Source of the DNA: a virus
Length of the DNA stretch: 64,000 nt
Strand: one strand, 5' to 3'
Virus record (IMG/VR): IMGVR_UViG_3300037808_001962
Location: 1 to 64,000 of that record
Shown: in pieces, positions 1 to 64,000 of the stretch
How positions within the stretch are numbered: position 1 is the stretch's first letter
Layout of the letters: each line of letters begins with the position of its first letter
Translations under genes and position numbers: made by a program
The notes under the pieces: generated by a model
The model's database searches: none
What the model saw: only the letters and a program-made list of their open reading frames with translations
Told to the model about the DNA's origin: nothing

Positions 1-2
1 GA

Positions 3-1058
3 AATACAGGAGCGAATTCAACCGTTGCTGGTCCAACAGGTCCAACAGGAAATACAGGTCCAACAGGGAATTCTTCAACCGTTGCTGGTCCAACAGGTCC
101 AACAGGAAATACAGGTCCAACAGGAAATTCTTCAACCGTTGCTGGTCCAACAGGTCCAACAGGAAATACAGGGGCTAATTCAACCGTTGCTGGTCCAACA
201 GGAACTACGGGTCCAATAGGTCCAACAGGAAATACTGGGGCTAATTCAACCGTTGCTGGTCCAACAGGTCCAACAGGAAATACAGGTCCAACAGGAAATT
301 CTTCAACCGTTGCTGGTCCAACAGGTCCAACAGGAAATACAGGTCCAACAGGAAATTCTTCAACCGTTGCTGGTCCAACAGGTCCAACAGGAAATACAGG
401 TCCAACGGGAAATACAGGAGCAGGGGCTTCACCTGGAGGCTTAAATACCCAAGTTCAGTTTAATAATAGTGGCTCTTTTGGTGGATCTACAAAATTACTT
501 TGGGATGATATTAATAGGTATCTTACTATTAATGGAGAGTTAGATGTTCAAGTTTCTTCATATTTTAATGACTTTGTTTCTTTAAACGAGGTTTTTACAC
601 AACAATTAGCTAATCCGTTAATTTTTTATACCCATTCAGCGGGTAGTGATTATGCTAGAATGAGGATCGATACATCAGGTAATATAAGAAATGGAGCTAA
701 TACTACCACTTGGCATACAGGGTCTGATCTTAGATTAAAGGAAAATATATCTACTATCCCTAATGCATTAGAGACTATTAAATCTTTAAGAGGGGTAACT
801 TTTGATTTTATACCTGAGGATTTTAAGGTGGGAGAGGGGAAACAATATGGATTAATTGCTCAAGAAGTTCAAAAAACAGTTCCCGATTTAGTACACTTAT
901 TTGCTAAAAAAGTTAGGATATCAGATACTGAAGAAATAGAAGATGTATTAGGTATTGAGGAAAGACTAGGTTTTGTATCAATATTAATTGAGGCCGTAAA
1001 AGAACTAGCCTCTGAAGTAGAAATTTTAAAACAACAGGTGGGTAAAGACAATGGATAA
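3..1058 (+). CDS. Collagen-like tail fibre with C-terminal S74 chaperone domain (5' partial)
   Basis: The reading frame is open from the window edge, so the start lies upstream. Positions 3-437 encode uninterrupted Gly-X-Thr triplets (GPT, GNT) broken by STVA linkers, a collagen-like shaft. A short region (about 438-700) resembles the pre-chaperone part of tail fibres. The last 110 residues form an intramolecular chaperone auto-processing domain (peptidase S74): the SDLRLKENI motif near 724 and GLIAQEVQ near 850 are hallmarks, followed by a closing helix ([12 protein letters not shown]). In this family the domain drives trimerisation and is often cleaved off using the Ser of the SD-K motif. 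It is probably a receptor-binding or side fibre. ATG codons inside the repeat region belong to other frames or to internal positions. The Thr-rich shaft is a possible glycosylation target given the cassette downstream. Family assignment is solid; the fibre role is inferred. Confidence 0.9.
30..428 (+). repeat. 57-bp tandem repeats encoding the collagen-like shaft
   Basis: A 57-bp unit encoding 19 residues ([19 protein letters not shown]) occurs at 30-86, 87-143, 258-314 and 315-371, nearly identical in DNA sequence. Shorter or longer variants lie at 144-191 and 192-257, and a final partial copy runs from 372. The near identity implies recent expansion or homogenisation by recombination or slippage, so copy number is likely to vary between isolates and to be prone to assembly error. 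Confidence 0.9.
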
Positions 1059-1260
1059 GTTATCGGGATTAATATTAGACCCCTCGGGGGATACCCCCAC
1101 TAGTGCTAATGCAGAATTAAATGAACTAGTGGATGACTTAATTCTTATTTTAAAAATTAAAGGACAAGCACAACCTTATGCTTTTAGTCTTATGGATGAC
1201 CCCTATTTAAGAAATCTAATTTTAGCTAATCTTGCTGATGAAGAGCCTCAAGGCGACTAA
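1051..1260 (+). CDS. Small acidic protein of unknown function
   Basis: This 69-residue acidic protein starts 8 bases inside the end of the fibre gene and ends one base into the next gene, so translation is probably coupled to the fibre. I do not recognise a family. It has a leucine-rich helical centre ([13 protein letters not shown]) and an acidic C-terminus. By position it could be a fibre assembly helper, since small genes after S74-type fibres often are, but no motif supports this. Confidence 0.6.
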
Positions 1261-1538
1261 TGGCAATTAAAGCTAAAAGTAGACCTAAGCTCCATGGAGC
1301 TAAAGGCAAAAAGCAATATGGTAAAGCCAATGGACGTTGGAAAGGCGGCACTAGTAAAACCTATAGACGAAGAATAACTAAGGCTAAAAAAGGTGAAGTG
1401 GTCCATCATAAAGACCATAATAAAAAAAATAATAAATCTAGTAATTTAAAAAAGATGAGTAGAGCAAGCCACAATAAGGCCCACCCTGAAAAAGGAGGAC
1501 ACCATCCTAAGAGTAAAAGAAAACGACCTAAACATTAG
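1260..1538 (+). CDS. Small, highly basic HNH-motif protein
   Basis: This 92-residue protein is rich in Lys and Arg throughout. The centre (about residues 47-77) reads VVHHKDHNKKNNKSSNL followed by RASHNKAH, matching the HHxDxNxxNN...NL...H pattern of HNH endonuclease zinc/metal sites (the HNH_3-like group). It is short for a homing endonuclease and lacks a recognisable DNA-specificity domain. It may be a small nicking or packaging-associated HNH protein, or only a basic DNA-binding protein. It overlaps the previous stop codon by one base, so it is part of the same operon. Confidence 0.55.
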   Translation: MAIKAKSRPKLHGAKGKKQYGKANGRWKGGTSKTYRRRITKAKKGEVVHHKDHNKKNNKSSNLKKMSRASHNKAHPEKGGHHPKSKRKRPKH

Positions 1539-1545
1539 TGTACTA

Positions 1546-2322
1546 TTGACTTCGGTCGATTTTCACGATATATTAGAAATAACACTTCCGCACAACAAAG
1601 AGATTTTTGATAATTTTCTAATTGTAACCTCTATTAGTGACGGTAATACCCAGGCTGTTTGTAAGAATCTCAATATAGACTATATAGCTACTAAAGCGTT
1701 TGACCCTGAGTTTAATAAAGGGGCCGCTATAAATGAGGGATTAAATCAATTACAAGGTATAGCAGATTGGGTATTAATAACAGATGCTGATATCTTTTGG
1801 CCTCCTTTCCTTGAAAAACAATTACCCTTATTAAATCTCGACTATCTTTATGGGTTCTATCGTAGAGTATTGATGAAAAAAGATTTAGGTATATTACATC
1901 AGTATAATGATATACCAGATTTTATGGAAAATTTAGATACTTTATATTTAGGCGGAGACTATAAGTTTATGGCAACTCTTGAAGACATTAATAATCAGAT
2001 CCCCTTTAATGGACGAGAGGCCCTAAAGGTTCCCAATATTTATAAAGTAGTTGAAGAGCCTGAAATATTTAAAGCTATGGGTTGGAATTCAGGAGTTGAA
2101 AGTACTATAGAAAATCCTTTGCCCTTAGGTTATGGTCAATTATTTAATTTTAATCAATATAAGGGTCGTAGATATCCAGAACAATTTAATACAGCGGCGG
2201 GTTGTGATTCTTATTTTTCTAGTCAATGGCTACAAGACCAAAGAAAATTTATTAAGGGTTTTACTACTATACACTTAGGACCTCGTATGGTACATTGGGA
2301 AGGTAGAAGGAAAGGGATTTAA
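1546..2322 (+). CDS. GT-A fold glycosyltransferase (GT2-like)
   Basis: About 258 residues. The LITDADIFWP segment holds the DxD motif that binds the divalent metal and sugar nucleotide in GT-A glycosyltransferases, preceded by the usual N-terminal strand (FLIVTS). The C-terminal part has W and H residues (IHLGPRMVHWEG) as in GT2/GT7-like enzymes. Start: TTG at 1546 is the first canonical alternative start, but the frame is open upstream and residues NISVLL before it complete the first Rossmann strand. Translation may therefore begin at a non-standard codon (for example ATT at 1534) near the end of the HNH gene; an AGGAGG at 1493-1498 lies inside that gene. First enzyme of the glycan cassette; sugar and acceptor are unknown. 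Confidence 0.75.
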   Translation: MTSVDFHDILEITLPHNKEIFDNFLIVTSISDGNTQAVCKNLNIDYIATKAFDPEFNKGAAINEGLNQLQGIADWVLITDADIFWPPFLEKQLPLLNLDYLYGFYRRVLMKKDLGILHQYNDIPDFMENLDTLYLGGDYKFMATLEDINNQIPFNGREALKVPNIYKVVEEPEIFKAMGWNSGVESTIENPLPLGYGQLFNFNQYKGRRYPEQFNTAAGCDSYFSSQWLQDQRKFIKGFTTIHLGPRMVHWEGRRKGI

Positions 2323-3290
2323 TGAGCATACCAAGGACTAATGAATTAAGGATTGAAACTTCTACTATTTGTAATGCTGCTTGTGTTTTTTGTCCTTGGC
2401 CAACTGATGATTTTATTAGGAATAAAAAGATTATGTCTTTAAAAGACTATCAATTTTATCTAGATAAAGCTTTAGAAGAGTTGGGAGATCAAATAACTGA
2501 AACATCCTTCTCGGGTTTTGGGGAAATTTTTTTAGATAAAACGGTTATAGATAAAATAGAGTATGCTTGTTCTAAAGATTTAAATGTGCATATTTTAACT
2601 AATGGCTCTTTAGTCACTACAGATCAAATTGATGCTATGTTTAATGCGGGTATTAAAGATATCCGATTTAGTATTCATACTACCGATCCTATTAATTATA
2701 CTAAAATTATGAATTTTGGAGGAGCTAAATTTAATTTTGAAAGAACTAAATCAACCATTGATTATGCTATAGCTAATAAGCCCGATAATATTGAGGTTAT
2801 AATTACAGCTGATATAGTAGAAGAAAATAAAGATGATGTTGAAAAATTAATTATGGAGTTTGAAGATAGGTGCATATTAGAGGTCTGGTATCCGCATAAC
2901 TGGGTTTATGGAAAGAAGTATAGGGATACCTCAGAAACTGCAGCCCTAACTACTTGTGGTAGACCTGCTAGTGGTCCTATCCAGTTACAGATAGAGGGTG
3001 ATATTATTATGTGTTGTTTTGATTTTAATAATAAGATGGTATTAGGGAATTTTAGAAATCAATCTTTTAAAGAAATCTTTAACGACTCCATCTTTAAAAA
3101 TATTTATCAAATTCATGAGATGGGTACTTGCGGCTCTTCAGATTTAATATGTAATGGTTGTGACCAATTACTAGATAAATCCAATATTATAATTTATAAT
3201 AATAGAGATAAAAAAGAAGAAAGGACTAAATTTACTAGCACTGGGCTAAGTAATATAATAAAAAGGAGTATCAATAATGGAAAAAGATGA
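2322..3290 (+). CDS. Radical SAM enzyme with SPASM-type auxiliary cluster domain
   Basis: The 322-residue protein carries the canonical radical SAM motif CX3CX2C (Cys17, Cys21, Cys24), which holds the 4Fe-4S cluster that cleaves S-adenosylmethionine. The SGFGEIF segment near residue 64 fits the GGEP-like strand. The C-terminal half has the SPASM/twitch cysteine pattern (Cys212, Cys231, Cys232, Cys270, Cys277, Cys280) and an LGNF segment, which binds an extra Fe-S cluster in enzymes that modify peptides, sugars or alcohol groups. Its start overlaps the glycosyltransferase stop by one base and its end overlaps the methyltransferase start by 14 bases. Placement among glycosyltransferases suggests sugar or glycoprotein modification; the substrate is unknown. 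Confidence 0.85.
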   Translation: MSIPRTNELRIETSTICNAACVFCPWPTDDFIRNKKIMSLKDYQFYLDKALEELGDQITETSFSGFGEIFLDKTVIDKIEYACSKDLNVHILTNGSLVTTDQIDAMFNAGIKDIRFSIHTTDPINYTKIMNFGGAKFNFERTKSTIDYAIANKPDNIEVIITADIVEENKDDVEKLIMEFEDRCILEVWYPHNWVYGKKYRDTSETAALTTCGRPASGPIQLQIEGDIIMCCFDFNNKMVLGNFRNQSFKEIFNDSIFKNIYQIHEMGTCGSSDLICNGCDQLLDKSNIIIYNNRDKKEERTKFTSTGLSNIIKRSINNGKR

Positions 3291-3954
3291 AAAAAAACTG
3301 GTTAATTACCTAGATAAGTATAATTATAGTTGTTATAATCCTATAATCTTAAATGGTAAAGTCTTTAAAGATTCACATAGGAGAGTTTTTAAAGACCAGG
3401 GAAAGCGATTAGATTTTATCAATTACAAGGATAATAAGATTTTAGATGTGGGTTGCTATAATGGGTTTTTAGCTTTTGAAGCAATTAAACGGGGGGCCTT
3501 GTCCTATATAGGGGTAGACTCTAATAGTCAATCCGACGGATTGGATAAAGTATTAGATCTTGCTAAAATAATTAAAGAGAATAATAAGTTAGATACCGTT
3601 TCTTTTATAGTGGGATGGTGTCAAGATTTATCTAAGTTAGTAAAGTTAAAAGATTTTGATGTTGTAACTGTTTTATCTATTCAACCTGCAAATCATTTAA
3701 TTGAAACACTTGTAGTCTCATCTGGTCTTCCTGATTGGTATAATTTTATAAAAGAAAAAGAAGTATATATAGAGGCTACTAATCACCCCAGTAGTAGTCC
3801 TATTAAAGGGGAAACTAACCCCTCTTTAACTAGGGCCCAATGGAGAAAGAAGATAAAAGCTGCTAAAAAGAATAAACTTGATATAGGTATAGAGCTATTA
3901 ACTTTTACTGATTATCAAGATAGACCCTTAATTAGGTTAACCTATAATGGATAA
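3277..3954 (+). CDS. Class I SAM-dependent methyltransferase
   Basis: 225 residues with a clear motif I (KILDVGCYNGF, about residues 54-64) and motif II (YIGVDSN), the S-adenosylmethionine-binding loop and acidic ribose-binding residue of class I Rossmann methyltransferases. No DNA-methyltransferase catalytic motif (DPPY or PC) is seen, so a small molecule, sugar or protein is the likelier acceptor. Embedded between the radical SAM enzyme (14-base overlap) and a glycosyltransferase (8-base overlap), it probably O-methylates a glycan residue or acts on the product of its neighbours. Confidence 0.75.
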   Translation: MEKDEKKLVNYLDKYNYSCYNPIILNGKVFKDSHRRVFKDQGKRLDFINYKDNKILDVGCYNGFLAFEAIKRGALSYIGVDSNSQSDGLDKVLDLAKIIKENNKLDTVSFIVGWCQDLSKLVKLKDFDVVTVLSIQPANHLIETLVVSSGLPDWYNFIKEKEVYIEATNHPSSSPIKGETNPSLTRAQWRKKIKAAKKNKLDIGIELLTFTDYQDRPLIRLTYNG

Positions 3955-4765
3955 GAATCTTCTATATATTGTTATTAAGATTGAGGATGAAGAATATAGG
4001 GATTATGCTAATAGACTTTGGGAATTTATAATAAGTTTAAGATATTTAGCTAACTATAGGGGTGAAATTGTTGTATTTGATTATGGTAGTACTCCTTCTG
4101 TTCTAGATAAATTATCCCAGTATGGAGTAGAGATAATAAAAATAAGTCCCGCTAGGGGGGATATACCCGTTACACATAATTTAACCAATATACGGAATAT
4201 AGATGTAATTCCGCATTTAGAGCAATTCAGGGAATATAAGTTATGTACTTATGATATTGACTCTTGGTTTCAGTACTCTATTGATTCATTATTTAAAGGA
4301 ATGACCTCTAGAGAGGGTTGTTATTATTCGGCCGAATTGGGTAGGACCTGTAGATATAGGGGTCCTGATAATAATAGTACTGAGCAAAAATATAATGAGA
4401 TTAGTAAAAGGCTGGGGGGATTTATTTGGGGCGGATTTCAAGGAGGCTTATATGAACCCTTTATCCATAAATTAGAAGCTATTAAAAAGGGTTTTTATGA
4501 AGACCATTGGAAGCTTAATATTTGGGGGACGGATCAATCCCTAATTACCTATCTTATTGATTTTGAGAAAGATATTTATAATTGCTATAAATGGGGCTTT
4601 GAGTATTATACCTCCAAAATAGAGGATAATAAAATAGTTAGTGCAGTGGATTGGTATAAAGGGCCCGTAAATGTTATTCACATGAATGCTAGTTTAAATG
4701 GAGGGGAGAGTGATCTATTTAGATTTAAAAATCTACACCCAGATTTATGGAATAAATATAAATGA
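3947..4765 (+). CDS. GT-A glycosyltransferase (GT8-like)
   Basis: 272 residues. LCTYDIDSWF holds a DxD (Asp-Ile-Asp) at the end of a hydrophobic strand, and the segment GGFIWGGFQGG followed later by VIHMNAS resembles the product and acceptor side of nucleotide-diphospho-sugar transferases of the GT8/GT-A group. No signal or transmembrane segment is present, so it acts in the cytoplasm. The next gene starts with an ATGA stop/start overlap. Donor sugar cannot be read from the sequence. Confidence 0.65.
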   Translation: MDKNLLYIVIKIEDEEYRDYANRLWEFIISLRYLANYRGEIVVFDYGSTPSVLDKLSQYGVEIIKISPARGDIPVTHNLTNIRNIDVIPHLEQFREYKLCTYDIDSWFQYSIDSLFKGMTSREGCYYSAELGRTCRYRGPDNNSTEQKYNEISKRLGGFIWGGFQGGLYEPFIHKLEAIKKGFYEDHWKLNIWGTDQSLITYLIDFEKDIYNCYKWGFEYYTSKIEDNKIVSAVDWYKGPVNVIHMNASLNGGESDLFRFKNLHPDLWNKYK

Positions 4766-5457
4766 GTATACCGAAGATTATTATTCAAACTTGGAAAACC
4801 GAGGATACACCAAAAGAGTCTAAAGGCTATCTAGGTGTATCTTCAGATCCTACATCTTTCATTAAAACTCTTAGGGATAAAAACCCCGACTTTGAGTATA
4901 AGTTTTTTGATGATAAAGAGGTTGTGAGGTTTATAGAGACCTATTACCCAGAATATGTAGACCTTTTTAATGGGCTTGAAAATATATCAAAATTTGACTT
5001 TTTCCGCTATCTTGCTATTTATAAATATGGTGGTTTCTATTTCGATATTGATATGACAATTAATCATTCTTTGGCCCCTTTAACTGAAGGACATACTGCA
5101 ATATTTCCAAAGGAATTTGAAATTAGTGGACTTTCTATTCTTGAGGAGCAAAATTTAACCTTTCTTTTAGGTCAATACGCTTTTGCAGCTACTCCTAAAC
5201 ATCCTTTTATAAAACACCTTATTAATAATATCAAGTACCCACCCTTTAAGCAAGATACTTGGCGGAATTTTGAAGCCCAGTGCGGGCGAGGTACTAAGGC
5301 CCATTTTAGGACAGCTGCGGTTTTAGTGTCTCAAAGTTATATTTCTTATCTTAGTTCTGGAAGCTCTAAAATTACTATATTAGAACCAACTCCTCAATTT
5401 GAATCAGCAAGATTTGGTAATTATGGTAAACATTGGGCTATGGGCTCATGGAAATGA
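4762..5457 (+). CDS. GT32-family glycosyltransferase (OCH1/capsular type)
   Basis: 231 residues. It opens with IPKIIIQTWKT, the typical IPkiIHqtW start of the glycosyltransferase sugar-binding DXD family (GT32), and contains FFRYLAIYKYGGFYFDID, the R-x-x-L/A-x-x-x-x-GG-x-Y-x-D-x-D signature with the metal-binding DxD. Family members transfer mannose, galactose or related sugars to capsules, glycolipids or proteins. ATG overlaps the previous TGA (ATGA), and its own TGA overlaps the next ATG, so translation is tightly coupled through the cassette. Confidence 0.85.
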   Translation: MSIPKIIIQTWKTEDTPKESKGYLGVSSDPTSFIKTLRDKNPDFEYKFFDDKEVVRFIETYYPEYVDLFNGLENISKFDFFRYLAIYKYGGFYFDIDMTINHSLAPLTEGHTAIFPKEFEISGLSILEEQNLTFLLGQYAFAATPKHPFIKHLINNIKYPPFKQDTWRNFEAQCGRGTKAHFRTAAVLVSQSYISYLSSGSSKITILEPTPQFESARFGNYGKHWAMGSWK

Positions 5458-6170
5458 TATCCATAATTACCCCCTCCCATGAGCATAATACTAAAGAAAT
5501 GGAATGCTTACTAGCATCTAGTTATAAATTAAATATTAATCTAGAGATTATAGGTATTGGTAAAGAATGGAGGGGATTTTTTTCAAAGCTAGAATGGATA
5601 ATAAGCTATTGTAATAGCATATCAGATGTAGAAAATAGGATTATTATAATGACTGATGCTTATGATGTCTTTTATTTACAAGAATCTTCTATCATTATAG
5701 ATAAATTTAAGAGGATGGGTTATAGGATATTGTGGTCTTCAGAAAAACAATATGCACACCAATTAACTAGTGATTTTAGCTTTTACCATTTAAGGGATAT
5801 ATCAAATTATAGATATCTAAATACAGGGGGATTTATAGGATATGCTAAAGACCTAAAAAAATTCTTTAATGGGGTTATGGAAATGATGAAAAACGAGGAC
5901 TGGGATACTAGTCTAAAAGGAGTAGACCAAACGGCTATTTCTCACTATATAGCAGTTGAAGGTTCTAACTATGAGCTTGGACTTGATTATAATTGTGAAA
6001 TATTCTATACATCGTCCAAAGATCAAGATGATATAGATAATTATGTTGAGTTTCATAATAATAAGCTTTTTGTGAAAGAAACTGAATCTTACCCTTGTGT
6101 AGTCCATGTACCTTGGAAAGGTAGATATAGAAAGGTTTTAGAGTACTTATTTAAAAAATGGAATATTTAA
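5454..6170 (+). CDS. PLOD/procollagen-type glycosyltransferase
   Basis: I choose ATG 5454 because it forms an ATGA overlap with the preceding stop; the frame stays open to a TTG at 5433. The protein (about 238 residues) matches the glycosyltransferase domain of lysyl hydroxylase/PLOD and procollagen galactosyltransferase-like enzymes: GIGKEWRG, TDAYDVFY (the D-x-x-D motif), YLNTGGFIGYA, then VDQTAI and LDYNCEIF occur in the family order. In eukaryotes and mimivirus these domains glycosylate collagen hydroxylysine. No lysyl-hydroxylase domain is attached or found in the window. It lies 4.4 kb downstream of the phage's own collagen-like fibre. Homology is strong by motif; the fibre as substrate is inference. 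Confidence 0.8.
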   Translation: MISIITPSHEHNTKEMECLLASSYKLNINLEIIGIGKEWRGFFSKLEWIISYCNSISDVENRIIIMTDAYDVFYLQESSIIIDKFKRMGYRILWSSEKQYAHQLTSDFSFYHLRDISNYRYLNTGGFIGYAKDLKKFFNGVMEMMKNEDWDTSLKGVDQTAISHYIAVEGSNYELGLDYNCEIFYTSSKDQDDIDNYVEFHNNKLFVKETESYPCVVHVPWKGRYRKVLEYLFKKWNI

Positions 6171-6898
6171 TTTCTATAACAACTATTCCCTCCAGGTTTG
6201 ATAATAGCATCCATTTATGCATTGACAGTCTTTTAGCGCAAAGCTTTAAAATTTCAAGAGTTATTGTAAATATACCAAAAAAATATTCTTGTAGATTTGA
6301 TGATGAAATACCCGAATCTAAGATAAATGATTTAAAGAATAAGTATGCAAATAAAAACGTAGTAATAAATTTAATTGATATAGATTTTGGGCCAGGAACT
6401 AAGCTATTAGGTTTATTTAGTATGTGGGATTCTATTTATGAAGATTATATAATAGTAGCTGATGATGATCATATATATAAATCCGATATGGTGGAGGGTT
6501 TTAATAATGCGGTTGTAGAAAACGGAATACAGGCGGGAGGCTATTGTGTATCAAAATTATATGATATTCAACCCCATGTTCAAGGCTCAGATGGGATTTT
6601 AATACGTACAGACTTATTAAATAATTTTATGTCTTATTATAATGCAATTAAGGATGAAGACCTTCTTCAATACGAGGATGATCATTATATATCTAACTAT
6701 CTTAATTTAAAAGGGGTAGAAATTCATCATATAAGAAGAGAGGCGGGATTGATCTATGAATCAGGGCCCCATGCCCATACTCCAGGCATTGCTCTCTGTA
6801 CATTAAAGGGTAAGTTTAAGAGGTCTTTGATACGAAGAGAACAATATAATTTTTTTCAGCAGAATAAAGAAAGTCTAAAGGAGATAGTAAATTTATAA
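6158..6898 (+). CDS. GT-A glycosyltransferase
   Basis: 246 residues starting with YLISITTIPSRF, a common start of viral and bacterial GT-A transferases. IIVADDDHIY contains the metal-binding Asp cluster after a hydrophobic strand, and YEDDHYISNYL resembles the ED-x-x catalytic-base region of GT2-type enzymes. It overlaps the previous gene by 13 bases and the next by one. Cytoplasmic, with no membrane segment. Acceptor and donor are unknown. Confidence 0.7.
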   Translation: MEYLISITTIPSRFDNSIHLCIDSLLAQSFKISRVIVNIPKKYSCRFDDEIPESKINDLKNKYANKNVVINLIDIDFGPGTKLLGLFSMWDSIYEDYIIVADDDHIYKSDMVEGFNNAVVENGIQAGGYCVSKLYDIQPHVQGSDGILIRTDLLNNFMSYYNAIKDEDLLQYEDDHYISNYLNLKGVEIHHIRREAGLIYESGPHAHTPGIALCTLKGKFKRSLIRREQYNFFQQNKESLKEIVNL

Positions 6899-7863
6899 TG
6901 AGGAGAGCATTGATTACAGGGGTAAATGGGATGGATGGAAGTTATTTAGCCGATTTTCTCCTTGAAAAAGGGTATAAGGTATATGGGATGGAGCGAAGAA
7001 CTTCAACCCTTAATCGGGCTAACACCCTGCATTTAATAGATAAGATAACATTTCTACGTGGGGATTTAACCGACCAGAATTCATTATTAAGATGTTTACA
7101 AGAAGCTAAGCCTGATGAGGTATACAATTTAGGTGCTATGTCATTTGTGGGAGAGAGCTGGAATACTCCCGAGCATACAGGAGACGTAAATGGTTTAGGG
7201 GTTTTAAGAGTATTAGAAGCAATACGGGAGTATGATAAGAGGATTAAATTTTATCAGGCCTCTACTTCTGAGATGTTTGGTAGAATGGAGGAAAACCCCG
7301 CTAATGAAGATACCTCCTTTTATCCCCGAAGCCCATACGGGGTTGCTAAATTATATGGCCATTGGATTACAAAAAATTATAGAGAATCGTATGGTATGTT
7401 CGCCTGTAGTGGAATTCTTTTTAACCATGAATCAGAGAGAAGAGGGTATGAGTTTGTTACTCGGAAAATATCAAAGGGAGTAGCTAGGATAAAATTAGGC
7501 TTAAGTAATGAGATTATATTAGGTAATATAGATTCAAGAAGAGATTGGGGGTATGCTCCCGACTATGTTAAAGCTATGTGGCTAATGTTGCAAGCTGATA
7601 TTCCTTGTGATTATGTAATTGCTACAGGAGAAGATCATTCTATAAGAGAGTTTTTAGATTTAGCGTTTAAGTATATTGGTATTAAAGATTGGTCAAGTTA
7701 TATAAAACAAGATAAAAAATATATTAGACCAGCTGAGGTTGATACCTTAAGAGGTGATTCAACTAGAGCCCGACTTAAATTAAATTGGGAGCCTTCAACG
7801 GATTTTGAGTCTTTAGTGACTAGGATGGTAAAATATGATTTAAAAATTTATGGAGGGAAATAA
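6898..7863 (+). CDS. gmd: GDP-mannose 4,6-dehydratase
   Basis: The 321-residue protein is a short-chain dehydrogenase with N-terminal NADP-binding GVNGMDGSYL (the GxxGxDGxYL form characteristic of Gmd), catalytic residues in STSEMFG and SPYGVAK (S/T...YxxxK), and the Gmd-specific FNHESERRG and FVTRKI segments. Gmd converts GDP-D-mannose to GDP-4-keto-6-deoxymannose, the precursor of GDP-fucose, GDP-rhamnose, GDP-perosamine and others. No fucose synthase or reductase gene is seen in the window, so the second step may use a host enzyme or a gene elsewhere. It is surrounded by glycosyltransferases and supplies a deoxyhexose donor for the cassette. Confidence 0.93.
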   Translation: MRRALITGVNGMDGSYLADFLLEKGYKVYGMERRTSTLNRANTLHLIDKITFLRGDLTDQNSLLRCLQEAKPDEVYNLGAMSFVGESWNTPEHTGDVNGLGVLRVLEAIREYDKRIKFYQASTSEMFGRMEENPANEDTSFYPRSPYGVAKLYGHWITKNYRESYGMFACSGILFNHESERRGYEFVTRKISKGVARIKLGLSNEIILGNIDSRRDWGYAPDYVKAMWLMLQADIPCDYVIATGEDHSIREFLDLAFKYIGIKDWSSYIKQDKKYIRPAEVDTLRGDSTRARLKLNWEPSTDFESLVTRMVKYDLKIYGGK

Positions 7864-8599
7864 TAGGTTGGGAGTAACAGTATTACAAGTGGAAAATAGA
7901 ATTAACATTAAGTATATGCGAATAATAGCTTCAATTAATCAAGTCCTCTGTCAAAAGCTGGGTTATAATTATAATTATTTATTTATGCAAGAAGCTATGA
8001 TTAATAAATTTCATGGTCCTAATAAAAGCCGATATAGAGCGGCTCAATGCGCAAAATTAGGAGTAATGAGTGAATTTTTAAATACTTCTACTTCTACTAC
8101 CATGATTTTTTTAGATAGTGATGCTTGGATAGAAAATCCATCTTATCTATATCAATTAGTAAATGAATTAAATAAGAATAAATCTAAACAAGGTTGTTTT
8201 TCTAGAGACCCATATAGATTATACTATACATATATAAATAGCGGATCTTTTATCCTTAAAATAAATGATTATACTAGAGATATGTATACATCAATTATTA
8301 ATAATTTTTTTCATCGGGGTAAAAGTTTATTCCCCCTTACTCGTGATAGTTTTGATCAGTATTATATATCAGAATCGGTTTATGAAAATAAAGAGGATTT
8401 TTTTATTCTTAAGCCTGATATTATAAATACTCCAAAGGGGAGAGTGTTAAGGCATGATTGGCGAAAAGAGAAAGAATTGGTAGAGGCGGATATAGTCCGG
8501 CGCTATGAGCTTCTAATAGATCAATCTATAGATAAAGATAGTAAGTTTAATTTTTCTGGGTCTTTAGATTTACATGAGTATCCTAACCTGGAGCGGTAG
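7850..8599 (+). CDS. GT-A glycosyltransferase (GT34/GT8-like)
   Basis: 249 residues. KLGVMSEFL then MIFLDSDAWIENP gives the strand plus DxD typical of galactosyl/mannosyl transferases, and YINSGSFILK followed by DQYYISE matches the NSG...FxL and D-Q elements of GT34/GT8-like enzymes. It overlaps gmd by 14 bases. Last clear glycosyltransferase of this cassette. The exact family is uncertain. Confidence 0.7.
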   Translation: MEGNNRLGVTVLQVENRINIKYMRIIASINQVLCQKLGYNYNYLFMQEAMINKFHGPNKSRYRAAQCAKLGVMSEFLNTSTSTTMIFLDSDAWIENPSYLYQLVNELNKNKSKQGCFSRDPYRLYYTYINSGSFILKINDYTRDMYTSIINNFFHRGKSLFPLTRDSFDQYYISESVYENKEDFFILKPDIINTPKGRVLRHDWRKEKELVEADIVRRYELLIDQSIDKDSKFNFSGSLDLHEYPNLER

Positions 8600-8602
8600 A
8601 AG

Positions 8603-9628
8603 ATGATTAAAGTAAACCCCCGATTATATAACTGCTCTATAATAAGTGAAACATTAGATACTATTGATGGAATAGGGATTAACCACAACCATAATAGATT
8701 ATTTTGGGAGTTGATTAATTCTAAGATATATCAAAAACATCTAGAACTTTTTATACATACTAATCCCCTATTTTTTAAAAATAAGTCTCAAAAAGAAATA
8801 TGGCAGTGGGGGAAAGAGACTATTTATGGATTAGAGGAGACTATTACCAAGTTTCATACTATTGAAAATTCTAATCACATTTCATGGGACTTATTAGAAC
8901 CTATACTTGCTTTAGCTATTCCCCACTTTAACGCTGATTTAGGCGGTATACCTGAAACTACCTATTCTGAATATTGTACTAATCTAGAGAATGGAAAAGG
9001 ACTCCGTTTATTTAGATTTGGGATAAATAAACCCAATAACATTAGTTTTATTCCTATGGTTGAAAATTTGCTTAATTATATTTCGGAGAATAAAGGCTAT
9101 AAGACGGAGAAAGTAAAAGAGTTATATAAAGCTACTCAAACTTTTTTAAAAGGTTTACCCACTATTTGGGGCTGTATTGAGGCAGGTTTAAATAAAGAGG
9201 CTTTATTAATTAGTGATTTTATATTAGGTCTAATAGATAAAGATCCCTCTATCTGTGATAGTGCTGCTAGAAGGAGGACTAGCTTATGTTTGGCTAAAGG
9301 ATCTATCTATTTATCTATAGGGAATAAGTTGAAAGCTATAGAAGCTTTTGAAGTGATTACAAGTCTTTTCTATAAAAAAGAGGGTGACTCCTCTATGGGT
9401 CAAAAATTATATTCTAGAGTGGCCCAGACTAGAGCAGTGGAGGCTTCTATTCAATTATATAAGTTAGATCCCACTACTAAAAGGGCTAAAATCTGTACTG
9501 AATTATTTATTAGATCCTTATTACCTAATTTTATAAGCGGTCATGATAGTGATGCTTGGGAGGCAGTAAGAGAAAGAATAATTATTACTTATATGTTAGC
9601 TAAATACGTTTATGGATATAAAATATGA
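8603..9628 (+). CDS. Unknown protein with TPR-like helical repeats
   Basis: 341 residues, not recognised. The C-terminal half (about residues 215-310) contains amphipathic helical pairs such as CLAKGSIYLSIGNKLKAIEA, which follow the spacing of tetratricopeptide repeats, suggesting a protein-interaction scaffold. It sits 3 bases after the glycosyltransferase cassette and before the capsid genes. It could be a cassette accessory protein, for example holding the fibre or an acceptor, but nothing direct shows this. Confidence 0.55.
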   Translation: MIKVNPRLYNCSIISETLDTIDGIGINHNHNRLFWELINSKIYQKHLELFIHTNPLFFKNKSQKEIWQWGKETIYGLEETITKFHTIENSNHISWDLLEPILALAIPHFNADLGGIPETTYSEYCTNLENGKGLRLFRFGINKPNNISFIPMVENLLNYISENKGYKTEKVKELYKATQTFLKGLPTIWGCIEAGLNKEALLISDFILGLIDKDPSICDSAARRRTSLCLAKGSIYLSIGNKLKAIEAFEVITSLFYKKEGDSSMGQKLYSRVAQTRAVEASIQLYKLDPTTKRAKICTELFIRSLLPNFISGHDSDAWEAVRERIIITYMLAKYVYGYKI

Positions 9629-9643
9629 AAAAAGGAAAATAAA

Positions 9644-9910
9644 GTGCAAATAAGAGAATACACCGAAGAACAGAAAAAAGCGATTAAAAAAAGGTTATGT
9701 GAAAAGATAGATAAATCTTTTGAGATTAATCAATATGGAAAAGGTACACCTTTTTGGATGAATCTATTTTTCCTATTGGATAGGTTTAATAGAGGTAATT
9801 ATTACGGAACTATAGAGATAAAGGTATTAGGAACTTCTTGTAATGATGCTAAAGAGAAAGATAGGACGCATAAATTGATGGAAATTTACCCCGAACCGGG
9901 AGAACTCTGA
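9644..9910 (+). CDS. Small protein of unknown function
   Basis: 88 residues, starting at GTG 9644 behind an AAAGGAAAA stretch that can serve as ribosome-binding site. The N-terminus is strongly charged and helical (EEQKKAIKKRLCEKIDK), the middle aromatic. No family recognised. It ends the gene run after the glycan cassette. Confidence 0.5.
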   Translation: MQIREYTEEQKKAIKKRLCEKIDKSFEINQYGKGTPFWMNLFFLLDRFNRGNYYGTIEIKVLGTSCNDAKEKDRTHKLMEIYPEPGEL

Positions 9911-10028
9911 TTTTTTTAGTATTAGTCCTTGCCTTACTAAGGCTACTTATGATAGATTGTCCCCGTACGGAACGGTATAGGATTAATCCGTTCGCACGTA
10001 ATTTTAAATTATGGATAGGAAGAACAAT
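9911..10028 (+). promoter_or_regulatory. Intergenic region with hairpins before the capsid genes
   Basis: About 118 bases separate the glycan and capsid sets, unusual in this dense genome. It contains a compact palindrome (GCCTTACTAAGGC, 9937-9949) and a second stem of GAACGG (9970-9975) with CCGTTC (9988-9993) around a 12-base loop. Neither is followed by a good T-run. It may be a transcription boundary or an RNA-processing site. No sigma-70-like promoter is convincing. Confidence 0.35.
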
Positions 10029-11285
10029 ATGGATAAATTAGATATTGGGGGAGCTAGTCCCGATACTTTACCTCTAGGGACTATCTTTAAGGATGGGGAA
10101 ATCGATATTCATGAAACTTTGTCGGTTAAAGTTTATGAGGGAAAGGGCTCTAAGAAGAAGCAAATGGTTGTTAAACTTATTGAGTCTGGGCTATCAAAAA
10201 ATAAATATTACTATTCCAAAGGGGTGGCTGAATCAGTTGCTGATTTAATTATTGAACGGCCTCAAATGTATATGGATCATTCTATGGGATATTTTGGCGG
10301 TGGGGCTAGAAGCTTTAATGAATTAGTTGCAGTTGCTAAAGAAAGCTATAAAAAAGAAGGGGCGGCTTATGCTATTGTAGAAGTAGTTGATAATCCCGCT
10401 ACTTCTTGGTTATATGAACTAGCTAAAAACCATGAGGGGCTTGTAGGAGCTTCAATTGATGCTAGAGCTAAAGTAAGGGTGGCTAAAGCAGTAGATGGTA
10501 TACTTTGGGGAGACCATGATTTTGACCCCGATGATGATCTTGAAAAAACAGGTCGTCAAAAATATGTAGTTGAGGAATTAGTTTTCCTTAACTCAGTAGA
10601 TTTCGTCACTTATCCCTCTGCTGGAGGCAAGGTTGTCGAATTAATGGCTTCACAGATTACTAGTGAAGCAACAGAGAAACTCTCTCAATTAATGGAAGGG
10701 TTTAAACACGACATGACTACTATCATCACAAAAGAAACGGAGGACTTATCAATGGATAAATCCACAGTCAAACTGACTAAAGAAGCTTTTATGGTGGAAT
10801 ATCCAGATCTTTTTAATCAAATTAAGGAAGAAGCCGTTGAGACTGCAGAACAGAGTTCTGAAGTTGAAGCTAAGATTTCTGAATTAAATGATTCAAAGAA
10901 AGACCTGGAGAAGAAACTAGAAGAAGCGTCTACGGTTAACGATGAACTCCGGATTAAACTCGATGAATTCGAGCTTAAGGAGAAGGTCGAAGCCAAACAG
11001 AACATGGTCCAGAGCCTTGTGAAGGAACATGGCTTGGAACAAGATTATGTCTCAGAAGTTTTCATCGAGGATTTGATGAAATTAGAAGAGGCAGAGGATA
11101 TTGTTTCTCGCATTAAAGATCGTAAGTCCCTAATAGAATCCACAGCTGGCGAAGTAACCGGAAACGGCCAACGTCAGACTAAGGAAACTAAAGAAGGCGA
11201 AGAAAAAGAAGAAGATTCTAAATTAGAAATATCTGATGAAGATCTTATTAGTTCAATTAAACAACGTAACGTTAAACGCAGATAA
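10029..11285 (+). CDS. Prohead protease fused to scaffold
   Basis: I prefer ATG 10029 because AGGAAG sits 6 bases before it; an in-frame ATG lies at 10011. The N-terminal 210 residues match phage prohead proteases: GLSKNKYYY, the DH pair (His90 from ATG 10011) and VGASIDA (Ser148) fit the His-Ser nucleophile pattern, followed by VDFVTYPSAGG. The C-terminal half (about 265-424) is a long charged coiled coil rich in Glu and Lys, as expected for a scaffolding core. A fusion makes the protease its own scaffold, which is released by self-cleavage on maturation. It directly precedes the decoration and capsid genes. Confidence 0.85.
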   Translation: MDKLDIGGASPDTLPLGTIFKDGEIDIHETLSVKVYEGKGSKKKQMVVKLIESGLSKNKYYYSKGVAESVADLIIERPQMYMDHSMGYFGGGARSFNELVAVAKESYKKEGAAYAIVEVVDNPATSWLYELAKNHEGLVGASIDARAKVRVAKAVDGILWGDHDFDPDDDLEKTGRQKYVVEELVFLNSVDFVTYPSAGGKVVELMASQITSEATEKLSQLMEGFKHDMTTIITKETEDLSMDKSTVKLTKEAFMVEYPDLFNQIKEEAVETAEQSSEVEAKISELNDSKKDLEKKLEEASTVNDELRIKLDEFELKEKVEAKQNMVQSLVKEHGLEQDYVSEVFIEDLMKLEEAEDIVSRIKDRKSLIESTAGEVTGNGQRQTKETKEGEEKEEDSKLEISDEDLISSIKQRNVKRR

Positions 11286-11297
11286 GGAGATTAAAAG

Positions 11298-11729
11298 ATG
11301 GCTGATTTAAAAGCTAGTGCTATATTACAATATGGCGATGCAATCTATGGACGTCTTACACTTCCAAAGAAAACAGCGGCTGATGATTTACAAATCGGAG
11401 ATTTCCTTGTTTGGACTACTTCGGGTGTAGAGAAAATGAGTGCTGCAACGGGTGATGCTACTTTTGTTGGAATTTGTGGAATGCTTTCAGAAGATGCTGA
11501 TGGACCCTCTAATATCTTGGTTTATACCCAAGCTATTATTGAAGTTCCAACAACTTCTGCAAACTTTACCCCAGGTGCTGGTTTAAAGTACAAAACCGAT
11601 GGAACATTAGAAGCGGATGGTGCTGCTAATACTATCGCTAATTCGTTAGAATACAAAAGCTCCGCAACCTCATTGAAGGTATTGGTTGATGTGGTAAGCT
11701 TACAAAAACTATTTAGCGTTTCAGCTTAA
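11298..11729 (+). CDS. Capsid decoration/cement protein (DUF2190-like)
   Basis: 143 residues, Ala/Thr/Gly-rich beta protein. Segments like GDFLVWTTSGVEKM and FVGICGMLSEDADG follow the pattern of DUF2190/gp-D-like capsid cement proteins, which bind the outside of the HK97-fold shell. Position between scaffold/protease and major capsid protein supports this. A strong Shine-Dalgarno (AAGGAG) precedes it. Confidence 0.6.
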   Translation: MADLKASAILQYGDAIYGRLTLPKKTAADDLQIGDFLVWTTSGVEKMSAATGDATFVGICGMLSEDADGPSNILVYTQAIIEVPTTSANFTPGAGLKYKTDGTLEADGAANTIANSLEYKSSATSLKVLVDVVSLQKLFSVSA

Positions 11730-11744
11730 TAAAGGAGAATACTA

Positions 11745-12914
11745 ATGAATAAGAATGGAGTAATTAGAAACCTGGTTGAATCTGAAGTCAAAAGGGCTGA
11801 TGGTAATACATATACAGGTTACGCAAATGCCGGAGATAAAGTTGAACAACTTTTAGAGTCCGGTAAAGTTACTACTCGTGACTTCTCTTTTCGTCAGTTG
11901 TACGAAGAGTTAGTTGATGTTCCCTTGGGAGCTGATTCAGCACAAGTAGCAGAGGCATTAAATTCCTCAAGTTTTCCTACAATAGCTTCTAAAGTTATTA
12001 ATAAAGATATTATTGATGAATATGACCTTGCATTAGGGAACGTCGGGAATCTTGTAGATGAATCCCAGGCTACCCGTACAGATGAAGAGATAGTTGTTGG
12101 TTTTACAGCTGGCGATACTACACCTCTTATGAGACGCCAAGGTATGGCTTATGAAGAAACCTCAATGGGTGAGAAAAATTGGAAAGTCAAAATGGCTGAT
12201 TTCGGTCGTATGATTTCCCTTACTCGTGAAGTTATCTTTGAAGACCGTACTGGGGAAGTTTTAAAAAGAGCCCGTGATATCGGTAGAGCTGGTGGACACC
12301 ACAAACAAAAGATGATTATTGAAACAATTGAAGCTAGTGCTCGTACTGCTTTTGAAGAAAGCACCTTTGGTGGAGCTAACTACAAAGGAAGTGACATTAC
12401 ACTTTATGCAAATGATCATGCAAGTTTGGATGGTCAAACTAATGATAATCTAGTTGTAAGTAATGCACTTGCTGATTATACTGACTTGGATAACGTCTAT
12501 TTAGCATTTGCTAATATGGTAGACGAAGCAGGAGATAAAATTAATGTTGTTCCTAAAACAATATTAATTCCTCAAGCCTTAATGGCAACTGCATCTAAGA
12601 TCATGAATAGTCAGTTTTTACATGATGGTTCTGGTGGTTCTAACGTACCTAGCTATAACCCTGTCCATGACATTGGTTCTGGCTCGGCAATGGATATTGT
12701 TAGTTCAGTATTTCTTTCAAGCGCTTCAACTTGGTTTATGGGAGACTTCAATAGCCAATTGATGGGTTTGAGCGTTTACGATCCGGCAACAGCTTCTCAA
12801 GGAGCTGATTCCGAACTGGCATTTACTAACCAGATTGTTGCACGATTCAGATGGTCTTATCATTATGGCTTAGGTCATACTGATTGGAGATATATTATTA
12901 AGTCAACTGCTTAA
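11745..12914 (+). CDS. Major capsid protein (HK97 fold, Mu gpT-like)
   Basis: 389 residues, preceded by AAAGGAG. Length, position after protease and decoration genes, and sequence pattern fit the HK97-fold major head subunit of the Mu gpT-like group: a helical N-arm, FPTIASKVI, the LMRRQGMAYEE to MADFGRMISLTREVIFEDR region, and a C-terminal RWSYHYGLGHTDWRYI strand. An N-terminal stretch may be removed by the upstream protease. Codon use here is enriched in C/G-ending codons compared with neighbours, consistent with very high expression. Confidence 0.85.
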   Translation: MNKNGVIRNLVESEVKRADGNTYTGYANAGDKVEQLLESGKVTTRDFSFRQLYEELVDVPLGADSAQVAEALNSSSFPTIASKVINKDIIDEYDLALGNVGNLVDESQATRTDEEIVVGFTAGDTTPLMRRQGMAYEETSMGEKNWKVKMADFGRMISLTREVIFEDRTGEVLKRARDIGRAGGHHKQKMIIETIEASARTAFEESTFGGANYKGSDITLYANDHASLDGQTNDNLVVSNALADYTDLDNVYLAFANMVDEAGDKINVVPKTILIPQALMATASKIMNSQFLHDGSGGSNVPSYNPVHDIGSGSAMDIVSSVFLSSASTWFMGDFNSQLMGLSVYDPATASQGADSELAFTNQIVARFRWSYHYGLGHTDWRYIIKSTA

Positions 12915-12928
12915 TAATAAGTCACATT

Positions 12929-12964
12929 AAATATATGGGAAGGTTTTATCCTTCCCATATATTT
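12929..12964 (+). terminator. Strong hairpin after the major capsid gene
   Basis: A perfect 15-bp stem (12929-12943 with 12950-12964; AAATATATGGGAAGG and its complement) closes a 6-base loop, 14 bases past the capsid stop codon. The right arm ends in ATATATTT rather than a pure T-run, so it may act as a partial terminator or an mRNA-stabilising 3' structure that keeps capsid expression above the tail genes. Confidence 0.8.
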
Positions 12965-12988
12965 ATTAACTAAAGGACAATATTTATA

Positions 12989-13243
12989 ATGGAAGATCTC
13001 AAAAAAAAGAAACTACCGGTTCCTGCTGGAGACCCCTTTGCTGGGGCTATAAAAAAAATAGGTGGTAAAGGTTCTTATAGTTTTACTACTACAGGTGGTA
13101 AAAGTAAAGGAGCGAGTAAAAGAGGGAGTATAGGGAAAGATTATAAAACCTATAGATCTAAGAATCCCTCCTCTAGTAAAAGAGGTAGAGCAGCTGATTC
13201 AGCTAATAAAACAGCTTATAAAGGTAAAAAGAGAGGTGGATAA
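12989..13243 (+). CDS. Small, very basic protein 1
   Basis: 84 residues, about one quarter Lys/Arg plus many Gly and Ser, with almost no hydrophobic core. The C-terminal half is a repetitive GKSKGASKRG / SSKRGRAAD-type low-complexity sequence. First of four consecutive basic genes right after the capsid gene. Such composition suggests nucleic-acid or capsid-interior binding. Confidence 0.65.
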   Translation: MEDLKKKKLPVPAGDPFAGAIKKIGGKGSYSFTTTGGKSKGASKRGSIGKDYKTYRSKNPSSSKRGRAADSANKTAYKGKKRGG

Positions 13244-13245
13244 CA

Positions 13246-13359
13246 ATGGCACTTAATGGAAAAACAAAAGCTCAAAGACGGATTAAGCCTGAAACAAAAA
13301 AAGAAGAGACTAAAAAATCAGGATCAACCCCAGTTAAGAAAGAAGCTAAAAAAGGTTAA
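13246..13359 (+). CDS. Small, very basic protein 2 (37 aa)
   Basis: ATG 13246 follows the previous stop by two bases and reads 37 codons to TAA at 13357-13359. The product (MALNGKTKAQRR..., ending VKKEAKKG) is Lys-rich with some Glu. It is below usual length cut-offs and would be missed by automatic annotation; its place in a row of like genes supports it. Confidence 0.55.
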   Translation: MALNGKTKAQRRIKPETKKEETKKSGSTPVKKEAKKG

Positions 13360-13367
13360 TTGACTTA

Positions 13368-13514
13368 ATGGCTAAAATTAAAGGGGCTATTGCAAAAGCT
13401 CGTAAAATGCATAAAAAAATTGATGGACGCTTTAAAAAAGGGATTAGAAAAAGCGGCTTAAAAATTAAATCCGGTCCTACTAAAGGTAGGCCTAGATCAA
13501 AGGGGAAAAAATAA
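13368..13514 (+). CDS. Small, very basic protein 3 (48 aa)
   Basis: ATG 13368 to TAA 13512-13514, 48 residues. The sequence starts MAKIKGAIAKARKMHKKIDG and ends in a GRPRSKGKK tail. It is strongly cationic with one potential amphipathic helix, like histone or protamine tails. It lies between basic proteins 2 and 4. Confidence 0.6.
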   Translation: MAKIKGAIAKARKMHKKIDGRFKKGIRKSGLKIKSGPTKGRPRSKGKK

Positions 13515-13684
13515 TGCTTAAAAAGAAAGAAAAGAAACCGGAAACAAAAAAACCTGGTAAAACAAGTAGTAGAGCATTTGGTAAATTTGCTACTAAAGCT
13601 AAAAGGTCTAGATCAAGGGGAAATAAAAAATCTGGAGCAACTAAAAGACAGAGAGGCTCTAGAGGACCTAGCGGGGGTAAATAG
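13514..13684 (+). CDS. Small, very basic protein 4 (56 aa)
   Basis: ATG 13514 overlaps the last base of the preceding TAA; TAG at 13682-13684 gives 56 residues. Composition is Lys/Arg/Ser/Gly with motifs such as KAKRSRSRGNKKSG, resembling SR-rich or protamine-like peptides. The next gene starts 5 bases later. Confidence 0.6.
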   Translation: MLKKKEKKPETKKPGKTSSRAFGKFATKAKRSRSRGNKKSGATKRQRGSRGPSGGK

Positions 13685-13689
13685 GTTAA

Positions 13690-14448
13690 ATGTCTGAAAC
13701 TTTATCAACCTATTTAGATGTTATAGATTTAATCCCTCAGCTTTATGATGAGGAAGAGGAAAATTACCCTGTTGTATCTCCCCAAAAGATAAGGAATGTT
13801 ATAGGTCGTAATGATTTTCAAATTAAGTCTCAATTAAAGAATTACTATGGGGCTGATTTAACCTCGACTCCTCGGCTTACCCAGCCTACCCCCAAACGGG
13901 GTTATACAGCCCTTGGGCAATTACTATTAACTGATGGTACTAATGATGTTTCAGTTACTAATAGTATTTCAGTAAAAACCCAGGTTTATAGAATCCTTTT
14001 TACAAGCCCTACTGTGTTCGAAGTAACCAGTGACCTAACGGGGGCTCAAGGAACCGGTAGTACTAGTCTTAGTTTTACTACTACCGATACTTTTTTAACT
14101 ATCCCTAATGAATGTTGGTCTGGTTCTTTTGAGACCGAGGATAGCTGGTATATTGCAGTTTATAATTATGAGGGTATGTTATCTCATTTGAGTTCTTTGC
14201 TTGCTGCAGTTTATATACTTAATACAATTTATACTGAAGAGGTTCCCGATGCTTCGGCAACAGCTTCTAAATATGAACAGATTTACAACAAACTTATTCG
14301 AGCTTTACAGAAAGGCACTATCTTTCTTGAAAAAGATTTATCCTCACGTAATCTCGACCCCATACAGATCGATTATGAAATCGATAACCATGGTAATGAT
14401 GTTACTAATTATACCGATGATGAATGGAATCGTCGGAGTATAATTTAA
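13690..14448 (+). CDS. Putative head-tail connector (gp36-like)
   Basis: 252 residues. The N-terminus (STYLDVIDLIPQL) and the late helical part (QIYNKLIRALQKGTIFLEKD) recall DUF1320/gp36-type head-completion adaptors, with a beta-rich domain of about 80 residues inserted between them (residues 70-150). Position just after the capsid genes and before the tail terminator-like gene supports a connector. Assignment is tentative. Confidence 0.45.
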   Translation: MSETLSTYLDVIDLIPQLYDEEEENYPVVSPQKIRNVIGRNDFQIKSQLKNYYGADLTSTPRLTQPTPKRGYTALGQLLLTDGTNDVSVTNSISVKTQVYRILFTSPTVFEVTSDLTGAQGTGSTSLSFTTTDTFLTIPNECWSGSFETEDSWYIAVYNYEGMLSHLSSLLAAVYILNTIYTEEVPDASATASKYEQIYNKLIRALQKGTIFLEKDLSSRNLDPIQIDYEIDNHGNDVTNYTDDEWNRRSII

Positions 14449-14502
14449 TAATCATTATAGACCTGAACAGCGTTATTTAAAACGTTAACTTAGGAGGCTT
14501 GA

Positions 14503-15459
14503 ATGCCTGCTTATAGTACTAAAACAGCTGATTTGCTAGATAATATTAAGGCAGCAATAAAGACTGAGGTTACTCCTCATGGAGAATTGAGTAGCGTTAA
14601 GCAAGTTAGGGTTGGTTCTGTAAGAAATCCAGCAGCATTTCCTTTTATTACTATTATACCTATTGAAGAAAGGAATAGGGGCATACAAAATGGTAATATG
14701 ATTAATGTTAGAAAGATAAGAATTGAGGTTTATGCTAATAAAGCTAAATCAAAAGATTCTATGCGGGCGGTTATGGGTATGATTGAACAAGTAAAAAATA
14801 TCTTTAAATTAGATTCCTCTTATTGGCAAATTCCCCCTGATGCAGATATAGATAGTGATCCCACAGTTTATGATCTACAAATTAATAGTATTGGGTCAAG
14901 TGATAAATCAATACCTTTTAGAAATGGATTTATTCATTCAGCTTCTATGGAAATTGATTGTTATAGTAAAGACTTATTAAATCCTGAGGTTGATGGGACT
15001 AGTTCTAATTCTATTATTGAGACTGATGCTAAAACTTTAATTGATACTATAACTAATACATATAAGGGGTATAAGACTGGAGCTAATGCAGTATTATCTA
15101 GTACTAAAGGATTTAAGAGCTTTACTCTTCCTCCTTCACCCCATTACCCTATTATTTTTGTAGGAATTGAGGGAGAAAGTAGGGACCATACTTTTACAGG
15201 AAAAGATGTTATTAGTAGATCAATAAGTATTAATATTATAACGCAGATGGGATCTAAAGAGGAGAGCTTGAGAAAGAATTTATTGATTGCTGATTATTGC
15301 AGACAAATCTTATTAGCAAATAGAGATTTTGGTGGACGGGTTGTTCATTATGATTATGATGGAATTTTATTTGGTCAATTAACGGGAGACAATGGGAAAT
15401 TATTGTATGGAAGTTCTCTTAAGTTTACTGCCCAAAATTATGAAACCATGTTAAATTAA
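14503..15459 (+). CDS. Tail terminator/completion-like protein, tandem duplicated
   Basis: 318 residues behind a good AGGAGG. Two halves (about 1-160 and 170-318) share one plan: a helix (DLLDNIKAAIKTEV / DAKTLIDTITNTY), a variable loop, a Pro-containing strand (FPFITIIPIEE / YPIIFVGIEGE), a basic strand (NVRKIRIEVYA / ISRSISINIIT), a long helix, then a final pair of strands (ASMEIDCYS / SSLKFTAQN). This resembles tail terminator or neck proteins that form hexameric rings. The duplication within one chain is unusual. No direct family match is certain. Confidence 0.5.
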   Translation: MPAYSTKTADLLDNIKAAIKTEVTPHGELSSVKQVRVGSVRNPAAFPFITIIPIEERNRGIQNGNMINVRKIRIEVYANKAKSKDSMRAVMGMIEQVKNIFKLDSSYWQIPPDADIDSDPTVYDLQINSIGSSDKSIPFRNGFIHSASMEIDCYSKDLLNPEVDGTSSNSIIETDAKTLIDTITNTYKGYKTGANAVLSSTKGFKSFTLPPSPHYPIIFVGIEGESRDHTFTGKDVISRSISINIITQMGSKEESLRKNLLIADYCRQILLANRDFGGRVVHYDYDGILFGQLTGDNGKLLYGSSLKFTAQNYETMLN

Positions 15460-15470
15460 AGGAGAGGATC

Positions 15471-15740
15471 ATGGCTAAAATAAAAACAGAATACTTGAAA
15501 GCCCGATTTGGGCCAGAAAGAAAAAAACTGGGATTATTACGTTCTAGTTTAATGGCAGGCGGAGAAACTATAGTTCCCGATGAACTTGTTTATATACTAG
15601 AAAAAGGTACTTATACAAAAATTAGAGAAAAAAAGGTAGAGACTCCTAAGAAGGAGATCAAAAAGCCGAAAAAAACTAAAAAAATAAATAAAGAAGAAAA
15701 GGTATCCCTTGAAGACCTAAACCCTTCTTACATTAAATAA
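15471..15740 (+). CDS. Small Lys-rich protein in tail gene set
   Basis: 89 residues. The N-terminal half could form a small beta domain (RSSLMAGGETIVPDELVYIL); the C-terminal half is a run of Lys, Thr, Pro and Glu, a disordered linker type. No family recognised. It sits 11 bases after the terminator-like gene and 15 before the tube gene, so it is probably a minor neck or tail component. Confidence 0.55.
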   Translation: MAKIKTEYLKARFGPERKKLGLLRSSLMAGGETIVPDELVYILEKGTYTKIREKKVETPKKEIKKPKKTKKINKEEKVSLEDLNPSYIK

Positions 15741-15755
15741 AGGAGAGAGTTAATT

Positions 15756-17174
15756 ATGGCTACTCGTACAATATGGCAAGATCTTTACGGATTTGAGTTA
15801 GATCTTGGCCAATCTTCCCTTTCAACTCACGTTGCTACATGGCCAGGCTTTGTAACGGCAACTGATATAGGGATTCAAGGATTAGGATCAGGAGCGGGTA
15901 AGTTTGCTTTACCCCTGACGGATCATCCAAATTTCAAATCACCTAGTGCTACAGTAGATACTGAAGAGGCTAGAGGAATGTCACCTCGACATAATAATGA
16001 ATTTAATGTAGCAGCTTCTGGAGAACCCATTGAATTTACAATACCTATGTTAGGTAATGCATATAATGTGGGCTCAATGATTGCATTATTGTTCCAAAAT
16101 GGGGCAGTGGAGTCTTCACCTACGGGTCAAACCAGTATGCATGCAATAACGGGTTCACCTTATACTTCGGCTGATTGTGATAATTATGCATACTTTACTC
16201 GCTCACTTCAACCCGGTACGGCTACTGAGGATGTGGACCTGGTAGTAAAAGGAGCAATTTGCTCCGCTTTAACTCTTTCAGGGGAAGCGGGAGGCTTATT
16301 GACTATTGAGCCTACAATTCAAGCAGCTAAATGGGATCAAGCTTGTTTAGGGTCGGGTACACTTAGCTCTACTGTTACAATTACTTCGGGAGGAACGGGT
16401 TATACTAGCGGTAATCTTGTAATATCAGGCGGCGGCGGAACAGGAATGGCTGGAACCTTTGTTGCGGTTGCGGGAGTAATTACTGAAGTAACCATTTCAA
16501 GTCTGGGTTCAGGGTATACTTCTTTACCCACTATTGACGGGGATGCAGGAGGAAACGCAGATGCAACTCTTACTCCTAGTTTTACAATTCCTGCAGGATT
16601 AACCACTAACCTAAGTGGGAGTTTTGCTGATATAACTCCTCTTAAATTTCAGGATTCTACTATTGGTATTGAGTATAGTACGGGAAATTGGGCAGATATT
16701 TTTGTTCCCAGTATCTCAGTTACAGTCGGTACTAATCCTATGTTCAACTTCTATAATGATGATGCAGCTTCATCTATCCATCTAGGGAGATTGACAGTAG
16801 AGGGTAGTTTAACCTTCCCTTGGAATCCTGGAGATACTAATGTGGATAAAAACTGGATTGTTAATAAATTCCTTAATGGGGTTCCTTTCCGATTAGCCTG
16901 GTATTGGGGTAAAACCTCAGGAGCAGTTAATGTTGGAACTGATGCTGATTTTGCGGGTGGAACAATACTAGATAGGTATAAGAATGATTCAGCCGCTACA
17001 AACCCTAAGAGTTTTGTTTCAGTAATTATGAATGTTAAAGTTACTGATTATGAAATTTCAGGAGATAATGAGCTACAGATTGAAGCTACTTTACAAGGTG
17101 TTAGCGATGATACTAATGAAGCAGTTATAATAAGAGCTATGTATGCTGATACTTTATACAACTTATCTGCATAG
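15756..17174 (+). CDS. Major tail (tube) protein with inserted glycine-rich domain
   Basis: 472 residues, strong ribosome-binding site (AAAGGAGAG). Beta-rich, Thr/Ser/Gly-rich; position before the tail chaperones and tape measure marks it as the tube subunit. Residues about 207-275 form a self-contained insertion with GGTGYTSGNLVISGGGGTG and GSGYTSLPT, a repeat pattern seen in several phage structural proteins as a surface decoration. The flanking halves would make the tube fold. No sheath gene follows, consistent with a non-contractile tail. Confidence 0.75.
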   Translation: MATRTIWQDLYGFELDLGQSSLSTHVATWPGFVTATDIGIQGLGSGAGKFALPLTDHPNFKSPSATVDTEEARGMSPRHNNEFNVAASGEPIEFTIPMLGNAYNVGSMIALLFQNGAVESSPTGQTSMHAITGSPYTSADCDNYAYFTRSLQPGTATEDVDLVVKGAICSALTLSGEAGGLLTIEPTIQAAKWDQACLGSGTLSSTVTITSGGTGYTSGNLVISGGGGTGMAGTFVAVAGVITEVTISSLGSGYTSLPTIDGDAGGNADATLTPSFTIPAGLTTNLSGSFADITPLKFQDSTIGIEYSTGNWADIFVPSISVTVGTNPMFNFYNDDAASSIHLGRLTVEGSLTFPWNPGDTNVDKNWIVNKFLNGVPFRLAWYWGKTSGAVNVGTDADFAGGTILDRYKNDSAATNPKSFVSVIMNVKVTDYEISGDNELQIEATLQGVSDDTNEAVIIRAMYADTLYNLSA

Positions 17175-17199
17175 GATTGAAAAGAATGTAACCTATACT

Positions 17200-17224
17200 C
17201 CGGTACTTTATTTTAAGGTACCGG
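17200..17224 (+). terminator. Hairpin after the tail tube gene
   Basis: CCGGTAC (17200-17206) pairs with GTACCGG (17218-17224) around an 11-base A/T loop, 25 bases after the tube stop, in a 126-base gap. No T-run follows, so it may damp transcription or stabilise the tube mRNA rather than stop transcription. Confidence 0.4.
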
Positions 17225-17300
17225 GTTGGGTGCATTACGTAATAAAAACAAAAAAGAGGTACCCTACTAAGGGGCACTCACAGAAAAAGGAAACAAACTA

Positions 17301-17768
17301 ATGGCTATACAAGGAGTATCAAGACAAGCAGTACCTTTCATTCCTGAAGAAGAAAGAATGGTAAAGGAAAATCAAACTGTTATCTGGATCAAACCAAAAA
17401 CAGGTCACCAAGCTAATGTTACTATGTCACGCTATGCTTCAGCAGGTAGAGATGGGCGCAAAGGCTATAGAGAACTCAATGTTACTAAATTAGATAATGC
17501 AGATTTGCAGGAATTTATTGATATTGTAGTTAAATGGGAAAATTATTATTTTTCAGACCAATTCCCGGATTTACAAAAACAGGGCTTATTTAAAGAAGTT
17601 GAAGATGAACCTACTTTAAGGAAGATTGCTATGGACCTTTCAGCTGATCTTTTAGTTGAGATTATGGAAGCAGCTAATAATCTTTCAATACTTAAAGCGG
17701 GGGAGAAAAAAAAATCCAACTCCTTACCTACTTTAGCCTCTGGAAAAGCGAACGTCGGGAAAGAGTAA
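17301..17768 (+). CDS. Tail assembly chaperone (gpG-like, short frame)
   Basis: 155 residues. It lies between the tube and tape-measure genes, the conserved place of tail assembly chaperones. The N-terminus is a small beta domain (TVIWIKPKTGHQANVTMSRY), the rest helical (IAMDLSADLLVEIMEAANNL). Near the end a run of nine A's (17706-17714) allows a -1 ribosomal slip into the next frame, as for lambda G/GT. The ATG is preceded by AAAAAGGAAAC. Confidence 0.75.
   Translation: MAIQGVSRQAVPFIPEEERMVKENQTVIWIKPKTGHQANVTMSRYASAGRDGRKGYRELNVTKLDNADLQEFIDIVVKWENYYFSDQFPDLQKQGLFKEVEDEPTLRKIAMDLSADLLVEIMEAANNLSILKAGEKKKSNSLPTLASGKANVGKE
17706..17714 (+). promoter_or_regulatory. Slippery poly-A for programmed -1 frameshift
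   Basis: Zero-frame codons read GAG AAA AAA AAA TCC. A -1 slip on this A9 run enters a frame that stays open to 18313 and runs in phase into the downstream protein. The A AAA AAA heptamer is one of the most efficient bacterial slippery sequences. Confidence 0.75.
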
Positions 17769-18316
17769 ACTACTATGATTGCGATTATTGCATTACAAAC
17801 AAGATGTATGAAGGACGAGCTTGCTACTTAAAAACATGGCCGGGACAGGATGAATATAAACTTGATAAACCTATATTTGCAGAGGAAGCACCCTCTCAAT
17901 CACCTATAGCTTTTGAAAGCCGGGATATGTCTTTACACGATCTATTTGATGAATTAGACTATATTGAAGAGGTATTCCCGGATATTCCTCCTTTTGAGGC
18001 TTTAAGGCTTTATTTTACAGCCCCTAAGGAGGTCTGCCCTACTTCAATGATTGACCCTTATTTAATGTATTTGATGGAAGCGGAACAAGCTTCAAGAGAA
18101 TACCATACTCTACCCTTTGAAGGAGGCCTATGGGATCAACCTCGGGCTTTATTGGACATTTTTGGGGCAATAAGAACAGAACGTAATCATTATGAAAGAA
18201 TTAGGTTTGAAAAGATGCAGAAAAAAGCTAAGAATAAAAATTCAGGACCTAGTACCGCAGGATCAATTATGAATTCTACTAATACTAATTTACCTCCTAG
18301 ACAAAGGAATCTATAG
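17714..18316 (+). CDS. Tail chaperone T-extension, made by -1 frameshift
   Basis: The first ATG in this frame is at 17804, but the frame is open back to the A9 run, and the intervening codons read ERVNYYDCDYCITNK directly into MYEGRACYLKTWPG. The CxxC...C set looks like a folded zinc- or metal-binding element split by the 17804 ATG, so translation from 17804 alone would cut the domain. No good Shine-Dalgarno precedes 17804. A slip yields a fusion of about 338 residues (138 from the gpG-like frame plus 200). In siphoviruses the fusion binds the tape measure and recruits tube subunits. Confidence 0.7.
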   Translation: MQLLTYFSLWKSERRERVNYYDCDYCITNKMYEGRACYLKTWPGQDEYKLDKPIFAEEAPSQSPIAFESRDMSLHDLFDELDYIEEVFPDIPPFEALRLYFTAPKEVCPTSMIDPYLMYLMEAEQASREYHTLPFEGGLWDQPRALLDIFGAIRTERNHYERIRFEKMQKKAKNKNSGPSTAGSIMNSTNTNLPPRQRNL

Positions 18317-18990
18317 TGCCAGGTATAAAATTCACAATAGGTAATAGTAATACCCCTCATTCACCTGCAGCTGCTTTTACTATATTAGCTGACCAAATAG
18401 AAAGCGTAAAAGAGAAATTAGGCGGTCATTTAAGTGAGCCTTTTACTGAAATTGCTGAATATTTAGTAGGAGCTATTCAAGACCGATTTGATGCAGGTCA
18501 TTTTAATGATAATTATAGATCCTCAATTACTAATCAAGTAAGACAAGCAAAAGGTCAAGACCCAGATGGGAATACTCTAGTAGCTTCAGGAAGATTGAAA
18601 AAAAGTATTAAACCGGTTTTTACAGGAAGAAAAAATGAGGATGGGGGAAATAGAATAGTAAATATTCTAAGGATTGGATCGGTAGGAACTCCTTATGCAA
18701 GAGTACACCTAGAGGGAGGTACTTGGGAGGTTCCTGGATTTAGAGCCCCTAATAGAAAAGACGGGGCTGAGGGTTGGTTTTATCCAGATATGGATAGTAT
18801 AGAAGGAACAAAAATTAGAAACCAAGCTTTTTATGGTAAAAAATGGAAAAATATTCAAGGATATGGAAGAGAGACATATTCTATGGATGTTCCTTCTAGA
18901 GAATTTTTAGGCTTTACAGACGAAGACAATAAAATGATTAATAGTATTTTAGTTAAATTCCTTAACCGAAGTGATATAATCCCTTTTTAG
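18316..18990 (+). CDS. Phage virion morphogenesis/tail completion protein
   Basis: 224 residues from GTG 18316, which overlaps the preceding TAG by one base and has AAGGA 7 bases upstream. The pattern ASGRLKKSI, then IGSVGTPYARVHLEGG and SREFLGFTDED matches the phage virion morphogenesis/HK97 gp10-like family (SG-L-x-x-S-I ... YA-x-x-H-x-x-G ... R-x-F-L-G), proteins that complete the head-tail interface. Its place after the chaperones rather than before the tube is slightly unusual. Confidence 0.7.
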   Translation: MPGIKFTIGNSNTPHSPAAAFTILADQIESVKEKLGGHLSEPFTEIAEYLVGAIQDRFDAGHFNDNYRSSITNQVRQAKGQDPDGNTLVASGRLKKSIKPVFTGRKNEDGGNRIVNILRIGSVGTPYARVHLEGGTWEVPGFRAPNRKDGAEGWFYPDMDSIEGTKIRNQAFYGKKWKNIQGYGRETYSMDVPSREFLGFTDEDNKMINSILVKFLNRSDIIPF

Positions 18991-19001
18991 GGGGGTAAAT
19001 T

Positions 19002-22000
19002 ATGCCAGGCGGTAGAATGCAAAATAGGTTTCAAATGCTAATTGATGTAGCATTGCAAGGGGATAAAAAACTTCAAGGTTTAGCCTCCAAAGCAAAAGCA
19101 GCTGCAATTGATATTCAAGGCATGAGTAATACTTTAAAAGATACGGGAATAAATTTAGAAGAAGCAAAAATTAAAATAACCAGTTGGAGTAAATCTTTAA
19201 AGGGTTTAAAGACTCAAGTTGATGCTACTAATAAAGCTAAGGTTGCTTTATTAAAGGCAGAAAAAGGGATAGGAAAGGCGGCAGCTGCGGGTGAAGTACG
19301 TATAGGCGAGTTAGAAAGATCATATAAGAAATTGACTGTTTCTAGAAAAGCGGGTTTATCTGAACTTAAAAAGTCAACTGCTCAAAATACTAAAAACAAG
19401 GTTGCTCTAAAAGAATTATCCGCTACTCTCAAAGAGGCAAAAGCTAATATTGAAATGTATGCAACTAGTACTTCTAAAAGTGCTATTAATACTAAAAAAT
19501 TAAAACAGACTCAAATTGAATTAGATAAAGTTCAAAAACAATTTAATTCAGCTCAAGGTAAAGCGGTTGAGTCTACTGAAAGATTAGCTACCGCTAGAAG
19601 AAAATTACGAGGGGATACAAGTAAACTAGAAACTGCAGAAAGGAAGGCGGCAAATTTTCCTAAAAAACATAAGGCAAATTTAGAGGAACTAGTGGATAGT
19701 GTTAAAAAAGTCGAAATAGCTTTTGATAAAGAAAGACAGGCTTTAAATAAACTAGATAAAGAACTATCCAAGGGCGGTAAATCTTTAAAAACCTATAATA
19801 GGTCTACTAAAACCTGGTCGGTTAATCAACAAAGGATAATAAAGTTAAAGGGAGCAGCAACTACCGCTACTAAAGCTTTAAGTGCAGAAATAACTAGGGC
19901 GACTAAGGCTGAAAGACAGGCTAATAAAGGGCACTCTAAAACTATAAGTAAATTGAATAATATGGAAAAAGCTACGGCTAGAGCTGCTAAAAGATTTAAT
20001 GAATGGCATGATCAAAGAATTGGCCACGGACATGGTTTAACCCTATTTAGAAGAAGTTTAGGGGCTTTAAGGAATCAATTATTAGTTATAGCTTTTGCTA
20101 CTAGAGGACTAAGAATTGCTTTTAATAAAGCATTTACTGCTTCTCAGCAAATGGAATCAGCCCTAAGAGGTTTAGGTAGTGTTGCTAGTAATACAGGGGC
20201 AGGTATGCTAGCCGCTAAAGAGTCCGCTAAACAATTAGCTAAATCAGGATTATTGTCAGTAAGCGAAGCAGCAGCGGGATTAAAGAATTTGCTCTCCGCT
20301 GGGTTCGGATTACCTCAAGCAACAAAAATGATGAATACCTTAACTGATTCAGCCGCTTTTAATAGACAAGGTACTTTAGCTTTAGGAGAAGCAATTGTTG
20401 GAGCTACACAAGGTATCAAAAATCAAAATTCAATAATGGTAGATAATGCGGGTATTACTAAAAATCTATCAGTTATGTATAAAGAATATGCGACCTCTAT
20501 TGGGACTACAATGGGTAAATTAGGTGAGGGAGGTAAACGTCAAGCTATATTTAATGGATTAATGAAGGAGGGGGCTATATTTGCTGGTGATGCTTCAAAA
20601 GTTTTAAATACTATGGTAGGTACATTAGCTAAATACAAAGTGGTAGTATTTAATGCAGCTGCCGCAGCGGGGGATATTCTAAGACCCGCTATGCAAGAAT
20701 TGATTAAAACCTTTGCTGATGGGGCTAAATCTATGGAAGATTATTTTAAAGATCCCGAAAGGAAAACTAAATTACTAAGGAATTTAGCCGATGCGGGTAA
20801 AAGTCTTTCAACTTGGATTAAAAGAGTTACAAAGGTTTTATTATTCTTAATGAAACCCATAGGCTGGTTGAATGATCATTTACCGGGACTTCTTAAATAT
20901 TGGTTGCTTTGGAAAATAGGTATGAAGGTTGTAACAAAAGCTGCTCTATCTAATAGGGATGCTATGGATGGTATATCTAAATCATTGGGCACTTATTCTA
21001 GAAAAATGGTTCAAGTTAATGGACAGAATGAAGTAGTTCACATGCAAATGGGTAAACAAGTAGGTACATGGAAACAATTAAAAATCAATGTTGATAGATA
21101 TAAGGTTCAACTAGATAAAATGTTTAAGGCTAATAATAAAGCCGCTTTTAGTATTAAATTATTTAATAAACAGATACACTTAGGTACTCCTAAATTCTTT
21201 AGGGCAACTATGGGTATTAGGGCTTGGTCACTGGCGGTTAAAAAAGCCGGAGGAATAGCTAGAATAGCTGGTACTATTATTAAGGGTTTAGGAAAGACTA
21301 TAGGCTGGATGGCAGTAGGGGTGATAGCCTTAGAGGCGGTATTTAAAGGTGTATCGGCACTTGTTAGATGGTTCTCGGGGGCAGCCCAAAAAGAATTAGC
21401 AAAAGCAGCTAAAGAAATGGATAAATCTTTTAATAAAATACAGAAATCTCATAATAAACTTATTAAATCAGTAGAAACCTCCAGTAAGAGGGTTAGTATA
21501 ATAGGGATAGATACCACTGATTTAAAAAAGGCTGAAGGTTTACTTAAACAAGGAATGGGCACTATTGCCGCTCTTGTTAGACAACATAATGCAACTTTGA
21601 ACACCTCTAAAAGAGAGGCCTTAGCTGATGAGATTTCTGAATTAAGAGAAGCCCAAGAGCTAAAGGTTGAAGCAGTAAAATCTGCTCATAGAAATATTTT
21701 AGCCCTTGAAACTGAATTTAGAGGGAAGATAGCTGCAATACAGAATAAGGGTGAACAAGCTTTTAATGATTTTATTAAAGCATCAGGAGTTTCTAAAATA
21801 GCTGATGCTAGAGCTAGTTTAGATGAAGCTTTACAGTTACAGGCTTGGTTTAACGTTAATAAATCAAAAATAGAAAATGAGGATAAAGAGCTAGCTCTTA
21901 GGTTAACGAAGCAGTTTAATAATCAAAAGTTTGGAATAATTAAAACTGCAGAAGATACTTTAGCTCGAGAAAGGGCTAAAGTATCTAAAGATACTGCTAA

Positions 22001-23996
22001 TACTAAAGAGAGGATTGAAAAGAAAATTAATGCTTTAATCATCAAAGGTCAAGACAATGCAGCGGATATTGTGGAAGCAAGATATAAATTATTAAAGGAA
22101 AATATTATAAAAGAGCTTGATATTTTAAAAACTAGAATGACCAAAGAAGCAGAGGCTTATGCTAGTCTTATGAAAAGGATTGAGAGTCAATCTACTATCT
22201 CTTTTAAAGCTTCGGCATCAGAGGGTGGAAAAGATACAGGACTTCCCTCAATGGAAAAACCTGCTCCTAAAAAACCAATGCCTATACACCCTATAATAAA
22301 CTGGGGACAACGAGAACTTACTGATTATAATGCGGATATAGATGCTCTAAAGACTAGCCTACCTATAAGTCAATCAGCCGTTGAGAAGTTTTACGCTAGT
22401 ATGGGTGTGGCCCCTGACGTGAGAAAGGGGACTATCATGATGGCTGATTATGAAAAAGCTATAAAGGATATTAAAGTTAGTATGACTGAAATGGGTAAAT
22501 CAGGTAGTAATACAGAGGGCCTTAATACATTTCTTGTAAAATTAAAGGGTGTAAGAGATATGGCAACTATGATGGGGAAAGAGGCAGTTGGTTTATCGGA
22601 TGATAATAAGGCTATTGCTAATCAACATGTTGCTACATTAGATGGGGTAATAGCTAAAACTGAAAGTCTTATTCAATCTAAGGCTAATGCTAAATTAGCA
22701 GAGGGAGAATTAGTAACAGCTACAACGGCCGCTAATACTGCTTATAATACCCAAAAAGATACATTAGAGGGTTTAGCCGCAGAGGCTGAAAGACATGAAA
22801 AAGTCTTAATCAGAGTCAAGGAGGCACTTAGAGATACTAATATCTTATTTCAGAAAAGAAGAGTAAAAGATGAAGCAGATCAATTTAAAATGGCCTCCAA
22901 TGCCGCCGGGATATATGTGTTAGCCCAAGCAAAAGTAAAAGAATCATTATATGATACAACAAAAGCTGCTTTAAAATTTACCGATAAACTTAAGGGTTCT
23001 ACCGAAATGCAAATTCAGCATGCTATTGCCCTTAAGAAGCTTAAATCTGATCAGTCCCTTAAGCTGGAAGAAGAAATAATGAAACATGAAAGAGTGCTTC
23101 AGTCTATAACAGAACTTAAAGACGCAAAAGCTGAGTTACAAAAAGCGCCAGCATCAGCAACTGAGGCTGAATTATTAGCTTTAGATCAAAAAATAGAAAA
23201 ATTAAACACAGAAGCAGCTGCGATTGATAAAGTAACTGATGCATTAGTAAAAAAACATGGGGTAGATCTAGCAGCTCTTGAATCTCAACAGGCTGCAGCT
23301 CAGCTAGAAAAGGAGGGGGCTGCTTGGGCAAAATATGCTAATATGGTAGGAAATTCAGTAGCAAATTATAGTACTACTATGGGCTCTATGGCTTTAAAAC
23401 AAAAGAAGTATTTTGCTGATCTAGATAGACAACAGGAAGACCAGACTATCAATGAGGCCCAGAATCAGAAATTACGGGCAGCATATAATAAATTAGCTAA
23501 TGCTGAAAGAGAGTTTGAACAAAAGAAAGCATTAGGGGTTTTGGCTAAACAAATAATAATGGAAATGGCCTTGTGGGCAGCGGCTGATCTAGCTAAAAGA
23601 CTTGGAGCAGTTGGGGCAATAGCAGGAGCAGCACTTATAGGGGCGGCGGGGGTTGCGGGGACGAAACTTCAACATGCCATATCTGATGGGGCTGAATTAA
23701 AACGTGATGCAGCTAAAGCTGAATTTGATAAAAAAGAAGCCGAAATTTTGGGAACGGGTGACGATGCGGTTACTGAATCAGAGGTAGGAGCACGTAAATT
23801 AGGGGGTACAATAAAGGCTGAACAATTATCGGTCTCTATATCTCCTACTATTGTAATAAGTGGGGAATCAATTTTTATAGGACAAGGGAGTGTAAGTGAA
23901 TTTGGAGCAGAATTAAGAGCTATAATCTTAGACTCAACTACTCAGGCTATTGAAAATGGGGAAATTGATTTAAGTGCAGTGGCAGGATTAGGATAG
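19002..23996 (+). CDS. Tape measure protein
   Basis: The longest helical gene, 1664 residues, directly after the chaperones. Residues 1-340 are Lys/Ala-rich coiled coil. A conserved tape-measure core follows (about 345-620; RRSLGALRNQLLVIAFATRG, then QMESALRGLGSVASNTGAG and the LAKSGLLSVSEAAAGLKNLL segment). Hydrophobic stretches near 760-800 (TIGWMAVGVIALEAVFKGV) and in the C-terminal part (GAVGAIAGAALIGAAGVAGT) may insert in the host membrane during DNA entry. It sets tail length. No lysozyme or peptidase domain was seen. Confidence 0.9.
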   Translation: MPGGRMQNRFQMLIDVALQGDKKLQGLASKAKAAAIDIQGMSNTLKDTGINLEEAKIKITSWSKSLKGLKTQVDATNKAKVALLKAEKGIGKAAAAGEVRIGELERSYKKLTVSRKAGLSELKKSTAQNTKNKVALKELSATLKEAKANIEMYATSTSKSAINTKKLKQTQIELDKVQKQFNSAQGKAVESTERLATARRKLRGDTSKLETAERKAANFPKKHKANLEELVDSVKKVEIAFDKERQALNKLDKELSKGGKSLKTYNRSTKTWSVNQQRIIKLKGAATTATKALSAEITRATKAERQANKGHSKTISKLNNMEKATARAAKRFNEWHDQRIGHGHGLTLFRRSLGALRNQLLVIAFATRGLRIAFNKAFTASQQMESALRGLGSVASNTGAGMLAAKESAKQLAKSGLLSVSEAAAGLKNLLSAGFGLPQATKMMNTLTDSAAFNRQGTLALGEAIVGATQGIKNQNSIMVDNAGITKNLSVMYKEYATSIGTTMGKLGEGGKRQAIFNGLMKEGAIFAGDASKVLNTMVGTLAKYKVVVFNAAAAAGDILRPAMQELIKTFADGAKSMEDYFKDPERKTKLLRNLADAGKSLSTWIKRVTKVLLFLMKPIGWLNDHLPGLLKYWLLWKIGMKVVTKAALSNRDAMDGISKSLGTYSRKMVQVNGQNEVVHMQMGKQVGTWKQLKINVDRYKVQLDKMFKANNKAAFSIKLFNKQIHLGTPKFFRATMGIRAWSLAVKKAGGIARIAGTIIKGLGKTIGWMAVGVIALEAVFKGVSALVRWFSGAAQKELAKAAKEMDKSFNKIQKSHNKLIKSVETSSKRVSIIGIDTTDLKKAEGLLKQGMGTIAALVRQHNATLNTSKREALADEISELREAQELKVEAVKSAHRNILALETEFRGKIAAIQNKGEQAFNDFIKASGVSKIADARASLDEALQLQAWFNVNKSKIENEDKELALRLTKQFNNQKFGIIKTAEDTLARERAKVSKDTANTKERIEKKINALIIKGQDNAADIVEARYKLLKENIIKELDILKTRMTKEAEAYASLMKRIESQSTISFKASASEGGKDTGLPSMEKPAPKKPMPIHPIINWGQRELTDYNADIDALKTSLPISQSAVEKFYASMGVAPDVRKGTIMMADYEKAIKDIKVSMTEMGKSGSNTEGLNTFLVKLKGVRDMATMMGKEAVGLSDDNKAIANQHVATLDGVIAKTESLIQSKANAKLAEGELVTATTAANTAYNTQKDTLEGLAAEAERHEKVLIRVKEALRDTNILFQKRRVKDEADQFKMASNAAGIYVLAQAKVKESLYDTTKAALKFTDKLKGSTEMQIQHAIALKKLKSDQSLKLEEEIMKHERVLQSITELKDAKAELQKAPASATEAELLALDQKIEKLNTEAAAIDKVTDALVKKHGVDLAALESQQAAAQLEKEGAAWAKYANMVGNSVANYSTTMGSMALKQKKYFADLDRQQEDQTINEAQNQKLRAAYNKLANAEREFEQKKALGVLAKQIIMEMALWAAADLAKRLGAVGAIAGAALIGAAGVAGTKLQHAISDGAELKRDAAKAEFDKKEAEILGTGDDAVTESEVGARKLGGTIKAEQLSVSISPTIVISGESIFIGQGSVSEFGAELRAIILDSTTQAIENGEIDLSAVAGLG

Positions 23997-24000
23997 AAAT

Positions 24001-25854
24001 ATGTCAGACCCTATATTAAATAATGATTTAATAGGTATACCCGGAGTTGGTACTCAAACTGTTTATTCCAATACTTATGGGAGTAATTGGCAATTTGGGA
24101 TTGCTATTGATTTAAACAATAGGAAATTTGAATTTAGTAAAGTTATTAAATTTAGTTTAGCAGCAGATGATTTTGGTATTTCTGAACCTGCTATAAATAC
24201 ACATCAGATAGGTATATCTCATTCTGCTCAAGATATTTCAAGTTTACCTTCTAATTATCTTCAATATGGGGACAAAGCTTTAATAGGTCCTTCTACTAAA
24301 GTGGGCTATGAAGGTTATACTGAAACTATTAGAATATCAACCGCAGCTCAAGTTACGGCCACTAATACTAATTCTTGGTCTAATGGTATATTGTATTCAT
24401 TGGATAGAAAAAATAAATATCGTTATCAATTAGGGGATTCCGTTACTCTAAAGGGTACGGGTCAGGCAGCAGGATGGGAAGCTCAAAATGCCCAGATGGC
24501 TACATTAGGTATTGTATCAGGTTATTCAGCATTAGGGGAAATGGGTAGATATATAAGCTATAACAGTACTGCTATGAGGGATCAAGCAATTGAGTGGGAG
24601 AATAGCTTGGGTTCTAATTTTGCCGGCATAAAGATCATGCTACCCACTCATAGCGCCTATTCTACCGATACTAATAGTAATCAACCTGCTATTCATAATT
24701 CAACTAGAGGATTAGCTCCTTGGAGGGCTAATTGGACTACTTTAAATACGGGAACCTTAGACTGGTTCACGGCTTCGGGACAACAGGGCGTATTTAGGTA
24801 TATAAGGAAACATAATGATGATTCAGATTATGCATTATTAGCTTATAATACTAATTCCACTATTGATGGAACTAATTTATCCCTTGAAAACACCCATGCA
24901 CCTTTATTGACAGGATTTGTTCACCCAGGAGGGGAATATAAACAACATGCTCAGTGTTTATTTACAATGGTTAATAGTCTTTCTACAACCTCAGGAGCCG
25001 ATAAAATAAGTAATGGTATATTTACACAGTATTTAACTAGGTCTATTAATGATAGTCAAGATATGTCTTATGCTAAACTTATTCCAAATACTCATTATAG
25101 ATTAGGTATTACTTGGAAAGGGGATATTCAAGGAAGTGTATCATCTAATTCTAAAACTTTCGCAAAATTTCAATGGGGGCCTACAACCTACCATGGTTCA
25201 GCTGATACTAATCATTATCAAGGAGCTATGCTTTCTACTTCTGAATTATTAAACTCTGGTTCTCCCACTCAATCTACCTATACTACTAATATGGTTTCAG
25301 GCTATGTGGGGGCAGTAAATACAGACTTATTAGACCCAGATAATAATAATTTAAAAATAGAGGTTATTCAACAAGCCGCTACAGCCTCAACTACTGTTGC
25401 TGCTCAAAATAATCGAGGCGGAGAAATAAAAACTTTTATTGATAGTATTTGGTTAGAACATGAAGGTGATCTAGCTAATGCCTCAGGTAATGGCTATGTA
25501 GAAATAGATCATGCTCCTGCTCAGGGTACTTTATCAATAAATAGGTTTGAAGCGGTTAAACCTAAAACTGTAATACTAGCTGATGGAACCTCAGAAAAGA
25601 TTGATACTACAGGCTTTAATAAAAGATGGCTTTATAAAATAAAGGCTGATTTTAATTATACAAATGCGGATATTTGGGAAACTTTCAGGAGTTTAATGAA
25701 ATGGCAAGATAAAGGTTATAAATTAGCCTTACACCCGTTTTTACCAGAAATACCTCATTGTTTAGTGGGATTTTTAGAAATTCAAAATATTAGAAAAAGT
25801 TTTTGGGACTTAAATAAATTTACTTTTTCGGTACAATTTACAGAAACGGACTAA
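24001..25854 (+). CDS. Tail tip protein, possibly distal-tail-like
   Basis: 617 residues, first gene after the tape measure, the usual distal tail protein position. The N-terminus contains IDLNNRKFEFSKVIKFSLAA; the C-terminal 110 residues (KRWLYKIKADFNYTNADIWE to FTFSVQFTETD) look like a tail-tip beta domain. The middle (about 100-500) is beta-rich with many Asn, Ser, Thr, resembling carbohydrate-binding insertions. No family is certain. Confidence 0.55.
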   Translation: MSDPILNNDLIGIPGVGTQTVYSNTYGSNWQFGIAIDLNNRKFEFSKVIKFSLAADDFGISEPAINTHQIGISHSAQDISSLPSNYLQYGDKALIGPSTKVGYEGYTETIRISTAAQVTATNTNSWSNGILYSLDRKNKYRYQLGDSVTLKGTGQAAGWEAQNAQMATLGIVSGYSALGEMGRYISYNSTAMRDQAIEWENSLGSNFAGIKIMLPTHSAYSTDTNSNQPAIHNSTRGLAPWRANWTTLNTGTLDWFTASGQQGVFRYIRKHNDDSDYALLAYNTNSTIDGTNLSLENTHAPLLTGFVHPGGEYKQHAQCLFTMVNSLSTTSGADKISNGIFTQYLTRSINDSQDMSYAKLIPNTHYRLGITWKGDIQGSVSSNSKTFAKFQWGPTTYHGSADTNHYQGAMLSTSELLNSGSPTQSTYTTNMVSGYVGAVNTDLLDPDNNNLKIEVIQQAATASTTVAAQNNRGGEIKTFIDSIWLEHEGDLANASGNGYVEIDHAPAQGTLSINRFEAVKPKTVILADGTSEKIDTTGFNKRWLYKIKADFNYTNADIWETFRSLMKWQDKGYKLALHPFLPEIPHCLVGFLEIQNIRKSFWDLNKFTFSVQFTETD

Positions 25855-25857
25855 TAT

Positions 25858-27051
25858 ATGCCTAGTAATGAACCAAGCATTGGTAACAGCAGAAAAATTA
25901 CGGGTATACAGCCTAAATTCTTTATAAAAGATAATGGGACTGATTATACGGATGGTGAAGAATTCAATGGACTTTGGTCAGCGGGAAATGATTCTAGTCC
26001 TACGGGTTATGGATCTATGGGGCATTGGAAATTAAATGAAGAAGAAGGTCCTATAGCTTTTAATAATAGGGTAAGGGGTTATACTGATCTGTTCTGTGGC
26101 GGTACTTCCTGGTCAAGTGATGGGTCAGGTAATTATCTTCAATATATATTACCTAATAATTCTGCCCTAGCTAACCCCTCTTCCAATTATTATATAATGA
26201 TGGGAACGGGAGGTAGTTATAGTGAAACTGCTGCCTTTGATAATTTCCTTAAAACTAATACGGGAGGTACCGGCTTTGAGTCAATTAGGGGATTTACCTC
26301 GGGTCAATATATGTTTGACTTATGGGGCTATTTTAGAAAGCCTCCTTCCTCTAGTGGAGGTATTCAAACCTTATTTTATTTACATCATGATACTAATGGG
26401 GCTTTAGTAAATAGAGTGCTAAGGTTTTGTGTAGAAAATGTAGCAGGTTCACCGGTATTAGCCCTTTATTATGCTAATAGTCTTAAAACTACTTTTACTA
26501 AGATTTATAGTAGTGAAGCGGGAGCAGCTATATTCCCCGGTGGCTTATCACAAGATGGGGGGCTTCATCAAGTGGGATTTGTATTTGATAGAACTGTAAC
26601 TACTGCGGGGGATATTGATATGAGTACTGCTCCTTATGGCTTTTATGTTGATGGTAAATATTACCCTAGTACTTCAGGCAATACCTCGAGCTGGGCTACA
26701 GCCTCCTTAAGCATAAATACTAATGCTTTTATAGGGTGTGAGGTTGATTCGGTTGATGGGAATTTTTCAGCTCCTAAAGCTACGGGAACTCCTAGATTTA
26801 TAAACCATTTTACAGGAAAATTATATCAAGCTCAATTATGTTCATCTACGGGTATTACCGAAGATAGAATGAGAATGATCCATGGGTTAAAATTTAATAT
26901 ACCTCGAGGACCTGCTCCGGTTGATTTTTCAGAGCGATATGAATATAATGGTAAAAATTTATTACAAGAGATTGGAAATATTGATCAGGTTATTGGTAAT
27001 GATAAGGGCGGTTTTTATATTAATATAAATCAAGTTAAGGTTAGAAATTAA
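25858..27051 (+). CDS. LamG/concanavalin-like tail protein
   Basis: 397 residues. GHWKLNEEEGPIAFNN and, later, LHQVGFVFDRT, GFYVDGKYY and FTGKLYQAQL follow the beta-sandwich pattern of LamG/concanavalin-A-like domains (strand-W...strand-VDG-strand), which bind glycans. It may help the tail tip recognise host surface sugar. Its first residues MPSNEP nearly repeat those of the next gene (MPVNEP), hinting at a shared docking tag. One-base overlap with the next gene. Confidence 0.65.
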   Translation: MPSNEPSIGNSRKITGIQPKFFIKDNGTDYTDGEEFNGLWSAGNDSSPTGYGSMGHWKLNEEEGPIAFNNRVRGYTDLFCGGTSWSSDGSGNYLQYILPNNSALANPSSNYYIMMGTGGSYSETAAFDNFLKTNTGGTGFESIRGFTSGQYMFDLWGYFRKPPSSSGGIQTLFYLHHDTNGALVNRVLRFCVENVAGSPVLALYYANSLKTTFTKIYSSEAGAAIFPGGLSQDGGLHQVGFVFDRTVTTAGDIDMSTAPYGFYVDGKYYPSTSGNTSSWATASLSINTNAFIGCEVDSVDGNFSAPKATGTPRFINHFTGKLYQAQLCSSTGITEDRMRMIHGLKFNIPRGPAPVDFSERYEYNGKNLLQEIGNIDQVIGNDKGGFYININQVKVRN

Positions 27052-30000
27052 TGCCTGTAAATGAACCAAATTTAATTGAAGATAGAACGGGGGGAGACCG
27101 ATTTTGGGATAAATATATTACCCAGGATTTTACTACTGAAAATGGGTTTAAGGCTAAATTCTCCCCTACAATAGGTGGTAGTAATACTGCTTGGCAAAAT
27201 AAAGAAGTATTATTTGCAGTAGATATTGGATTTGCAGATGGAAGAAGTGAAATAAGGAATATTGCTGCGGGATTGATTGAATCTATTGTTACTAAACGTA
27301 GTTCTCCTTTAGCTACAATTAAAATTGCTTCTTTAACTAAATCAATGAAATCTGCTAATGCAGAAAAGGTTAAAGACGGATCTGGGTGGTATGAGAACAA
27401 ACCTGTAAGTTATATTATTAACCGATTATTAGAACTAGTTTATAGAGACAATGATGGATATTTACCTGATACCCGAAGATTATCAAGAGAGTTAATTAAA
27501 ATACCTACTCTGGATAAGAAACTGGGCTATTGGGGATTAGGGGTTCCTCCTAATTGGGATGGATCTAGTTTTACACCCTCTGAAACTGCTTTTCCCGTAA
27601 CCTCTATATGTACTAATGAAGCAAAAAACTTTTTATATGTGGGATTAGGAGGAGTAGATGGGATTAATCCCGGAGAATTATGGCAATATGATATTAGCAA
27701 TAATATCTGGACTTTTTTAGCTAAAACCGGTACAGTTTCCCCCACTAATAATCTCAATAATGTAGGTTTACATAACTTAGTTTATAATACAAATGATGGT
27801 TTAATATATGGGGCTTTGTGGATTGATAAGGGTGATACTCAGTCAAGTGTTGAAGATGCCGCTAATAAAATTAATTGGTTTGCTCCCGAGGCTAGAATCT
27901 TTTGGTGGGACCCCGAAAATCCTGGAACTGATTCCGGTCCTTATTTAAATGATAATACTTATAGTCTATCTATTGGTAATATATGGCCGGGGGAATGGGA
28001 TATTAGAGAAATGTATCGTCATGATTCTGCTGCAGAAATGGGGATTAAAAAAGATGGAGGACCTGGTCCTACCTCACAGGGGGCTGATTTAAATGAAGTT
28101 AATACCTATAAATTAGATGCTAAAGCAAGTGTAGGAAATTTTAATGCTTTTAAATATATAAGTGTACCCTTTGGCCCTGTAGGGCAACAAGGGTTTGGAA
28201 ATGATGGAGAGCCTCGAAGAACTGCTCATAAATATCATCCTCAGCCCGCAACAAATTCTGTTGCATGGGAAGCAGACCCTTTAATGCAAACTTGGGGTAA
28301 TACCCTTTATGGTACTGCTAAAGGTGAATTGATACCTACTACATCAAACGGAGATACTGCTTGGACAAATGCTACAGGAACTACTGCTCCCGATGGATGG
28401 ATTAGAGCGGGTACAGCCCAATTCAGCGTAGGGGGGGCAGATAATTTAGTTATTACCAATGCTAATCAAACTACTAGTGGACTAAATTTAACTCTTAGCG
28501 GTATTGAGGATAATATGACTATTTATCGCTTAAGGATTGAGGGAGGTTTAAATTATGAATTATTTGTATCTAATAGTGCTCATGGTACTAATTCTATACC
28601 TTATGGACCTTTAGGTCCTGTCAATAGTGTAGGCTATAGTAATACTTATTACGGTAATGGGGATTACTATTTCGGAGTATTATCTACTAACTCAATTGAT
28701 AACCCTAATTGGGCTTCTAATGATAATCTTTATCTTTCATTAAGACGACGAAGTGCTTCGGGTAATATTGAGATGAATAATATAAGTTTGACCGTTGCTA
28801 GGTATTGGGACAAATGGCACTCATTATCTAAACAGGCGGGGGAGAATATACCTCTTACTAGCTATAGTAAAATTATTGCGGGAGCTACAATTAAATATCC
28901 CACCCATGGTATTAGCGGAGCAATAAGAGACCCTGATATTGCCATTGGCCCTCAAGAGGAAATAGCCTATTATACAGCGGATGAAGGTCCCGATTTTGAA
29001 TTGTATGATTCTGATGTACCCTCTAATCCCAATGCAGTTCCCGACCCTGCGTTAACTTATGCAGGTAAAAAGAGGAATGAAGAAATATTTTTAGATTTTA
29101 ATTTAGTAGCCCAGGATAGGAGATTATTACCAGGAGCGGATTGGACTACTGCTGCTTATCACCCAATGTATGGACCAAGTGAAGCCGAAGACGGTATTAG
29201 CCCCGACAATAGTAAAAGATTTGTAGTGGGAGGTAGAAATCTATCTACTCCTGCTACATACAATTCCTCTACTTATAGTAATGAAGCTCGTATTGTAGAT
29301 ATGGGACCAAGGGTGGGTAATACTAATAACCCTGGAGCTTGGACCGGGGTTGATGCATTTTATAGTGATACTAATACTATGCAAACAGGAAAAACGGGGC
29401 ATGGTTATGCTTCTGTCCAATTACAGGCTATTGGAGAAAGAGCTATGGATGCTACTATTTCTGATGATTATGCACTGTCCGGTATAGTTAGATATACAAA
29501 CGGTCAGCAGGGCTTTTTTACTTTTTCTCAAGAAGCAGACAATGGTAAAGGGGTTATTATGTTTGCGGCTTTTGATGGGGATATTCCTTTAGATGCTCAA
29601 CAATTCAATTGGGGCCCTAATTCGGGATCAGGTAATAGATTTGAAATAAAGTATAGAGCTTTTAAATGTAATGGAGGGTCTAGTCAATCCCTTTTAGATT
29701 TCCCCTCCGCTGAATCCGGAACAGGGGTAGGAACTATTAAAACAAGAAGAGATATAGGCTCTTTTGCCCCCTACCTTACAGGGGGAGAAAATTGGGTACC
29801 TGTTTATCCTACCGCAGGATGTACTGATAATCAAGGTAATTTTTATATAGGATCAATTGAGTCTTTTTCACAAACTGCCCTATATACAGGTTCTAATGAA
29901 TCTTCAATTTATGCTAAATCCTATATTATAAAAGTAGCATTAGGGACGGGATCTTTTTCAATAGCAGGTTCTAGTTCTTCCTTGTTATACACCTCAGGTA

Positions 30001-32456
30001 GTGATGCTTCCGTCTATAATACGGATGGAGTAGGAGGTTGTTGGGGTAGACTAAGCAATGATTGGAATTTAGCTTCAGCTGAATCCTCATCAATAAATAA
30101 TACAAGAAAAATTTGTTGGTTACATTTTAATCCTTATATGGATTCAAATAAACTTAGTGGTTGGGCATTTAGGAGAGATTCCCTAATTGCGAACCCATTG
30201 GGGGCAGGAGTAGGTAGTCTTGCTATACCTTGTCATGAGGTTTTTATTACTGATGGAAGCACTACTAATGAATTAACTATAGTAGATATGGATACCGCTG
30301 ATGGGCTAAATATTAATGCGGGGGGTTTTACAGGCTTTTGTAGTACTAATGGTAATATTGCACCTGAGACTACTAGTTTAGGGACTCAGCCCGCCACATG
30401 GTATTTTAGAGGAAAGAAATCTACCGTACTACCTAGTTCCTATGAACTAATGGGAGAAGGTTCTGAAATTAATTATATGTTCAATGATGCAAGCGGTAAT
30501 CTTATTGGGGGTAATTTTTGGGATGATGCAACTACCTCTGCTCTATCTAAAAAAGTTAAATTTGATGAAGCTTTTATTGGTAGTAAAGTAGCTACTGCGG
30601 GGATTATAGATGCGGGTCTTGATACAGAAAGGGAAGTCTTGTTTAGCTCTTTTGATAATTATATATCTTATTTCCATACTAGTGCTACAGCTAGGTCAAA
30701 TGCTATTTGGTCTTCAGATAGACAGTTATTTAAGATAGACGATGTTGAGGTGGACCCTATAATTGATCTTTTTGATTTTACCGGATTAAATGTTTATGAT
30801 GCAATTACTCGCTTAGCTTGGGCCCATAATTTTGTTTTTGGATTTGATGTAGATAAATTCTTTATTATTTCTAAGGATCTTCAAGAAATTACTCATACAC
30901 TAGATGCAGGTAATGGGGATATTCTAGACCTAGAAAAAACTATAGACAATGAAATTAGAAATATTATTTCTATTCAACCTTATATTCCTCAGGTTCAAGA
31001 TGTTGATTGGGAAATTACCCATATTGGAGATGATTCAGTATTAGCTGATGAAACTTTATTCAATGGTGATCTAGTGTTACAAGTTAATACTCATAGAGAA
31101 GCCAGTCTAAATCTAATATGTACCCGTAAAGGAAGATTAATTATGGATCAATACGGTACAGCCGATGATCCGCTACCTGAAGGTAGTTCATGGACGGGAG
31201 AGGTAACTGATTCTATTTCAAACCCTGAAGATCGTCTAATACCTATGTTTAAGTTTAAGGTTAATGCTCCAACTAAGAATGTAGTTCTTATGTCTACTAT
31301 AGGGGTTGATTCAACTGATCTCTATCTTAATACCACCTTTTCAGGAGGAGTAAGCCCTATTCAAAAAGGTGATATTATCATTTTTTCTAATCCGGAAACC
31401 TTTGAACAAATTGGAAGAGTAATATCAATCATTGATGCTACAAATAATATGATTACTATTGAAGAGGGGGTAGGATTTGTGGTTGAAAAAAATACTCCTT
31501 TAGGTATTGCTAGTGCTAATACGGGAAACAGGACTACTTCTAGTGGTAATGTTGACCAAAGAAGCTATGGTACTACTTATAGTGATGAGGGGGTTTGTGT
31601 AATAACGGTGGTAGGGGCCGAAACTATTAATGGCAATATTCACCAAGTTTTAACTGTTAATAATATTAATCCCTTTAGAGGATTTAACTTTACTCTTTAC
31701 AATACTGAAAGCTATAAACACTATGCATTCTTATTAACTACAATGAGTAGTTCTGAGGTAAATGGGGCTATTTTACCGAGTGGAGCACTAGGAGGGTCTA
31801 GTACTTCTACCCTAGCTTGGGTATATAAAGTAGATGAGAGTGGGATGAAGATTTATCTGAATGGTCAATATTCTCATTTTTCAGTTAACCAGGTATTGAG
31901 GATCCACTATTGTATGCAACCGGCTATTTTAATTAAAAAAATTGATGGCGGATCCCATGAGCCCCCTCCTTATACTTCAGTTATGCAAGACTTACCCGAG
32001 GGTTTAGCTAGTTGGCATTGGGCTTGTGATGAAGTAACTGATCTATTTAATGTGGGAGATAGAGTTAATTTTAAATTTAAAGGCATTAAATTAGTTAAAG
32101 ATAGTGCAACTATCTATACAGGGGCTAATACCTCCTCTATGGCTAAATATGGGGATAGGCCTTGGACCTTTCCTGATAATAGATTTGTCAATCATAATAA
32201 AGTAGAATATTGGGTTAGTAAATTTTTACAGGAATATAGCCATCCTCGTATGAAAATTAAAGCAACTCTACCCTTTAATGAGGATATTAGTTTTATGACT
32301 CCTGCAGGTAATTTATTAAGGACTATCAGGATAGTAGATGAAGTTATGTTTCCCGGAATTTCATCCTTTAGTGTTACCGGGTATCTATTAAAACTAAGTA
32401 TAAATTTGAAAACTTTTAAAATGAATATTGAATTCAGAACAGAGGAGCAATATTAA
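27051..32456 (+). CDS. Very large tail tip/baseplate hub-like protein
   Basis: 1801 residues. Residues 1-150 and about 1200-1480 look like hub domains (ending FDFTGLNVYDAITRLAWAHN then FFIISKDLQ), while the middle holds beta-propeller-like repeats (LWQYDISNNIWTFLAK, HNLVYNTNDGLIYGALW, GCTDNQGNFYIGS) and beta-sandwich insertions. Size and place after the distal-tail gene suggest the central tail-tip protein that contacts the host. No peptidoglycan hydrolase motif was noticed. Specific family not recognised. Confidence 0.6.
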   Translation: MPVNEPNLIEDRTGGDRFWDKYITQDFTTENGFKAKFSPTIGGSNTAWQNKEVLFAVDIGFADGRSEIRNIAAGLIESIVTKRSSPLATIKIASLTKSMKSANAEKVKDGSGWYENKPVSYIINRLLELVYRDNDGYLPDTRRLSRELIKIPTLDKKLGYWGLGVPPNWDGSSFTPSETAFPVTSICTNEAKNFLYVGLGGVDGINPGELWQYDISNNIWTFLAKTGTVSPTNNLNNVGLHNLVYNTNDGLIYGALWIDKGDTQSSVEDAANKINWFAPEARIFWWDPENPGTDSGPYLNDNTYSLSIGNIWPGEWDIREMYRHDSAAEMGIKKDGGPGPTSQGADLNEVNTYKLDAKASVGNFNAFKYISVPFGPVGQQGFGNDGEPRRTAHKYHPQPATNSVAWEADPLMQTWGNTLYGTAKGELIPTTSNGDTAWTNATGTTAPDGWIRAGTAQFSVGGADNLVITNANQTTSGLNLTLSGIEDNMTIYRLRIEGGLNYELFVSNSAHGTNSIPYGPLGPVNSVGYSNTYYGNGDYYFGVLSTNSIDNPNWASNDNLYLSLRRRSASGNIEMNNISLTVARYWDKWHSLSKQAGENIPLTSYSKIIAGATIKYPTHGISGAIRDPDIAIGPQEEIAYYTADEGPDFELYDSDVPSNPNAVPDPALTYAGKKRNEEIFLDFNLVAQDRRLLPGADWTTAAYHPMYGPSEAEDGISPDNSKRFVVGGRNLSTPATYNSSTYSNEARIVDMGPRVGNTNNPGAWTGVDAFYSDTNTMQTGKTGHGYASVQLQAIGERAMDATISDDYALSGIVRYTNGQQGFFTFSQEADNGKGVIMFAAFDGDIPLDAQQFNWGPNSGSGNRFEIKYRAFKCNGGSSQSLLDFPSAESGTGVGTIKTRRDIGSFAPYLTGGENWVPVYPTAGCTDNQGNFYIGSIESFSQTALYTGSNESSIYAKSYIIKVALGTGSFSIAGSSSSLLYTSGSDASVYNTDGVGGCWGRLSNDWNLASAESSSINNTRKICWLHFNPYMDSNKLSGWAFRRDSLIANPLGAGVGSLAIPCHEVFITDGSTTNELTIVDMDTADGLNINAGGFTGFCSTNGNIAPETTSLGTQPATWYFRGKKSTVLPSSYELMGEGSEINYMFNDASGNLIGGNFWDDATTSALSKKVKFDEAFIGSKVATAGIIDAGLDTEREVLFSSFDNYISYFHTSATARSNAIWSSDRQLFKIDDVEVDPIIDLFDFTGLNVYDAITRLAWAHNFVFGFDVDKFFIISKDLQEITHTLDAGNGDILDLEKTIDNEIRNIISIQPYIPQVQDVDWEITHIGDDSVLADETLFNGDLVLQVNTHREASLNLICTRKGRLIMDQYGTADDPLPEGSSWTGEVTDSISNPEDRLIPMFKFKVNAPTKNVVLMSTIGVDSTDLYLNTTFSGGVSPIQKGDIIIFSNPETFEQIGRVISIIDATNNMITIEEGVGFVVEKNTPLGIASANTGNRTTSSGNVDQRSYGTTYSDEGVCVITVVGAETINGNIHQVLTVNNINPFRGFNFTLYNTESYKHYAFLLTTMSSSEVNGAILPSGALGGSSTSTLAWVYKVDESGMKIYLNGQYSHFSVNQVLRIHYCMQPAILIKKIDGGSHEPPPYTSVMQDLPEGLASWHWACDEVTDLFNVGDRVNFKFKGIKLVKDSATIYTGANTSSMAKYGDRPWTFPDNRFVNHNKVEYWVSKFLQEYSHPRMKIKATLPFNEDISFMTPAGNLLRTIRIVDEVMFPGISSFSVTGYLLKLSINLKTFKMNIEFRTEEQY

Positions 32457-33037
32457 TGAAAACTCTTGATAAATGGAATAGTTTTACTCCATCAGTTTCT
32501 AAGGTAGATAACTTCTTTGGAGGCATAAGACCTGAGTATACTTTTGACCAATTTAAAAATAGAAATACTGGAGGATTTTGTGCGGTTACATATAGGCTAC
32601 AAGTAAATTCAGCTCAAAATGGTTATCATCATTTTATGGGTATGTATACTTCAACTCAGGGAGTGGCTTGGTCTAATGCTTGTGTAAAGGAATATTGTAG
32701 ATCGGGAGAATACCAATTCAATTTACACTTTAATTTCCCCTTACCTACTCATAATCCGGGGGTAGGTCCTCAAGGCCCTACTGAACATTTAGAAAATAGT
32801 TATAGATATACTATGTTTTACGGTCAAGATTCTAATACCTATGGTACTGATAATACTTGGACTAATAATAATATTATGGATATAATGGTATTAAGACCTA
32901 CCCTTGTCAACAGCCAAAATGCCAACGATTTTATAAGGCTTTGGGATGCAAATACCTATAATGGTTGGCAAATGTATTTTACGGGATATCCCGTGGCTAA
33001 TCCCACTATAGTAAATGGGACTAATTACGACCTATAG
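32456..33037 (+). CDS. Minor tail protein, unknown
   Basis: 193 residues, rich in aromatic residues and Asn, last rightward structural gene. The start overlaps the previous stop (TAATG). Beta-rich, without a recognised domain. It ends only 2 bases before the convergent leftward genes, so both operons must terminate inside each other's coding sequence. Confidence 0.55.
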   Translation: MKTLDKWNSFTPSVSKVDNFFGGIRPEYTFDQFKNRNTGGFCAVTYRLQVNSAQNGYHHFMGMYTSTQGVAWSNACVKEYCRSGEYQFNLHFNFPLPTHNPGVGPQGPTEHLENSYRYTMFYGQDSNTYGTDNTWTNNNIMDIMVLRPTLVNSQNANDFIRLWDANTYNGWQMYFTGYPVANPTIVNGTNYDL

Positions 33038-33039
33038 AA

Positions 33040-33282
33040 TTAGAATATTCTCCATCGAAGGTTTATTACTGCCTTCATAACATCTAAAACTTCTTTCATA
33101 ATTGCATCTTTTTCTGCTTTAGTCAACTTCTTATCTTTGTAGCCCGACTCTAATTTTTCAGCTACATCCCCGATCTCTTTTATTATGTTTTTGTATTTTG
33201 AGGCAACCAAGGTAATCCCTCCCGCCAATACTAATCCCATAAGATAAAAGAAATTGGACCAACTTAACCAATCATTAAACAT
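33040..33282 (-). CDS. Holin-like small membrane protein
   Basis: 80 residues with one transmembrane segment (about residues 10-28, FFYLMGLVLAGGITLVAS) followed by a charged amphipathic helix and Lys-rich region, a layout shared by several phage holin families. No endolysin is adjacent, and it is the last gene of the leftward block, so lysis function is only a candidate. Confidence 0.5.
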   Translation of the reverse strand: MFNDWLSWSNFFYLMGLVLAGGITLVASKYKNIIKEIGDVAEKLESGYKDKKLTKAEKDAIMKEVLDVMKAVINLRWRIF

Positions 33283-33323
33283 GTGTTTATTCTCCTGTTT
33301 TTATGTGTAGTTGAACTTAAACC

Positions 33324-33776
33324 CTATTTTTGAAAGTATTTACGTGTATTTTCATTAGATTTAAGAAGATTATTAAGGACATGTCTATAAATACTATGGC
33401 GACCATTTGCTTTTAATCTTGCCCATACATTACCCAGCATACCTTGATAAACTACTGCTTGTTTATTAGCGGTTAATACTTTTAATCTACAGCTAAGGTT
33501 TTTACCTTCATCAGACCTTAGAGCTTGAGTAACATCTAAACAAAGTCGTTGAAACTTAGTAGCTTCATCAACCTCTATCGGTTCTTCTGATTTTTTAAAC
33601 TCTCCCATTTCTTGAGTTAAAGGAGTAATCATAGTAGCCCTTACCCCCTCAGAGTCTGTTTCTACAGCATTAGAAGTAGTAGAATCTACCCCTTGAGGGG
33701 GGGCGGTTGTATCTTGAGTACCCATATCTAGCTTTTCAACTATAGGCTCTTCTTTTCTTTTTCTTTTTCTTGGCAT
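33324..33776 (-). CDS. Unknown protein with basic N-terminus
   Basis: 150 residues. It begins PRKRKRKEEP, followed by a Thr/Ser/Glu-rich disordered region to about residue 70 and a folded helical C-terminus (RLKVLTANKQAVVYQGMLGN). Not recognised. It lies between the Rad50-like and holin-like genes, 11 bases from the former. Confidence 0.5.
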   Translation of the reverse strand: MPRKRKRKEEPIVEKLDMGTQDTTAPPQGVDSTTSNAVETDSEGVRATMITPLTQEMGEFKKSEEPIEVDEATKFQRLCLDVTQALRSDEGKNLSCRLKVLTANKQAVVYQGMLGNVWARLKANGRHSIYRHVLNNLLKSNENTRKYFQK

Positions 33777-33787
33777 TTTTTAGTTCC

Positions 33788-35899
33788 TTATGTTTGAATA
33801 ACGGTTGATTGGCCGTCGGTTTTGGTTATCCTAATAACACTAGAGAATCTGCTCTTTAGATCACTATTGTGTGTTATTAATAGTTTAAGTCCAGTAATAT
33901 CATTTAGGAGATTGAAAAATTCGTTAATCCCGGTTTCATCTAATGAATCAATTATTTCATCCATTAAAAGAAAATTAAAATTAGAATAGCCCTTATTTAA
34001 AGTTAATTCTCTTAAAGCAAAGCCCACACAAATTCCGATCCTTTTACTCTCTCCCCCCGAATAAGTTTCTAAATCTCTTTTTTGGTTAAATTCATCAATT
34101 ATAGAAAGATCAAATTCCTCTTTAAATTCTCCTTTTTTAGATTTTTTCTCTTTTAATGTATCAAACCTAACCCTCATACCCACTTCCATCTTATTAAGAT
34201 AGGAATTGGTTTGTTCTTCAAAAGAGGGTAAAAAGGATTCAATCATCCAACGCCTAATAAAGGGGAAACCTTCAACCCAGAATTGATAATCAGCAAATTG
34301 TGCTAATAATTCATTTTCTTTTAATTTTAATTTATCTAAAGCTTCTATATCCTTATTAAAAACTTCAATTCGGGTTTGATTTCTAGCAATAGTATCTCTT
34401 AAGTTTTCAAGGGCTTTTTCATTAACCTCAATAGTAGTTACTAAATCATTATAAAGACTTAAATCACTGTGGGGGAATTTTTTAATTTGTAGCTCTAAAG
34501 CTAGTTTCTTTTTACTTAGAGTTTTTATATATTCAGTAGCAGAAGAGCATTTAATCTTTTTTTCTTTTTCTAAAAGAGTTAATTTTTCAGGTATTTCATT
34601 TAAACCAGCTAATTCCTTATAAAGATATTTAACCTTGACCTCTAGATCTCTATGGGCTTGAATTCTATCCTCTAGTTTCTTTAATTGTACTTGCTCTTTT
34701 TTAAAGATATCTGAAGCTTGGCTTAATTGAGTAGAAAGGTCATTCTCTTGTTTTTTAAGAACCTTTTTATCCATTGAAGTTAATTCACCATTTCTAAACA
34801 TTAAAGGGGCCTCACAATCGGGACAATTTAAAGAATTAACTAGTTGTGCTTGAGTATTTTTAATACTTTGTTCCAATTGAGTAATCTTACTTTGAGATTC
34901 AAACAAGAATTGCTCTAATTTGTTGATTTTTGGGGGTAAATCGAGCACGTTTTTTGAAACTAGTATTTGTTCTTGATTTTCAATATTTTGCTTAATCTCG
35001 TCTCGTTTTGAAAGCTTTTCTTTAAAGTCTTTTTCTTGTTCTTGAAACATAATAGTAATAGTTTCTAAATCAAGTTGAGATCTTGTAATCATAGAGTTTA
35101 TATCTATTAATTGTTCATGAATTACCTTTACCTTAGAAATAGCCTCTACTTCTCTTTTTAATTCTTTGTTATCATGCTGATAGGTTTTTATTTGAACTTT
35201 TGAATCATTGATTTCACTCTTTAATATCTGGATATCTTCTTCTGCATCCAATTTATTTTGTAAAAACTCTAATTGACCTGTTACGGTATTTAGTTTACTT
35301 TTAATATTATTAGAATAGACTTTGGCCTTAGAAGTACACTTATCTAATAGCTCTAGATTTAAAAACCTTCCAATAAGGTCCATCCTATCCCTAGAGGTGC
35401 TCTTTTTACCTGCAAAAGCTTTTACAGCATCAATGCTAAAGTAAGTTGTATTTAAAAAATCATTATAATACTCGGTATTATTCTCTAAAATACCAAAATA
35501 ATTAAGCAAATTCTTCTGGGTAGACTTCATGGTACGTTCGGTTTGGGGCTCTTTATCTATAAACCATTGTAACTCATGTTTACCCTCAACCCCCCTTTTT
35601 CTTATAATAACTATTTCCTTATTATCCGAATCAAGTAAATGTATACGGACTTCGCAAGCTCCCATACCCCGACGAACAATATCACCACTACTGATATCAG
35701 AAGGAGTACGGCCAAAAATAGCCCATGAAATAGCATTGAGTAAAGTGGTTTTTCCTGCTCCGTTTGAGTCTGCACCTGCTGCATCATTATTTTCTCCTAT
35801 TACTAGTACTTTATCATTAGTAGAGTATTGAGTAAAATCAATCTTTACGTCCTCCCCAAATACTCCAAAATTATTAACCCATATTTTTTCTATAATCAT
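33788..35899 (-). CDS. Rad50/SbcC-type ATPase, recombination nuclease subunit (T4 gp46-like)
   Basis: 703 residues. N-terminal Walker A (DSNGAGKTTLLNAISWAIFG), long coiled-coil arms with a zinc hook (CPDC) in the middle, ABC signature (YSGGESKRIGI) and Walker B (FLLMDEIIDSLDE) in order. With the Mre11-like protein it forms the nuclease that resects DNA ends for recombination-dependent replication, as T4 gp46/47. Its partner gene is separated by kdsA and a cupin gene. Start overlaps the cupin stop by 4 bases. Confidence 0.92.
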   Translation of the reverse strand: MIIEKIWVNNFGVFGEDVKIDFTQYSTNDKVLVIGENNDAAGADSNGAGKTTLLNAISWAIFGRTPSDISSGDIVRRGMGACEVRIHLLDSDNKEIVIIRKRGVEGKHELQWFIDKEPQTERTMKSTQKNLLNYFGILENNTEYYNDFLNTTYFSIDAVKAFAGKKSTSRDRMDLIGRFLNLELLDKCTSKAKVYSNNIKSKLNTVTGQLEFLQNKLDAEEDIQILKSEINDSKVQIKTYQHDNKELKREVEAISKVKVIHEQLIDINSMITRSQLDLETITIMFQEQEKDFKEKLSKRDEIKQNIENQEQILVSKNVLDLPPKINKLEQFLFESQSKITQLEQSIKNTQAQLVNSLNCPDCEAPLMFRNGELTSMDKKVLKKQENDLSTQLSQASDIFKKEQVQLKKLEDRIQAHRDLEVKVKYLYKELAGLNEIPEKLTLLEKEKKIKCSSATEYIKTLSKKKLALELQIKKFPHSDLSLYNDLVTTIEVNEKALENLRDTIARNQTRIEVFNKDIEALDKLKLKENELLAQFADYQFWVEGFPFIRRWMIESFLPSFEEQTNSYLNKMEVGMRVRFDTLKEKKSKKGEFKEEFDLSIIDEFNQKRDLETYSGGESKRIGICVGFALRELTLNKGYSNFNFLLMDEIIDSLDETGINEFFNLLNDITGLKLLITHNSDLKSRFSSVIRITKTDGQSTVIQT

Positions 35900-36243
35900 T
35901 TAACTCCTCCAATGTTTTTTCTTTGTATATCTGAATGATTTAATTCTGTCCAATACATTTCATAACAAATAGTATCTTCTAAAGCCTCAAAAAAATGATT
36001 TAAGTCTGGCTTAACTATAGTTAAGTCACCCTCTAATAAAATAGTATCATCTCTAAGGTCATAATCTTTTTGATAGACAGATACTCTTAGTACCCCCTGT
36101 TCAATAAAAAAAGCATTGAATTTATACTTATGGCTATGGGTGGAACAAAAACCCCCCTTTTTAACCTCTATACGGTGAACCTCGAAATTGGGCTTTTGGA
36201 GTATAGATCTAGTAGTTCCCCAAACTTTACCCTGTAATTGCAT
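35896..36243 (-). CDS. Single-domain cupin, probably sugar-related
   Basis: 115 residues. Cupin motif 1 is THSHKYKFNAFFIEQG (two His, with Asn where Glu is common), motif 2 is KPDLNHFFEAL. It overlaps the KdsA gene by 17 bases, so it is probably translated with it. Small cupins next to sugar-acid genes are often isomerases, epimerases or sugar-binding regulators. Exact reaction unknown. Confidence 0.7.
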   Translation of the reverse strand: MQLQGKVWGTTRSILQKPNFEVHRIEVKKGGFCSTHSHKYKFNAFFIEQGVLRVSVYQKDYDLRDDTILLEGDLTIVKPDLNHFFEALEDTICYEMYWTELNHSDIQRKNIGGVK

Positions 36244-37018
36244 TATATAATTCCTTTAGTGAAACTAATAAGTCTTTAAATTGATTCAAGGGAAATTGAA
36301 TAGCACTATCTGATTTAGCTTTAGCGGGATCATCATGGACTTCAAAGAATAATCCATTACATCCTGCAGCAATAGCGGCTTTAGCTAAAATGCCGGTAAA
36401 TTCCGGAGTACCCCCGGATGTAGTTTTATTACCGCCAGGTAATTGAACTGAATGTGTAGCATCAAAAATAACGGGATAGCCATACTTTTGCATTATTGGT
36501 ATAGACCTCATATCTACTACTAAATTATTATATCCAAATTGAAACCCTCTTTCAGTAAGCCAAAGCTTATTACACCCCTTAGCTTCCATCTTTTTAACTA
36601 CATTCTTCATATCATAAGGAGATAGAAAAGACCCTTTTTTAATATTTACTATAAGTGAAGTTTCAGCTGCAGCCTCTAATAAAGAGGTTTGTCTAGATAA
36701 AAAAGCAGGTATTTGAATAATATCCACTATACCCTCTGCTAATTTAGCCTGATAGGTCTCATGTATATCTGTCAAAACGGATAAGGTAAGGGTTTCTCTA
36801 ATTTCGTGTAAAATATTTAAACCCCTCATAGGCCCTAATCCTCTAAAAGACTCACTAGAGGTTCTATTATCTTTAGAAAAGGAAGACTTAAAAATAAGGG
36901 GTAAACCCACTTCTTCCGCTATCTCTTTTAAAGCAGTAGCCATTTTAATTGGATGGTTCATGTCTTCCATAACACAAGGGCCAGCTATAATAAATAGAGA
37001 GGATAAATCAGGGATCAT
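36227..37018 (-). CDS. kdsA: 3-deoxy-8-phosphooctulonate (Kdo-8-P) synthase
   Basis: 263 residues with all KdsA hallmarks: IAGPCVMED, FKSSFSKDNRTS, VLTDIHE, IIQIPAFLSRQTSLL, NIKKGSFLSP, ERGFQFGYNNLVVDMRS, FDATHSVQLPGG and FEVHDDP. It condenses arabinose-5-phosphate with phosphoenolpyruvate to Kdo-8-phosphate, a committed step for Gram-negative lipopolysaccharide. Start overlaps the Mre11 stop (ATGA type). Together with KdsB in this window the phage could raise CMP-Kdo, though phosphatase KdsC and isomerase KdsD were not found and may come from the host. Confidence 0.94.
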   Translation of the reverse strand: MIPDLSSLFIIAGPCVMEDMNHPIKMATALKEIAEEVGLPLIFKSSFSKDNRTSSESFRGLGPMRGLNILHEIRETLTLSVLTDIHETYQAKLAEGIVDIIQIPAFLSRQTSLLEAAAETSLIVNIKKGSFLSPYDMKNVVKKMEAKGCNKLWLTERGFQFGYNNLVVDMRSIPIMQKYGYPVIFDATHSVQLPGGNKTTSGGTPEFTGILAKAAIAAGCNGLFFEVHDDPAKAKSDSAIQFPLNQFKDLLVSLKELYNAITG

Positions 37019-38085
37019 AATACTTCTGCTAAAATACTTTTACCTAAATCTAACATATCCGGCCTTTTATACTTTTTACAATAAACCTCAATACCATCAT
37101 TCCAAGTAGTAGAAGCATCAATTTCTGGTACTCGTATCCTTGACTCATATTGAGTCTTATGTTCAATAAATAACTTATGTGCTTCCCCTGTCTTTAGAAT
37201 TTTACTCCTAATCTCCCCTAAATTAAATCGTAAATACCAATCTTCCTCTCCTACAAAGATTAGTTTAATCACTTGGCCTTTTAAATTCTCCCAGTTTTGC
37301 AAAGCATCAAAGTCGGGATCTTCATTCTCATAAACGGTATATTGGAAAAATATACGGTCTTTTACATCAATAAATTGATGGCTTAGTGTCTTATCCGTAG
37401 CCTCTATAAAGATAAAGCCTTTTTTATCATTACGTTCACCATAATCTGCTTTAGCAATGCTACCCACATACATCCATTTTTTAGTAGTTTGAGGTTTATG
37501 ATAGTGTCCTAAAAAACTAAAACGATGATGATTAAATAATTTGGGAGAAATTCCCGCGCTCATTATATATTCAGTACCAGAGACTAGAGCCCCATCTACT
37601 CCGAAATGTCCAAAAACAATTTGATCTTTATGGCTTCTTAATTGTTCTGCTACTTCTGCATCCGGTAAAAAGGGTATAAATAAACAATCTACTCCTTTTA
37701 GCTTTAATTGTTTAGGCTTTGGAATAATGGTTATAGCATCGGTTTCAAGAGTATTTAACAAATCATATTCAGTCATAAAGGAATAAACCTTATAGTCTGT
37801 ATCATGATTACCTATTAAAATAATAATGGGTATTTTAGCCTTAATTAGGGGAGCTAGGGTTTGAATAAATTTCTGCCTTAGAATTTCGGCAGGATTTATT
37901 TTATCAAATACATCTCCAAGACAGATCCAATAATCAGCCTTTTTATCAATAGCAAATTTTATTGATTTAGCTAAATGATCTAAACGGTCCTGTAGTCTAG
38001 AATTTATACCGGTAGGTAGAATCTTGCTGTATTTGTCCGTTGTCCTTAAATGGATATCCGAAGTAATCACTGCTTTCAAACTCAT
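37015..38085 (-). CDS. Mre11/SbcD-type nuclease, recombination subunit (T4 gp47-like)
   Basis: 356 residues. Metallophosphoesterase motifs in order: SDIHL, LGDVFD, GNHD, GHFGVDG and LGHYHKPQ. It is the nuclease partner of the Rad50-like protein. Interposed kdsA and cupin genes split the usual gp46/47 pair. Start: the motif SDIHL at residues 9-13 requires the ATG at 38085, so the 89-base overlap with the upstream small gene is real if that gene is real. Confidence 0.9.
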   Translation of the reverse strand: MSLKAVITSDIHLRTTDKYSKILPTGINSRLQDRLDHLAKSIKFAIDKKADYWICLGDVFDKINPAEILRQKFIQTLAPLIKAKIPIIILIGNHDTDYKVYSFMTEYDLLNTLETDAITIIPKPKQLKLKGVDCLFIPFLPDAEVAEQLRSHKDQIVFGHFGVDGALVSGTEYIMSAGISPKLFNHHRFSFLGHYHKPQTTKKWMYVGSIAKADYGERNDKKGFIFIEATDKTLSHQFIDVKDRIFFQYTVYENEDPDFDALQNWENLKGQVIKLIFVGEEDWYLRFNLGEIRSKILKTGEAHKLFIEHKTQYESRIRVPEIDASTTWNDGIEVYCKKYKRPDMLDLGKSILAEVL

Positions 38086-38323
38086 CTATACTCCTAATTG
38101 AATTTAATAGTTCTGGGTTATTTGTTTCTATATCAATAGCATCTAAATCTTTATAGCCTTGGATAGAGAGGTAACTACTCTCTAGGTCATAAATAATATA
38201 TTCAGGAAAATGTTCTGCGGTATTATCTAGATAACCAAAAAGTATACTACTACCCTCAGAGGTAGTGACTGTAATAACATCTTGACTATATAATATACTG
38301 CAGAATAAAAGTAATCGGGTCAT
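37997..38323 (-). CDS. Small protein, possibly exported
   Basis: 108 residues with a hydrophobic N-terminus (TRLLLFCSILYS) that could be a short signal peptide. The rest is acidic and beta-like. Start overlaps the preceding stop (ATGA), which supports translation, but its last 89 bases overlap the Mre11 gene in another frame. Not recognised. Confidence 0.45.
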   Translation of the reverse strand: MTRLLLFCSILYSQDVITVTTSEGSSILFGYLDNTAEHFPEYIIYDLESSYLSIQGYKDLDAIDIETNNPELLNSIRSIDEFESSDYFGYPFKDNGQIQQDSTYRYKF

Positions 38324-39300
38324 TTTTTTACTCGCTCTATATGGTGCATGGGGTGTTCAAAAGTTTCTAACAAAAGCTTCTGTAGAGCAGGGCGATCAAA
38401 CCAAGAATAAATATGTGTCCCTATATGTCCTAATAGTATATTCATATTCAAACAAGGCTTATGTCCTGCTAATTTTGCCCTATAAGCAAAAGCATAATCT
38501 TCTGACCTATAGAAATTGAATTTCTCGACCCCAGTAGGGGTAACTCTTTCTTCTTTAGTAATAGAGGGATTATAGAAAGCAAAAGTAGATTTCCCCGGAA
38601 TATTATTAGGAACATCATATTCCAGCTCAGGACAAGTTTTCTTTATATCCTCATAAACACTTCGATGGACTAAAAGAAAACCGGTAGCTAATTTATCTGT
38701 TTCAATATAATTATCAGGACGTAGTTTAAATTCAATATCAAAGCCCCCCTCTTTATTAGTAGGAAGAATACTTGAGGCTTCATTAAAATTATGGGCTCCT
38801 CCTCTCCAGAAATAAAACCCCCCAACAATAGTTTTCCCATCTCGAATCCCGCTGCGAAGCATTTCATCAATAGCATTAATAGAAAGGGCTGCTCTAAATA
38901 CTCCTTCATTTAAGAAAAGATCAAATAATTCCTTGTCCATCCAATTGCCATAGAAGGCCGCTAGCTCAGGACCTACCCCATGAGGAAAAATAATATCATT
39001 ATCTAATTGCAATTGCCATTCCGCTCCACTCTCTAAAAAGGATGCAGCCATTTTATCTCTTGCTCGGGGAACTAAACTATCACTACCTAAAAAATTAAAT
39101 TCAGGAACAAGTTTATCCCTAAAAGCAGAAGACATAATAGCCATCCTCAAGCCGGAATCCTGGAGTATATTAATTGAGTTACTATAGGTAGGCATAGAAA
39201 TATGTAATTTAACGGGCTCTTTTACCTCATTATAGGGGTCCCACCAAGGGAAATCTACCATTTCACCTTTTATTGATTCTATTTTTTCTTTATTAGTCAT
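38320..39300 (-). CDS. Glycosyltransferase next to recombination genes
   Basis: 326 residues. LHISMPTYSN starts a GT-A fold, WQLQLDNDIIFP gives the metal-binding DxD (Asp-Asn-Asp), and RSEDYAFAYRAKLAGHKP followed by GHIGTHIYSW fits the acceptor-side ED and HxG/H segments of phage GT2-like transferases. Unlike the glycan cassette it lies among replication and recombination genes, next to RecA, so DNA-base glycosylation is a reasonable alternative to protein or glycan targets. One-base overlap with the upstream gene. Confidence 0.72.
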   Translation of the reverse strand: MTNKEKIESIKGEMVDFPWWDPYNEVKEPVKLHISMPTYSNSINILQDSGLRMAIMSSAFRDKLVPEFNFLGSDSLVPRARDKMAASFLESGAEWQLQLDNDIIFPHGVGPELAAFYGNWMDKELFDLFLNEGVFRAALSINAIDEMLRSGIRDGKTIVGGFYFWRGGAHNFNEASSILPTNKEGGFDIEFKLRPDNYIETDKLATGFLLVHRSVYEDIKKTCPELEYDVPNNIPGKSTFAFYNPSITKEERVTPTGVEKFNFYRSEDYAFAYRAKLAGHKPCLNMNILLGHIGTHIYSWFDRPALQKLLLETFEHPMHHIERVKK

Positions 39301-39527
39301 TAATCCATCTCTAATACATTAAGAGTATTAACCAGGTTACTCTTGATTAAGTCTACTAAGATCTTTACTTCTGCCTCTGAGGGGCTTTTATCCTTAGAAA
39401 CTTTAATTAATTCAACATACCCATCAACGGTAGCCCTAATAGCAGTAACTTGAGGCTTGGTTAAACTATAGCTATTAAAGGCTTCATCTATTAAGCCTTC
39501 TTTATCTAATCTATTCAATGTCATCAT
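39300..39527 (-). CDS. Small helical protein
   Basis: 75 residues, predicted mostly helical, acidic C-terminus. It overlaps the RecA-like stop by 17 bases and the glycosyltransferase start by one. No family recognised. Confidence 0.55.
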   Translation of the reverse strand: MMTLNRLDKEGLIDEAFNSYSLTKPQVTAIRATVDGYVELIKVSKDKSPSEAEVKILVDLIKSNLVNTLNVLEMD

Positions 39528-40428
39528 CTTTTTCGCTTGTATTTAATTGTTCTATAGCCCCGGTTCTAAATAGTTTTAAATCCAAAACATTAAGGGGGGG
39601 AGCTAATTTATTTTTTGGGGCTTTAATCCTAATTACTTTCCATAGGGACTGATCATCAGGACCTTTTTGGCGAGATTTTTTCATATAGCTCATTCCCAGC
39701 CTAATAGAAGAAGCAAAATTAATAGCATCACCTCCAGGGGTATAAGTCCTTTCTCCGAACATTACTCCAATTTTATCCTTTGCATGATTAATAAAGACTA
39801 GACTAGTCTTCTTTTCATATATCTTATGAACTTTAGATCCTTTCTCATCTTCAATAAATTTAGCCCCTTTAGCTTGAGGCTTAACTTGAAATCCTCCCAT
39901 AAGGTCATTAAAGAAAATAGTAAACATTTTAGCTCTTTCTAAACGTTGATTCATTTTTAAAGAAACTGCTTCAGTTTGTTCACTCATCATTCTAGGTTGT
40001 AAAGCCGGCATAGAATCCACAACAATAATATCACAAGTATTTGAAGCAATTAATAACTTGAGTTTATAAAGAGCATCTTCTCCTAGATTAAAGTCGGGTA
40101 GAATAAGTCTTTTATTATCAATACCGCAAGCTTTTCCATAGCCTCTTAGATAGGCACCTTCAGCATCAAATAAAGCCCCGATACCCCCCTGTTTTTGAAC
40201 TTGACCGATTAACCAATAAGCAAAAGTAGATTTTCCTACGGAAGGTTTAGCATATAGCTCTATAATTCGACCCCGAGGGATACCCCCACACCCTAGAACT
40301 CCTTCATTGAAGTCTTCTAGTTCTGTGGGGATAACTTCTAGTTTCCTACGAGCAGAGGCTAAAACCCCTGCTCCTCCTAGTAAATCTAAAGCAATCTCAA
40401 TCGAATCTTTAGTTTTATCTTTTACCAT
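39511..40428 (-). CDS. RecA/UvsX-type recombinase
   Basis: 305 residues, shorter than bacterial RecA (about 350). Walker A is YAKPSVGKSTFAYWLIG, Walker B region DIIVVDSMPALQP, then SLVFINHAKDKIGVMFGERTYTPGG, which matches the RecA L1/L2-containing QxR/N...G segment. It promotes strand exchange in recombination-dependent replication. Adjacent SSB-like, mediator-like and Mre11/Rad50 genes complete the pathway. Confidence 0.88.
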   Translation of the reverse strand: MVKDKTKDSIEIALDLLGGAGVLASARRKLEVIPTELEDFNEGVLGCGGIPRGRIIELYAKPSVGKSTFAYWLIGQVQKQGGIGALFDAEGAYLRGYGKACGIDNKRLILPDFNLGEDALYKLKLLIASNTCDIIVVDSMPALQPRMMSEQTEAVSLKMNQRLERAKMFTIFFNDLMGGFQVKPQAKGAKFIEDEKGSKVHKIYEKKTSLVFINHAKDKIGVMFGERTYTPGGDAINFASSIRLGMSYMKKSRQKGPDDQSLWKVIRIKAPKNKLAPPLNVLDLKLFRTGAIEQLNTSEKDDDIE

Positions 40429-41444
40429 TCGGGAAATTCCTCATCTGAAGCCTCATCAGTCTTATCCGCTTCTTTTGTCGGTTCTTCTTCAGTTGAAGTT
40501 TCTTCCTCTTCAACTACAGTGGCTCCTTCAACTTCCATATCATCCCCAAAAGTAGCCTCAGTTTCCTCTTCTTTTACGGGGGCTAATTTTTTAGCGGTTG
40601 GTCTTTCAGAGTCACCCTCTAAGTAGTCCAAGCCCAATTTATCTAATTGTTCTTGAAACTGCTCAATTGATGGAAAACGATAACTCCCATTTGGATTAGT
40701 TGCCCCTAGATAAATGGGGAATTCCGCTAACTTCTGCTTCATTTCTTCAGCAGTATCAGGGACCCCCTGTTCTTCAAGGTCAATCTTAGACTCCTCAATG
40801 GCAATATATTCTTCATCAGTAAAGAACTTCTTTAGATCTAGTTTTTCCCCTAAATCTGCAGCGGTCATTCCTACGTATGAAACAGGAACCTTACTAGACC
40901 ATTCATTTCCGGGATCAACTTGAACACTATAACTAGTACCAAATTGTCGACTTTTTGATGGATCAACTGATTTAGTAATAATAGCATCCCACATAAAGAT
41001 TAAACCTTGTCTTAATTTACCTTTATCTTTAGTAGCAGTAGCTGATTCTAATTCTACCAGTTCTTTATAAACAGTGTAGGGGTATTCAGCTACTTCAACT
41101 TTAGGATAGTTTTCGCTTTCCTTGTCAATTATCAAATAAAGCCATTTGGTTGATGGGTCTAAGGAGGATTTAGTAAATTTTTCTCCTCGTGATGACCGTA
41201 TCCTTTTTTCTAAACTAGCTAAAACATCCAAAGGGCCTCCTTCTTTAGGTCTACGAATAACTTTCATTCTTTGGACCATTGAGCCTGTTTCTTTATCTTC
41301 AACTAAAGTGGGATAATAGACCAGGGACTGTCTTACGGGCCCAAAAAGGACCCTATGTATATTATCTCCTTCTTGAATTCTAACCCTATTTAATCCTCCG
41401 CCATCTGTGGAATTCTTTAAATAGGCCGGTTGTCCTAATTGCAT
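40422..41444 (-). CDS. Single-stranded DNA-binding protein (gp32-like)
   Basis: 340 residues. Its long acidic C-terminal tail (about residues 275-340, Glu-rich) ends in DEEFPEW, like the acidic tip of SSB/gp32 proteins that recruits partners. The body has aromatic and basic strands. Position right before RecA supports an SSB role. No zinc cysteines as in T4 gp32 are visible. Confidence 0.65.
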   Translation of the reverse strand: MQLGQPAYLKNSTDGGGLNRVRIQEGDNIHRVLFGPVRQSLVYYPTLVEDKETGSMVQRMKVIRRPKEGGPLDVLASLEKRIRSSRGEKFTKSSLDPSTKWLYLIIDKESENYPKVEVAEYPYTVYKELVELESATATKDKGKLRQGLIFMWDAIITKSVDPSKSRQFGTSYSVQVDPGNEWSSKVPVSYVGMTAADLGEKLDLKKFFTDEEYIAIEESKIDLEEQGVPDTAEEMKQKLAEFPIYLGATNPNGSYRFPSIEQFQEQLDKLGLDYLEGDSERPTAKKLAPVKEEETEATFGDDMEVEGATVVEEEETSTEEEPTKEADKTDEASDEEFPEW

Positions 41445-41446
41445 AT

Positions 41447-41638
41447 TTACTCCTTATTTTTGATAACTTCAAGAGCAGAAATTCTAGCTTCTTTACAAGC
41501 TTTAACTATTACTTGAAGTTCTTTACGAACTCGACGAGCAGCCTTAGCTACCCCTTTGTCAACCTTTTCCATATCTAAATTAATAGACTCTAAGGCTTTC
41601 TCAATAGCAACTATGCTATTTCTTACTGGGTTTTGCAT
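41447..41638 (-). CDS. Histone H1-like (Hc1 type) protein 1
   Basis: 63 residues. The pattern of two helices with DKGVAKAARRVRKELQVI resembles the Chlamydia/Bacteroidota Hc1 histone-like family (KGNKAAaqRVRtxsxKLEKi). A very good Shine-Dalgarno (AAGGAG, 7 bases before ATG) predicts high expression. It may coat or condense phage or host DNA. Similarity is by eye and moderate. Confidence 0.55.
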   Translation of the reverse strand: MQNPVRNSIVAIEKALESINLDMEKVDKGVAKAARRVRKELQVIVKACKEARISALEVIKNKE

Positions 41639-41933
41639 CTTTGTTCTCCTTTTTTTTGGTTTTTAATACAAAAGTTGGAAATTGTTCTTTACCTAGAACA
41701 AGATCTTGGGCAAATTCAAAAAGGTCTTCTGTTTTATGCCTTTTTGAAGAGCTATATAATTGATTATATAAGTGCATATTCCAGATTCTTTTAACCTCCC
41801 TGTACTTTTCTTTGTAAAAATCATCTATACTAATTGTTCCTTGAGGAACCTCATATTCAATAGATATGCTAGGCTTAATTACCTCATAAGGAGCAACCCT
41901 TATTGATTCATTAATAGTTATAGTAATTTTCAT
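41616..41933 (-). CDS. Small protein of unknown function
   Basis: 105 residues: beta-strand N-terminus (MKITITINESIRV), helical middle, Lys-rich tail (KTKKKENKDAKPSKK). Overlaps both neighbours. Not recognised; a DNA-related role is suggested only by location. Confidence 0.5.
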   Translation of the reverse strand: MKITITINESIRVAPYEVIKPSISIEYEVPQGTISIDDFYKEKYREVKRIWNMHLYNQLYSSSKRHKTEDLFEFAQDLVLGKEQFPTFVLKTKKKENKDAKPSKK

Positions 41934-42199
41934 CGATACCTATGTACTCCGGTTTGTAAAGATATGGTTATAGACTTTCCTTTACGGAAAACCCCTTTAG
42001 CCTCACTTAAGACTTTAATTAGAGAGCTACCTACTCCGTGTTCTATCACTATCCCAATAAGCTCGATAGAGGGGCAAATAAATCTATTGCCGGGTTCAAT
42101 ATCACGTAAAAGTAATTCTTTTTTTCCTGTATGAGACATATTATTCCAAGTTTTAAATTGTTCAATTAACCGTTTACTGCCCACGATCCTGTACTCCAA
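41930..42199 (-). CDS. Small beta-rich protein of unknown function
   Basis: 89 residues. Strand-rich (NRFICPSIELIGIVIEHGVG), reminiscent of small barrel folds, with basic C-terminus. Overlaps the previous gene by 26 bases and the next by 4. Not recognised. Confidence 0.5.
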   Translation of the reverse strand: MEYRIVGSKRLIEQFKTWNNMSHTGKKELLLRDIEPGNRFICPSIELIGIVIEHGVGSSLIKVLSEAKGVFRKGKSITISLQTGVHRYR

Positions 42200-42770
42200 A
42201 GGAGAATTTTCTATTTTCTAGCCTTCTTTTACCTAAAGATTGTAAATGTCCCCCTCTATCCTGTAATATATCTCTTAGACCGAATAATAACTTCTTTTGC
42301 TTGGTCATAGCTTCAAGTCTATCCTGATAATCATTAAATTCTTTAGCATGTTCGGGGGTTATTAATATTTTATTCTCAATCTCCTGTTTAGTAATTGAAC
42401 CGAACCAACTATTTGGGACATTATCTTCTTCTCGAATAGTTTTTCTTTCATGCATAATAGTTCGTCTAACCTCTTCAGTTAGGTTCCCATACCATGTGGT
42501 AAACTCTCTATTAACTTTTGCCATTTTTGATTCTATTTCAGCCCCTGCAGCTAAAAAGGTAAATCTATAATATGAGCATTGATCTAAAGCCGTATCTAAA
42601 GCCTCATCAGTTAAATCGTCTAAACTTTCAACTTCAAAAGCTAATAATCCATCAACCGCTTTTTTAAAAACCTTACCATTGATTTCAAATTGTATCTTAA
42701 AAAAACGGGGATCAATAAACTCCTCTTTATCATAAGAAAGCTTCTTTTTATTTGTTTGTCCTAGTTTCAT
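42174..42770 (-). CDS. Candidate recombination mediator (UvsY-like layout)
   Basis: 198 residues. A helical protein with REFTTWYGNL in the middle and a C-terminal helix pair (EFNDYQDRLEAMTKQKKLLF, then LRDILQDRGGHLQSLG), the layout seen in phage recombination mediators of the UvsY type. Location between polymerase and SSB/RecA agrees. No firm sequence signature; assignment tentative. Start overlaps the polymerase stop by one base. Confidence 0.4.
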   Translation of the reverse strand: MKLGQTNKKKLSYDKEEFIDPRFFKIQFEINGKVFKKAVDGLLAFEVESLDDLTDEALDTALDQCSYYRFTFLAAGAEIESKMAKVNREFTTWYGNLTEEVRRTIMHERKTIREEDNVPNSWFGSITKQEIENKILITPEHAKEFNDYQDRLEAMTKQKKLLFGLRDILQDRGGHLQSLGKRRLENRKFSFGVQDRGQ

Positions 42771-45208
42771 TAATCATTGCCCCATCTATTTAAGAAAACT
42801 TCCGTATCAGCGATAACGGGAAAGTGGAAGGGTTTCTTATCTGATTCCATTATTTGTTTTAATTTAGCTAAAAGATGTTTTTCACTTTTATGAACCTCCA
42901 GAACAATAGCATCATGTACAGTGAACAAAAATCTAGATTTATAGCTTTGTAATAACTTATGTACTTGAATTAAGGCTATCTGAGTTAGGTCTGAGGCGGT
43001 ACCTTGAATAAGAGCATTTAAGCCTTGTCTCATAGCTTCTGCTTTCTTCTCCTCATAGGGACTATCAATCTGAGGTAATCTCCTAATCCTACCAAAACAA
43101 TTAACTAATTGTTTATCCTTAAGGATTTTTCGTCTTATTTGCTTAATGAATCTATCAATACCTTTGTATTTCGTAAAGAAACCTTGTCTAAATTTTTCCG
43201 CTTCTCTTAGACTAATACTAATTTCATCTCCCTGTAGTTTTTCAGCAATAGATTGATGAGCCTTCCTTGCTGAAGCCCCGTATAGGTAACCAAAATTTAC
43301 TAATTTTGCTACCTTTCTTTGTCTTTTACTAATATCTTCTGGAGGAGTTTTAAAAATAAAAGAGGCAGTTCCTAAGTGGATATCCTCTCCCGCCATATAT
43401 TGAGAGGTCATTTCTTTATCCTTAGAATAAAAAGCCATAACCCTTAATTCTGCTTGACTAAAATCCATCTCAACAAAATTATACCCTTTCTCAGGTATAA
43501 ACATCCCTTTAATCTTAGGATCTCTGGGGATATTTTGAATATTCGGATTTTTACTGGATATTCTACCTGTTACAGTCCCATGTAGTAAAAAAGAAGGATG
43601 AATTCTACTATTTTCATCAACTCTAGCTAACATAGGCTTTAAATAGGTAGTTAACATCTTATTTAACCCCCTATACTCTAGAATTAGATCTATAATTTCC
43701 CTATTTTTTACTCGTTTAGGTATAGCCTTTAAAGCTCCTTCTGAAGTAGAGGGTTTACCTGAAGCAGTCTTTAAAATAATAGGAAACTTCAATTGAGTAA
43801 ATAGGATTTCCCCCATCTGTTTAGGGGAATTCAAGTTAAACTCTTTACCTGCTATTTTGTGGATTTGCGTTAATAATTGTTCAGCCCTTCCCCCATGTTC
43901 AATTATTAGATCCTCTATATAAGGTACATCAATTTTAGTTCCTAATAATTCTGATTCTATATATACCCTAGAAAGGGGCATATATAGATTAAAATATAGT
44001 TTTTTAAGTTTACCTTTTAATTCGGGTAATAAGATTTGAGAAAGCCTAAGAGTAGACTCGCAATCCATAGCACAATATTCACCTAAAACCTTTAAGGGAA
44101 CAGAAGCAAAACTTTTATCATCTAAGTCTTTAATGCTTAATTTTTCTCTTAAAAGAGCATCATAGTTTTTCATCTCGGGAAAATAAAACCCAGATAATTC
44201 TTTTAAACCGTGCTTTTTATTTTCATCTAAAATATAGTGTAAAAGCATAGTATCTACATAAAAATTAGGAACATCAATATTCCAATGGTATTTAATAAAT
44301 TTTACATCAAACTTCCCGTTGTGGGCTATTTTACGGGGCTTAGGGTCACTCATGATATTACTCAATAGCTCAATAACTCCGTCCTGGAATTCTCCCCAAA
44401 AAGGCTCCCTATCTCCTGAAGTTAATAAAGGTACATAATAAGCCTCCCCTTTTCTAGCACAAAACCCGATACCTAATATATCATCTTGATAAAACTGTAG
44501 CCCCGTAGTCTCAATATCGAAAGCAAAGGATTTAGCTTTTCGCATTTCAATCTCTAATACCTCAATATCGTCTAATTCTTCAATAACATAATAATCACCT
44601 TGAGGGGTTTCAATCTGTTTTTTTCCATCAATTAGGTCTTTTAAAGCCTTTAGATCTCTTTCAAATTCTATTAAATATTGAGGGGACCTTAGAATATATG
44701 CAGGATGGAAAATTGGTATAACTTGACCATATTCTGTTTCTGCCATTACCCCTCTATTTATGGTAATCCCCCCTTTTATCTTCATCCTGTTCATAGCTGT
44801 AGCCCCTAATGCACAAATATATTTAGGCTTTATTTGATCTATAATAGCCTCTAGATTGTCCCCACAATTTTTAAGTTCAGTAGGAGTGGGTTTTCTATCT
44901 TTAGTCTTCCCTGTAATCGGATCGGTTGCTTCGGGCCTACAGTTAACTACATTAGCAATAGCAAAATTAGTAATGCCTATTTCATCTAATTTCTTTCTAA
45001 GTAATTTACCTGCTTTACCTTGAAAAGCTTTACCCGTAAGTTTTTCCTGTTTACCAGGAGCCTCACCCAAAAATAAAACTTCAGGTGATTCTAAGTTTCC
45101 CCAATAGTTATGAGGCTTATGGGCATAATCTCCAGCATATAGTGTACACCCTTTACAATTACTTTGTGGTAAATTTAGTATAGTCTGCTCTTTTGTAGTC
45201 TTTTTCAA
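42770..45208 (-). CDS. DNA polymerase I with N-terminal family-4 uracil-DNA glycosylase domain
   Basis: I choose TTG 45208 because GAAGGA lies 7 bases upstream; an in-frame TTG is at 45223. Residue numbers are from 45223. Residues 20-200 form a family-4 UDG: Cys23, Cys26, Cys95 and Cys120 for the 4Fe-4S cluster, GEAPGKQE (53-60) and HPAYILR (173-179). Next comes a DEDD 3'-5' exonuclease starting at DIETTG (236-241), then the PolA polymerase palm and fingers: VEMDFSQAELRVMAFYSKD (motif A), KLVNFGYLYGASARKA (motif B), FTVHDAIVLEV (motif C). 5'-3' exonuclease absent. The UDG part may remove uracil during synthesis or be a degenerate sensor. UDG-Pol fusions occur in some base-modified phages such as SPO1. 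Confidence 0.92.
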   Translation of the reverse strand: MKKTTKEQTILNLPQSNCKGCTLYAGDYAHKPHNYWGNLESPEVLFLGEAPGKQEKLTGKAFQGKAGKLLRKKLDEIGITNFAIANVVNCRPEATDPITGKTKDRKPTPTELKNCGDNLEAIIDQIKPKYICALGATAMNRMKIKGGITINRGVMAETEYGQVIPIFHPAYILRSPQYLIEFERDLKALKDLIDGKKQIETPQGDYYVIEELDDIEVLEIEMRKAKSFAFDIETTGLQFYQDDILGIGFCARKGEAYYVPLLTSGDREPFWGEFQDGVIELLSNIMSDPKPRKIAHNGKFDVKFIKYHWNIDVPNFYVDTMLLHYILDENKKHGLKELSGFYFPEMKNYDALLREKLSIKDLDDKSFASVPLKVLGEYCAMDCESTLRLSQILLPELKGKLKKLYFNLYMPLSRVYIESELLGTKIDVPYIEDLIIEHGGRAEQLLTQIHKIAGKEFNLNSPKQMGEILFTQLKFPIILKTASGKPSTSEGALKAIPKRVKNREIIDLILEYRGLNKMLTTYLKPMLARVDENSRIHPSFLLHGTVTGRISSKNPNIQNIPRDPKIKGMFIPEKGYNFVEMDFSQAELRVMAFYSKDKEMTSQYMAGEDIHLGTASFIFKTPPEDISKRQRKVAKLVNFGYLYGASARKAHQSIAEKLQGDEISISLREAEKFRQGFFTKYKGIDRFIKQIRRKILKDKQLVNCFGRIRRLPQIDSPYEEKKAEAMRQGLNALIQGTASDLTQIALIQVHKLLQSYKSRFLFTVHDAIVLEVHKSEKHLLAKLKQIMESDKKPFHFPVIADTEVFLNRWGND

Positions 45209-45446
45209 ATTCAGTTCCTTCAAAAATTTCTCTCTCTTTATAGAGTCGAAAAATATCTTGTTTTAATAGATGGGCTTCATCTCTAATTTTTTTTAAATTC
45301 CTTTTAGACCTAATTCCCGCCCGTTTATTTCCCCTTTTATAGAATTTAAGTAAATCCTCTTTATTATTTTCAAGTTCCTCTAACCATTGGTCTATAGAGC
45401 CTCTGGCCTCCTCTAGGCTTGATTTTAGTTCTTCATAATTATACAT
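45159..45446 (-). CDS. Histone H1-like (Hc1 type) protein 2
   Basis: 95 residues, helical and charged. The stretch FYKRGNKRAGIRSKRNLKKI matches the Hc1-like pattern (KGNKaAGtRaRKxLxeL) seen also in the 63-residue protein at 41447. It overlaps the polymerase start by 50 bases and the deaminase by 8. A second copy in one genome suggests distinct roles in DNA packaging or host nucleoid takeover. Confidence 0.6.
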   Translation of the reverse strand: MYNYEELKSSLEEARGSIDQWLEELENNKEDLLKFYKRGNKRAGIRSKRNLKKIRDEAHLLKQDIFRLYKEREIFEGTEFEKDYKRADYTKFTTK

Positions 45447-45873
45447 ATTTAATTTCCTTCATGGTTAAATTTATTTCTTTTATTAATTGAGTATAAGCTG
45501 TACTATCCGCTCCATAAAAATGCTTATAATAGATAGTTGTAACTCCCGCAGCAGCTAATACTTTATAACAATGAGTACAAGGACTATGGGTAATATATGC
45601 AATAATATTCTGATAGCTACGCTCAAGATTTAAAACCGCAGAAATTTCAGCATGTAAGGTTCTTTGACAATGCTTTCCTTCTACTAAACAACCAATATCC
45701 TCACAATGTGGGGTTCCACGGTGAGAGGAATTATACCCAGTGGCTATTATCTTCTTTTGGGAAACTAAAATACACCCTACTCGTAGTCGGGGGCAAGTAC
45801 CCCTTTCGGAGGTTAACTCCGCTAAAGACATAAAGTAGGTATCCCTATTCAGTCGAGTTTTCAATTTCTGCAT
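45439..45873 (-). CDS. dCMP deaminase
   Basis: 144 residues. Zinc motif HAEISAVLN (His and catalytic Glu) and PCTHCYKVL (two Cys), with ATGYNSSHRGTPHC, as in ComEB/T4 dCMP deaminases. It converts dCMP to dUMP, which feeds thymidylate synthesis. In this phage it also competes with enzymes that may modify dCMP. N-terminal overlap of 29 bases with the upstream small gene. Confidence 0.9.
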   Translation of the reverse strand: MQKLKTRLNRDTYFMSLAELTSERGTCPRLRVGCILVSQKKIIATGYNSSHRGTPHCEDIGCLVEGKHCQRTLHAEISAVLNLERSYQNIIAYITHSPCTHCYKVLAAAGVTTIYYKHFYGADSTAYTQLIKEINLTMKEIKYV

Positions 45874-46051
45874 AATTATCTTTAATTTCCTTTAAAGCTA
45901 ATAATAAACTCTTATGAGTACCTGCTCTATCTAAAGGTATCTCCATTATATTGTTCAATATATTAATTAAGTAATCAACTTCTTTTTGATTACGGAACTT
46001 AAGAAGTTTTATAGTAACTATTTGATTCATTTTTGATCTTACTGGTTCCAT
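45845..46051 (-). CDS. Small protein between primase and dCMP deaminase
   Basis: 68 residues, helix-rich (EVDYLINILNNIMEI), with an alternative start at ATG 46030 (residue 8) that would shorten the 53-base overlap with the primase end. Not recognised. Confidence 0.45.
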   Translation of the reverse strand: MEPVRSKMNQIVTIKLLKFRNQKEVDYLINILNNIMEIPLDRAGTHKSLLLALKEIKDNYAEIENSTE

Positions 46052-47687
46052 TTTTGATTCTCATTTTTACTTTATTTATCTTTTTTACCCATTTCTCCAT
46101 TTTATCTAAATACTTAATATCCCCGGTTTCTTTAAACTTATTTTTAAAAGTCTTTACATCTTCCTTTAAAAAAGATAAATAGGTTTTAGTTAATAAATCA
46201 TTAGAATATTTAGCTAAATCTTTTACATGCTCTAGGGTATAGAGCCGAGTAGCATATTGAGGATTTTCAGCTAGTTGGGGGATAGTTCCTCGATTAGCTT
46301 CACTAATTTGAGCTACTAATTGTTTACCTAGTTTTTTAGTCAAATAGCTATCTAATAATACACAGTCCTTATTATAAGCAGACAATAAAAGCAACTCTTC
46401 CTCTAAGGCTAAACTAATAGATTGAGCTGTAATTACTTCATTTGATAAAGGGGCACTTTTAAACTCTTTCAACCAATGCTCTAAGTGGGGCTCATCAAAC
46501 CCCGATAATTCACTTAACTCCCTCATTGCATAGCTTACTTTAACCTTATTAGAGTAAGAGGCTAATCGCCTAATAGCTCCCTCTACTCCTTCATGCTTAA
46601 AAGCAAATTGAACTAAAGAATTACTATATTTAGAATTTAGTTTGTCCCAATTAAATCGGTGTTTGTATTTAGCACATTCGTCGGGATCTTTCCCCTCTAA
46701 ATATATAATATTTAATTCTATCCCCCTTTGGGCTAATAGTTCTGCAATTCTTAATGAAGCCCCCACTCCCGCACTATCTCCATCACTAAAAATAGTAGCC
46801 CTATTAATTGATTTGCTTAGTAGGCCAGCGGTATTAGCATTAAAATAGCTCCCTGATACTGCTACCGTATTAGTAATTCCTCGTTGGAAAAGTTGTAATA
46901 CATCAAACTGGCCTTCTACTATTATTACCTCCTTAGCCTGAACAATAAATTTGCGATTAAAGTTCCAACCATAGAGTAATTGCTGTTTTTTAAACCAATC
47001 TGAGTCTTTGCTGTTTAAGTATTTAGGTATCTTTTTAGCTATACCCAAGGTTCTACCTGTAAATCCCATAATTTTATCTTGGCTATAGAAAGGGAAAATT
47101 ATTCTATTCTTAAAAAAATCCCTAAAATGCCCTGCATCGGTTTTTAGAATTAGTCCCGCTTTTCTTAGAATATTCTTATTCAAGGTTTGATCGGCTAACC
47201 AGGTCCAAGAATTAGGACTATAACCTAATCCAAATCTTTTAGCGGTCTCTTGGGTAATTCTTCTTTCTCTTAAATTTAGTCTAGCTTTTTCTGATACTTC
47301 ATTCTTAGTAAATAGAGAATTCTGGTATAGGGTAGATACAATTTGGTTCATCTCAAATACGGCTTCAAACCCCTTTTTTTCTTCTTGAGGGGCTAAATCA
47401 GGGCGACCTATTAATTTAGCTAATTTACTTAGGGCTTGTTGATAAGGTATATCCTCATAATATTGTATAAAATTAGCGGCATTTCCTCCCTTTCCACATC
47501 CTGCTCCGAAACACTTAAATATCCCTAGACTCGGAGAAACAGAGAGAGAGGGGTCTGCATCTGTGTGGAAAGGACAAGGGGCTCTATAATTATCCCCCAT
47601 TTTTTCTAGTACTAAGTACTTACTTATAATATCTACAATATCAATATGACCCAGTATTTTTTTAGTTTTTTGACCTAAATTAATCAT
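45999..47687 (-). CDS. DnaG-type primase
   Basis: 562 residues. CHC2 zinc finger: Cys38, His41, Cys59, Cys64. The catalytic core has YSPNSWT and FKNRIIFPFY, followed by TOPRIM signatures EVIIVEGQFDVLQ and IFSDGDSAG. It synthesises RNA primers and probably works with the DnaB-like helicase at 58309. Start overlaps the methyltransferase stop by 8 bases. Confidence 0.92.
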   Translation of the reverse strand: MINLGQKTKKILGHIDIVDIISKYLVLEKMGDNYRAPCPFHTDADPSLSVSPSLGIFKCFGAGCGKGGNAANFIQYYEDIPYQQALSKLAKLIGRPDLAPQEEKKGFEAVFEMNQIVSTLYQNSLFTKNEVSEKARLNLRERRITQETAKRFGLGYSPNSWTWLADQTLNKNILRKAGLILKTDAGHFRDFFKNRIIFPFYSQDKIMGFTGRTLGIAKKIPKYLNSKDSDWFKKQQLLYGWNFNRKFIVQAKEVIIVEGQFDVLQLFQRGITNTVAVSGSYFNANTAGLLSKSINRATIFSDGDSAGVGASLRIAELLAQRGIELNIIYLEGKDPDECAKYKHRFNWDKLNSKYSNSLVQFAFKHEGVEGAIRRLASYSNKVKVSYAMRELSELSGFDEPHLEHWLKEFKSAPLSNEVITAQSISLALEEELLLLSAYNKDCVLLDSYLTKKLGKQLVAQISEANRGTIPQLAENPQYATRLYTLEHVKDLAKYSNDLLTKTYLSFLKEDVKTFKNKFKETGDIKYLDKMEKWVKKINKVKMRIKNGTSKIKNESNSYYKTS

Positions 47688-48657
47688 GCTTATTCTGTTG
47701 TTTAATATAATAGCTAAGGGCGGTACTAATTTGAGGTACTATAGATTTCCCTACTTGGTCAAGTTGACCACTCTCGGTGCCAAAAAAAATAAAATAATCG
47801 GGAAAGCCCATAAGCCTAGCACATTCTCTAACATTTAAAACCCTAGACTCATAGGGATGGACAAATCTAGAACAATGACTAGCTACTACCCCTGAGTGTT
47901 TATCCGGGTCTAGGCGTTTATTATTTTGAGTTCCATAATAAGAGTCTCCTATTTTTAAGCGTCTAAAGCCTTCAATCCTTTTTAAGCTGTGCTTAGGTTT
48001 TTTAGTGTTAGGCTTCCCCACTAGATTATTAAAAGCTTCCTTAATTTTAGACCCTACTTTCCATCGCTCAAATAGGGATATATATGCGGACTCTTTTAAG
48101 GTTTTTAGATCAAATTGAGGTAAAAAATGTTTGCTACCAATTACAAATACTCTTTTCCTGCTCTGGGGTACTCCAAAATCCAAAGCATTTAATTTCACGG
48201 TTTGAATATTATAGTGCTCCATTACAAGGGCTACATCATTACTCCCAGAAAATCTTAAAGCATTACCTTCAAACCATAGGGTTTTTAAAACATTTGGTAC
48301 ATTTTCTAGAATAAAATTATCAGGCTTAGCCTCTAATACAAACTTGAGGAATATAAAGTAATCAAAAGCTTCAATATCCAACTTATGTAATTTCCCCCTA
48401 TCTCTCCTTTTAGTACCTAAATTGCTAAATTGTTTACAATCAGGACTACCAATAAGGAGATTAGTATGGGCAGCGGGGGCATCAAAGACTGAAGAGTGAT
48501 GGACAGCTCCAGGGAAATTATGATTAAAGGTTTCTATATTAAAAAAAGCCCTAGATTCTATATTGAAGTCAACCTTATATCCTGCTCTTTTTGCTCCCAA
48601 TAGGGCCCCGCCAATTCCCCCATAAAGAGCACCTACTGTAGGAGTTAATTTTTCCAT
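47680..48657 (-). CDS. C5-cytosine DNA methyltransferase
   Basis: 325 residues with motif I (ALYGGIGGALLGAKRAGY), IV (GSPDCKQFSNLG, catalytic Cys; the usual PPC is PDC here), VI (ILENVPNV), VIII (QSRKRVFVIG), IX (RECARLMGFPDYF) and X (GKSIVPQIS). It methylates cytosine at C5 in DNA. If the phage replaces C with a modified base it may act on host or early DNA, or on a subset of sites. Overlap of 13 bases with the thymidylate-synthase-fold gene upstream. Confidence 0.88.
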   Translation of the reverse strand: MEKLTPTVGALYGGIGGALLGAKRAGYKVDFNIESRAFFNIETFNHNFPGAVHHSSVFDAPAAHTNLLIGSPDCKQFSNLGTKRRDRGKLHKLDIEAFDYFIFLKFVLEAKPDNFILENVPNVLKTLWFEGNALRFSGSNDVALVMEHYNIQTVKLNALDFGVPQSRKRVFVIGSKHFLPQFDLKTLKESAYISLFERWKVGSKIKEAFNNLVGKPNTKKPKHSLKRIEGFRRLKIGDSYYGTQNNKRLDPDKHSGVVASHCSRFVHPYESRVLNVRECARLMGFPDYFIFFGTESGQLDQVGKSIVPQISTALSYYIKQQNKHD

Positions 48658-49391
48658 TTTTTCATATCCTGTTTTAGCATTTCAATTTCATTATCAAAAC
48701 AATGTAAAGAACCAATCCACATATTCAAATCCCCCATTTTAAAATAAATGTTAAGTTTAGCCCTAATCCATTGAGCTAATCGAACAGTCATATAAATATC
48801 ATTTTTAAAATGTCTCCTAATATCACAACTTCTAATATGATAAGTAATATTAAGCTTATCTTCTCTTATTAAAAAATGATAACCAAGGGTGCAAGGTACT
48901 CTTTCTTTTCTATCTTTTTGATCTTCGGGATGCCAAACCGAGAAGTAGGCTTGACGAGTTAAAGGATTATCATTTAATCTATCTACTACATCAAGCAAAT
49001 TACCATAATTATAGCGTATGCCTTTTAAACCGGGAGGAGGCCAGTATCGTTCCATATAAGAATGGCTAAACTTAAGGTCCTCGCCTTTTTCTCTAAACCT
49101 TTTATCATCTATTTCAGCTTTATAATAAGGCCAGTTCTTGTATTCATTTCCGGGGTTTAAGGGCTTTCCTCCTACTCGCTCCTGGAAATGGTCCTCAGAC
49201 CAGGGTAAGTCGGGCTGACACTGGAAGGCTAAGCTATTCACCTCTTCGGGCATAGGGGCCTTAAAGAATAAATTATTCACCTCATACATATATAAAGAAG
49301 TTTCTACCGATTGCCAACGACTATCTCTTATAGTTTTACCACTATAATATAAAATATTTATTGCTTGAATTATTTTATCATTAATATTCAT
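48645..49391 (-). CDS. Thymidylate-synthase-fold enzyme, candidate dCMP hydroxymethylase 1
   Basis: 248 residues. RVPCTLGYHF has the nucleophile Cys167 after Pro; 20 residues on comes RSCD (187-190), as in thymidylate synthase (E. coli Cys146 to Arg166). Eight residues after the Asp, where thymidylate synthase has Asn177, this protein has Asp198 (HFKNDIY). In T4 gp42 an Asp here favours dCMP over dUMP. The fold then predicts dCMP hydroxymethylase (or methylase). ATGA overlap with the tiny gene upstream. Confidence 0.75.
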   Translation of the reverse strand: MNINDKIIQAINILYYSGKTIRDSRWQSVETSLYMYEVNNLFFKAPMPEEVNSLAFQCQPDLPWSEDHFQERVGGKPLNPGNEYKNWPYYKAEIDDKRFREKGEDLKFSHSYMERYWPPPGLKGIRYNYGNLLDVVDRLNDNPLTRQAYFSVWHPEDQKDRKERVPCTLGYHFLIREDKLNITYHIRSCDIRRHFKNDIYMTVRLAQWIRAKLNIYFKMGDLNMWIGSLHCFDNEIEMLKQDMKKWKN

Positions 49392-49471
49392 TTAATGGTT
49401 ACCTTATTTTGAACTAGAATACATAAAATAAGTAAGATTAATAATTTTACTGCCATTATTAATAGGGTCAT
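49388..49471 (-). CDS. 27-residue hydrophobic peptide
   Basis: ATG at 49471 overlaps the stop of the MazG-like gene (ATGA), and its TGA overlaps the ATG of the next gene (ATGA). The product MTLLIMAVKLLILLILCILV plus QNKVTIK is a single transmembrane helix. Two perfect 4-base couplings make translation likely. It fills what otherwise is a 76-base gap. Function unknown. Confidence 0.6.
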   Translation of the reverse strand: MTLLIMAVKLLILLILCILVQNKVTIK

Positions 49472-49686
49472 TCCTTGTCCTTCATAAGCTCAATGGTTAA
49501 AAGTTGTGCCGACAAATATACCGCTAAATCAAGGGCCTCTTCTAGGGCCTCCTTAGCCCAAGCCCGAGGGTCGTCTGAAACCATATCCCCCCCATATTTT
49601 ATACTACCCATTTCAAGCCTTTTAGTAATTAATTCAATTATTTTATTATTTAGACTAATCGGCTCTATTTCTACAAGGTTCTTCAT
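49468..49686 (-). CDS. MazG-like NTP pyrophosphohydrolase, candidate dCTPase
   Basis: 72 residues. KRLEMGSIKYGG followed by WAKEALEEALDLAVYLSAQL has the E-x-x-E...D spacing of MazG/all-alpha NTP pyrophosphohydrolases (EExxxD). Directly between two thymidylate-synthase-fold genes, it could hydrolyse dCTP to dCMP as T4 gp56 does, keeping plain cytosine out of DNA. That specificity is inferred. Confidence 0.6.
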   Translation of the reverse strand: MKNLVEIEPISLNNKIIELITKRLEMGSIKYGGDMVSDDPRAWAKEALEEALDLAVYLSAQLLTIELMKDKE

Positions 49687-49691
49687 TCTTT

Positions 49692-50456
49692 CTATTCCCC
49701 CTCTATTAACATATCTATATTTACCCCATCCTCCTCAAAAAGGAGAAGAGTACGAGTAACTACACGTTTAATCCATTGCATCTTCATATCTGCAGGATCT
49801 TTACCTTCAAAAGCCTTCTTCCAACGGACTAAACTTTCTTTGAATTCAGGGTTCCAAGAAGTAATCCCATATTTCCTTAGCATCATAGCAGCGGTAGGAG
49901 CTTGGTGCATATTGATAAAAGTGGAGGTTAAAAAAGTAGAAAACATTATACACTTAACCCTTTCTTCTATAAAGCCCTCTAGCATTTCATATAATAAAAC
50001 AAAGTCCATATAGGTTTTAGGCCATATCTCTGTACTCCTAAAAACAATTAAAGCTTCATAAGTAGTCATGGTAGCTTTCTGTATATAAAAGCTATCTAAG
50101 CACTTTAGCCTATCGGTCCTGTTAAAAGCGGGCTCTGAAAAACTAATCAATCCTCTAGCCTGACGAGGTTGTAAATTTCTAATAGTAGATTTTAAAAGAG
50201 TATGCTGTTTTTGAACTTTTTTAGAAAAATACCCCTCTCTCAATCTATTTAATTTATATTCCCTATTATAGCCTGAATATTTAAAGAAATCTTTTTCCAT
50301 AATATCTTGGTCAAAATGAATACCCTCAGTAAAGCCATATACTCTACGGGCAAACATAGAGGGGTAATAGAAAGAGGACTGTTCTCCCGTAGCGGTATGG
50401 ATCAGTAAATTAAACCAGAGCTCCGTTAGGTTTTTTCCTGTAACTTGAACAAACAT
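49692..50456 (-). CDS. Divergent thymidylate-synthase-fold protein 3
   Basis: 254 residues. LKCLDSFYIQ places Cys119, 21 residues before FRSTE (Arg140, Ser141, Glu143), similar to the Cys-to-Arg spacing of thymidylate synthase, and Asp151 sits 8 residues after Glu143, again where Asn is expected. NMHQAP may correspond to the His/Tyr of the C-terminal H-x-Y. Much more divergent than the other two; it may have a different substrate or be an accessory subunit. Confidence 0.55.
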   Translation of the reverse strand: MFVQVTGKNLTELWFNLLIHTATGEQSSFYYPSMFARRVYGFTEGIHFDQDIMEKDFFKYSGYNREYKLNRLREGYFSKKVQKQHTLLKSTIRNLQPRQARGLISFSEPAFNRTDRLKCLDSFYIQKATMTTYEALIVFRSTEIWPKTYMDFVLLYEMLEGFIEERVKCIMFSTFLTSTFINMHQAPTAAMMLRKYGITSWNPEFKESLVRWKKAFEGKDPADMKMQWIKRVVTRTLLLFEEDGVNIDMLIEGE

Positions 50457-50458
50457 AA

Positions 50459-51037
50459 TTAAAAGGTGTAACCAAGCTTTTTAATATCAGGAGCGTAATA
50501 TTCTTCAACCATCTTTATAGTTTCCTCATCATAATAATCTTTATACCCTTTTTTTTCTTTGTGTTTATTTAGGTAGGGCAAAGGGAAATATTCTAGTTTT
50601 AGCCTAAGTAGTACTTTTTTCCAGTCTTCCTCTAAATTTTCAAATCTATAGACGGTTTGTACATGATCAGACCAATCTGTTTGTAAATCAACACCCAGGC
50701 CTGATTCCTTCCACCATCGGTGCCTAGCCCTAACCATATCTGCGGGACAAGTAAAAGGCTTAAACCATTCAACCAATGAGGCGGGTAATCGGGGATCCGT
50801 TATACCGGCCTTTAATTGAAAAAACTGAGATACTTGCCAATCCCACGGATTCCTTACAAAAGTAAAGCGCCAAAATTCACCATTGACTAGTCGGGGATGT
50901 ATTAGAGGCGTAGAATGTACGGGGGGCTGGGGATGAAAAGCGGCATAAGGGGCCAATCCAGAGGTAATACTTTTTCCTGCAGTATTTTGAATATGGAAAA
51001 AAATAAAGTCTATATTATTAACTCTACCAACAATCAT
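50459..51037 (-). CDS. Sulfotransferase-family protein
   Basis: 192 residues. FFHIQNTAGKSI (residues 13-24) aligns with the 5'-phosphosulfate loop (FIHIPKTAGTSI), though PK is replaced by QN and Lys moves to the GKS position. FTFVRNPWDWQVSQF (residues 58-72) is the 3'-phosphate-binding RxxPxxxxxS motif. YRFENLEEDW and the end YYAPDIKKLGYTF are typical of carbohydrate sulfotransferases using PAPS. The Lys shift raises the question of activity. Adjacent to a glycosyltransferase (4-base overlap), it may sulfate a sugar. Confidence 0.78.
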   Translation of the reverse strand: MIVGRVNNIDFIFFHIQNTAGKSITSGLAPYAAFHPQPPVHSTPLIHPRLVNGEFWRFTFVRNPWDWQVSQFFQLKAGITDPRLPASLVEWFKPFTCPADMVRARHRWWKESGLGVDLQTDWSDHVQTVYRFENLEEDWKKVLLRLKLEYFPLPYLNKHKEKKGYKDYYDEETIKMVEEYYAPDIKKLGYTF

Positions 51038-51843
51038 TTAATTATTTCCTTTAATAAAGCTTTATAGCTCACTGCTTGTTTATAAAACCAGGCTTTTTCA
51101 TCTTTAAAATTATCCAAAAACAGTAATTGATTTATGGCTAATTGGTGTGCATCCTTAATAGAGCCCGTAGCTTTAAACCAGCCCTTTCCCGCGGGATTGA
51201 ACATTCGAAAGAAATAGGAGCCATTCTCTAGCCTTAATAGTTCATCAGTTGAATTATAAGCCTTTAGTTTATTAAAAACCCCCGAATGGTGCTGGCCTAA
51301 GAGGTTAATATGTTGACTTTCTAAACTAAATCCATAAGTACCCCCCATAAATATACCTCCCTCTTGTTTATTCTCAACTACTTTTCCACACTCTATATAT
51401 TCTAATTGATTAGAAAGAGAGGAGGGAGTAGGAGACTGGTAATAAGTAGAAAAATCAGGGGCAATATATTGACAATCCCAACAAAGAGCCTTATGTTTTT
51501 TGACTAAAGCCTCTGCTCTAATGAGGGGGAAGAGGGCGGGATTTACCCAATCATCATCATCGAATTGAACAATAAAACTATTTGATGGGTCATTACTTAG
51601 ATCCTTAAGTAGGGGCCTATCCAACCAACTAATAATACCATCACAGTCCCAAGTTTCAATCCCTGTAAAAGAGATAGCAGTCATACGATGTCTAACCTCT
51701 TCCCAAGGGAGGGTAAAACAACTGCTCCAATCTTTCAATATCTTGTTAATAAACCTGTCTCTATTATAGACGGGCTCATCTGGGAAAGCATACATATTCC
51801 TGTAATATGCTCTAGTCCGATTAAAAACTACAAATATCCTCAT
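51034..51843 (-). CDS. Glycosyltransferase paired with sulfotransferase
   Basis: 269 residues. SFIVQFDDDDWVNP provides the Asp-rich metal site of a GT-A fold, with a preceding helix and a later NGSYFFRMFNP. The pattern resembles rhamnosyltransferase-like or GT2-like phage enzymes. It shares a 4-base overlap with the sulfotransferase gene downstream, so the two probably act on the same glycan. Confidence 0.65.
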   Translation of the reverse strand: MRIFVVFNRTRAYYRNMYAFPDEPVYNRDRFINKILKDWSSCFTLPWEEVRHRMTAISFTGIETWDCDGIISWLDRPLLKDLSNDPSNSFIVQFDDDDWVNPALFPLIRAEALVKKHKALCWDCQYIAPDFSTYYQSPTPSSLSNQLEYIECGKVVENKQEGGIFMGGTYGFSLESQHINLLGQHHSGVFNKLKAYNSTDELLRLENGSYFFRMFNPAGKGWFKATGSIKDAHQLAINQLLFLDNFKDEKAWFYKQAVSYKALLKEIIK

Positions 51844-51851
51844 ATTATGGA

Positions 51852-52322
51852 CTATCTAACCCCTGTTGAGCCGAATCCCGCTTCTCCTCGACTCGTACCA
51901 GATAATTCTTTGACCTCTATAGGCTGTCCCGCCCATATAGGGATAAGGAGTAATTGAGCTATCTTTTCTCCTTTAGGGATAATTACCTCAACGTCTGAAT
52001 GATTGAATAGGTGTATGTGTATTTCTCCTCTATAACTAGAATCAATAACTTCAGCCCCTTTATCTAGCTTCATCCTAGTCGCTCTACCCGATTTATTAAA
52101 AACTAGTAAAGCATGCGTAGGGGGGAACTCACAAGCTAGCCCTAGTCCTGTTTTAGCATCGGACCTTTTACCAATTACTACCCTTTCAGTAGTGTAAACA
52201 TCCATACCGGCATCCCCCTCGTGGGCTCTAGTGGGTATTTTTGCATCAATATGCAGTTTTTTAAAGCCCAGAAAAGTGTCTGAGACTTTAGCTTCAAGTT
52301 TTACTTCTTTTTTTAGCTCCAT
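51852..52322 (-). CDS. dut: dUTPase
   Basis: 156 residues with all five trimeric dUTPase motifs: DAGMDVYT, NKSGRATR, EVIDSSYRGEIHIHLFN, KIAQLLLIPI and RGEAGFGSTG. It hydrolyses dUTP to dUMP, limiting uracil in DNA and supplying dUMP. It complements the UDG domain of the polymerase. Confidence 0.94.
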   Translation of the reverse strand: MELKKEVKLEAKVSDTFLGFKKLHIDAKIPTRAHEGDAGMDVYTTERVVIGKRSDAKTGLGLACEFPPTHALLVFNKSGRATRMKLDKGAEVIDSSYRGEIHIHLFNHSDVEVIIPKGEKIAQLLLIPIWAGQPIEVKELSGTSRGEAGFGSTGVR

Positions 52323-52734
52323 TCTTATGCTCCTTTATCATCTGTTTATTAATCCTCCCTAAATCTTGTAAAATACTATTAAAAGTATAATGGAAGAGGT
52401 GGGTTAAAATCTCATCATTGTCCTTCCCTAAGGGTATTCCTACTTTAGTTAAGGTATTAATTGCGTAATGTATAATTTCATGTCCTAGTATTGCTATATC
52501 ATTACTATCTAAGGGATTATATTTTTCTAGCCATATATAATGTTTGTAGCTATTCTCGGGGGAGGCATGAAAAGCACTACACCATTCCGGAAAAATAAAA
52601 TAATTACCGGGGTGTCTCCTATTCAAATCAGCCTCTAAAGAGATCTTATCTGTACCTACAAAAAGAGCCAGAGTAGAACCAAAGATCGGCTCTGAACAGG
52701 TAACGGTTATTGCTTCACTCATATTTAATCCCAT
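52294..52734 (-). CDS. Small HExxH zinc-metalloprotease-like protein
   Basis: 146 residues. AILGHEIIHYAINTL includes HEIIH, a zinc-binding HExxH, followed by GKDNDEILTHLFHYTF, a pattern shared by a group of small phage proteins of unknown substrate. It overlaps dut by 29 bases. Catalytic function plausible but untested. Confidence 0.6.
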   Translation of the reverse strand: MGLNMSEAITVTCSEPIFGSTLALFVGTDKISLEADLNRRHPGNYFIFPEWCSAFHASPENSYKHYIWLEKYNPLDSNDIAILGHEIIHYAINTLTKVGIPLGKDNDEILTHLFHYTFNSILQDLGRINKQMIKEHKNGAKKRSKT

Positions 52735-53291
52735 AGGGTAAAGAGGTGTTTTCCAAGAAGACTAAAAGCGCGCTTAGACTTTTTCTCAAGTAGTTTAATA
52801 TTATCTTTATCTAAGATACTAAGAGTAGACAGAGTTTGAGCAGCCTCTAGTCCTTCTATCATTTCATCTAAAATTAAGTTAAATCTCTTATTCCCTCTTA
52901 TTATACCACCCTTTGTAGCGATACCCTCTTTATCTAGGTCCCTAGTTTTAAACATAGAACAAGGTACCCCATGTTTATTAGCCCTTAGCCAATGTAATTG
53001 GGGGATTATTGTATCTAGCAGCCAGCTCCCAGTATCCCAATTATCCATATAGGAATATCCGTATCTAGCCCTTTGATACCAGTGTTTAAATTTGCCTGGA
53101 CGTATTCTTTCCCATATTGTCCATACAAAAAACCGATAAAGGGGGTAATAGAGCCAATCTTCCCACCTTGCTATAAGCCAACCGCGTTGAGCTTTGTGAT
53201 CATCCATCATTTCTTCTAAATGGTCATAACAAAAAGCCTCGCCTTCAGTCTTTATACAACCATTATGTTCTTCACTATGTACCCTTTTCAT
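52725..53291 (-). CDS. Conserved phage protein of unknown function
   Basis: 188 residues, Trp- and Tyr-rich. The stretch YGYSYMDNWDTGSWLLDTII followed by PQLHWLRANKHGVP resembles a segment found in many phage hypothetical proteins (R-x-x-G-Y/W-S...W...L...L...G-x-P). No function known to me. It overlaps the next gene by 10 bases. Confidence 0.6.
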   Translation of the reverse strand: MKRVHSEEHNGCIKTEGEAFCYDHLEEMMDDHKAQRGWLIARWEDWLYYPLYRFFVWTIWERIRPGKFKHWYQRARYGYSYMDNWDTGSWLLDTIIPQLHWLRANKHGVPCSMFKTRDLDKEGIATKGGIIRGNKRFNLILDEMIEGLEAAQTLSTLSILDKDNIKLLEKKSKRAFSLLGKHLFTLWD

Positions 53292-53313
53292 TATAATCCT
53301 CCTTTATTATACC

Positions 53314-53844
53314 TCATTTATCAAGCCCCTTTTCCTGGATAAAATTCTTTATTTCCCCAGACCCACTACGAATAGGGAAAGTATTAAGAGTAGTTCGGTC
53401 TAGGTACTTAGTATATCTATACTCTAGGGCCTCTAATTGGGGGAAGTCAATATAGCTATCTCCCCTAAATTCCATTCGTTTTTTAACCTCGGACATGGGA
53501 GCATGTATATATAGTAAAGCATGATCTAGGTCTTTTACTTCCCCCTCTAAGAGATAATAAAAAGGGTCCTCTAAAGCCTCATACCCTCTTTTAATTTTTG
53601 AATAAACTAATTCTGAGGGGAAAAACCGGTCAACTACCAGATTACCATTAAAGGGGGCAACTAGGTCCCTATAGAATTTTAGCATAATATGGTAGGTCTC
53701 TTTTAAAGAGTCAATTGAAGAGGCAGTAGACTGTTTAGGTATATTTAGCTGCTTTAAAAAAAAGCAGTTACTTATATTTTTACTTAAATATTCCCCCACA
53801 TAGGTTTTACCCGCGCAATCAATACCCTCTAAAATAATAAACAT
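53314..53844 (-). CDS. Thymidylate-kinase-like deoxynucleotide kinase
   Basis: 176 residues. P-loop FIILEGIDCAGKT, the DRF motif (VVDRFFPSELVYS) and a lid-like RMEFRG match dTMP kinases, though the chain is short (about 205 usual). It phosphorylates a dNMP to the diphosphate; a modified dCMP is a possible alternative substrate here. One-base overlap with the upstream gene. Confidence 0.8.
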   Translation of the reverse strand: MFIILEGIDCAGKTYVGEYLSKNISNCFFLKQLNIPKQSTASSIDSLKETYHIMLKFYRDLVAPFNGNLVVDRFFPSELVYSKIKRGYEALEDPFYYLLEGEVKDLDHALLYIHAPMSEVKKRMEFRGDSYIDFPQLEALEYRYTKYLDRTTLNTFPIRSGSGEIKNFIQEKGLDK

Positions 53845-54293
53845 TATTTAAGCCTTAGAATCCCATCAGCTAAAATTCCTAATTTATTAGAGTTATTCAA
53901 TTCCCTAAGAACCCTACCTACCCTAGTAGTGGGCTTTTTTCCCGTAACCCCATAACCGTATTCTTCTGAAACTAAATCAACTATTGATTCTTTAGTAAAT
54001 TTACCCTCCTTAATTAGACTCATTATAAATTGTTTTCTAGAAACTTTAGCGGGCTTATTTGAAATTCTAGTTTTTGTTTCTTTGGCCTCCTCTTTGGCTT
54101 CTTTAGTTTTGATAGCTACCTCTTCTAGTGCAACCTGGTAAGCTTCATATACAGCAGTTACCATTTCATCTCTAGTCAAATCCGGATCTATATCAACCCT
54201 TAGCTCTTCTTTAATAACCCCTACTATTTCTTTATTATTAAGTAAAGGGGAATTGATAATATTAGATATATCATCTCTGGTTAGTGCTTGCAT
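53844..54293 (-). CDS. Unknown protein with winged-helix-like C-terminus
   Basis: 149 residues. Helical N-terminus, charged Lys/Glu linker (about 65-80), then SRKQFIMSLIKEGKFTKESI and TRVGRVLRELNNSNKLGIL, which has the helix-turn-strand layout of a winged helix. Might bind DNA or regulate. Not recognised. Confidence 0.5.
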   Translation of the reverse strand: MQALTRDDISNIINSPLLNNKEIVGVIKEELRVDIDPDLTRDEMVTAVYEAYQVALEEVAIKTKEAKEEAKETKTRISNKPAKVSRKQFIMSLIKEGKFTKESIVDLVSEEYGYGVTGKKPTTRVGRVLRELNNSNKLGILADGILRLK

Positions 54294-54306
54294 TTGTTTT
54301 ATCTCC

Positions 54307-54570
54307 TTATTTAAGGTTCTTAATAAATTGGTCTACAAACTCTGTAGACTTTGGCTTTTCTAATTGAGCTAGTTTCCATGCATGGTCTTCAAAAGCTTTT
54401 TTCTCTTTTTTTGGTAGACCATTAACATAATGTTTGATACAGGTGATCACAAACTGTGACCAACTAGAATCAGGAAACTTAGCTGCAGCATATTGTTCAC
54501 AGATCTTTATAAAATTCCTATCATACTTTGGAATATATATAGAAGTGTTCCCATAAGATGCATTAGACAT
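54307..54570 (-). CDS. Small protein of unknown function
   Basis: 87 residues. Begins with a strand (NTSIYIPKYD) followed by two helices, similar to ribbon-helix-helix-type regulators but without a clear signature. Overlaps the helicase end by 8 bases. Confidence 0.45.
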   Translation of the reverse strand: MSNASYGNTSIYIPKYDRNFIKICEQYAAAKFPDSSWSQFVITCIKHYVNGLPKKEKKAFEDHAWKLAQLEKPKSTEFVDQFIKNLK

Positions 54571-56011
54571 AGTTTACCTCCCTTAGTGGTTCTATTTGAA
54601 ATTCTTCTTCTTTTTTATAGGTCCTTAATCGGGCCTTAGAATGCTTTAATAGCATACCGCCATCATTATCATAAAAGTCTATAATCCTAGCATTCTCTTT
54701 ATTTTCAGATTTCCTTAAAGCTCTTCCTACCCTTTGAATCGTTTGTTTATTAGACTTTCCCCCTCCCGCCATAATAATAACATCCATTGAGGGGATATTT
54801 ACCCCCTCATTAACAACGGTACTAATTAGTATCTTTATTGTTTTATTAGAAAAATCCTCTAAAATTTGTTTACGTTCATCAGAGGGAGTCTTTCCAGACA
54901 TAAAAACTGCTTCTTCTATTAAATCATTGAGAATATTACCGTGTTCTTCAACTCGAGTAACTACAATTAATACACTTTTGCCCTTCCGGGAAAATTGCTG
55001 GGCTAAACGAATAATCAGATTATTTCTATAATTATTCTTTAAAATATTTTCCTTATAGGCAATTGGCCAATCACTATAGCGCTGAAGGCAATCAACCTTA
55101 TACACTTCTATTACGGGACGGGTTAATAGCCCTCTTTTTATCAAATTACTACTACTTATATGATGTAAAACTCCTCCCGTAGCAGCAGTCAGTAATTCTC
55201 TCTCTAAGGACCCCTCGTCTCCCGGTGTAGCAGTAAAGCCTATCCTAAAATATGCATCAATTAATTGAGCTATTTGGAAGTAGGTATTTTGAACTTTATT
55301 TTTACCCGCTATATTGATATGATGAGCCTCATCAATTAATAAAGCCTGACAATATTTAGCAACCGTCCGAATAGCAGGGTCTTCACTCTTCAGTCGGGAC
55401 CATAGAGATTGAACAGTAGAAATAGTTACTGTCTGGGGATTAAATTGTTTATCCCCAATAATTCCCACATATTGTTCTCCTAAAAACTTAGTTAATTCTT
55501 CCTCAGTTTGTAACAGTAGATTAATAGTGGGTACAATTACAATAGTGGGTAATAATCCTAATTGCTCTATCAACTTAGCCATTACTATTGTTTTACCTGC
55601 CCCTGTAGCATGATGCACAATCCCCCTACCCCTGCTGATACAGAGCTCAAGAGCCTCATCTTGATAGTCACGTAGGGGAGGAACTAAACTCTCCTTAATT
55701 CGCTCTCTATCAATCGCCGGACGAACTCTTTTATCTTCAAAAGTTACATTATGTTTTAAAGCCTTAAGGTCTTTAAGAAAACCCCCCGTCCAGCCTGAGG
55801 GAAAACGCCCTTGATGATAATAAGAAATCCGATCTTTACATTTTCCTCTACGAGGGGGCCTAACACTCCAATCAGTGCCATAATACTCATATTCTTTAGT
55901 ACACCAGCCCTTTACAAGCCTTAAGTCTTCTTCAGACCCTATAGCTTGGGTATAACAATTATATATTTCTAAATGAATATTCATCATATATGGGGGTTGA
56001 AACCAGTTCAA
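54563..56011 (-). CDS. SF2 DEAH-type helicase (UvsW-like)
   Basis: 482 residues. Q-like LRDYQDEAL, motif I HATGAGKTIV, II LIDEAHH, III GFTATPG, IV-V SVLIVVTRV and STVVNEGVNIP, VI QRVGRALR. The N-terminal 110 residues resemble the small UvsW/RAD25-like substrate domain. It probably remodels recombination or replication forks. Overlaps the sigma gene by 53 bases. Confidence 0.88.
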   Translation of the reverse strand: MNWFQPPYMMNIHLEIYNCYTQAIGSEEDLRLVKGWCTKEYEYYGTDWSVRPPRRGKCKDRISYYHQGRFPSGWTGGFLKDLKALKHNVTFEDKRVRPAIDRERIKESLVPPLRDYQDEALELCISRGRGIVHHATGAGKTIVMAKLIEQLGLLPTIVIVPTINLLLQTEEELTKFLGEQYVGIIGDKQFNPQTVTISTVQSLWSRLKSEDPAIRTVAKYCQALLIDEAHHINIAGKNKVQNTYFQIAQLIDAYFRIGFTATPGDEGSLERELLTAATGGVLHHISSSNLIKRGLLTRPVIEVYKVDCLQRYSDWPIAYKENILKNNYRNNLIIRLAQQFSRKGKSVLIVVTRVEEHGNILNDLIEEAVFMSGKTPSDERKQILEDFSNKTIKILISTVVNEGVNIPSMDVIIMAGGGKSNKQTIQRVGRALRKSENKENARIIDFYDNDGGMLLKHSKARLRTYKKEEEFQIEPLREVNYV

Positions 56012-56609
56012 TCAATCTTTCTATTCTTTGAAAATACTGACTAATAGCCGGTTTTGAAATATTAAGCATTTTACTTATAGTATCTCGACTAATATCGGGA
56101 AAAGCTATCTTTAATTGAAAACACTTTAAAACTCTTAACTCTGTTTTTATTTTAACCTCAACTGCCGCTATTATTTGTTTATAAATTTCTTCTGACCAAG
56201 CATCGGCTATGGGCTGATAACTATCCTGGTGGACTAATTGAGAATAGATAATTTCTTCAATAGTTCTAGCATCCGGTTCCTCTCTAGTTGAGGAATCTAA
56301 ACTAATTTTAGTCCCTAACTTAGAGGAACGGGTTATTTGCCTCAGCTCTTTAATTAATAATTGAGTCATTCTAGTACGTATCCAAGAAAGTACTTTAGCC
56401 CCTCTCTCTTCTTGATAAGAATTTATAGCTTCTAATAGCCCTATTCTAGTAGCTTGAAGAAAATCATCAGTAGTTCTTGCCCCAGAAGGATCAAAGTACT
56501 TGTACGGATCTACCATATTAACTGTTAAAGTCCAAAGCTTATCAAAAACTAGTGAACTCTTAGTCTCTTTATATTCCTTAACCATGCTTAATGCTTCTTG
56601 ATTTGTCAT
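55959..56609 (-). CDS. Phage sigma-70-family factor
   Basis: 216 residues. FLQATRIGLLEAINSYQEER followed by VLSWIRTRMTQLLIKELRQ matches sigma region 2 (D-x-x-Q-x-G-x-x-G-L-x-x-A-x-x-x-F-D-x-x-R-G...). The C-terminus (ISRDTISKMLNISKPAISQY) is a helix-turn-helix like region 4. It probably redirects host RNA polymerase to middle or late phage promoters. It is the first gene after a strong host-type promoter, with AGAGG upstream of ATG. Confidence 0.75.
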   Translation of the reverse strand: MTNQEALSMVKEYKETKSSLVFDKLWTLTVNMVDPYKYFDPSGARTTDDFLQATRIGLLEAINSYQEERGAKVLSWIRTRMTQLLIKELRQITRSSKLGTKISLDSSTREEPDARTIEEIIYSQLVHQDSYQPIADAWSEEIYKQIIAAVEVKIKTELRVLKCFQLKIAFPDISRDTISKMLNISKPAISQYFQRIERLIELVSTPIYDEYSFRNI

Positions 56610-56624
56610 ATTGACCTCTTTTTG

Positions 56625-56695
56625 TTGATTAATGGTGTATTTGACAAATCAAATATAATATTATATTATAATATGATCAAAATACTTTTTTCAAC
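56625..56695 (-). promoter_or_regulatory. Host sigma-70-type promoter for the sigma factor gene
   Basis: On the minus strand upstream of ATG 56609: TTGAAA as -35, 18 bases, then TATAAT as a perfect -10. AT-rich palindromic sequence (AATATAATATTATATT) overlaps the -10 and a near palindrome around TTTGATTTGTCAAA lies just after; these may be operators. This is the only obvious sigma-70 promoter seen in the leftward block. Confidence 0.65.
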
Positions 56696-56700
56696 TTTTT

Positions 56701-57600
56701 TTAATCTCTTGTATTTAAAAAGTTAAACTCCCGATCAACAGGATGTAATTGGATATAATTAACCATATTCCTAATTAGTTTTGAATCAATTCCTGTAGCC
56801 GAAATAGTACTAGATTCATAAAGAATTTTATAGGCTAATTGAAAATCTTCTTCTATATTAGTAGAACGTAACTCAGTTACGGGATGTTCCCATTGGGCCT
56901 CGTTAGCTTTTTCCAACTTATGAATAAGTTTTTCCAAGAAGTTTCTACCCTCTCGCTCCCTTTTCTTTGGATAATACATGTGAGTAGCAAAATGGAAATA
57001 GGACCCCAGCTTTAGCCCTAACTGGTGGGCAACGTATTTTTGAATAAAAGTATGGTGAAAAATATCATAAGGTAAAAGGTTAATTATATCATTAGTTCGC
57101 ATATTAACAAAAAGGTTTAGTTTTTTATCTCTAACTAAAAAGTGGAGAGTAAGGGTACAAGGTCTACGAGGAAACTCATTTTGACCCCAAAGATACATGG
57201 GAGTCCAAACATTCATAATAGCCTCACGTGAGGTTTTTTGCCGCTTCAATTGCTTTACAATCTCGGGAATCTGCTCATTAAAAGCCTCCCCGTAGGCATA
57301 ACAGAAGGTTCCCCCCTCTTTTACTAATTTTCTTCTCCAGGCAGGCCTATATTGATAGGCCAAACCTGGATTTGCGTATTTTGCTGGGTTGTCAAATACT
57401 CCAGACATACGGTCAAACAATTCTTGAAAGCACCATTGCCAATTCTTCTTTTGAAATAGAAGCCCCCGGTTGGGATTTGTCAACTCTAATTGGACCCCCA
57501 TAAGGTCTCTAGTTTTACCCTCAAGGTGTCCCTTAGTTGAAACCCTTTTAATAAGCTCAATATACATTTCCGTTATATTATGTCCCTTAATATATTCCAT
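56701..57600 (-). CDS. Thymidylate-synthase-fold enzyme, candidate dCMP hydroxymethylase 2
   Basis: Start at ATG 57600 is preferred (AAGGGGA upstream); the frame opens at 57618. Numbered from 57618: FPRRPCTLTLHFLVRD has nucleophile Cys154, RTND 174-177 is 20 residues on, and Asp185 (LLPYDIFHH) replaces the discriminating Asn. NVWTP (136-140) and the C-terminal FHFATHMYY (H-x-Y) complete the fold. Predicted to act on dCMP. It lies between kdsB and the sigma gene. Confidence 0.75.
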   Translation of the reverse strand: MEYIKGHNITEMYIELIKRVSTKGHLEGKTRDLMGVQLELTNPNRGLLFQKKNWQWCFQELFDRMSGVFDNPAKYANPGLAYQYRPAWRRKLVKEGGTFCYAYGEAFNEQIPEIVKQLKRQKTSREAIMNVWTPMYLWGQNEFPRRPCTLTLHFLVRDKKLNLFVNMRTNDIINLLPYDIFHHTFIQKYVAHQLGLKLGSYFHFATHMYYPKKREREGRNFLEKLIHKLEKANEAQWEHPVTELRSTNIEEDFQLAYKILYESSTISATGIDSKLIRNMVNYIQLHPVDREFNFLNTRD

Positions 57601-58309
57601 CTTTCTGTCCCCTTTCAACCTCTATAAGGTCTTGAGTAGTATTAATACTAAAACTCTTACCATCAGTTTTAATCATTTTTATATTATAGCCATAGTATAA
57701 GGCCCTTAGTTGTTCTAGATTTTCTATTACTTCAAGAGGAGACCGGGGGAGAGCACAAAATTGACTAAGGCTTTTTGCGGTAAAACCATAAACCCCTAGA
57801 TGTTCCCAACAATGGTATTCTCCATGAGGGACAACTGACCGTGAAAAATATAAAGCCTTGTCATAATGGTTTAATACTACTTTTACCTTAGATGGGTCCT
57901 TTAATCCCTCAGGAGGTAAAGGCTGACAGGCACTTACTAATAGGGTCTCCTGGTCTAAGCCTTGAGGATGATGAGCTATATAGTCTATAATATTGGTAAT
58001 TAAGAGGGGATCAAGATTAAACTCATCCGCTTGTAAATTTATAATAGTCTCATCATCCGGTAACTTTAGTAACCTAGTAGCCTCTGCCACTCTTTCCGTC
58101 CCATTTCGATGATGGGGAGAAGTTAACAAACAATCTATTTCAAACTTTTTTGCTATTTCTTTAACCTCAATACTATCAGTAGCAATACATAATTCACCCA
58201 AGTGTTCTACTTGTTTTGCTACACCAATAACGAGAGGGAGCCCTCTTATCTCTATTAAGGCTTTACCCGGTAATCGGGTTGAATCTAATCTAGCGGGAAT
58301 GATAATCAT
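57587..58309 (-). CDS. kdsB: CMP-Kdo synthetase (3-deoxy-manno-octulosonate cytidylyltransferase)
   Basis: 240 residues. IIIPARLDSTRLPGKAL (nucleotide site), NGTERVAEA, the QADEF segment for the usual QGDEP, ALYFSRSVVPHG and HLGVYGFTAKSLSQF then PLEVIENLEQLRALYYGYNI match KdsB in order. It activates Kdo to CMP-Kdo. QADEF instead of QGDEP is a notable change near the active site. One-base overlap with dnaB. Related activation of other 2-keto acids cannot be excluded. Confidence 0.88.
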   Translation of the reverse strand: MIIIPARLDSTRLPGKALIEIRGLPLVIGVAKQVEHLGELCIATDSIEVKEIAKKFEIDCLLTSPHHRNGTERVAEATRLLKLPDDETIINLQADEFNLDPLLITNIIDYIAHHPQGLDQETLLVSACQPLPPEGLKDPSKVKVVLNHYDKALYFSRSVVPHGEYHCWEHLGVYGFTAKSLSQFCALPRSPLEVIENLEQLRALYYGYNIKMIKTDGKSFSINTTQDLIEVERGQKDGIY

Positions 58310-59640
58310 TAAAAATTACTCAAGTCTGAATCTTCGGAAGGACTAACTCCCAAAGTATCTTCATTAAAGTCCATTAAAACTGTTCCTAAAGGCCCGTTTG
58401 ATTGTTTAGCTACAATAACCTCCACCTCATCACTTAAAGAATCCGGAAAATAATATTTTTCTCGGTATAATAATAAAATTAGACGGGCTACTTCATCAAA
58501 AGAGCCTGAATCTTTAAGGTCACTCATGACAGGGTGCTTATCACTTCTTTTTTCTACTGACCTATTAATCTGGACTAAATTACATATATGACAATTAAAT
58601 TCTTCAGCAATTCTAGACATTTCCCCCAATTTAACTCCTACGGTTTGAGCCTTATTTGACGCCACATTTACATCAACTAGTTTATCGAACAGGTCAAAGA
58701 ATAAAACATCGATTTTAGTTTTTTGAGTTAATTGATATAGTAAAGACCTAACATCCGCTACTGATACCCCTCTTGAGGGAACAATGTGGTAATTGAGTTG
58801 ATTATCTATTTCATCATTAGCTTTTTTAATTAAATCAACCCTATAGTCCCCCTTTTTCCAAGACCTTGAGTTCATAATCTCTTGTAAAGGGATTTGGGTG
58901 ATTAAAGACTCAAGCCTATCTTGTTCAGTCATAAAACCTTGCTCTAGAGCAAAACTTAAAACCCCCTTACCCCCCCTTAGAAGCTGAAGAATTAAATTAG
59001 TCTTAAAACTGGATTTACCCATCCCTGGCCTACCTGCAATAATACTAATATCTCCAGGGTTTAGTCCACTAACAATTAAATCATCTAAAGGCTTCCATCC
59101 AAACTTAATATGGCTTTTAGTTTGGCGATCTAAATAGTCTTGTTTTCTTCTATCATAGAATTGCCCTTGACTTATCACCTCTAGGCGAGAAGAATAATAT
59201 GGGGTAGCTTTCCAAATCTCCTCCATAGTATATTTTAGAAAATCATCTTCGCCCATAATATCGTCAAAGCCCTTTTTCATAATACCATCAGCAGCTAAAA
59301 TAATCCTTCTTTTTACAACTTTATCCTGTAAAATATCTACATAAGTAGAAAACTCCGTATCACTAATACTTGACTCTACTAATTCAGTTAGTCTAAAAGC
59401 CCCGCCTATAGCCTCTAAAGTATTAGTGGACTTCAGTTCTTCAGTCAAGGTAATTAAACCAACATCTTTGCCAGCCTCAAATAATCTTTTAATTGATTCA
59501 AAGACTAAAGCATAGGGTTTTTTATGAAAATGATCACTAGTTAAATCGCTCATGCCTTTAGCTAAACATTTACGGCTAGTAATCATTAAGCCTAGAACAA
59601 TAGTTTCAGCCTCTATATTTTGGGGTAACCTATCTGCCAT
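58309..59640 (-). CDS. DnaB-type replicative helicase
   Basis: 443 residues. N-terminal interaction domain (LPQNIEAETIVLGLMI), then Walker A GRPGMGKSSFKTNL, Walker B DVLFFDLFD and QINRSVEKR, SGSFDEVA and IVAKQSNGPLG motifs of the RecA-like ring helicase. It unwinds the phage fork and interacts with the primase and the loader downstream in the sequence. Confidence 0.93.
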   Translation of the reverse strand: MADRLPQNIEAETIVLGLMITSRKCLAKGMSDLTSDHFHKKPYALVFESIKRLFEAGKDVGLITLTEELKSTNTLEAIGGAFRLTELVESSISDTEFSTYVDILQDKVVKRRIILAADGIMKKGFDDIMGEDDFLKYTMEEIWKATPYYSSRLEVISQGQFYDRRKQDYLDRQTKSHIKFGWKPLDDLIVSGLNPGDISIIAGRPGMGKSSFKTNLILQLLRGGKGVLSFALEQGFMTEQDRLESLITQIPLQEIMNSRSWKKGDYRVDLIKKANDEIDNQLNYHIVPSRGVSVADVRSLLYQLTQKTKIDVLFFDLFDKLVDVNVASNKAQTVGVKLGEMSRIAEEFNCHICNLVQINRSVEKRSDKHPVMSDLKDSGSFDEVARLILLLYREKYYFPDSLSDEVEVIVAKQSNGPLGTVLMDFNEDTLGVSPSEDSDLSNF

Positions 59641-60180
59641 CTATAGCTCCAAGAAAGTACATTCGTCAGCCACCCGAAAGAAATTAGAAGAACCTATATG
59701 GGTCTCTAACTCAGTAGCACCAGAAGAAGTGGTTACAAAAAAAGGCAGTTTTCTAGAATATCTTTCGTATAATAAAGTATATAGCTTAGTTTTTTGTAAT
59801 GTACTCCATAAAGCTAAGCCCATTTCTTGAAAAACCACTAGATCACTATTAACTAAATCCTCAAACATCTTTCCTTCAGCCATAGAACGTTCCGAAAAAT
59901 CCATTGTACCATAACGAACAAGATATGAAGGAATATCAACAATACTAACCCTATTTTTAAAGCGGTTAGCTTTATATAATTCCATAACAGTACGTCCCAT
60001 TGTTTTGGTAGCCAATTTTGGGTTACCTTGAAATACAATACCCCCCGTACCCGGAAAAGAATTAATATATTCCAAAAGAAAATCAATAATAGTCGGAGAA
60101 AGTTCCAAATCTTTGAAACTTGATTCATAATCCTTTTCATAAAGCCCCCACAATTTTAAATATTTTTGTTCCATAGTCAT
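59641..60180 (-). CDS. DnaC-like helicase loader with degenerate P-loop
   Basis: 179 residues. GIVFQGNPKLATKTMGRTVM sits where Walker A should be, but GxxGxGKT reads GNPKLATKT. DLVVFQEMGL is the Walker B, again altered (usual DD/DE). LYTLLYERYSRKLPFFVTTS matches the sensor I region of DnaC/DnaI loaders. It is likely a loader that has lost or changed ATP hydrolysis. One base before dnaB. Confidence 0.65.
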   Translation of the reverse strand: MTMEQKYLKLWGLYEKDYESSFKDLELSPTIIDFLLEYINSFPGTGGIVFQGNPKLATKTMGRTVMELYKANRFKNRVSIVDIPSYLVRYGTMDFSERSMAEGKMFEDLVNSDLVVFQEMGLALWSTLQKTKLYTLLYERYSRKLPFFVTTSSGATELETHIGSSNFFRVADECTFLEL

Positions 60181-60214
60181 TAAATATAGACAACCCCTTT
60201 CAAAAATTTATAGA

Positions 60215-60988
60215 TCATTTAATCTTTTTTATCTTTGTGTTAGTTTGCTTGGCCTGCCTAAACTTAGCTATAAATTGATGGAGATTATTTTCTATCTGCT
60301 TTAAAGAATTTAGCTTGTCTTGCCAAAACTCCTGGCCCTTAAAATAATCAACCGCCTCTTTCCATTCTTTAAGGGTATACTTATAAGTATTTAAAAGCCT
60401 TTTAGCTATAGCTAATTGTTTTAGTCGCCAATCTCTCGTCTTTGGTATACCATGTAGATGATACAAAGCATCCGATAAATAATTTACTAAATCTATAGAC
60501 TCTTGTTTAACCGCTGCACGGGTAATCGTCAAGAGTTTATTCTTTAAGGTTACAGTTAAAGCTCTCTGATTTTTATTTAATTCGTAAAAGCTCGAGCGTA
60601 TCTTATATTTATTACTCTTATTACTTATTTTTTTTATACTCCTGTAACTCTTATTACTATTATCTTTACTATTATCTTTATTAGTATTATATATAATATC
60701 AGCGAGTTTTTTCTGGAGAAAAGTTTTCATTAAGAACTTCTGCTTCTTTTCCCCGATTAGGTCAATTAAATCAAGATTACGTAGAGAGAGGAAGACGAGT
60801 TTTTTGTCGATCAGAGATTTTAGAGTAAAGACGAGCTTTTCACTCGAGAAACTCGTCAGTTTTTGTATTTTCTCGAAAGGGATCTCTTTTTCTTCACTGA
60901 TGTATCTCATAATCATTACATAGAGCATAAGCTCATTTTTAGTTATTTTAGTTAAAAAGGGTAGGACCTTGTCTGAGATTTGTATCAT
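60215..60988 (-). CDS. Putative replication initiator
   Basis: 257 residues. N-terminal winged-helix-like part (KITKNELMLYVMIMRYISEE), a Ser/Asn/Lys-rich linker (about 105-135) and a helical C-terminus (WKEAVDYFKGQEFWQDKLNS) like those of phage O/DnaD-like replication proteins. Being first in a set with loader and helicase supports an initiator role. The linker, as in lambda O, may encode or lie near origin repeats, but none was evident. Confidence 0.55.
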   Translation of the reverse strand: MIQISDKVLPFLTKITKNELMLYVMIMRYISEEKEIPFEKIQKLTSFSSEKLVFTLKSLIDKKLVFLSLRNLDLIDLIGEKKQKFLMKTFLQKKLADIIYNTNKDNSKDNSNKSYRSIKKISNKSNKYKIRSSFYELNKNQRALTVTLKNKLLTITRAAVKQESIDLVNYLSDALYHLHGIPKTRDWRLKQLAIAKRLLNTYKYTLKEWKEAVDYFKGQEFWQDKLNSLKQIENNLHQFIAKFRQAKQTNTKIKKIK

Positions 60989-61069
60989 GTCAATTTAATA
61001 TATATAGAAAAATATTCTTTTTTTATGGATCTTAAAATTATTTGTTTACCTTTACTAAATTTAATTATT
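60989..61069. promoter_or_regulatory. Divergent intergenic region
   Basis: Genes diverge here: the replication block leaves leftward and the early-type genes rightward, so promoters for both directions are expected. The sequence is very AT-rich (TTTAATATATATAG near 60996), which could hold -10 elements, but no -35 box is convincing. A frame continues rightward from 60980 through this stretch, so part of it may be coding. Confidence 0.35.
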
Positions 61070-61435
61070 ATGAAATACTTATCATTAGTTTTTTGCATCC
61101 TAATCAATCTTTTTAATCTAAGCTGTGAGAAGATAGTTTATGTTGAGATCCCCGTTGAGGAGTTTAGCCGAGTAACTCTTAGTGTATATAGATGGTCGGT
61201 AACCCATCGAGACGGTACTCCTTATATAGATGCTGAGGGGAAGGTTAGTAATAAAGGTCCTAATAATATTAGTAATATTAGAATTTTAGTTAGTTCTAAT
61301 TTTGGGGATACTCGAATGACTCGTTCTAGTCCTACTGCTTTATTTGTTGATGAGATAGGTAATTGGGCTATTTCTGGGGTTCCAGGGACCTATATACAGA
61401 GTAAAGCCGCTTTATACGATGAGAATTTTGATTAG
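61070..61435 (+). CDS. Putative exported lipoprotein
   Basis: From ATG 61070 the product has 121 residues with a signal-type N-terminus (KYLSLVFCILINLFNLSC); the Cys could be lipidated, though Asn at -3 is not a classic lipobox. Longer frames start at 60980 and 61025. The mature part (beta-rich, with EGKVSNKGPNNISNIRILVS) resembles small Ig-like domains. In phage such proteins (for example T5 Llp) block receptors and superinfection; function here is inferred. Confidence 0.55.
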   Translation: MKYLSLVFCILINLFNLSCEKIVYVEIPVEEFSRVTLSVYRWSVTHRDGTPYIDAEGKVSNKGPNNISNIRILVSSNFGDTRMTRSSPTALFVDEIGNWAISGVPGTYIQSKAALYDENFD

Positions 61436-61511
61436 TACCTGAACAAAATGAATCTTAGTTTTGTATATTCAATCAATTAATTAAACAAAATAATATTGAA
61501 AAGGAGAAAAT

Positions 61512-61835
61512 ATGGTGCTTGTTGACCAGATTGTTTGTAAAGGGGTGGAAAAGGTGGAGACTTTAGATATGGTAACGGAGGAACTTATTGTTTTTAATTT
61601 AGAACAAATTGAGGATGGGACTATTATTGATGGCAGGTTTTCTATTCCAAAATATATAAGTTTTTTAGACTCTAGTGCTCAGCCCCTTGATTGGGATTTT
61701 TTAGTTTCCAGGTCTTGCTTTAAGTGGAATAATCAGGAGTTTGAGATAAAGACTTGTTTAGATCCTGAAATTTCTGATCAGCTTGAGCTTATTGTTTCAC
61801 AATTACCCTTATTCCAGGATTTAGAGAAAAACTAA
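61512..61835 (+). CDS. Early-type protein of unknown function
   Basis: 107 residues, excellent Shine-Dalgarno (AAAAGGAG). Acidic, strand/helix mixture, with YISFLDSSAQPLDWDFLVSR. No family recognised. It opens the run of small rightward genes. Confidence 0.6.
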   Translation: MVLVDQIVCKGVEKVETLDMVTEELIVFNLEQIEDGTIIDGRFSIPKYISFLDSSAQPLDWDFLVSRSCFKWNNQEFEIKTCLDPEISDQLELIVSQLPLFQDLEKN

Positions 61836-62149
61836 TGAGTGAATTTGTAACTAAACAAATTTTAGAGCACTTAGATCTTATTTTACAAGATTTGGATGAA
61901 ACCGAGCAAAAAGACTTGAACCTTTCTCTAAGACTAAAGTTACTAAGGGCGGGCCTGGCTTTAACAGATTTAGGAATTGAAGAAGGGACCACTAGTAAAC
62001 AATTAGACCTCCTTTTGCCTGCTATTAATACCCTGGTGGAGGTATATAAGGGGCTTTTAATTATGGTCCCCGAGGCTGAGGCTCAAGCCTCAGAAAAAGC
62101 TTTAGCAGACTTATTAATGAGGGCTACTAAGATGACGGCTTTAGCCTAA
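61835..62149 (+). CDS. Helical protein of unknown function
   Basis: 104 residues, nearly all helical (LEHLDLILQDLDETEQKDLN), acidic; one-base overlap with the previous gene. Not recognised. Confidence 0.6.
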   Translation: MSEFVTKQILEHLDLILQDLDETEQKDLNLSLRLKLLRAGLALTDLGIEEGTTSKQLDLLLPAINTLVEVYKGLLIMVPEAEAQASEKALADLLMRATKMTALA

Positions 62150-62198
62150 GGAGAATATAGATAATGATTGAACACAAAAACAGACAAGGAGTATGATA

Positions 62199-62483
62199 AT
62201 GGTTGAAAAAGCTAAAATGAAAAAACAGGCGGAATCAATGATGGAAAGGCTAAATGCTAGCCCTACTATGAGGGTGACTGAGCATTTTGATGGGGAGGGT
62301 AAGTTAACGGCTAAGGATGTAGAGGTATATCCTCGTTCTTCTTCTTCGGTTGAGTTTTCTGTTGACTCAAAGGGGGTAGTAAAGCCCAAAGTAAAGGTAT
62401 ACCATGAGGACCCCCTACAGGCCTTTAATATGGCGGTTGATCTCATAGAAAAGGCCTTGAAGAAGGCCCTTGAGTTGTCTTAA
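62199..62483 (+). CDS. Small unknown protein
   Basis: Start chosen at ATG 62199 (7 bases after AAGGAG); ATG 62193 in the same frame is too close to the Shine-Dalgarno. 94 residues, helical ends with a strand-rich middle (VYPRSSSSVEFSVDSKGVV). Not recognised. Confidence 0.55.
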   Translation: MVEKAKMKKQAESMMERLNASPTMRVTEHFDGEGKLTAKDVEVYPRSSSSVEFSVDSKGVVKPKVKVYHEDPLQAFNMAVDLIEKALKKALELS

Positions 62484-62613
62484 GTTAAACTTAGGGGAAT
62501 TGATAGGTTAGATAAGGAAATGACTGCAAAGTGAAATTCTGTATTGATAAGGTTGGCGCCTAAAGAGCCTTCCCCTTTCCCCCTTTTTTATTAATTTAAA
62601 AGGAGACTAACAA

Positions 62614-62811
62614 GTGCCTACTATATTTGAAATAGAAAGGATAATTAGGATGGGAAAAACTGTGGGAAAAGCGGTTTGTCCTATTTGTTTTTACTTAGCT
62701 TGTCCTTGTTCAAAGGATGGCCCTAATGGGGAACTAAACCCCGACTATCAAGAGGGTTTATCTGATTGCCCCACTATTAATGTTGAAGACTTATTAGGGG
62801 AAGGAAATTAA
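62614..62811 (+). CDS. Small zinc-ribbon-like protein
   Basis: 65 residues from GTG 62614, AAAGGAG upstream. CPICFYLACPCS has four closely spaced Cys (Cx2Cx4CxC) able to bind zinc. It follows a 130-base gap (62484-62613) in which I see nothing convincing. Function unknown. Confidence 0.55.
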   Translation: MPTIFEIERIIRMGKTVGKAVCPICFYLACPCSKDGPNGELNPDYQEGLSDCPTINVEDLLGEGN

Positions 62812-62813
62812 GA

Positions 62814-63167
62814 ATGTCAATTAATATTGATCCGGGCGATATTCGGACCTATGCTTTTGATACTTTTAAAGTAGACCCCTCAGTTACTAATAGCAGTAAT
62901 CGATGGCCTGCTGACCCTCTATATACTGTAGCTTGGGCTAATACTATTTGGAGTACTCTTATTGAGCAAGGCTCTTACACCTATTCTAATGAGGATATAG
63001 GCGCGGGCCCTCAAGGGGCTAATGGGGCTTTTGGGACTAGCATACGAACTCCGGGGGTTGCTATACGGTTTTGTGATCATGATACTATAGCAACGAGTTT
63101 ATATAATGGAGTTGTCCATGATGGGGTTGCTCAAACTAGTGAACCCTATACTTTGGATAAGTCTTGA
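62814..63167 (+). CDS. Unknown protein
   Basis: 117 residues, rich in Thr, Asp and Gly, no obvious domain; looks like a folded beta protein (TPGVAIRFCDHDTIATSLYN). Its TGA overlaps the TTG start of the next gene. Confidence 0.5.
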   Translation: MSINIDPGDIRTYAFDTFKVDPSVTNSSNRWPADPLYTVAWANTIWSTLIEQGSYTYSNEDIGAGPQGANGAFGTSIRTPGVAIRFCDHDTIATSLYNGVVHDGVAQTSEPYTLDKS

Positions 63168-63640
63168 TAACTTATGGTATAGACCCTGGTACTTATGACT
63201 CAGCTTTGGTGGGAGTAGATGAGAACTTTAAGGTAATAACAAAACTTTATGATAGTAATAAAACTATAGAAGAGTTTTTATCTCTTAATTCTAATCCTCA
63301 AGACCCTTTAGTTATAGAATTTATACAGTCTTATGGGCTAGCGGTGGGACAAACCACTTTTTTAACTTGTAGGGCTATTGGCCGATTCGAAAAATCTTGG
63401 GGCCATGATAAAAACACTTTTCTTTATGCTAGGCCCACTATCTTAAGCCATATAACTGGCGGAGTTAGGGGGAAGGGCAAGACTCAAATAATTGCTGCTT
63501 TAAAACTAAGGTTTGGTGAGGCTAAAAAAGGCTACCCTTTGGAGGGTATAAAGAAGCACCTGTGGGATGCATTAGCGGCAGCGGTCTATCACCAGGATGG
63601 GGCAACACTTGGGGCGGTTGATTGGGGAAAAATAAATTGA
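63164..63640 (+). CDS. RuvC-like Holliday junction resolvase
   Basis: 158 residues from TTG 63164 (TTGA overlap). RNase-H-fold motifs: TYGIDPGTYDSALVGV (first Asp), LVIEFIQSYG (Glu), KGKTQIIAALKLRFG and HLWDALAAAVYH (last Asp). RuvC-like nucleases resolve recombination junctions before packaging. The TTG start fits other TTG/GTG starts in this genome. Confidence 0.75.
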   Translation: MITYGIDPGTYDSALVGVDENFKVITKLYDSNKTIEEFLSLNSNPQDPLVIEFIQSYGLAVGQTTFLTCRAIGRFEKSWGHDKNTFLYARPTILSHITGGVRGKGKTQIIAALKLRFGEAKKGYPLEGIKKHLWDALAAAVYHQDGATLGAVDWGKIN

Positions 63641-64000
63641 TAAAGCACTTATGGATAGACCTTGAGACCACAGGACTAGACCCTATTATAAACGGAGTAA
63701 TACAATTAGCGGGGATAGTAGAGATTGATGGGGAAGTAAAAGAAGAATTTAATTTTAGAGTTAGGCCTATTAAGGGGGATGCAGTTTCTCCCGCTTCTAT
63801 AGAGTCTCATGGTATTTCCATAGAACAGATGAAAGCCTATAAGCACCCTAAGGATATACATAGGGCTTTTACTAAATTATTGAGTAAATATATAAGTATC
63901 TATGATAAAACAGATAAGTTCCATCTAGTGGGATATAATGCTAAATTTGATTATGATTTTTTAAGGAGATGGTTTGAGAAGAATGGGGATAAATACTTGG
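63637..64000 (+). CDS. DnaQ-like 3'-5' exonuclease (3' partial)
   Basis: TTG 63637 overlaps the previous stop (TTGA). WIDLETTGLDP is ExoI of DEDD exonucleases, and GYNAKFDYDFLRRWF is the ExoII-type segment. The frame runs off the window after 121 residues. It may proofread, repair or degrade host DNA. Confidence 0.8.
   Translation, partial: MIKHLWIDLETTGLDPIINGVIQLAGIVEIDGEVKEEFNFRVRPIKGDAVSPASIESHGISIEQMKAYKHPKDIHRAFTKLLSKYISIYDKTDKFHLVGYNAKFDYDFLRRWFEKNGDKYL

What the first reader, a model, noticed from the sequence alone, without database searches (positions are those of the whole stretch)
12989..13684. Four consecutive tiny polycationic genes behind the capsid gene
84, 37, 48 and 56 residue proteins, all Lys/Arg-rich, with little hydrophobic content. 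Three are too short for routine gene callers. Such a cluster may encode protamine- or histone-like proteins packaged with DNA or used as internal capsid proteins.
Basis: partly seen in the sequence, partly recalled or inferred. Interest (0 to 1): 0.65.

Follow-up and report, generated by a model that had tools for sequence, protein, structure and literature searches.

The report
Polycationic mini-genes behind a phage capsid
An uncultured tailed phage carries four real, tiny, strongly positively charged genes right behind its capsid gene, and its relatives carry similar ones at two places in the head-building region, so they probably make DNA- or scaffold-binding peptides of the phage head, although no experiment yet shows it.

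Summary
Four same-strand ORFs (84, 37, 48, 56 aa; net charge +18, +9, +19, +20) fill 12989-13684 between the major capsid gene and a conserved 252-aa gene. Dinucleotide shuffles never reproduce them (0/500), and all four use the genome's own codon preferences (0/500 nulls each; the alternative 35-aa frame does not). The 48-aa gene is under purifying selection (dN/dS about 0.16-0.18, capsid 0.12). The 37- and 56-aa genes evolve fast but stay basic in relatives; the 84-aa gene has no relative found.

Nearly 20 uncultured relatives show a wider pattern. Small polycationic ORFs are 13-19 times denser in two head-module gaps (portal to protease; capsid to 252-aa gene) than elsewhere. Most relatives have one ~41-aa basic gene in the capsid gap. 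Homologues of the 48-aa gene lie in the portal-protease gap of three others, so it moved or was copied. A strong hairpin follows the capsid stop in every relative.

Best explanation: internal-head-type basic peptides, working like T4 IPI-III, loaded via the acidic protease-scaffold and left on DNA. The protease folds like T4 gp21, and the relatives' 41-aa proteins have its (I/L)XE site near the N-terminus. The window's own four lack it. Virion presence and DNA binding are inferred.

The parts
12989..13243 (+). 84-aa basic ORF (net +18), first of the cluster; orphan
   Evidence: codon usage; no relative in any locus by unfiltered tblastn
13246..13359 (+). 37-aa basic ORF (net +9); positional counterpart of the 31-aa ORF of L001/L002
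   Evidence: codon usage; dN/dS 0.88
13368..13514 (+). 48-aa basic ORF (net +19); conserved family KA[KR]xxHKK[VIM]DxR[FY]KxG[VI]R...KxxSGP
   Evidence: dN/dS 0.16-0.18; homologues behind the capsid in L001/L002 and upstream of the protease in L047, L054, L057; AF2 helix 2-23 plus basic tail, mean pLDDT 69.7
13514..13684 (+). 56-aa basic ORF (net +20), start overlaps the stop of the 48-aa ORF (TAATG)
   Evidence: counterparts of 50/59 aa in L001/L002; same overlap in L001
12928..12965 (+). perfect hairpin between capsid stop and first basic ORF (terminator- or attenuator-like)
   Evidence: -23.5 kcal/mol, z -5.1; comparable hairpins of different sequence behind the capsid gene in all relatives (z -2.4 to -6.2)
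11745..12914 (+). major capsid protein, 389 aa
   Evidence: PF25209 Phage_capsid_4 E 2.7e-14; phrog_4523 / phrog_133
11298..11729 (+). 143-aa probable cement protein
   Evidence: weak PF09956/PF22758 matches below cut-off; conserved upstream of the capsid gene in relatives
10011..11285 (+). prohead protease fused to an acidic coiled-coil scaffold, 424 aa
   Evidence: AF2 model of residues 1-240: top PDB match T4 gp21 5jbl E 3.6e-4, prob 1.00; relatives net -21 to -48
13690..14448 (+). 252-aa conserved head/neck protein (probably head completion) closing the gap
1260..1538 (+). 92-aa very basic HNH_3 protein (net +29); in relatives it sits in the portal-protease patch beside the other basic ORFs
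   Evidence: PF13392 E 7.3e-6

Best explanation
The four ORFs are late head-operon genes for small, largely unstructured polycations that are taken into the prohead and end up next to the packaged DNA, working like the basic internal proteins of phage T4. Proposed steps: (1) read-through of the hairpin behind the capsid gene gives a modest amount of message, and the peptides are made in series with translational coupling (anatomy shown; expression inferred); (2) the positive peptides bind the strongly acidic scaffold domain of the protease-scaffold protein and are trapped in the prohead (inferred from charge and from T4, where internal proteins bind core protein gp22); (3) the gp21-like protease destroys the scaffold, and in relatives may also trim the 41-aa peptide after its N-terminal (I/L)XE (protease fold and motif shown; cleavage inferred); (4) freed peptides stay on the DNA, neutralise part of its charge and may be ejected with it (inferred). 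The exact set of peptides turns over quickly; charge is kept more than sequence.
For: Real genes. Purifying selection on the 48-aa family (dN/dS 0.16-0.18; capsid 0.12) and on close pairs of the 41-aa family (mostly 0.03-0.2). Small polycationic ORFs in the head module of relatives: 24 in 22.9 kb (portal-protease gap) and 13 in 8.4 kb (capsid gap), against 33 in 403 kb elsewhere, both strands. Same slot and charge kept while sequence changes. Protease folds like T4 gp21, whose substrates are cut after L/I-X-E; T4 internal proteins are basic, about 300 copies each, bind DNA at low salt, carry 10-19-residue N-terminal capsid-targeting propeptides, and are replaced by other basic proteins in related phages (PMC9026906). 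All 11 proteins of the 41-aa family have [IL]xE with E at residue 6-9, against 8 of 46 unrelated window genes with any such triplet in the first 12 residues. Acidic scaffold partner encoded two genes upstream of the capsid.
Against: None of the window's four proteins has an (I/L)XE site near the N-terminus, so the T4 targeting route is not met here. The 41-aa family is one homologous family, so its 11/11 motif count is a single observation of a low-information triplet. No homology to any characterised DNA-binding or virion protein. Distant relatives L004-L007, L024/L058 and L040 lack the capsid-gap ORF, so the function is not essential to this capsid type. The 37- and 56-aa genes show little constraint on sequence (dN/dS 0.88 and 0.68).
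Confidence: 0.5

Rival explanations
1. Assembly-only helpers: the polycations act as counter-ions or nucleators for the acidic scaffold/core and leave or are degraded before the head is mature, so they never accompany DNA.
For: Scaffold-protease fusion is strongly acidic (-21 to -48); genes sit among head assembly genes; a gp21-like protease would degrade the core.
Against: Lysine/arginine-only tails without Glu sites offer no gp21-type cut sites in the window's proteins, so they would not be degraded by that route.
Confidence: 0.2
2. DNA-packaging accessories: the basic peptides work with the small basic HNH protein and terminase at the portal, for example by binding the packaging start site or the DNA end.
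For: In relatives the 48-aa homologues lie between portal and protease, beside the HNH_3 gene (L047, L054, L057).
Against: In the window clade the 48-aa gene lies behind the capsid, away from HNH; the 41-aa family is always in the capsid gap; most relatives have HNH without a recognisable 48-aa gene.
Confidence: 0.12
3. Host-directed peptides: small basic proteins expressed late (or ejected) that bind host RNA, nucleoid or a defence enzyme, as T4 IPI inhibits a restriction enzyme.
For: Fast turnover of the 37- and 56-aa genes and patchy presence look like arms-race genes; T4 IPI precedent (PMC9026906).
Against: Position inside the late head operon; the 48-aa gene is not fast-evolving.
Confidence: 0.12
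4. Not genes: A-rich spacer whose frames are open by composition.
For: The region is 44% A; the 84-aa ORF has no relative.
Against: 0 of 500 shuffles; codon-usage fit of all four; dN/dS 0.16-0.18 for the 48-aa gene.
Confidence: 0.03

Closest known systems
Phage T4 internal proteins IPI, IPII, IPIII
   Same: Small basic proteins, several per genome, non-essential, fast turnover between related phages, operating with a gp21-type protease and an acidic core (PMC9026906; protease match).
   Different: No sequence homology; window proteins lack the N-terminal (I/L)XE targeting/cleavage peptide; T4 IPs are about 8-20 kDa, larger than these; genes here are contiguous and sit directly behind the capsid gene.
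phiX174 protein J (own knowledge)
   Same: Very short polycation encoded beside the coat gene, binds DNA and lines the capsid.
   Different: ssDNA microvirus, no homology, no terminase or protease; virion location here untested.
SSV1 VP2 (fusellovirus virion protein; a basic DNA binder by own knowledge)
   Same: Virion protein encoded in the structural-gene cluster; homologues scattered in unrelated viruses and dispensable (PMC9608457).
   Different: No match found; archaeal spindle virus; VP2 is a single gene.
phrog_7595 (unknown-function basic protein of marine phages such as HMO-2011, SIO1, S-CBS2, KBS-S-2A)
   Same: Small basic protein in the same portal-to-capsid region; relatives of the window phage encode it (L050 5834-6124, E 1.2e-42).
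   Different: Different sequence family from all four window ORFs; not located behind the capsid; function unknown.

Membership tests
T4-type internal head proteins (IP) | Small, strongly basic protein | tested here: met
   charge per residue 0.21-0.40
T4-type internal head proteins (IP) | N-terminal capsid-targeting propeptide ending in (I/L)XE | tested here: not met
   absent in all four window ORFs and in the L001/L002 ORFs; present in 11/11 of the relatives' 41-aa family
T4-type internal head proteins (IP) | gp21-type prohead protease in the same genome | tested here: met
   model of 10011-10730 matches 5jbl, E 3.6e-4, prob 1.00, TM 0.40-0.55
T4-type internal head proteins (IP) | Present inside mature virions | not testable with these tools
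   uncultured phage, no proteomics
AT-hook DNA-binding proteins (PF02178) | GRP core profile match | tested here: not met
   no match in the record up to E 10; the Pfam profile rings in 7 of 14 control genomes only below cut-off, so the test is insensitive; the 48-aa protein does hold KGRPR
Histone/protamine/HU families | Homology to a described family | tested here: not met
   no Pfam, PHROGs or NCBIfam family for any of the four beyond one trivial E 0.18 hit; no PDB match for the 48-aa and 41-aa family profiles
phrog_7595 | Profile match | tested here: not met
   window ORFs have no PHROGs match
48-aa family defined here (HKK[VIM]DxR[FY]KxG[VI]R) | Sixteen invariant columns including HKK, D, R, K, G, R, SGP | tested here: met
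   alignment A8; single copy in the window's record, E 2.9e-26

The most novel reading that the evidence does not exclude
A lineage of uncultured tailed phages carries a multi-gene kit of polycationic mini-proteins, spread over two head-module hot spots and exchanged between them, that condenses or lubricates the packaged genome in the way protamines or adenovirus core peptides do, a strategy not established for tailed phages of this size.
Probability: 0.15. Interest if true: 0.8.

Novelty: new variant of a known kind. Interest (0 to 1): 0.45.

Why it matters
Tailed phages are usually thought to neutralise packaged DNA with polyamines and metal ions and to carry few basic internal proteins outside T4- and phiKZ-like giants. 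A recurrent set of very short polycationic genes in a roughly 70-kb uncultured lineage would show that peptide counter-ions or internal proteins are more widespread. It would also show why they were missed: they are short, low in complexity and without homologues. The (I/L)XE plus gp21-like protease pairing in relatives makes this testable.

Tried and rejected
Cultured phage relatives of the capsid, cement and 252-aa proteins: none. 48-aa family in cultured phages and in GTDB genomes: none; capsid family in GTDB genomes: none, so no host or prophage. Common ancestry of the 56-aa and 41-aa proteins, suggested by FGK[FY]: not supported (hhalign probability 0.7%); 41-aa versus 48-aa likewise. AT-hook membership: not met, weak test. 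MCP cleavage at a conserved (I/L)XE: LVE at residues 10-12 is LVD in L051 and L057, so no secure site. The alternative 35-aa frame at 13256 was rejected as a gene. Literature searches for polycationic peptides in tailed phages gave no direct precedent apart from T4-type internal proteins. Whether the 48-aa gene moved or was copied stays open: the record lacks the portal and terminase.

Full report
OBSERVATION. The window is 64 kb of a 69,256-bp IMG/VR virus record that holds a tailed-phage head and tail module but no recognisable portal or terminase, so it is probably a fragment. Four + strand ATG ORFs of 84, 37, 48 and 56 aa fill 12989-13684 between the major capsid gene (PF25209) and a conserved 252-aa gene. 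They are among the most basic of 299 ORFs in the window. Shuffles keeping dinucleotides gave four or more basic ORFs in 0 of 500 trials. Synonymous codon choice in each ORF fits the genome's long genes rather than local base composition (0 of 500 nulls each), whereas the overlapping 35-aa frame does not. The 48- and 56-aa genes overlap as TAATG, and so do their counterparts in L001.

CONSERVATION. Eighteen IMG/VR contigs carry a capsid gene about 54-80% identical to the window's, most with the order cement, capsid, gap, 252-aa gene, tail terminator. In the two closest (L001 and L002, 80% capsid identity) the gap holds 31, 53 and 50/59-aa basic ORFs, matching the window's 37, 48 and 56; the 84-aa ORF has no counterpart. 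The 48/53-aa gene has dN/dS 0.16-0.18 (capsid 0.12, 252-aa gene 0.22). The 37/31 and 56/50 pairs give 0.88 and 0.68, so they diverge fast while staying basic. In eleven distinct aligned relatives (L003, L010-L012, L014, L016-L018, L021, L022, L034) the gap holds one different basic ORF of about 41 aa with invariant K2, R3, E6, K8, S9, R11, G13 and Y15 and a Lys/Ala/Pro tail. Close pairs in this family mostly have dN/dS of 0.03-0.2. L024/L058 and L040, and the distant L004-L007, lack a basic ORF there.

A SECOND PATCH. With longer flanks, relatives show more small polycations between portal and protease: 51, 35, 60, 48 and 85 aa in L057; 49, 96 and 88 aa in L050; 96, 49 and 89 aa in L051; 69 and 92 aa in L047; 45 and 48 aa in L054. 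A census of ORFs of 35-100 aa with charge per residue of 0.2 or more gives 1.05 per kb in this patch, 1.54 per kb in the capsid gap and 0.08 per kb elsewhere; the census includes some overlapping frames, so the densities are approximate. The 48-aa family occurs in this patch in L047, L054 and L057, beside a very basic HNH_3 protein whose window homologue is at 1260-1538. The 48-aa gene therefore moved or was copied between the two head-module hot spots. Because the record lacks the portal end, I cannot tell which; within the record it is single-copy. One member of the upstream patch, the 96-aa protein, belongs to phrog_7595, known without function from marine phages including HMO-2011, SIO1, S-CBS2 and KBS-S-2A, in some of them close to head genes.

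REGULATION. Directly behind the capsid stop, 12928-12965 forms a perfect hairpin (z -5.1). All relatives have a comparable hairpin of different sequence at that point (z -2.4 to -6.2). This suggests that a terminator or attenuator sets the basic genes below capsid expression (inference).

MECHANISM. The 424-aa protein at 10011-11285 couples a protease domain to an acidic coiled-coil tail. Its predicted structure (mean pLDDT 62.9, so only the core is reliable) has T4 gp21 (5jbl) as top PDB match, E 3.6e-4, probability 1.00. T4 gp21 cuts after (L/I)XE, and T4's internal proteins are small basic DNA-binding proteins carrying such a site in a 10-19-residue N-terminal capsid-targeting peptide; related phages replace them with other basic proteins (PMC9026906). 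All eleven members of the 41-aa family have [IL]xE with the Glu at residue 6-9. Because they are one family, this counts as a single suggestive match. None of the window's four proteins, and none of the upstream-patch proteins tested, has the site. The window cluster thus fails a defining feature of T4-type internal proteins while resembling them in charge, position, turnover and partner protease. I file it as 'works like', not 'is a'. AlphaFold2 gives the 48-aa protein an N-terminal helix (residues 2-23) and an extended basic tail, at moderate confidence.

VERDICT. The interpretation (DNA-associated or internal capsid proteins) is the best reading, at about 50%, without direct evidence. The new elements are the serial arrangement, the second patch, the exchange between patches, and the conserved 48-aa and 41-aa families, which are in no library searched.

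Noticed in passing
window 12928-12965; same place in L001-L024, L034, L036, L040, L004, L006, L007: Strong hairpin right after the capsid stop codon in every relative examined, structure kept while sequence differs; probable terminator or attenuator.
   Followed up: partly
L016 5511-6086 and about ten relatives (L010, L012-L015, L018-L020, L036): 192-195-aa protein MASSLELGKLV... with predicted membrane and coiled-coil segments, between the 41-aa basic ORF and the 252-aa gene; absent from the window; no Pfam family.
   Followed up: partly
window 36227-37018 and 57587-58309: Phage-encoded DAHP-synthase-family protein (KDO-8-phosphate synthase-like) and a CTP-sugar cytidylyltransferase (KdsB-like), suggesting phage-driven KDO or related sugar metabolism.
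   Followed up: partly
window 1546-9628: Block of glycosyltransferase-like genes, a radical SAM/SPASM protein and a GDP-mannose 4,6-dehydratase inserted inside the head module between the HNH gene and the protease.
   Followed up: partly
window 42770-45223: Family A DNA polymerase with an N-terminal uracil-DNA glycosylase domain fused to it (PF03167 plus PF00476).
   Followed up: partly
L054 1580-2359; L057 5945-6580 and 6850-7533: Hint/intein-type domain protein and probable homing-endonuclease-like ORFs inserted in the same portal-protease patch that gathers the basic ORFs, suggesting an insertion hot spot.
   Followed up: no
window 15471-15740: 89-aa lysine-rich ORF between tail terminator and tail tube genes; C-terminal half very basic, net charge lower than the cluster.
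   Followed up: no

What the first reader, a model, noticed from the sequence alone, without database searches (positions are those of the whole stretch)
48645..57600. Three thymidylate-synthase-fold proteins, all with Asp at the base-selecting position
At 48645, 49692 and 56701 the Cys, RS/T-x-D/E and +8 positions align with thymidylate synthase by spacing. All three have Asp where thymidylate synthase has Asn177 (E. coli numbering), as in T4 dCMP hydroxymethylase. No normal thymidylate synthase was found. A MazG-like gene lies between two of them, like a dCTPase. This predicts hydroxymethylated or otherwise C5-modified cytosine in the genome. Three paralogues imply more than one modification or an enzyme complex.
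Basis: partly seen in the sequence, partly recalled or inferred. Interest (0 to 1): 0.85.

Follow-up and report, generated by a model that had tools for sequence, protein, structure and literature searches.

The report
Paired thymidylate-synthase-like genes for modified cytosine
This marine phage carries three thymidylate-synthase-like enzymes built to act on cytosine instead of uracil, and two of them belong to a gene pair, one half of it hardly recognised before, that dozens of other phages share and that probably makes a chemically altered cytosine for their DNA.

Summary
Proteins at 48645 (TS1) and 56701 (TS3) pass the Pfam thymidylate-synthase cut-off and carry Asp at the base-selecting position, invariant in relatives.

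New: TS2 is the upstream neighbour of TS1. Of 50,697 phage records (duplicates included), 103 match TS1 and 103 the TS2 family, with agreeing name tallies; 3 of 3 TS1 relatives found in prokaryote assemblies have TS2 upstream. Against strict dependence: 13 of 37 environmental TS1 contigs show TS2, and only 1 of 16 tested records not fetched through TS2.

T4-like hydroxymethylcytosine is only partly supported: Asp implies a cytosine substrate, but T4's water-activating Asp is Arg in TS1 and TS3. Best reading: TS1 and TS2 together C5-modify dCMP before incorporation; product unknown. Cultured phages (PMBT14, Emalyn, Muddy) make this testable.

The parts
48645..49391 (-). TS1: dCMP-type thymidylate-synthase-fold enzyme, 248 aa (Cys167 codon 48891-48893; Asp198 at TS position 177, codon 48798-48800)
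   Evidence: PF00303 47.2 bits; C167, R187, S188, D190, D198, H230 invariant in 16; best PDB profile hit is 1njc, titled L. casei TS N229D with dCMP
49692..50456 (-). TS2: cryptic thymidylate-synthase-fold partner, 254 aa (Cys119 codon 50100-50102; Asp151 codon 50004-50006)
   Evidence: Y76/C119/R140/D151 invariant in 21 and then 24 family members; fold matches to AfhB and T4 dCMP hydroxymethylase on low-confidence models; upstream of TS1 in other phages
56701..57600 (-). TS3: third D177 enzyme (Cys codon 57157-57159; Asp codon 57064-57066); ORF can be extended to TTG at 57618
   Evidence: PF00303 57.3 bits; best PDB profile hit MilA CMP hydroxymethylase; Asp invariant in 5; separate clade from TS1
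49468..49686 (-). 72-aa MazG-like ORF between TS2 and TS1
   Evidence: only PHROGs of unknown function; 44% identical ORF between TS2 and TS1 in one relative, L019/L016; assignment tentative
47680..48657 (-). C5-cytosine DNA methyltransferase, overlaps the 3' end of TS1
   Evidence: PF00145 119.8 bits, cut-off 22; next to TS1 in 5 of the 5 close marine contigs (G003, G004, G005, G007, G009), not in L048
45439..45873 (-). dCMP deaminase
   Evidence: PF00383 75.6 bits; phrog_174
51852..52322 (-). dUTPase
   Evidence: PF00692 93.9 bits
53314..53844 (-). deoxynucleotide-kinase-like P-loop protein, candidate kinase for modified dCMP
   Evidence: dNK and thymidylate-kinase hits below cut-off; phrog_761 thymidylate kinase 9e-16; 35-39% identical in the close relatives
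42770..45223 (-). DNA polymerase A with N-terminal uracil-DNA-glycosylase domain, presumed to incorporate the modified nucleotide
   Evidence: PF00476 335.7 bits, PF03167 95.5 bits
51034..51843 (-). 269-aa protein with a DDDDW stretch, possible glycosyltransferase, between dUTPase and the sulfotransferase-like gene
   Evidence: no family match; 43% identical homologue between dUTPase and TS2 in L084; function inferred only
50459..51037 (-). sulfotransferase-like protein directly upstream of TS2
   Evidence: PF03567 below cut-off; phrog_3347 1.8e-14; no blastp match in the loci

Best explanation
TS1, TS2 and TS3 are thymidylate-synthase-fold proteins whose pockets select cytosine. TS1 and TS2 form a working pair, most likely a heteromer that arose by duplication: TS1 binds dCMP through its Cys and Asp and delivers a one-carbon unit from methylene-tetrahydrofolate to C5; TS2, which keeps only the Tyr/Cys/Arg/Asp core as invariant residues, completes the enzyme or acts on the dCMP intermediate. 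The modified dCMP is then phosphorylated by the neighbouring kinase-like protein and built into DNA by the phage DNA polymerase A, while dUTPase and dCMP deaminase shape the pools. Residues and gene pairing are shown by sequence; the TS2 fold is supported; heteromer formation, folate use, product and incorporation are inferred. Where TS2 is missing, TS1 would have to work alone, as a homodimer. TS3 is a separate D177 enzyme and may add a second activity.
For: D177 in all three. TS1 matches 103 of 50,697 phage records at E 1e-20; the TS2 family, by two queries at E 1e-3, 18 + 85 = 103, with agreeing tallies by first word of the name. Records include RefSeq copies: 19 of 80 printed TS1 accessions begin NC_ (list). 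Of 58 TS2 accessions printed, 49 are among those 80; 24 of the 49 were checked, and in 24 TS2 lies upstream of TS1 on the same strand. In 14 annotated records fetched, TS2 lies upstream of TS1, with a kinase named further upstream in 12 and a dUTPase, NTP-pyrophosphatase or hydrolase in 13. 3 of 3 TS1 relatives found in genome contigs have a TS2-family gene upstream. TS1 and TS2 identity matrices over 19 genomes correlate at r 0.75, reached by 0 of 2000 shuffles. TS1 has the Arg126/Ser167 pair that PMC5175136 links with deoxy substrates. PMC8670742 reports thymidylate synthase domains co-occurring with dCMP deaminase and PRA-PH domains, often only in modified contigs.
Against: In IMG/VR the pairing is loose. 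Of 37 contigs fetched by TS1, TS2-family hits lie in 13 (loci scanned); several others are fragments that begin at TS1. Of 24 records searched whole, 9 have TS2, but 8 of these 9 are the window's own or were also fetched by TS2; of the 16 fetched by TS1 alone 1 has it, and those without include a 30.7-kb one whose TS1 is 58% identical to the window's and ones of 78 and 133 kb. Shared ancestry can explain; no control gene was run. TS2-to-TS1 profile comparison is not significant. Both TS2 models are of low confidence. TS1 has Gln and TS3 Glu at position 127, Arg in ThyA, though SPO1 gp29 has Gln too. The overlapping C5-methyltransferase argues against full C5 substitution. No virion DNA composition is known to me for any phage of this class.
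Confidence: 0.55

Rival explanations
1. One reading: TS1 (and TS3) are T4-type dCMP hydroxymethylases that make 5-hydroxymethyl-dCMP, with TS2 a redundant or auxiliary paralogue.
For: Equivalents of C146, Y94, R166, D169, H207 and D177 are present in TS1; the best PDB profile hit of TS3 is MilA CMP hydroxymethylase; dCMP deaminase and kinase-like neighbours; TS1 without recognisable TS2 in many environmental records.
Against: Arg replaces the Asp at Cys-3 that T4 gp42, SPO1 gp29, MilA and two phage relatives share; the D145N mutant of T4 dCH shows a significant loss of activity (PMC6400193, passage). It does not explain the pairing with TS2 in named phages.
Confidence: 0.25
2. TS2, or the TS1-TS2 pair, is a flavin-dependent dCMP hydroxylase like AfhB/RB69 ORF048 and makes 5-hydroxy-dCMP, later glycosylated.
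For: AfhB is the best structural match of TS2 (9iqu Foldseek E 2.4e-3; 9iqc VIA Z 8.4, 173 residues, rmsd 3.7); a sulfotransferase-like gene and Kdo genes lie in the same genome.
Against: 9iqc leads T4 hydroxymethylase by only 1.0 and thymidylate synthase by 1.4 in Z, 9iqu by 0.4 and 0.8, on a low-confidence model; RB69 ORF048 has Glu at Cys-3 and at 58, where TS2 has no invariant acid.
Confidence: 0.15
3. TS2 is a catalytically dead structural subunit that only stabilises TS1.
For: TS2 diverges faster than TS1 (median pairwise identity 15% against 39% over 19 genomes) and keeps no invariant folate-site acid; TS1 occurs without it.
Against: The four residues invariant in 24 of 24 TS2 sequences fit the Tyr, Cys, Arg and Asp of the active site; a dead subunit need not keep the nucleophilic Cys.
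Confidence: 0.14
4. Ordinary thymidylate synthase function with a drifted active site.
For: Most printed annotations call TS1 thymidylate synthase; no other thymidylate synthase found in the record.
Against: Asp177 is invariant in the TS1 rows aligned and is the known dUMP-to-dCMP switch (PMC8670742, passage); two TS1-TS2 phage records carry a separate gene annotated as FAD-dependent thymidylate synthase.
Confidence: 0.05

Closest known systems
T4 gp42 dCMP hydroxymethylase (PDB 6a9a, 1b5d)
   Same: thymidylate-synthase fold, Cys, Tyr, Arg and Asp177 equivalents, nucleotide-level action on dCMP, phage replication region
   Different: its Asp145 at Cys-3 is Arg in TS1 and TS3; no TS2-type partner gene in the T4 stretch seen
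AfhB of phage HY126 / RB69 ORF048, 5-hydroxy-dCMP synthase (PDB 9iqu, 9iqc)
   Same: same fold, Asp at 177, acts on dCMP; best structural match of TS2
   Different: solved with FAD (PDB title); Asn at position 169, Glu at Cys-3; 8-12% identity to TS2 in the structural alignments
MilA CMP 5-hydroxymethylase (PDB 5b6d, 5jnh)
   Same: best PDB profile hit of TS3; Asp186 at the 177 position; [quoted passage not shown]
   Different: prefers CMP, for antibiotic synthesis; Ala176/Lys133' where TS1 has Ser/Arg; Asp at Cys-3
L. casei thymidylate synthase N229D (PDB 1njc)
   Same: best PDB profile hit of TS1; same Asn-to-Asp switch, which makes it a dCMP methylase (title cited in PMC8670742)
   Different: engineered mutant, lone enzyme
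D177 synthases of modified-cytosine contigs (MetaGPA, PMC8670742)
   Same: Asp177, changed position 147, co-occurrence with dCMP deaminase and PRA-PH domains
   Different: the passages seen pair them with carbamoyltransferase and mention no second cryptic synthase-fold partner

Membership tests
Thymidylate synthase superfamily (TS1, TS3) | PF00303 score above curated cut-off | tested here: met
   47.2 and 57.3 bits, cut-off 24.3
Thymidylate synthase superfamily (TS2) | family-profile match | tested here: not met
   no Pfam, PHROG or NCBIfam match for the window protein; no member of 21 matches PF00303 at E 0.1; 10 and 7 of 21 match the unannotated phrog_34294 and phrog_13667
Thymidylate synthase superfamily (TS2) | catalytic Cys, Tyr94, Arg166 and residue 177 in order, Arg to 177 spacing 11 | tested here: met
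   Y76, C119, R140, D151 invariant in 21 and 24 sequences; spacing 11 in 21 of 21; the match of Y76 with Tyr94 rests on order only
Thymidylate synthase superfamily (TS2) | thymidylate-synthase fold | tested here: inconclusive
   two models, pLDDT 62 and 64; the 50 entries listed by VIA-align in each run are of this superfamily, Z up to 6.0 and 8.4; the tool notes that best Z of 7 to 8 is common without true kinship
dCMP-type pyrimidine synthases/hydroxymethylases | Asp at E. coli position 177 | tested here: met
   TS1 35 of 35 rows, two rows duplicated; TS3 5 of 5; TS2 24 of 24
T4-type dCMP hydroxymethylase | water-activating Asp three residues before the catalytic Cys | tested here: not met
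   Arg in TS1 (34 of 35 rows, one Glu) and in window TS3
T4-type dCMP hydroxymethylase | folate-activating Glu58/60 | tested here: inconclusive
   the alignment puts no Glu there in TS1 or TS3 but is unsure in this region; TS1 has invariant Glu71 nearby; no Glu is invariant in TS2
T4-type dCMP hydroxymethylase | forms 5-hydroxymethyl-dCMP | not testable with these tools
   needs an enzyme assay
AfhB-type flavin-dependent dCMP hydroxylase | flavin binding and 5-hydroxylation | not testable with these tools
   structural resemblance only
MazG-like NTP pyrophosphatase (49468) | match to a MazG/PRA-PH/dUTPase_2 profile | tested here: not met
   0 Pfam families; PHROGs of unknown function only

The most novel reading that the evidence does not exclude
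TS1 and TS2 form a heteromeric thymidylate-synthase-fold enzyme, in which the folate-bearing subunit makes a 5-methylene-dCMP and the folate-free subunit TS2, or the nearly invariant Arg at Cys-3 of TS1, directs capture by a second, anionic substrate instead of water or hydride. The result would be a new C5-substituted cytosine in the DNA of dozens of sequenced phages, including the therapeutic mycobacteriophage Muddy.
Probability: 0.24. Interest if true: 0.87.

Novelty: new variant of a known kind. Interest (0 to 1): 0.66.

Why it matters
A family labelled 'hypothetical protein' in 53 of the 58 phage rows printed turns out to keep the pattern of the thymidylate-synthase catalytic core and to travel with a cytosine-type synthase in named phages. 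If the pair works as proposed, a DNA modification has been overlooked in cultured phages of Gordonia, Mycobacterium, Pseudomonas and Serratia, among them Muddy, used in patients (PMC11604996, passages). Modified cytosine decides which restriction, CRISPR and modification-dependent nucleases can cut a phage, so it bears on host range, defence and phage therapy. It would also be the first case known to me of two unlike thymidylate-synthase-fold subunits working as one enzyme; that novelty rests on recall and on searches of an open-licence library only.

Tried and rejected
Hydroxymethylation as a settled product was rejected: the Asp used by T4, SPO1 and MilA enzymes is Arg here. A chance match for TS2 was rejected. 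A recent TS1/TS3 duplication was rejected: they form separate clades with 100/99 and 100/100 support, though several reference branches are long and joins among references are unsafe.

Kdo as the sugar on the modified base was considered because KdsA and KdsB are both present, but among 16 records searched only the window's own has either (many are fragments), so they cannot explain the conserved TS genes; a link to surface or tail glycans is as likely.

Searches that found nothing useful: tblastn of window TS2 in named phages; profile search for wider TS2 relatives in viral contigs (the same 12 contigs); Opt-155 gp50 in viral contigs; hhalign of A1 with A2 or A3. Sixteen ORFs, mostly upstream of TS1 in environmental contigs without TS2 and two as comparisons, were tested for a Cys-Arg-Asp pattern; none had it. 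In print: searches listed no paper on a TS1-TS2 pair that I could recognise from titles and abstracts; the library holds open-licence PMC papers only, lists were capped, and the two 2025 papers on 5-hydroxycytosine phages cited by PMC13390438 are not held. Passages only were seen of PMC8670742, PMC6400193, PMC13390438, PMC5175136, PMC12838424, PMC6884629 and PMC11604996; other papers only as search listings. The XP12 dCMP methylase is recalled and was not compared.


Full report
The window is the first 64,000 bases of a 69,256-base IMG/VR virus record. Genes at 33-61 kb run mostly on the minus strand and include RecA, DNA polymerase A with a uracil-DNA-glycosylase domain, a DnaG-type primase, DnaB, dUTPase, dCMP deaminase, a kinase-like protein and a C5-cytosine methyltransferase.

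TS1 and TS3. Both pass the PF00303 cut-off and hit PHROG thymidylate synthases. Aligned with E. coli ThyA, T4 gp42, RB69 ORF048, SPO1 gp29 and two phage relatives, both have Tyr at 94, Arg at 126, Cys at 146, Arg at 166, Asp at 169 and Asp at 177. Position 127, Arg in ThyA, is Gln in TS1 and Glu in TS3. The Asp at 177 is invariant in 16 TS1 sequences and 5 TS3 sequences. The best PDB profile hit for TS1 is 1njc, the L. casei N229D mutant (title), for TS3 the CMP hydroxymethylase MilA. Position 147, the other position that separates modified-cytosine synthases from ordinary ones in PMC8670742 (passages), is Thr or Ser rather than His. TS1 has Ser at 167 and Arg at 126, the deoxy pattern given in PMC5175136 (passages); TS3 has Thr at 167.

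Not plain hydroxymethylases. In T4 dCMP hydroxymethylase Asp145, three residues before the Cys, activates the water that becomes the hydroxyl (PMC6400193, passages). That residue is Asp in T4 gp42, SPO1 gp29, Enterococcus phage nattely, a Manatee Spring phage and MilA (alignment), Glu in RB69 ORF048, Leu in ThyA. It is Arg in window TS3 and in 34 of 35 TS1 rows, two of the rows being duplicates, with one Glu.

TS2. The window protein matches nothing in Pfam, PHROGs or NCBIfam at E 0.1, nothing significant among PDB sequences, and has no tblastn match at E 0.1 in 50,697 phage records. Twelve viral contigs encode 74-77% identical proteins. Reading the neighbourhood of TS1 relatives in named phages showed a 'hypothetical protein' just upstream; the profile of the marine TS2s weakly recognises those of Polewnik and Opt-155 (E 6e-5 and 4e-4 among six proteins) but not those of Muddy and Zuko. 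Twenty-one such proteins, 17 of them 11-21% identical to window TS2, share four invariant columns: Y76, C119, R140, D151. These fit Tyr94, Cys146, Arg166 and residue 177 of thymidylate synthase, in order, with Arg-to-Asp spacing 11 in 21 of 21. Position 169, Asp in TS1 and TS3, is Glu in 15 and Tyr in 6 of 21 (motifs). No Glu is invariant. Ten and seven of the 21 match two PHROGs without annotation. A TS2-family profile run over 543 non-redundant ORFs puts TS1 proteins at 11 of the 12 best places among the 532 non-TS2 ORFs, aligned Cys to Cys, Arg to Arg, Asp to Asp in the alignments read. Scores are small (17.5 bits at best), hhalign is not significant and the TS1 profile does not return TS2. 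Models with 10 and 11 sequences have mean pLDDT 61.7 and 63.5. Foldseek finds no match at E below 0.001; the best are 1b5d (0.058) and 9iqu (0.0024, probability 0.99), with ribosomal proteins also in the lists. VIA-align gives best Z 6.0 (9iqu) and 8.4 (9iqc), and the 50 entries listed in each run are of the thymidylate-synthase superfamily. AfhB is named in its PDB titles as a dCMP hydroxylase and as a riboflavin-dependent monooxygenase with dCMP and FAD; RB69 ORF048, whose letters match the 9iqu stretch aligned, belongs to the phage group for which PMC13390438 describes a 5-hydroxy-dCMP synthase of this superfamily (passages).

The pair in named phages. At E 1e-20 TS1 matches 103 of 50,697 phage records. 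The TS2 family, sought with Opt-155 gp50 and Muddy gp47 at E 1e-3, matches 18 and 85 records, together 103, and the tallies by first word of the name agree (Gordonia 68, Mycobacterium 9, Serratia 6, Pseudomonas 5, Streptomyces 4 and so on; the last three names were not printed). Records are not phages: 19 of the 80 TS1 accessions printed are RefSeq entries, usually copies (list). Of 58 TS2 accessions printed, 49 are among those 80; 24 of the 49 were checked for position, and in 24 TS2 lies upstream on the same strand. In 14 annotated records, three of them uncultured or of unstated origin, the stretch reads kinase (named in 12), dUTPase, pyrophosphatase or hydrolase (named in 13), TS2, TS1, sometimes with small genes between and often with overlapping or touching ends; a fifteenth, STP12, is unannotated. 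Two depositors call TS2 'pyrimidine hmase synthase'. TS1 relatives sought in bacterial and archaeal assemblies gave 3 loci, and all 3 have a TS2-family gene upstream (E 2e-33 to 3e-66), with the four residues kept; one of them, L084, is a near relative of the window.

The pair in the environment. Here the evidence is against a strict bond. Of 37 IMG/VR contigs fetched by TS1, 13 show a TS2-family ORF in the loci held; several of the others are fragments beginning at TS1. Of 24 records searched whole, 9 have TS2, but only one of these (G016) is not the window's own or one also fetched by TS2; of the 16 fetched by TS1 alone, 15 have none, among them a 30.7-kb contig whose TS1 is 58% identical to the window's and contigs of 78 and 133 kb. 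TS1 proteins of TS2-less contigs score best with the TS2 profile, which would fit TS2 having split off from a TS1-like ancestor; this is a suggestion only.

This phage group. The five contigs that hold a close TS3 also hold TS1 and TS2; G003 and G005 start just past the TS3 place and the others without TS3 are 4-10 kb long. Between TS2 and TS1 lie varying small genes. The sulfotransferase has no match in the relatives' loci, KdsB none in 15 other records, while the 51034 gene has a homologue in L084. A C5-methyltransferase gene touches or overlaps TS1 in the five close marine contigs, not in L048.

Mechanism. The chemistry of the family (Cys attack on C6, Asp at 177 holding cytosine, folate one-carbon transfer to C5) is established for T4 dCH and MilA. 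That TS1 does this is inferred from residues. That TS2 shares the work is inferred from pairing in named phages. The step that captures the methylene is unknown; the Arg at Cys-3 hints that it is not the T4 water. The kinase, polymerase and pool enzymes complete a route by which the altered dCMP would enter DNA.

Verdict. How tightly the two genes depend on each other, their chemistry, and so the modified base, remain to be measured.

Noticed in passing
36227-37018 and 57587-58309: KdsA and KdsB, both over NCBIfam cut-offs, i.e. two steps of Kdo and CMP-Kdo synthesis in one phage; among 16 records searched only the window's own has them. In the phage collection LR756500 (462 kb) and Synechococcus phage S-SCSM2R have matches to both, and LR756500 also has a TS3 match.
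   Followed up: partly
42770-45223: DNA polymerase A fused to an N-terminal uracil-DNA-glycosylase domain, PF03167 95.5 bits, in a phage with dUTPase and dCMP deaminase.
   Followed up: partly
47680-48657: C5-cytosine DNA methyltransferase overlapping TS1 by 13 bases; odd company for enzymes that would pre-modify cytosine at C5.
   Followed up: partly
1546-8599: Run of genes on the plus strand that by eye look like glycosyltransferases and a radical-SAM protein (no PHROG match for the first three), with a nucleotide-sugar epimerase at 6898-7863 (phrog_540).
   Followed up: no
35896-36243: Cupin-domain protein next to KdsA (Pfam below cut-off; phrog_7851 cysteine dioxygenase).
   Followed up: no
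L062 (Mycobacterium phage Muddy): Muddy also encodes a QueC-like N-type ATP pyrophosphatase of unknown role (PMC6884629, passage); it could belong to the same modification.
   Followed up: no
L077 (MW202455) and L078 (MW202777): Two TS1-TS2 phage records carry a separate gene annotated as FAD-dependent thymidylate synthase, which would free TS1 and TS2 from making dTMP.
   Followed up: no
L084 (NZDU01000008.1): Closest relative of the window's TS2 seen (90% identical) lies in an assembly titled Pacearchaeota archaeon; by gene content it looks like a phage contig binned by mistake.
   Followed up: partly
L029 (IMGVR_UViG_3300025102_000009): TS1 58% identical to the window's next to dCMP deaminase and near dUTPase, with no TS2-family match on the 30.7-kb contig: a natural case for testing whether TS1 works alone.
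   Followed up: partly
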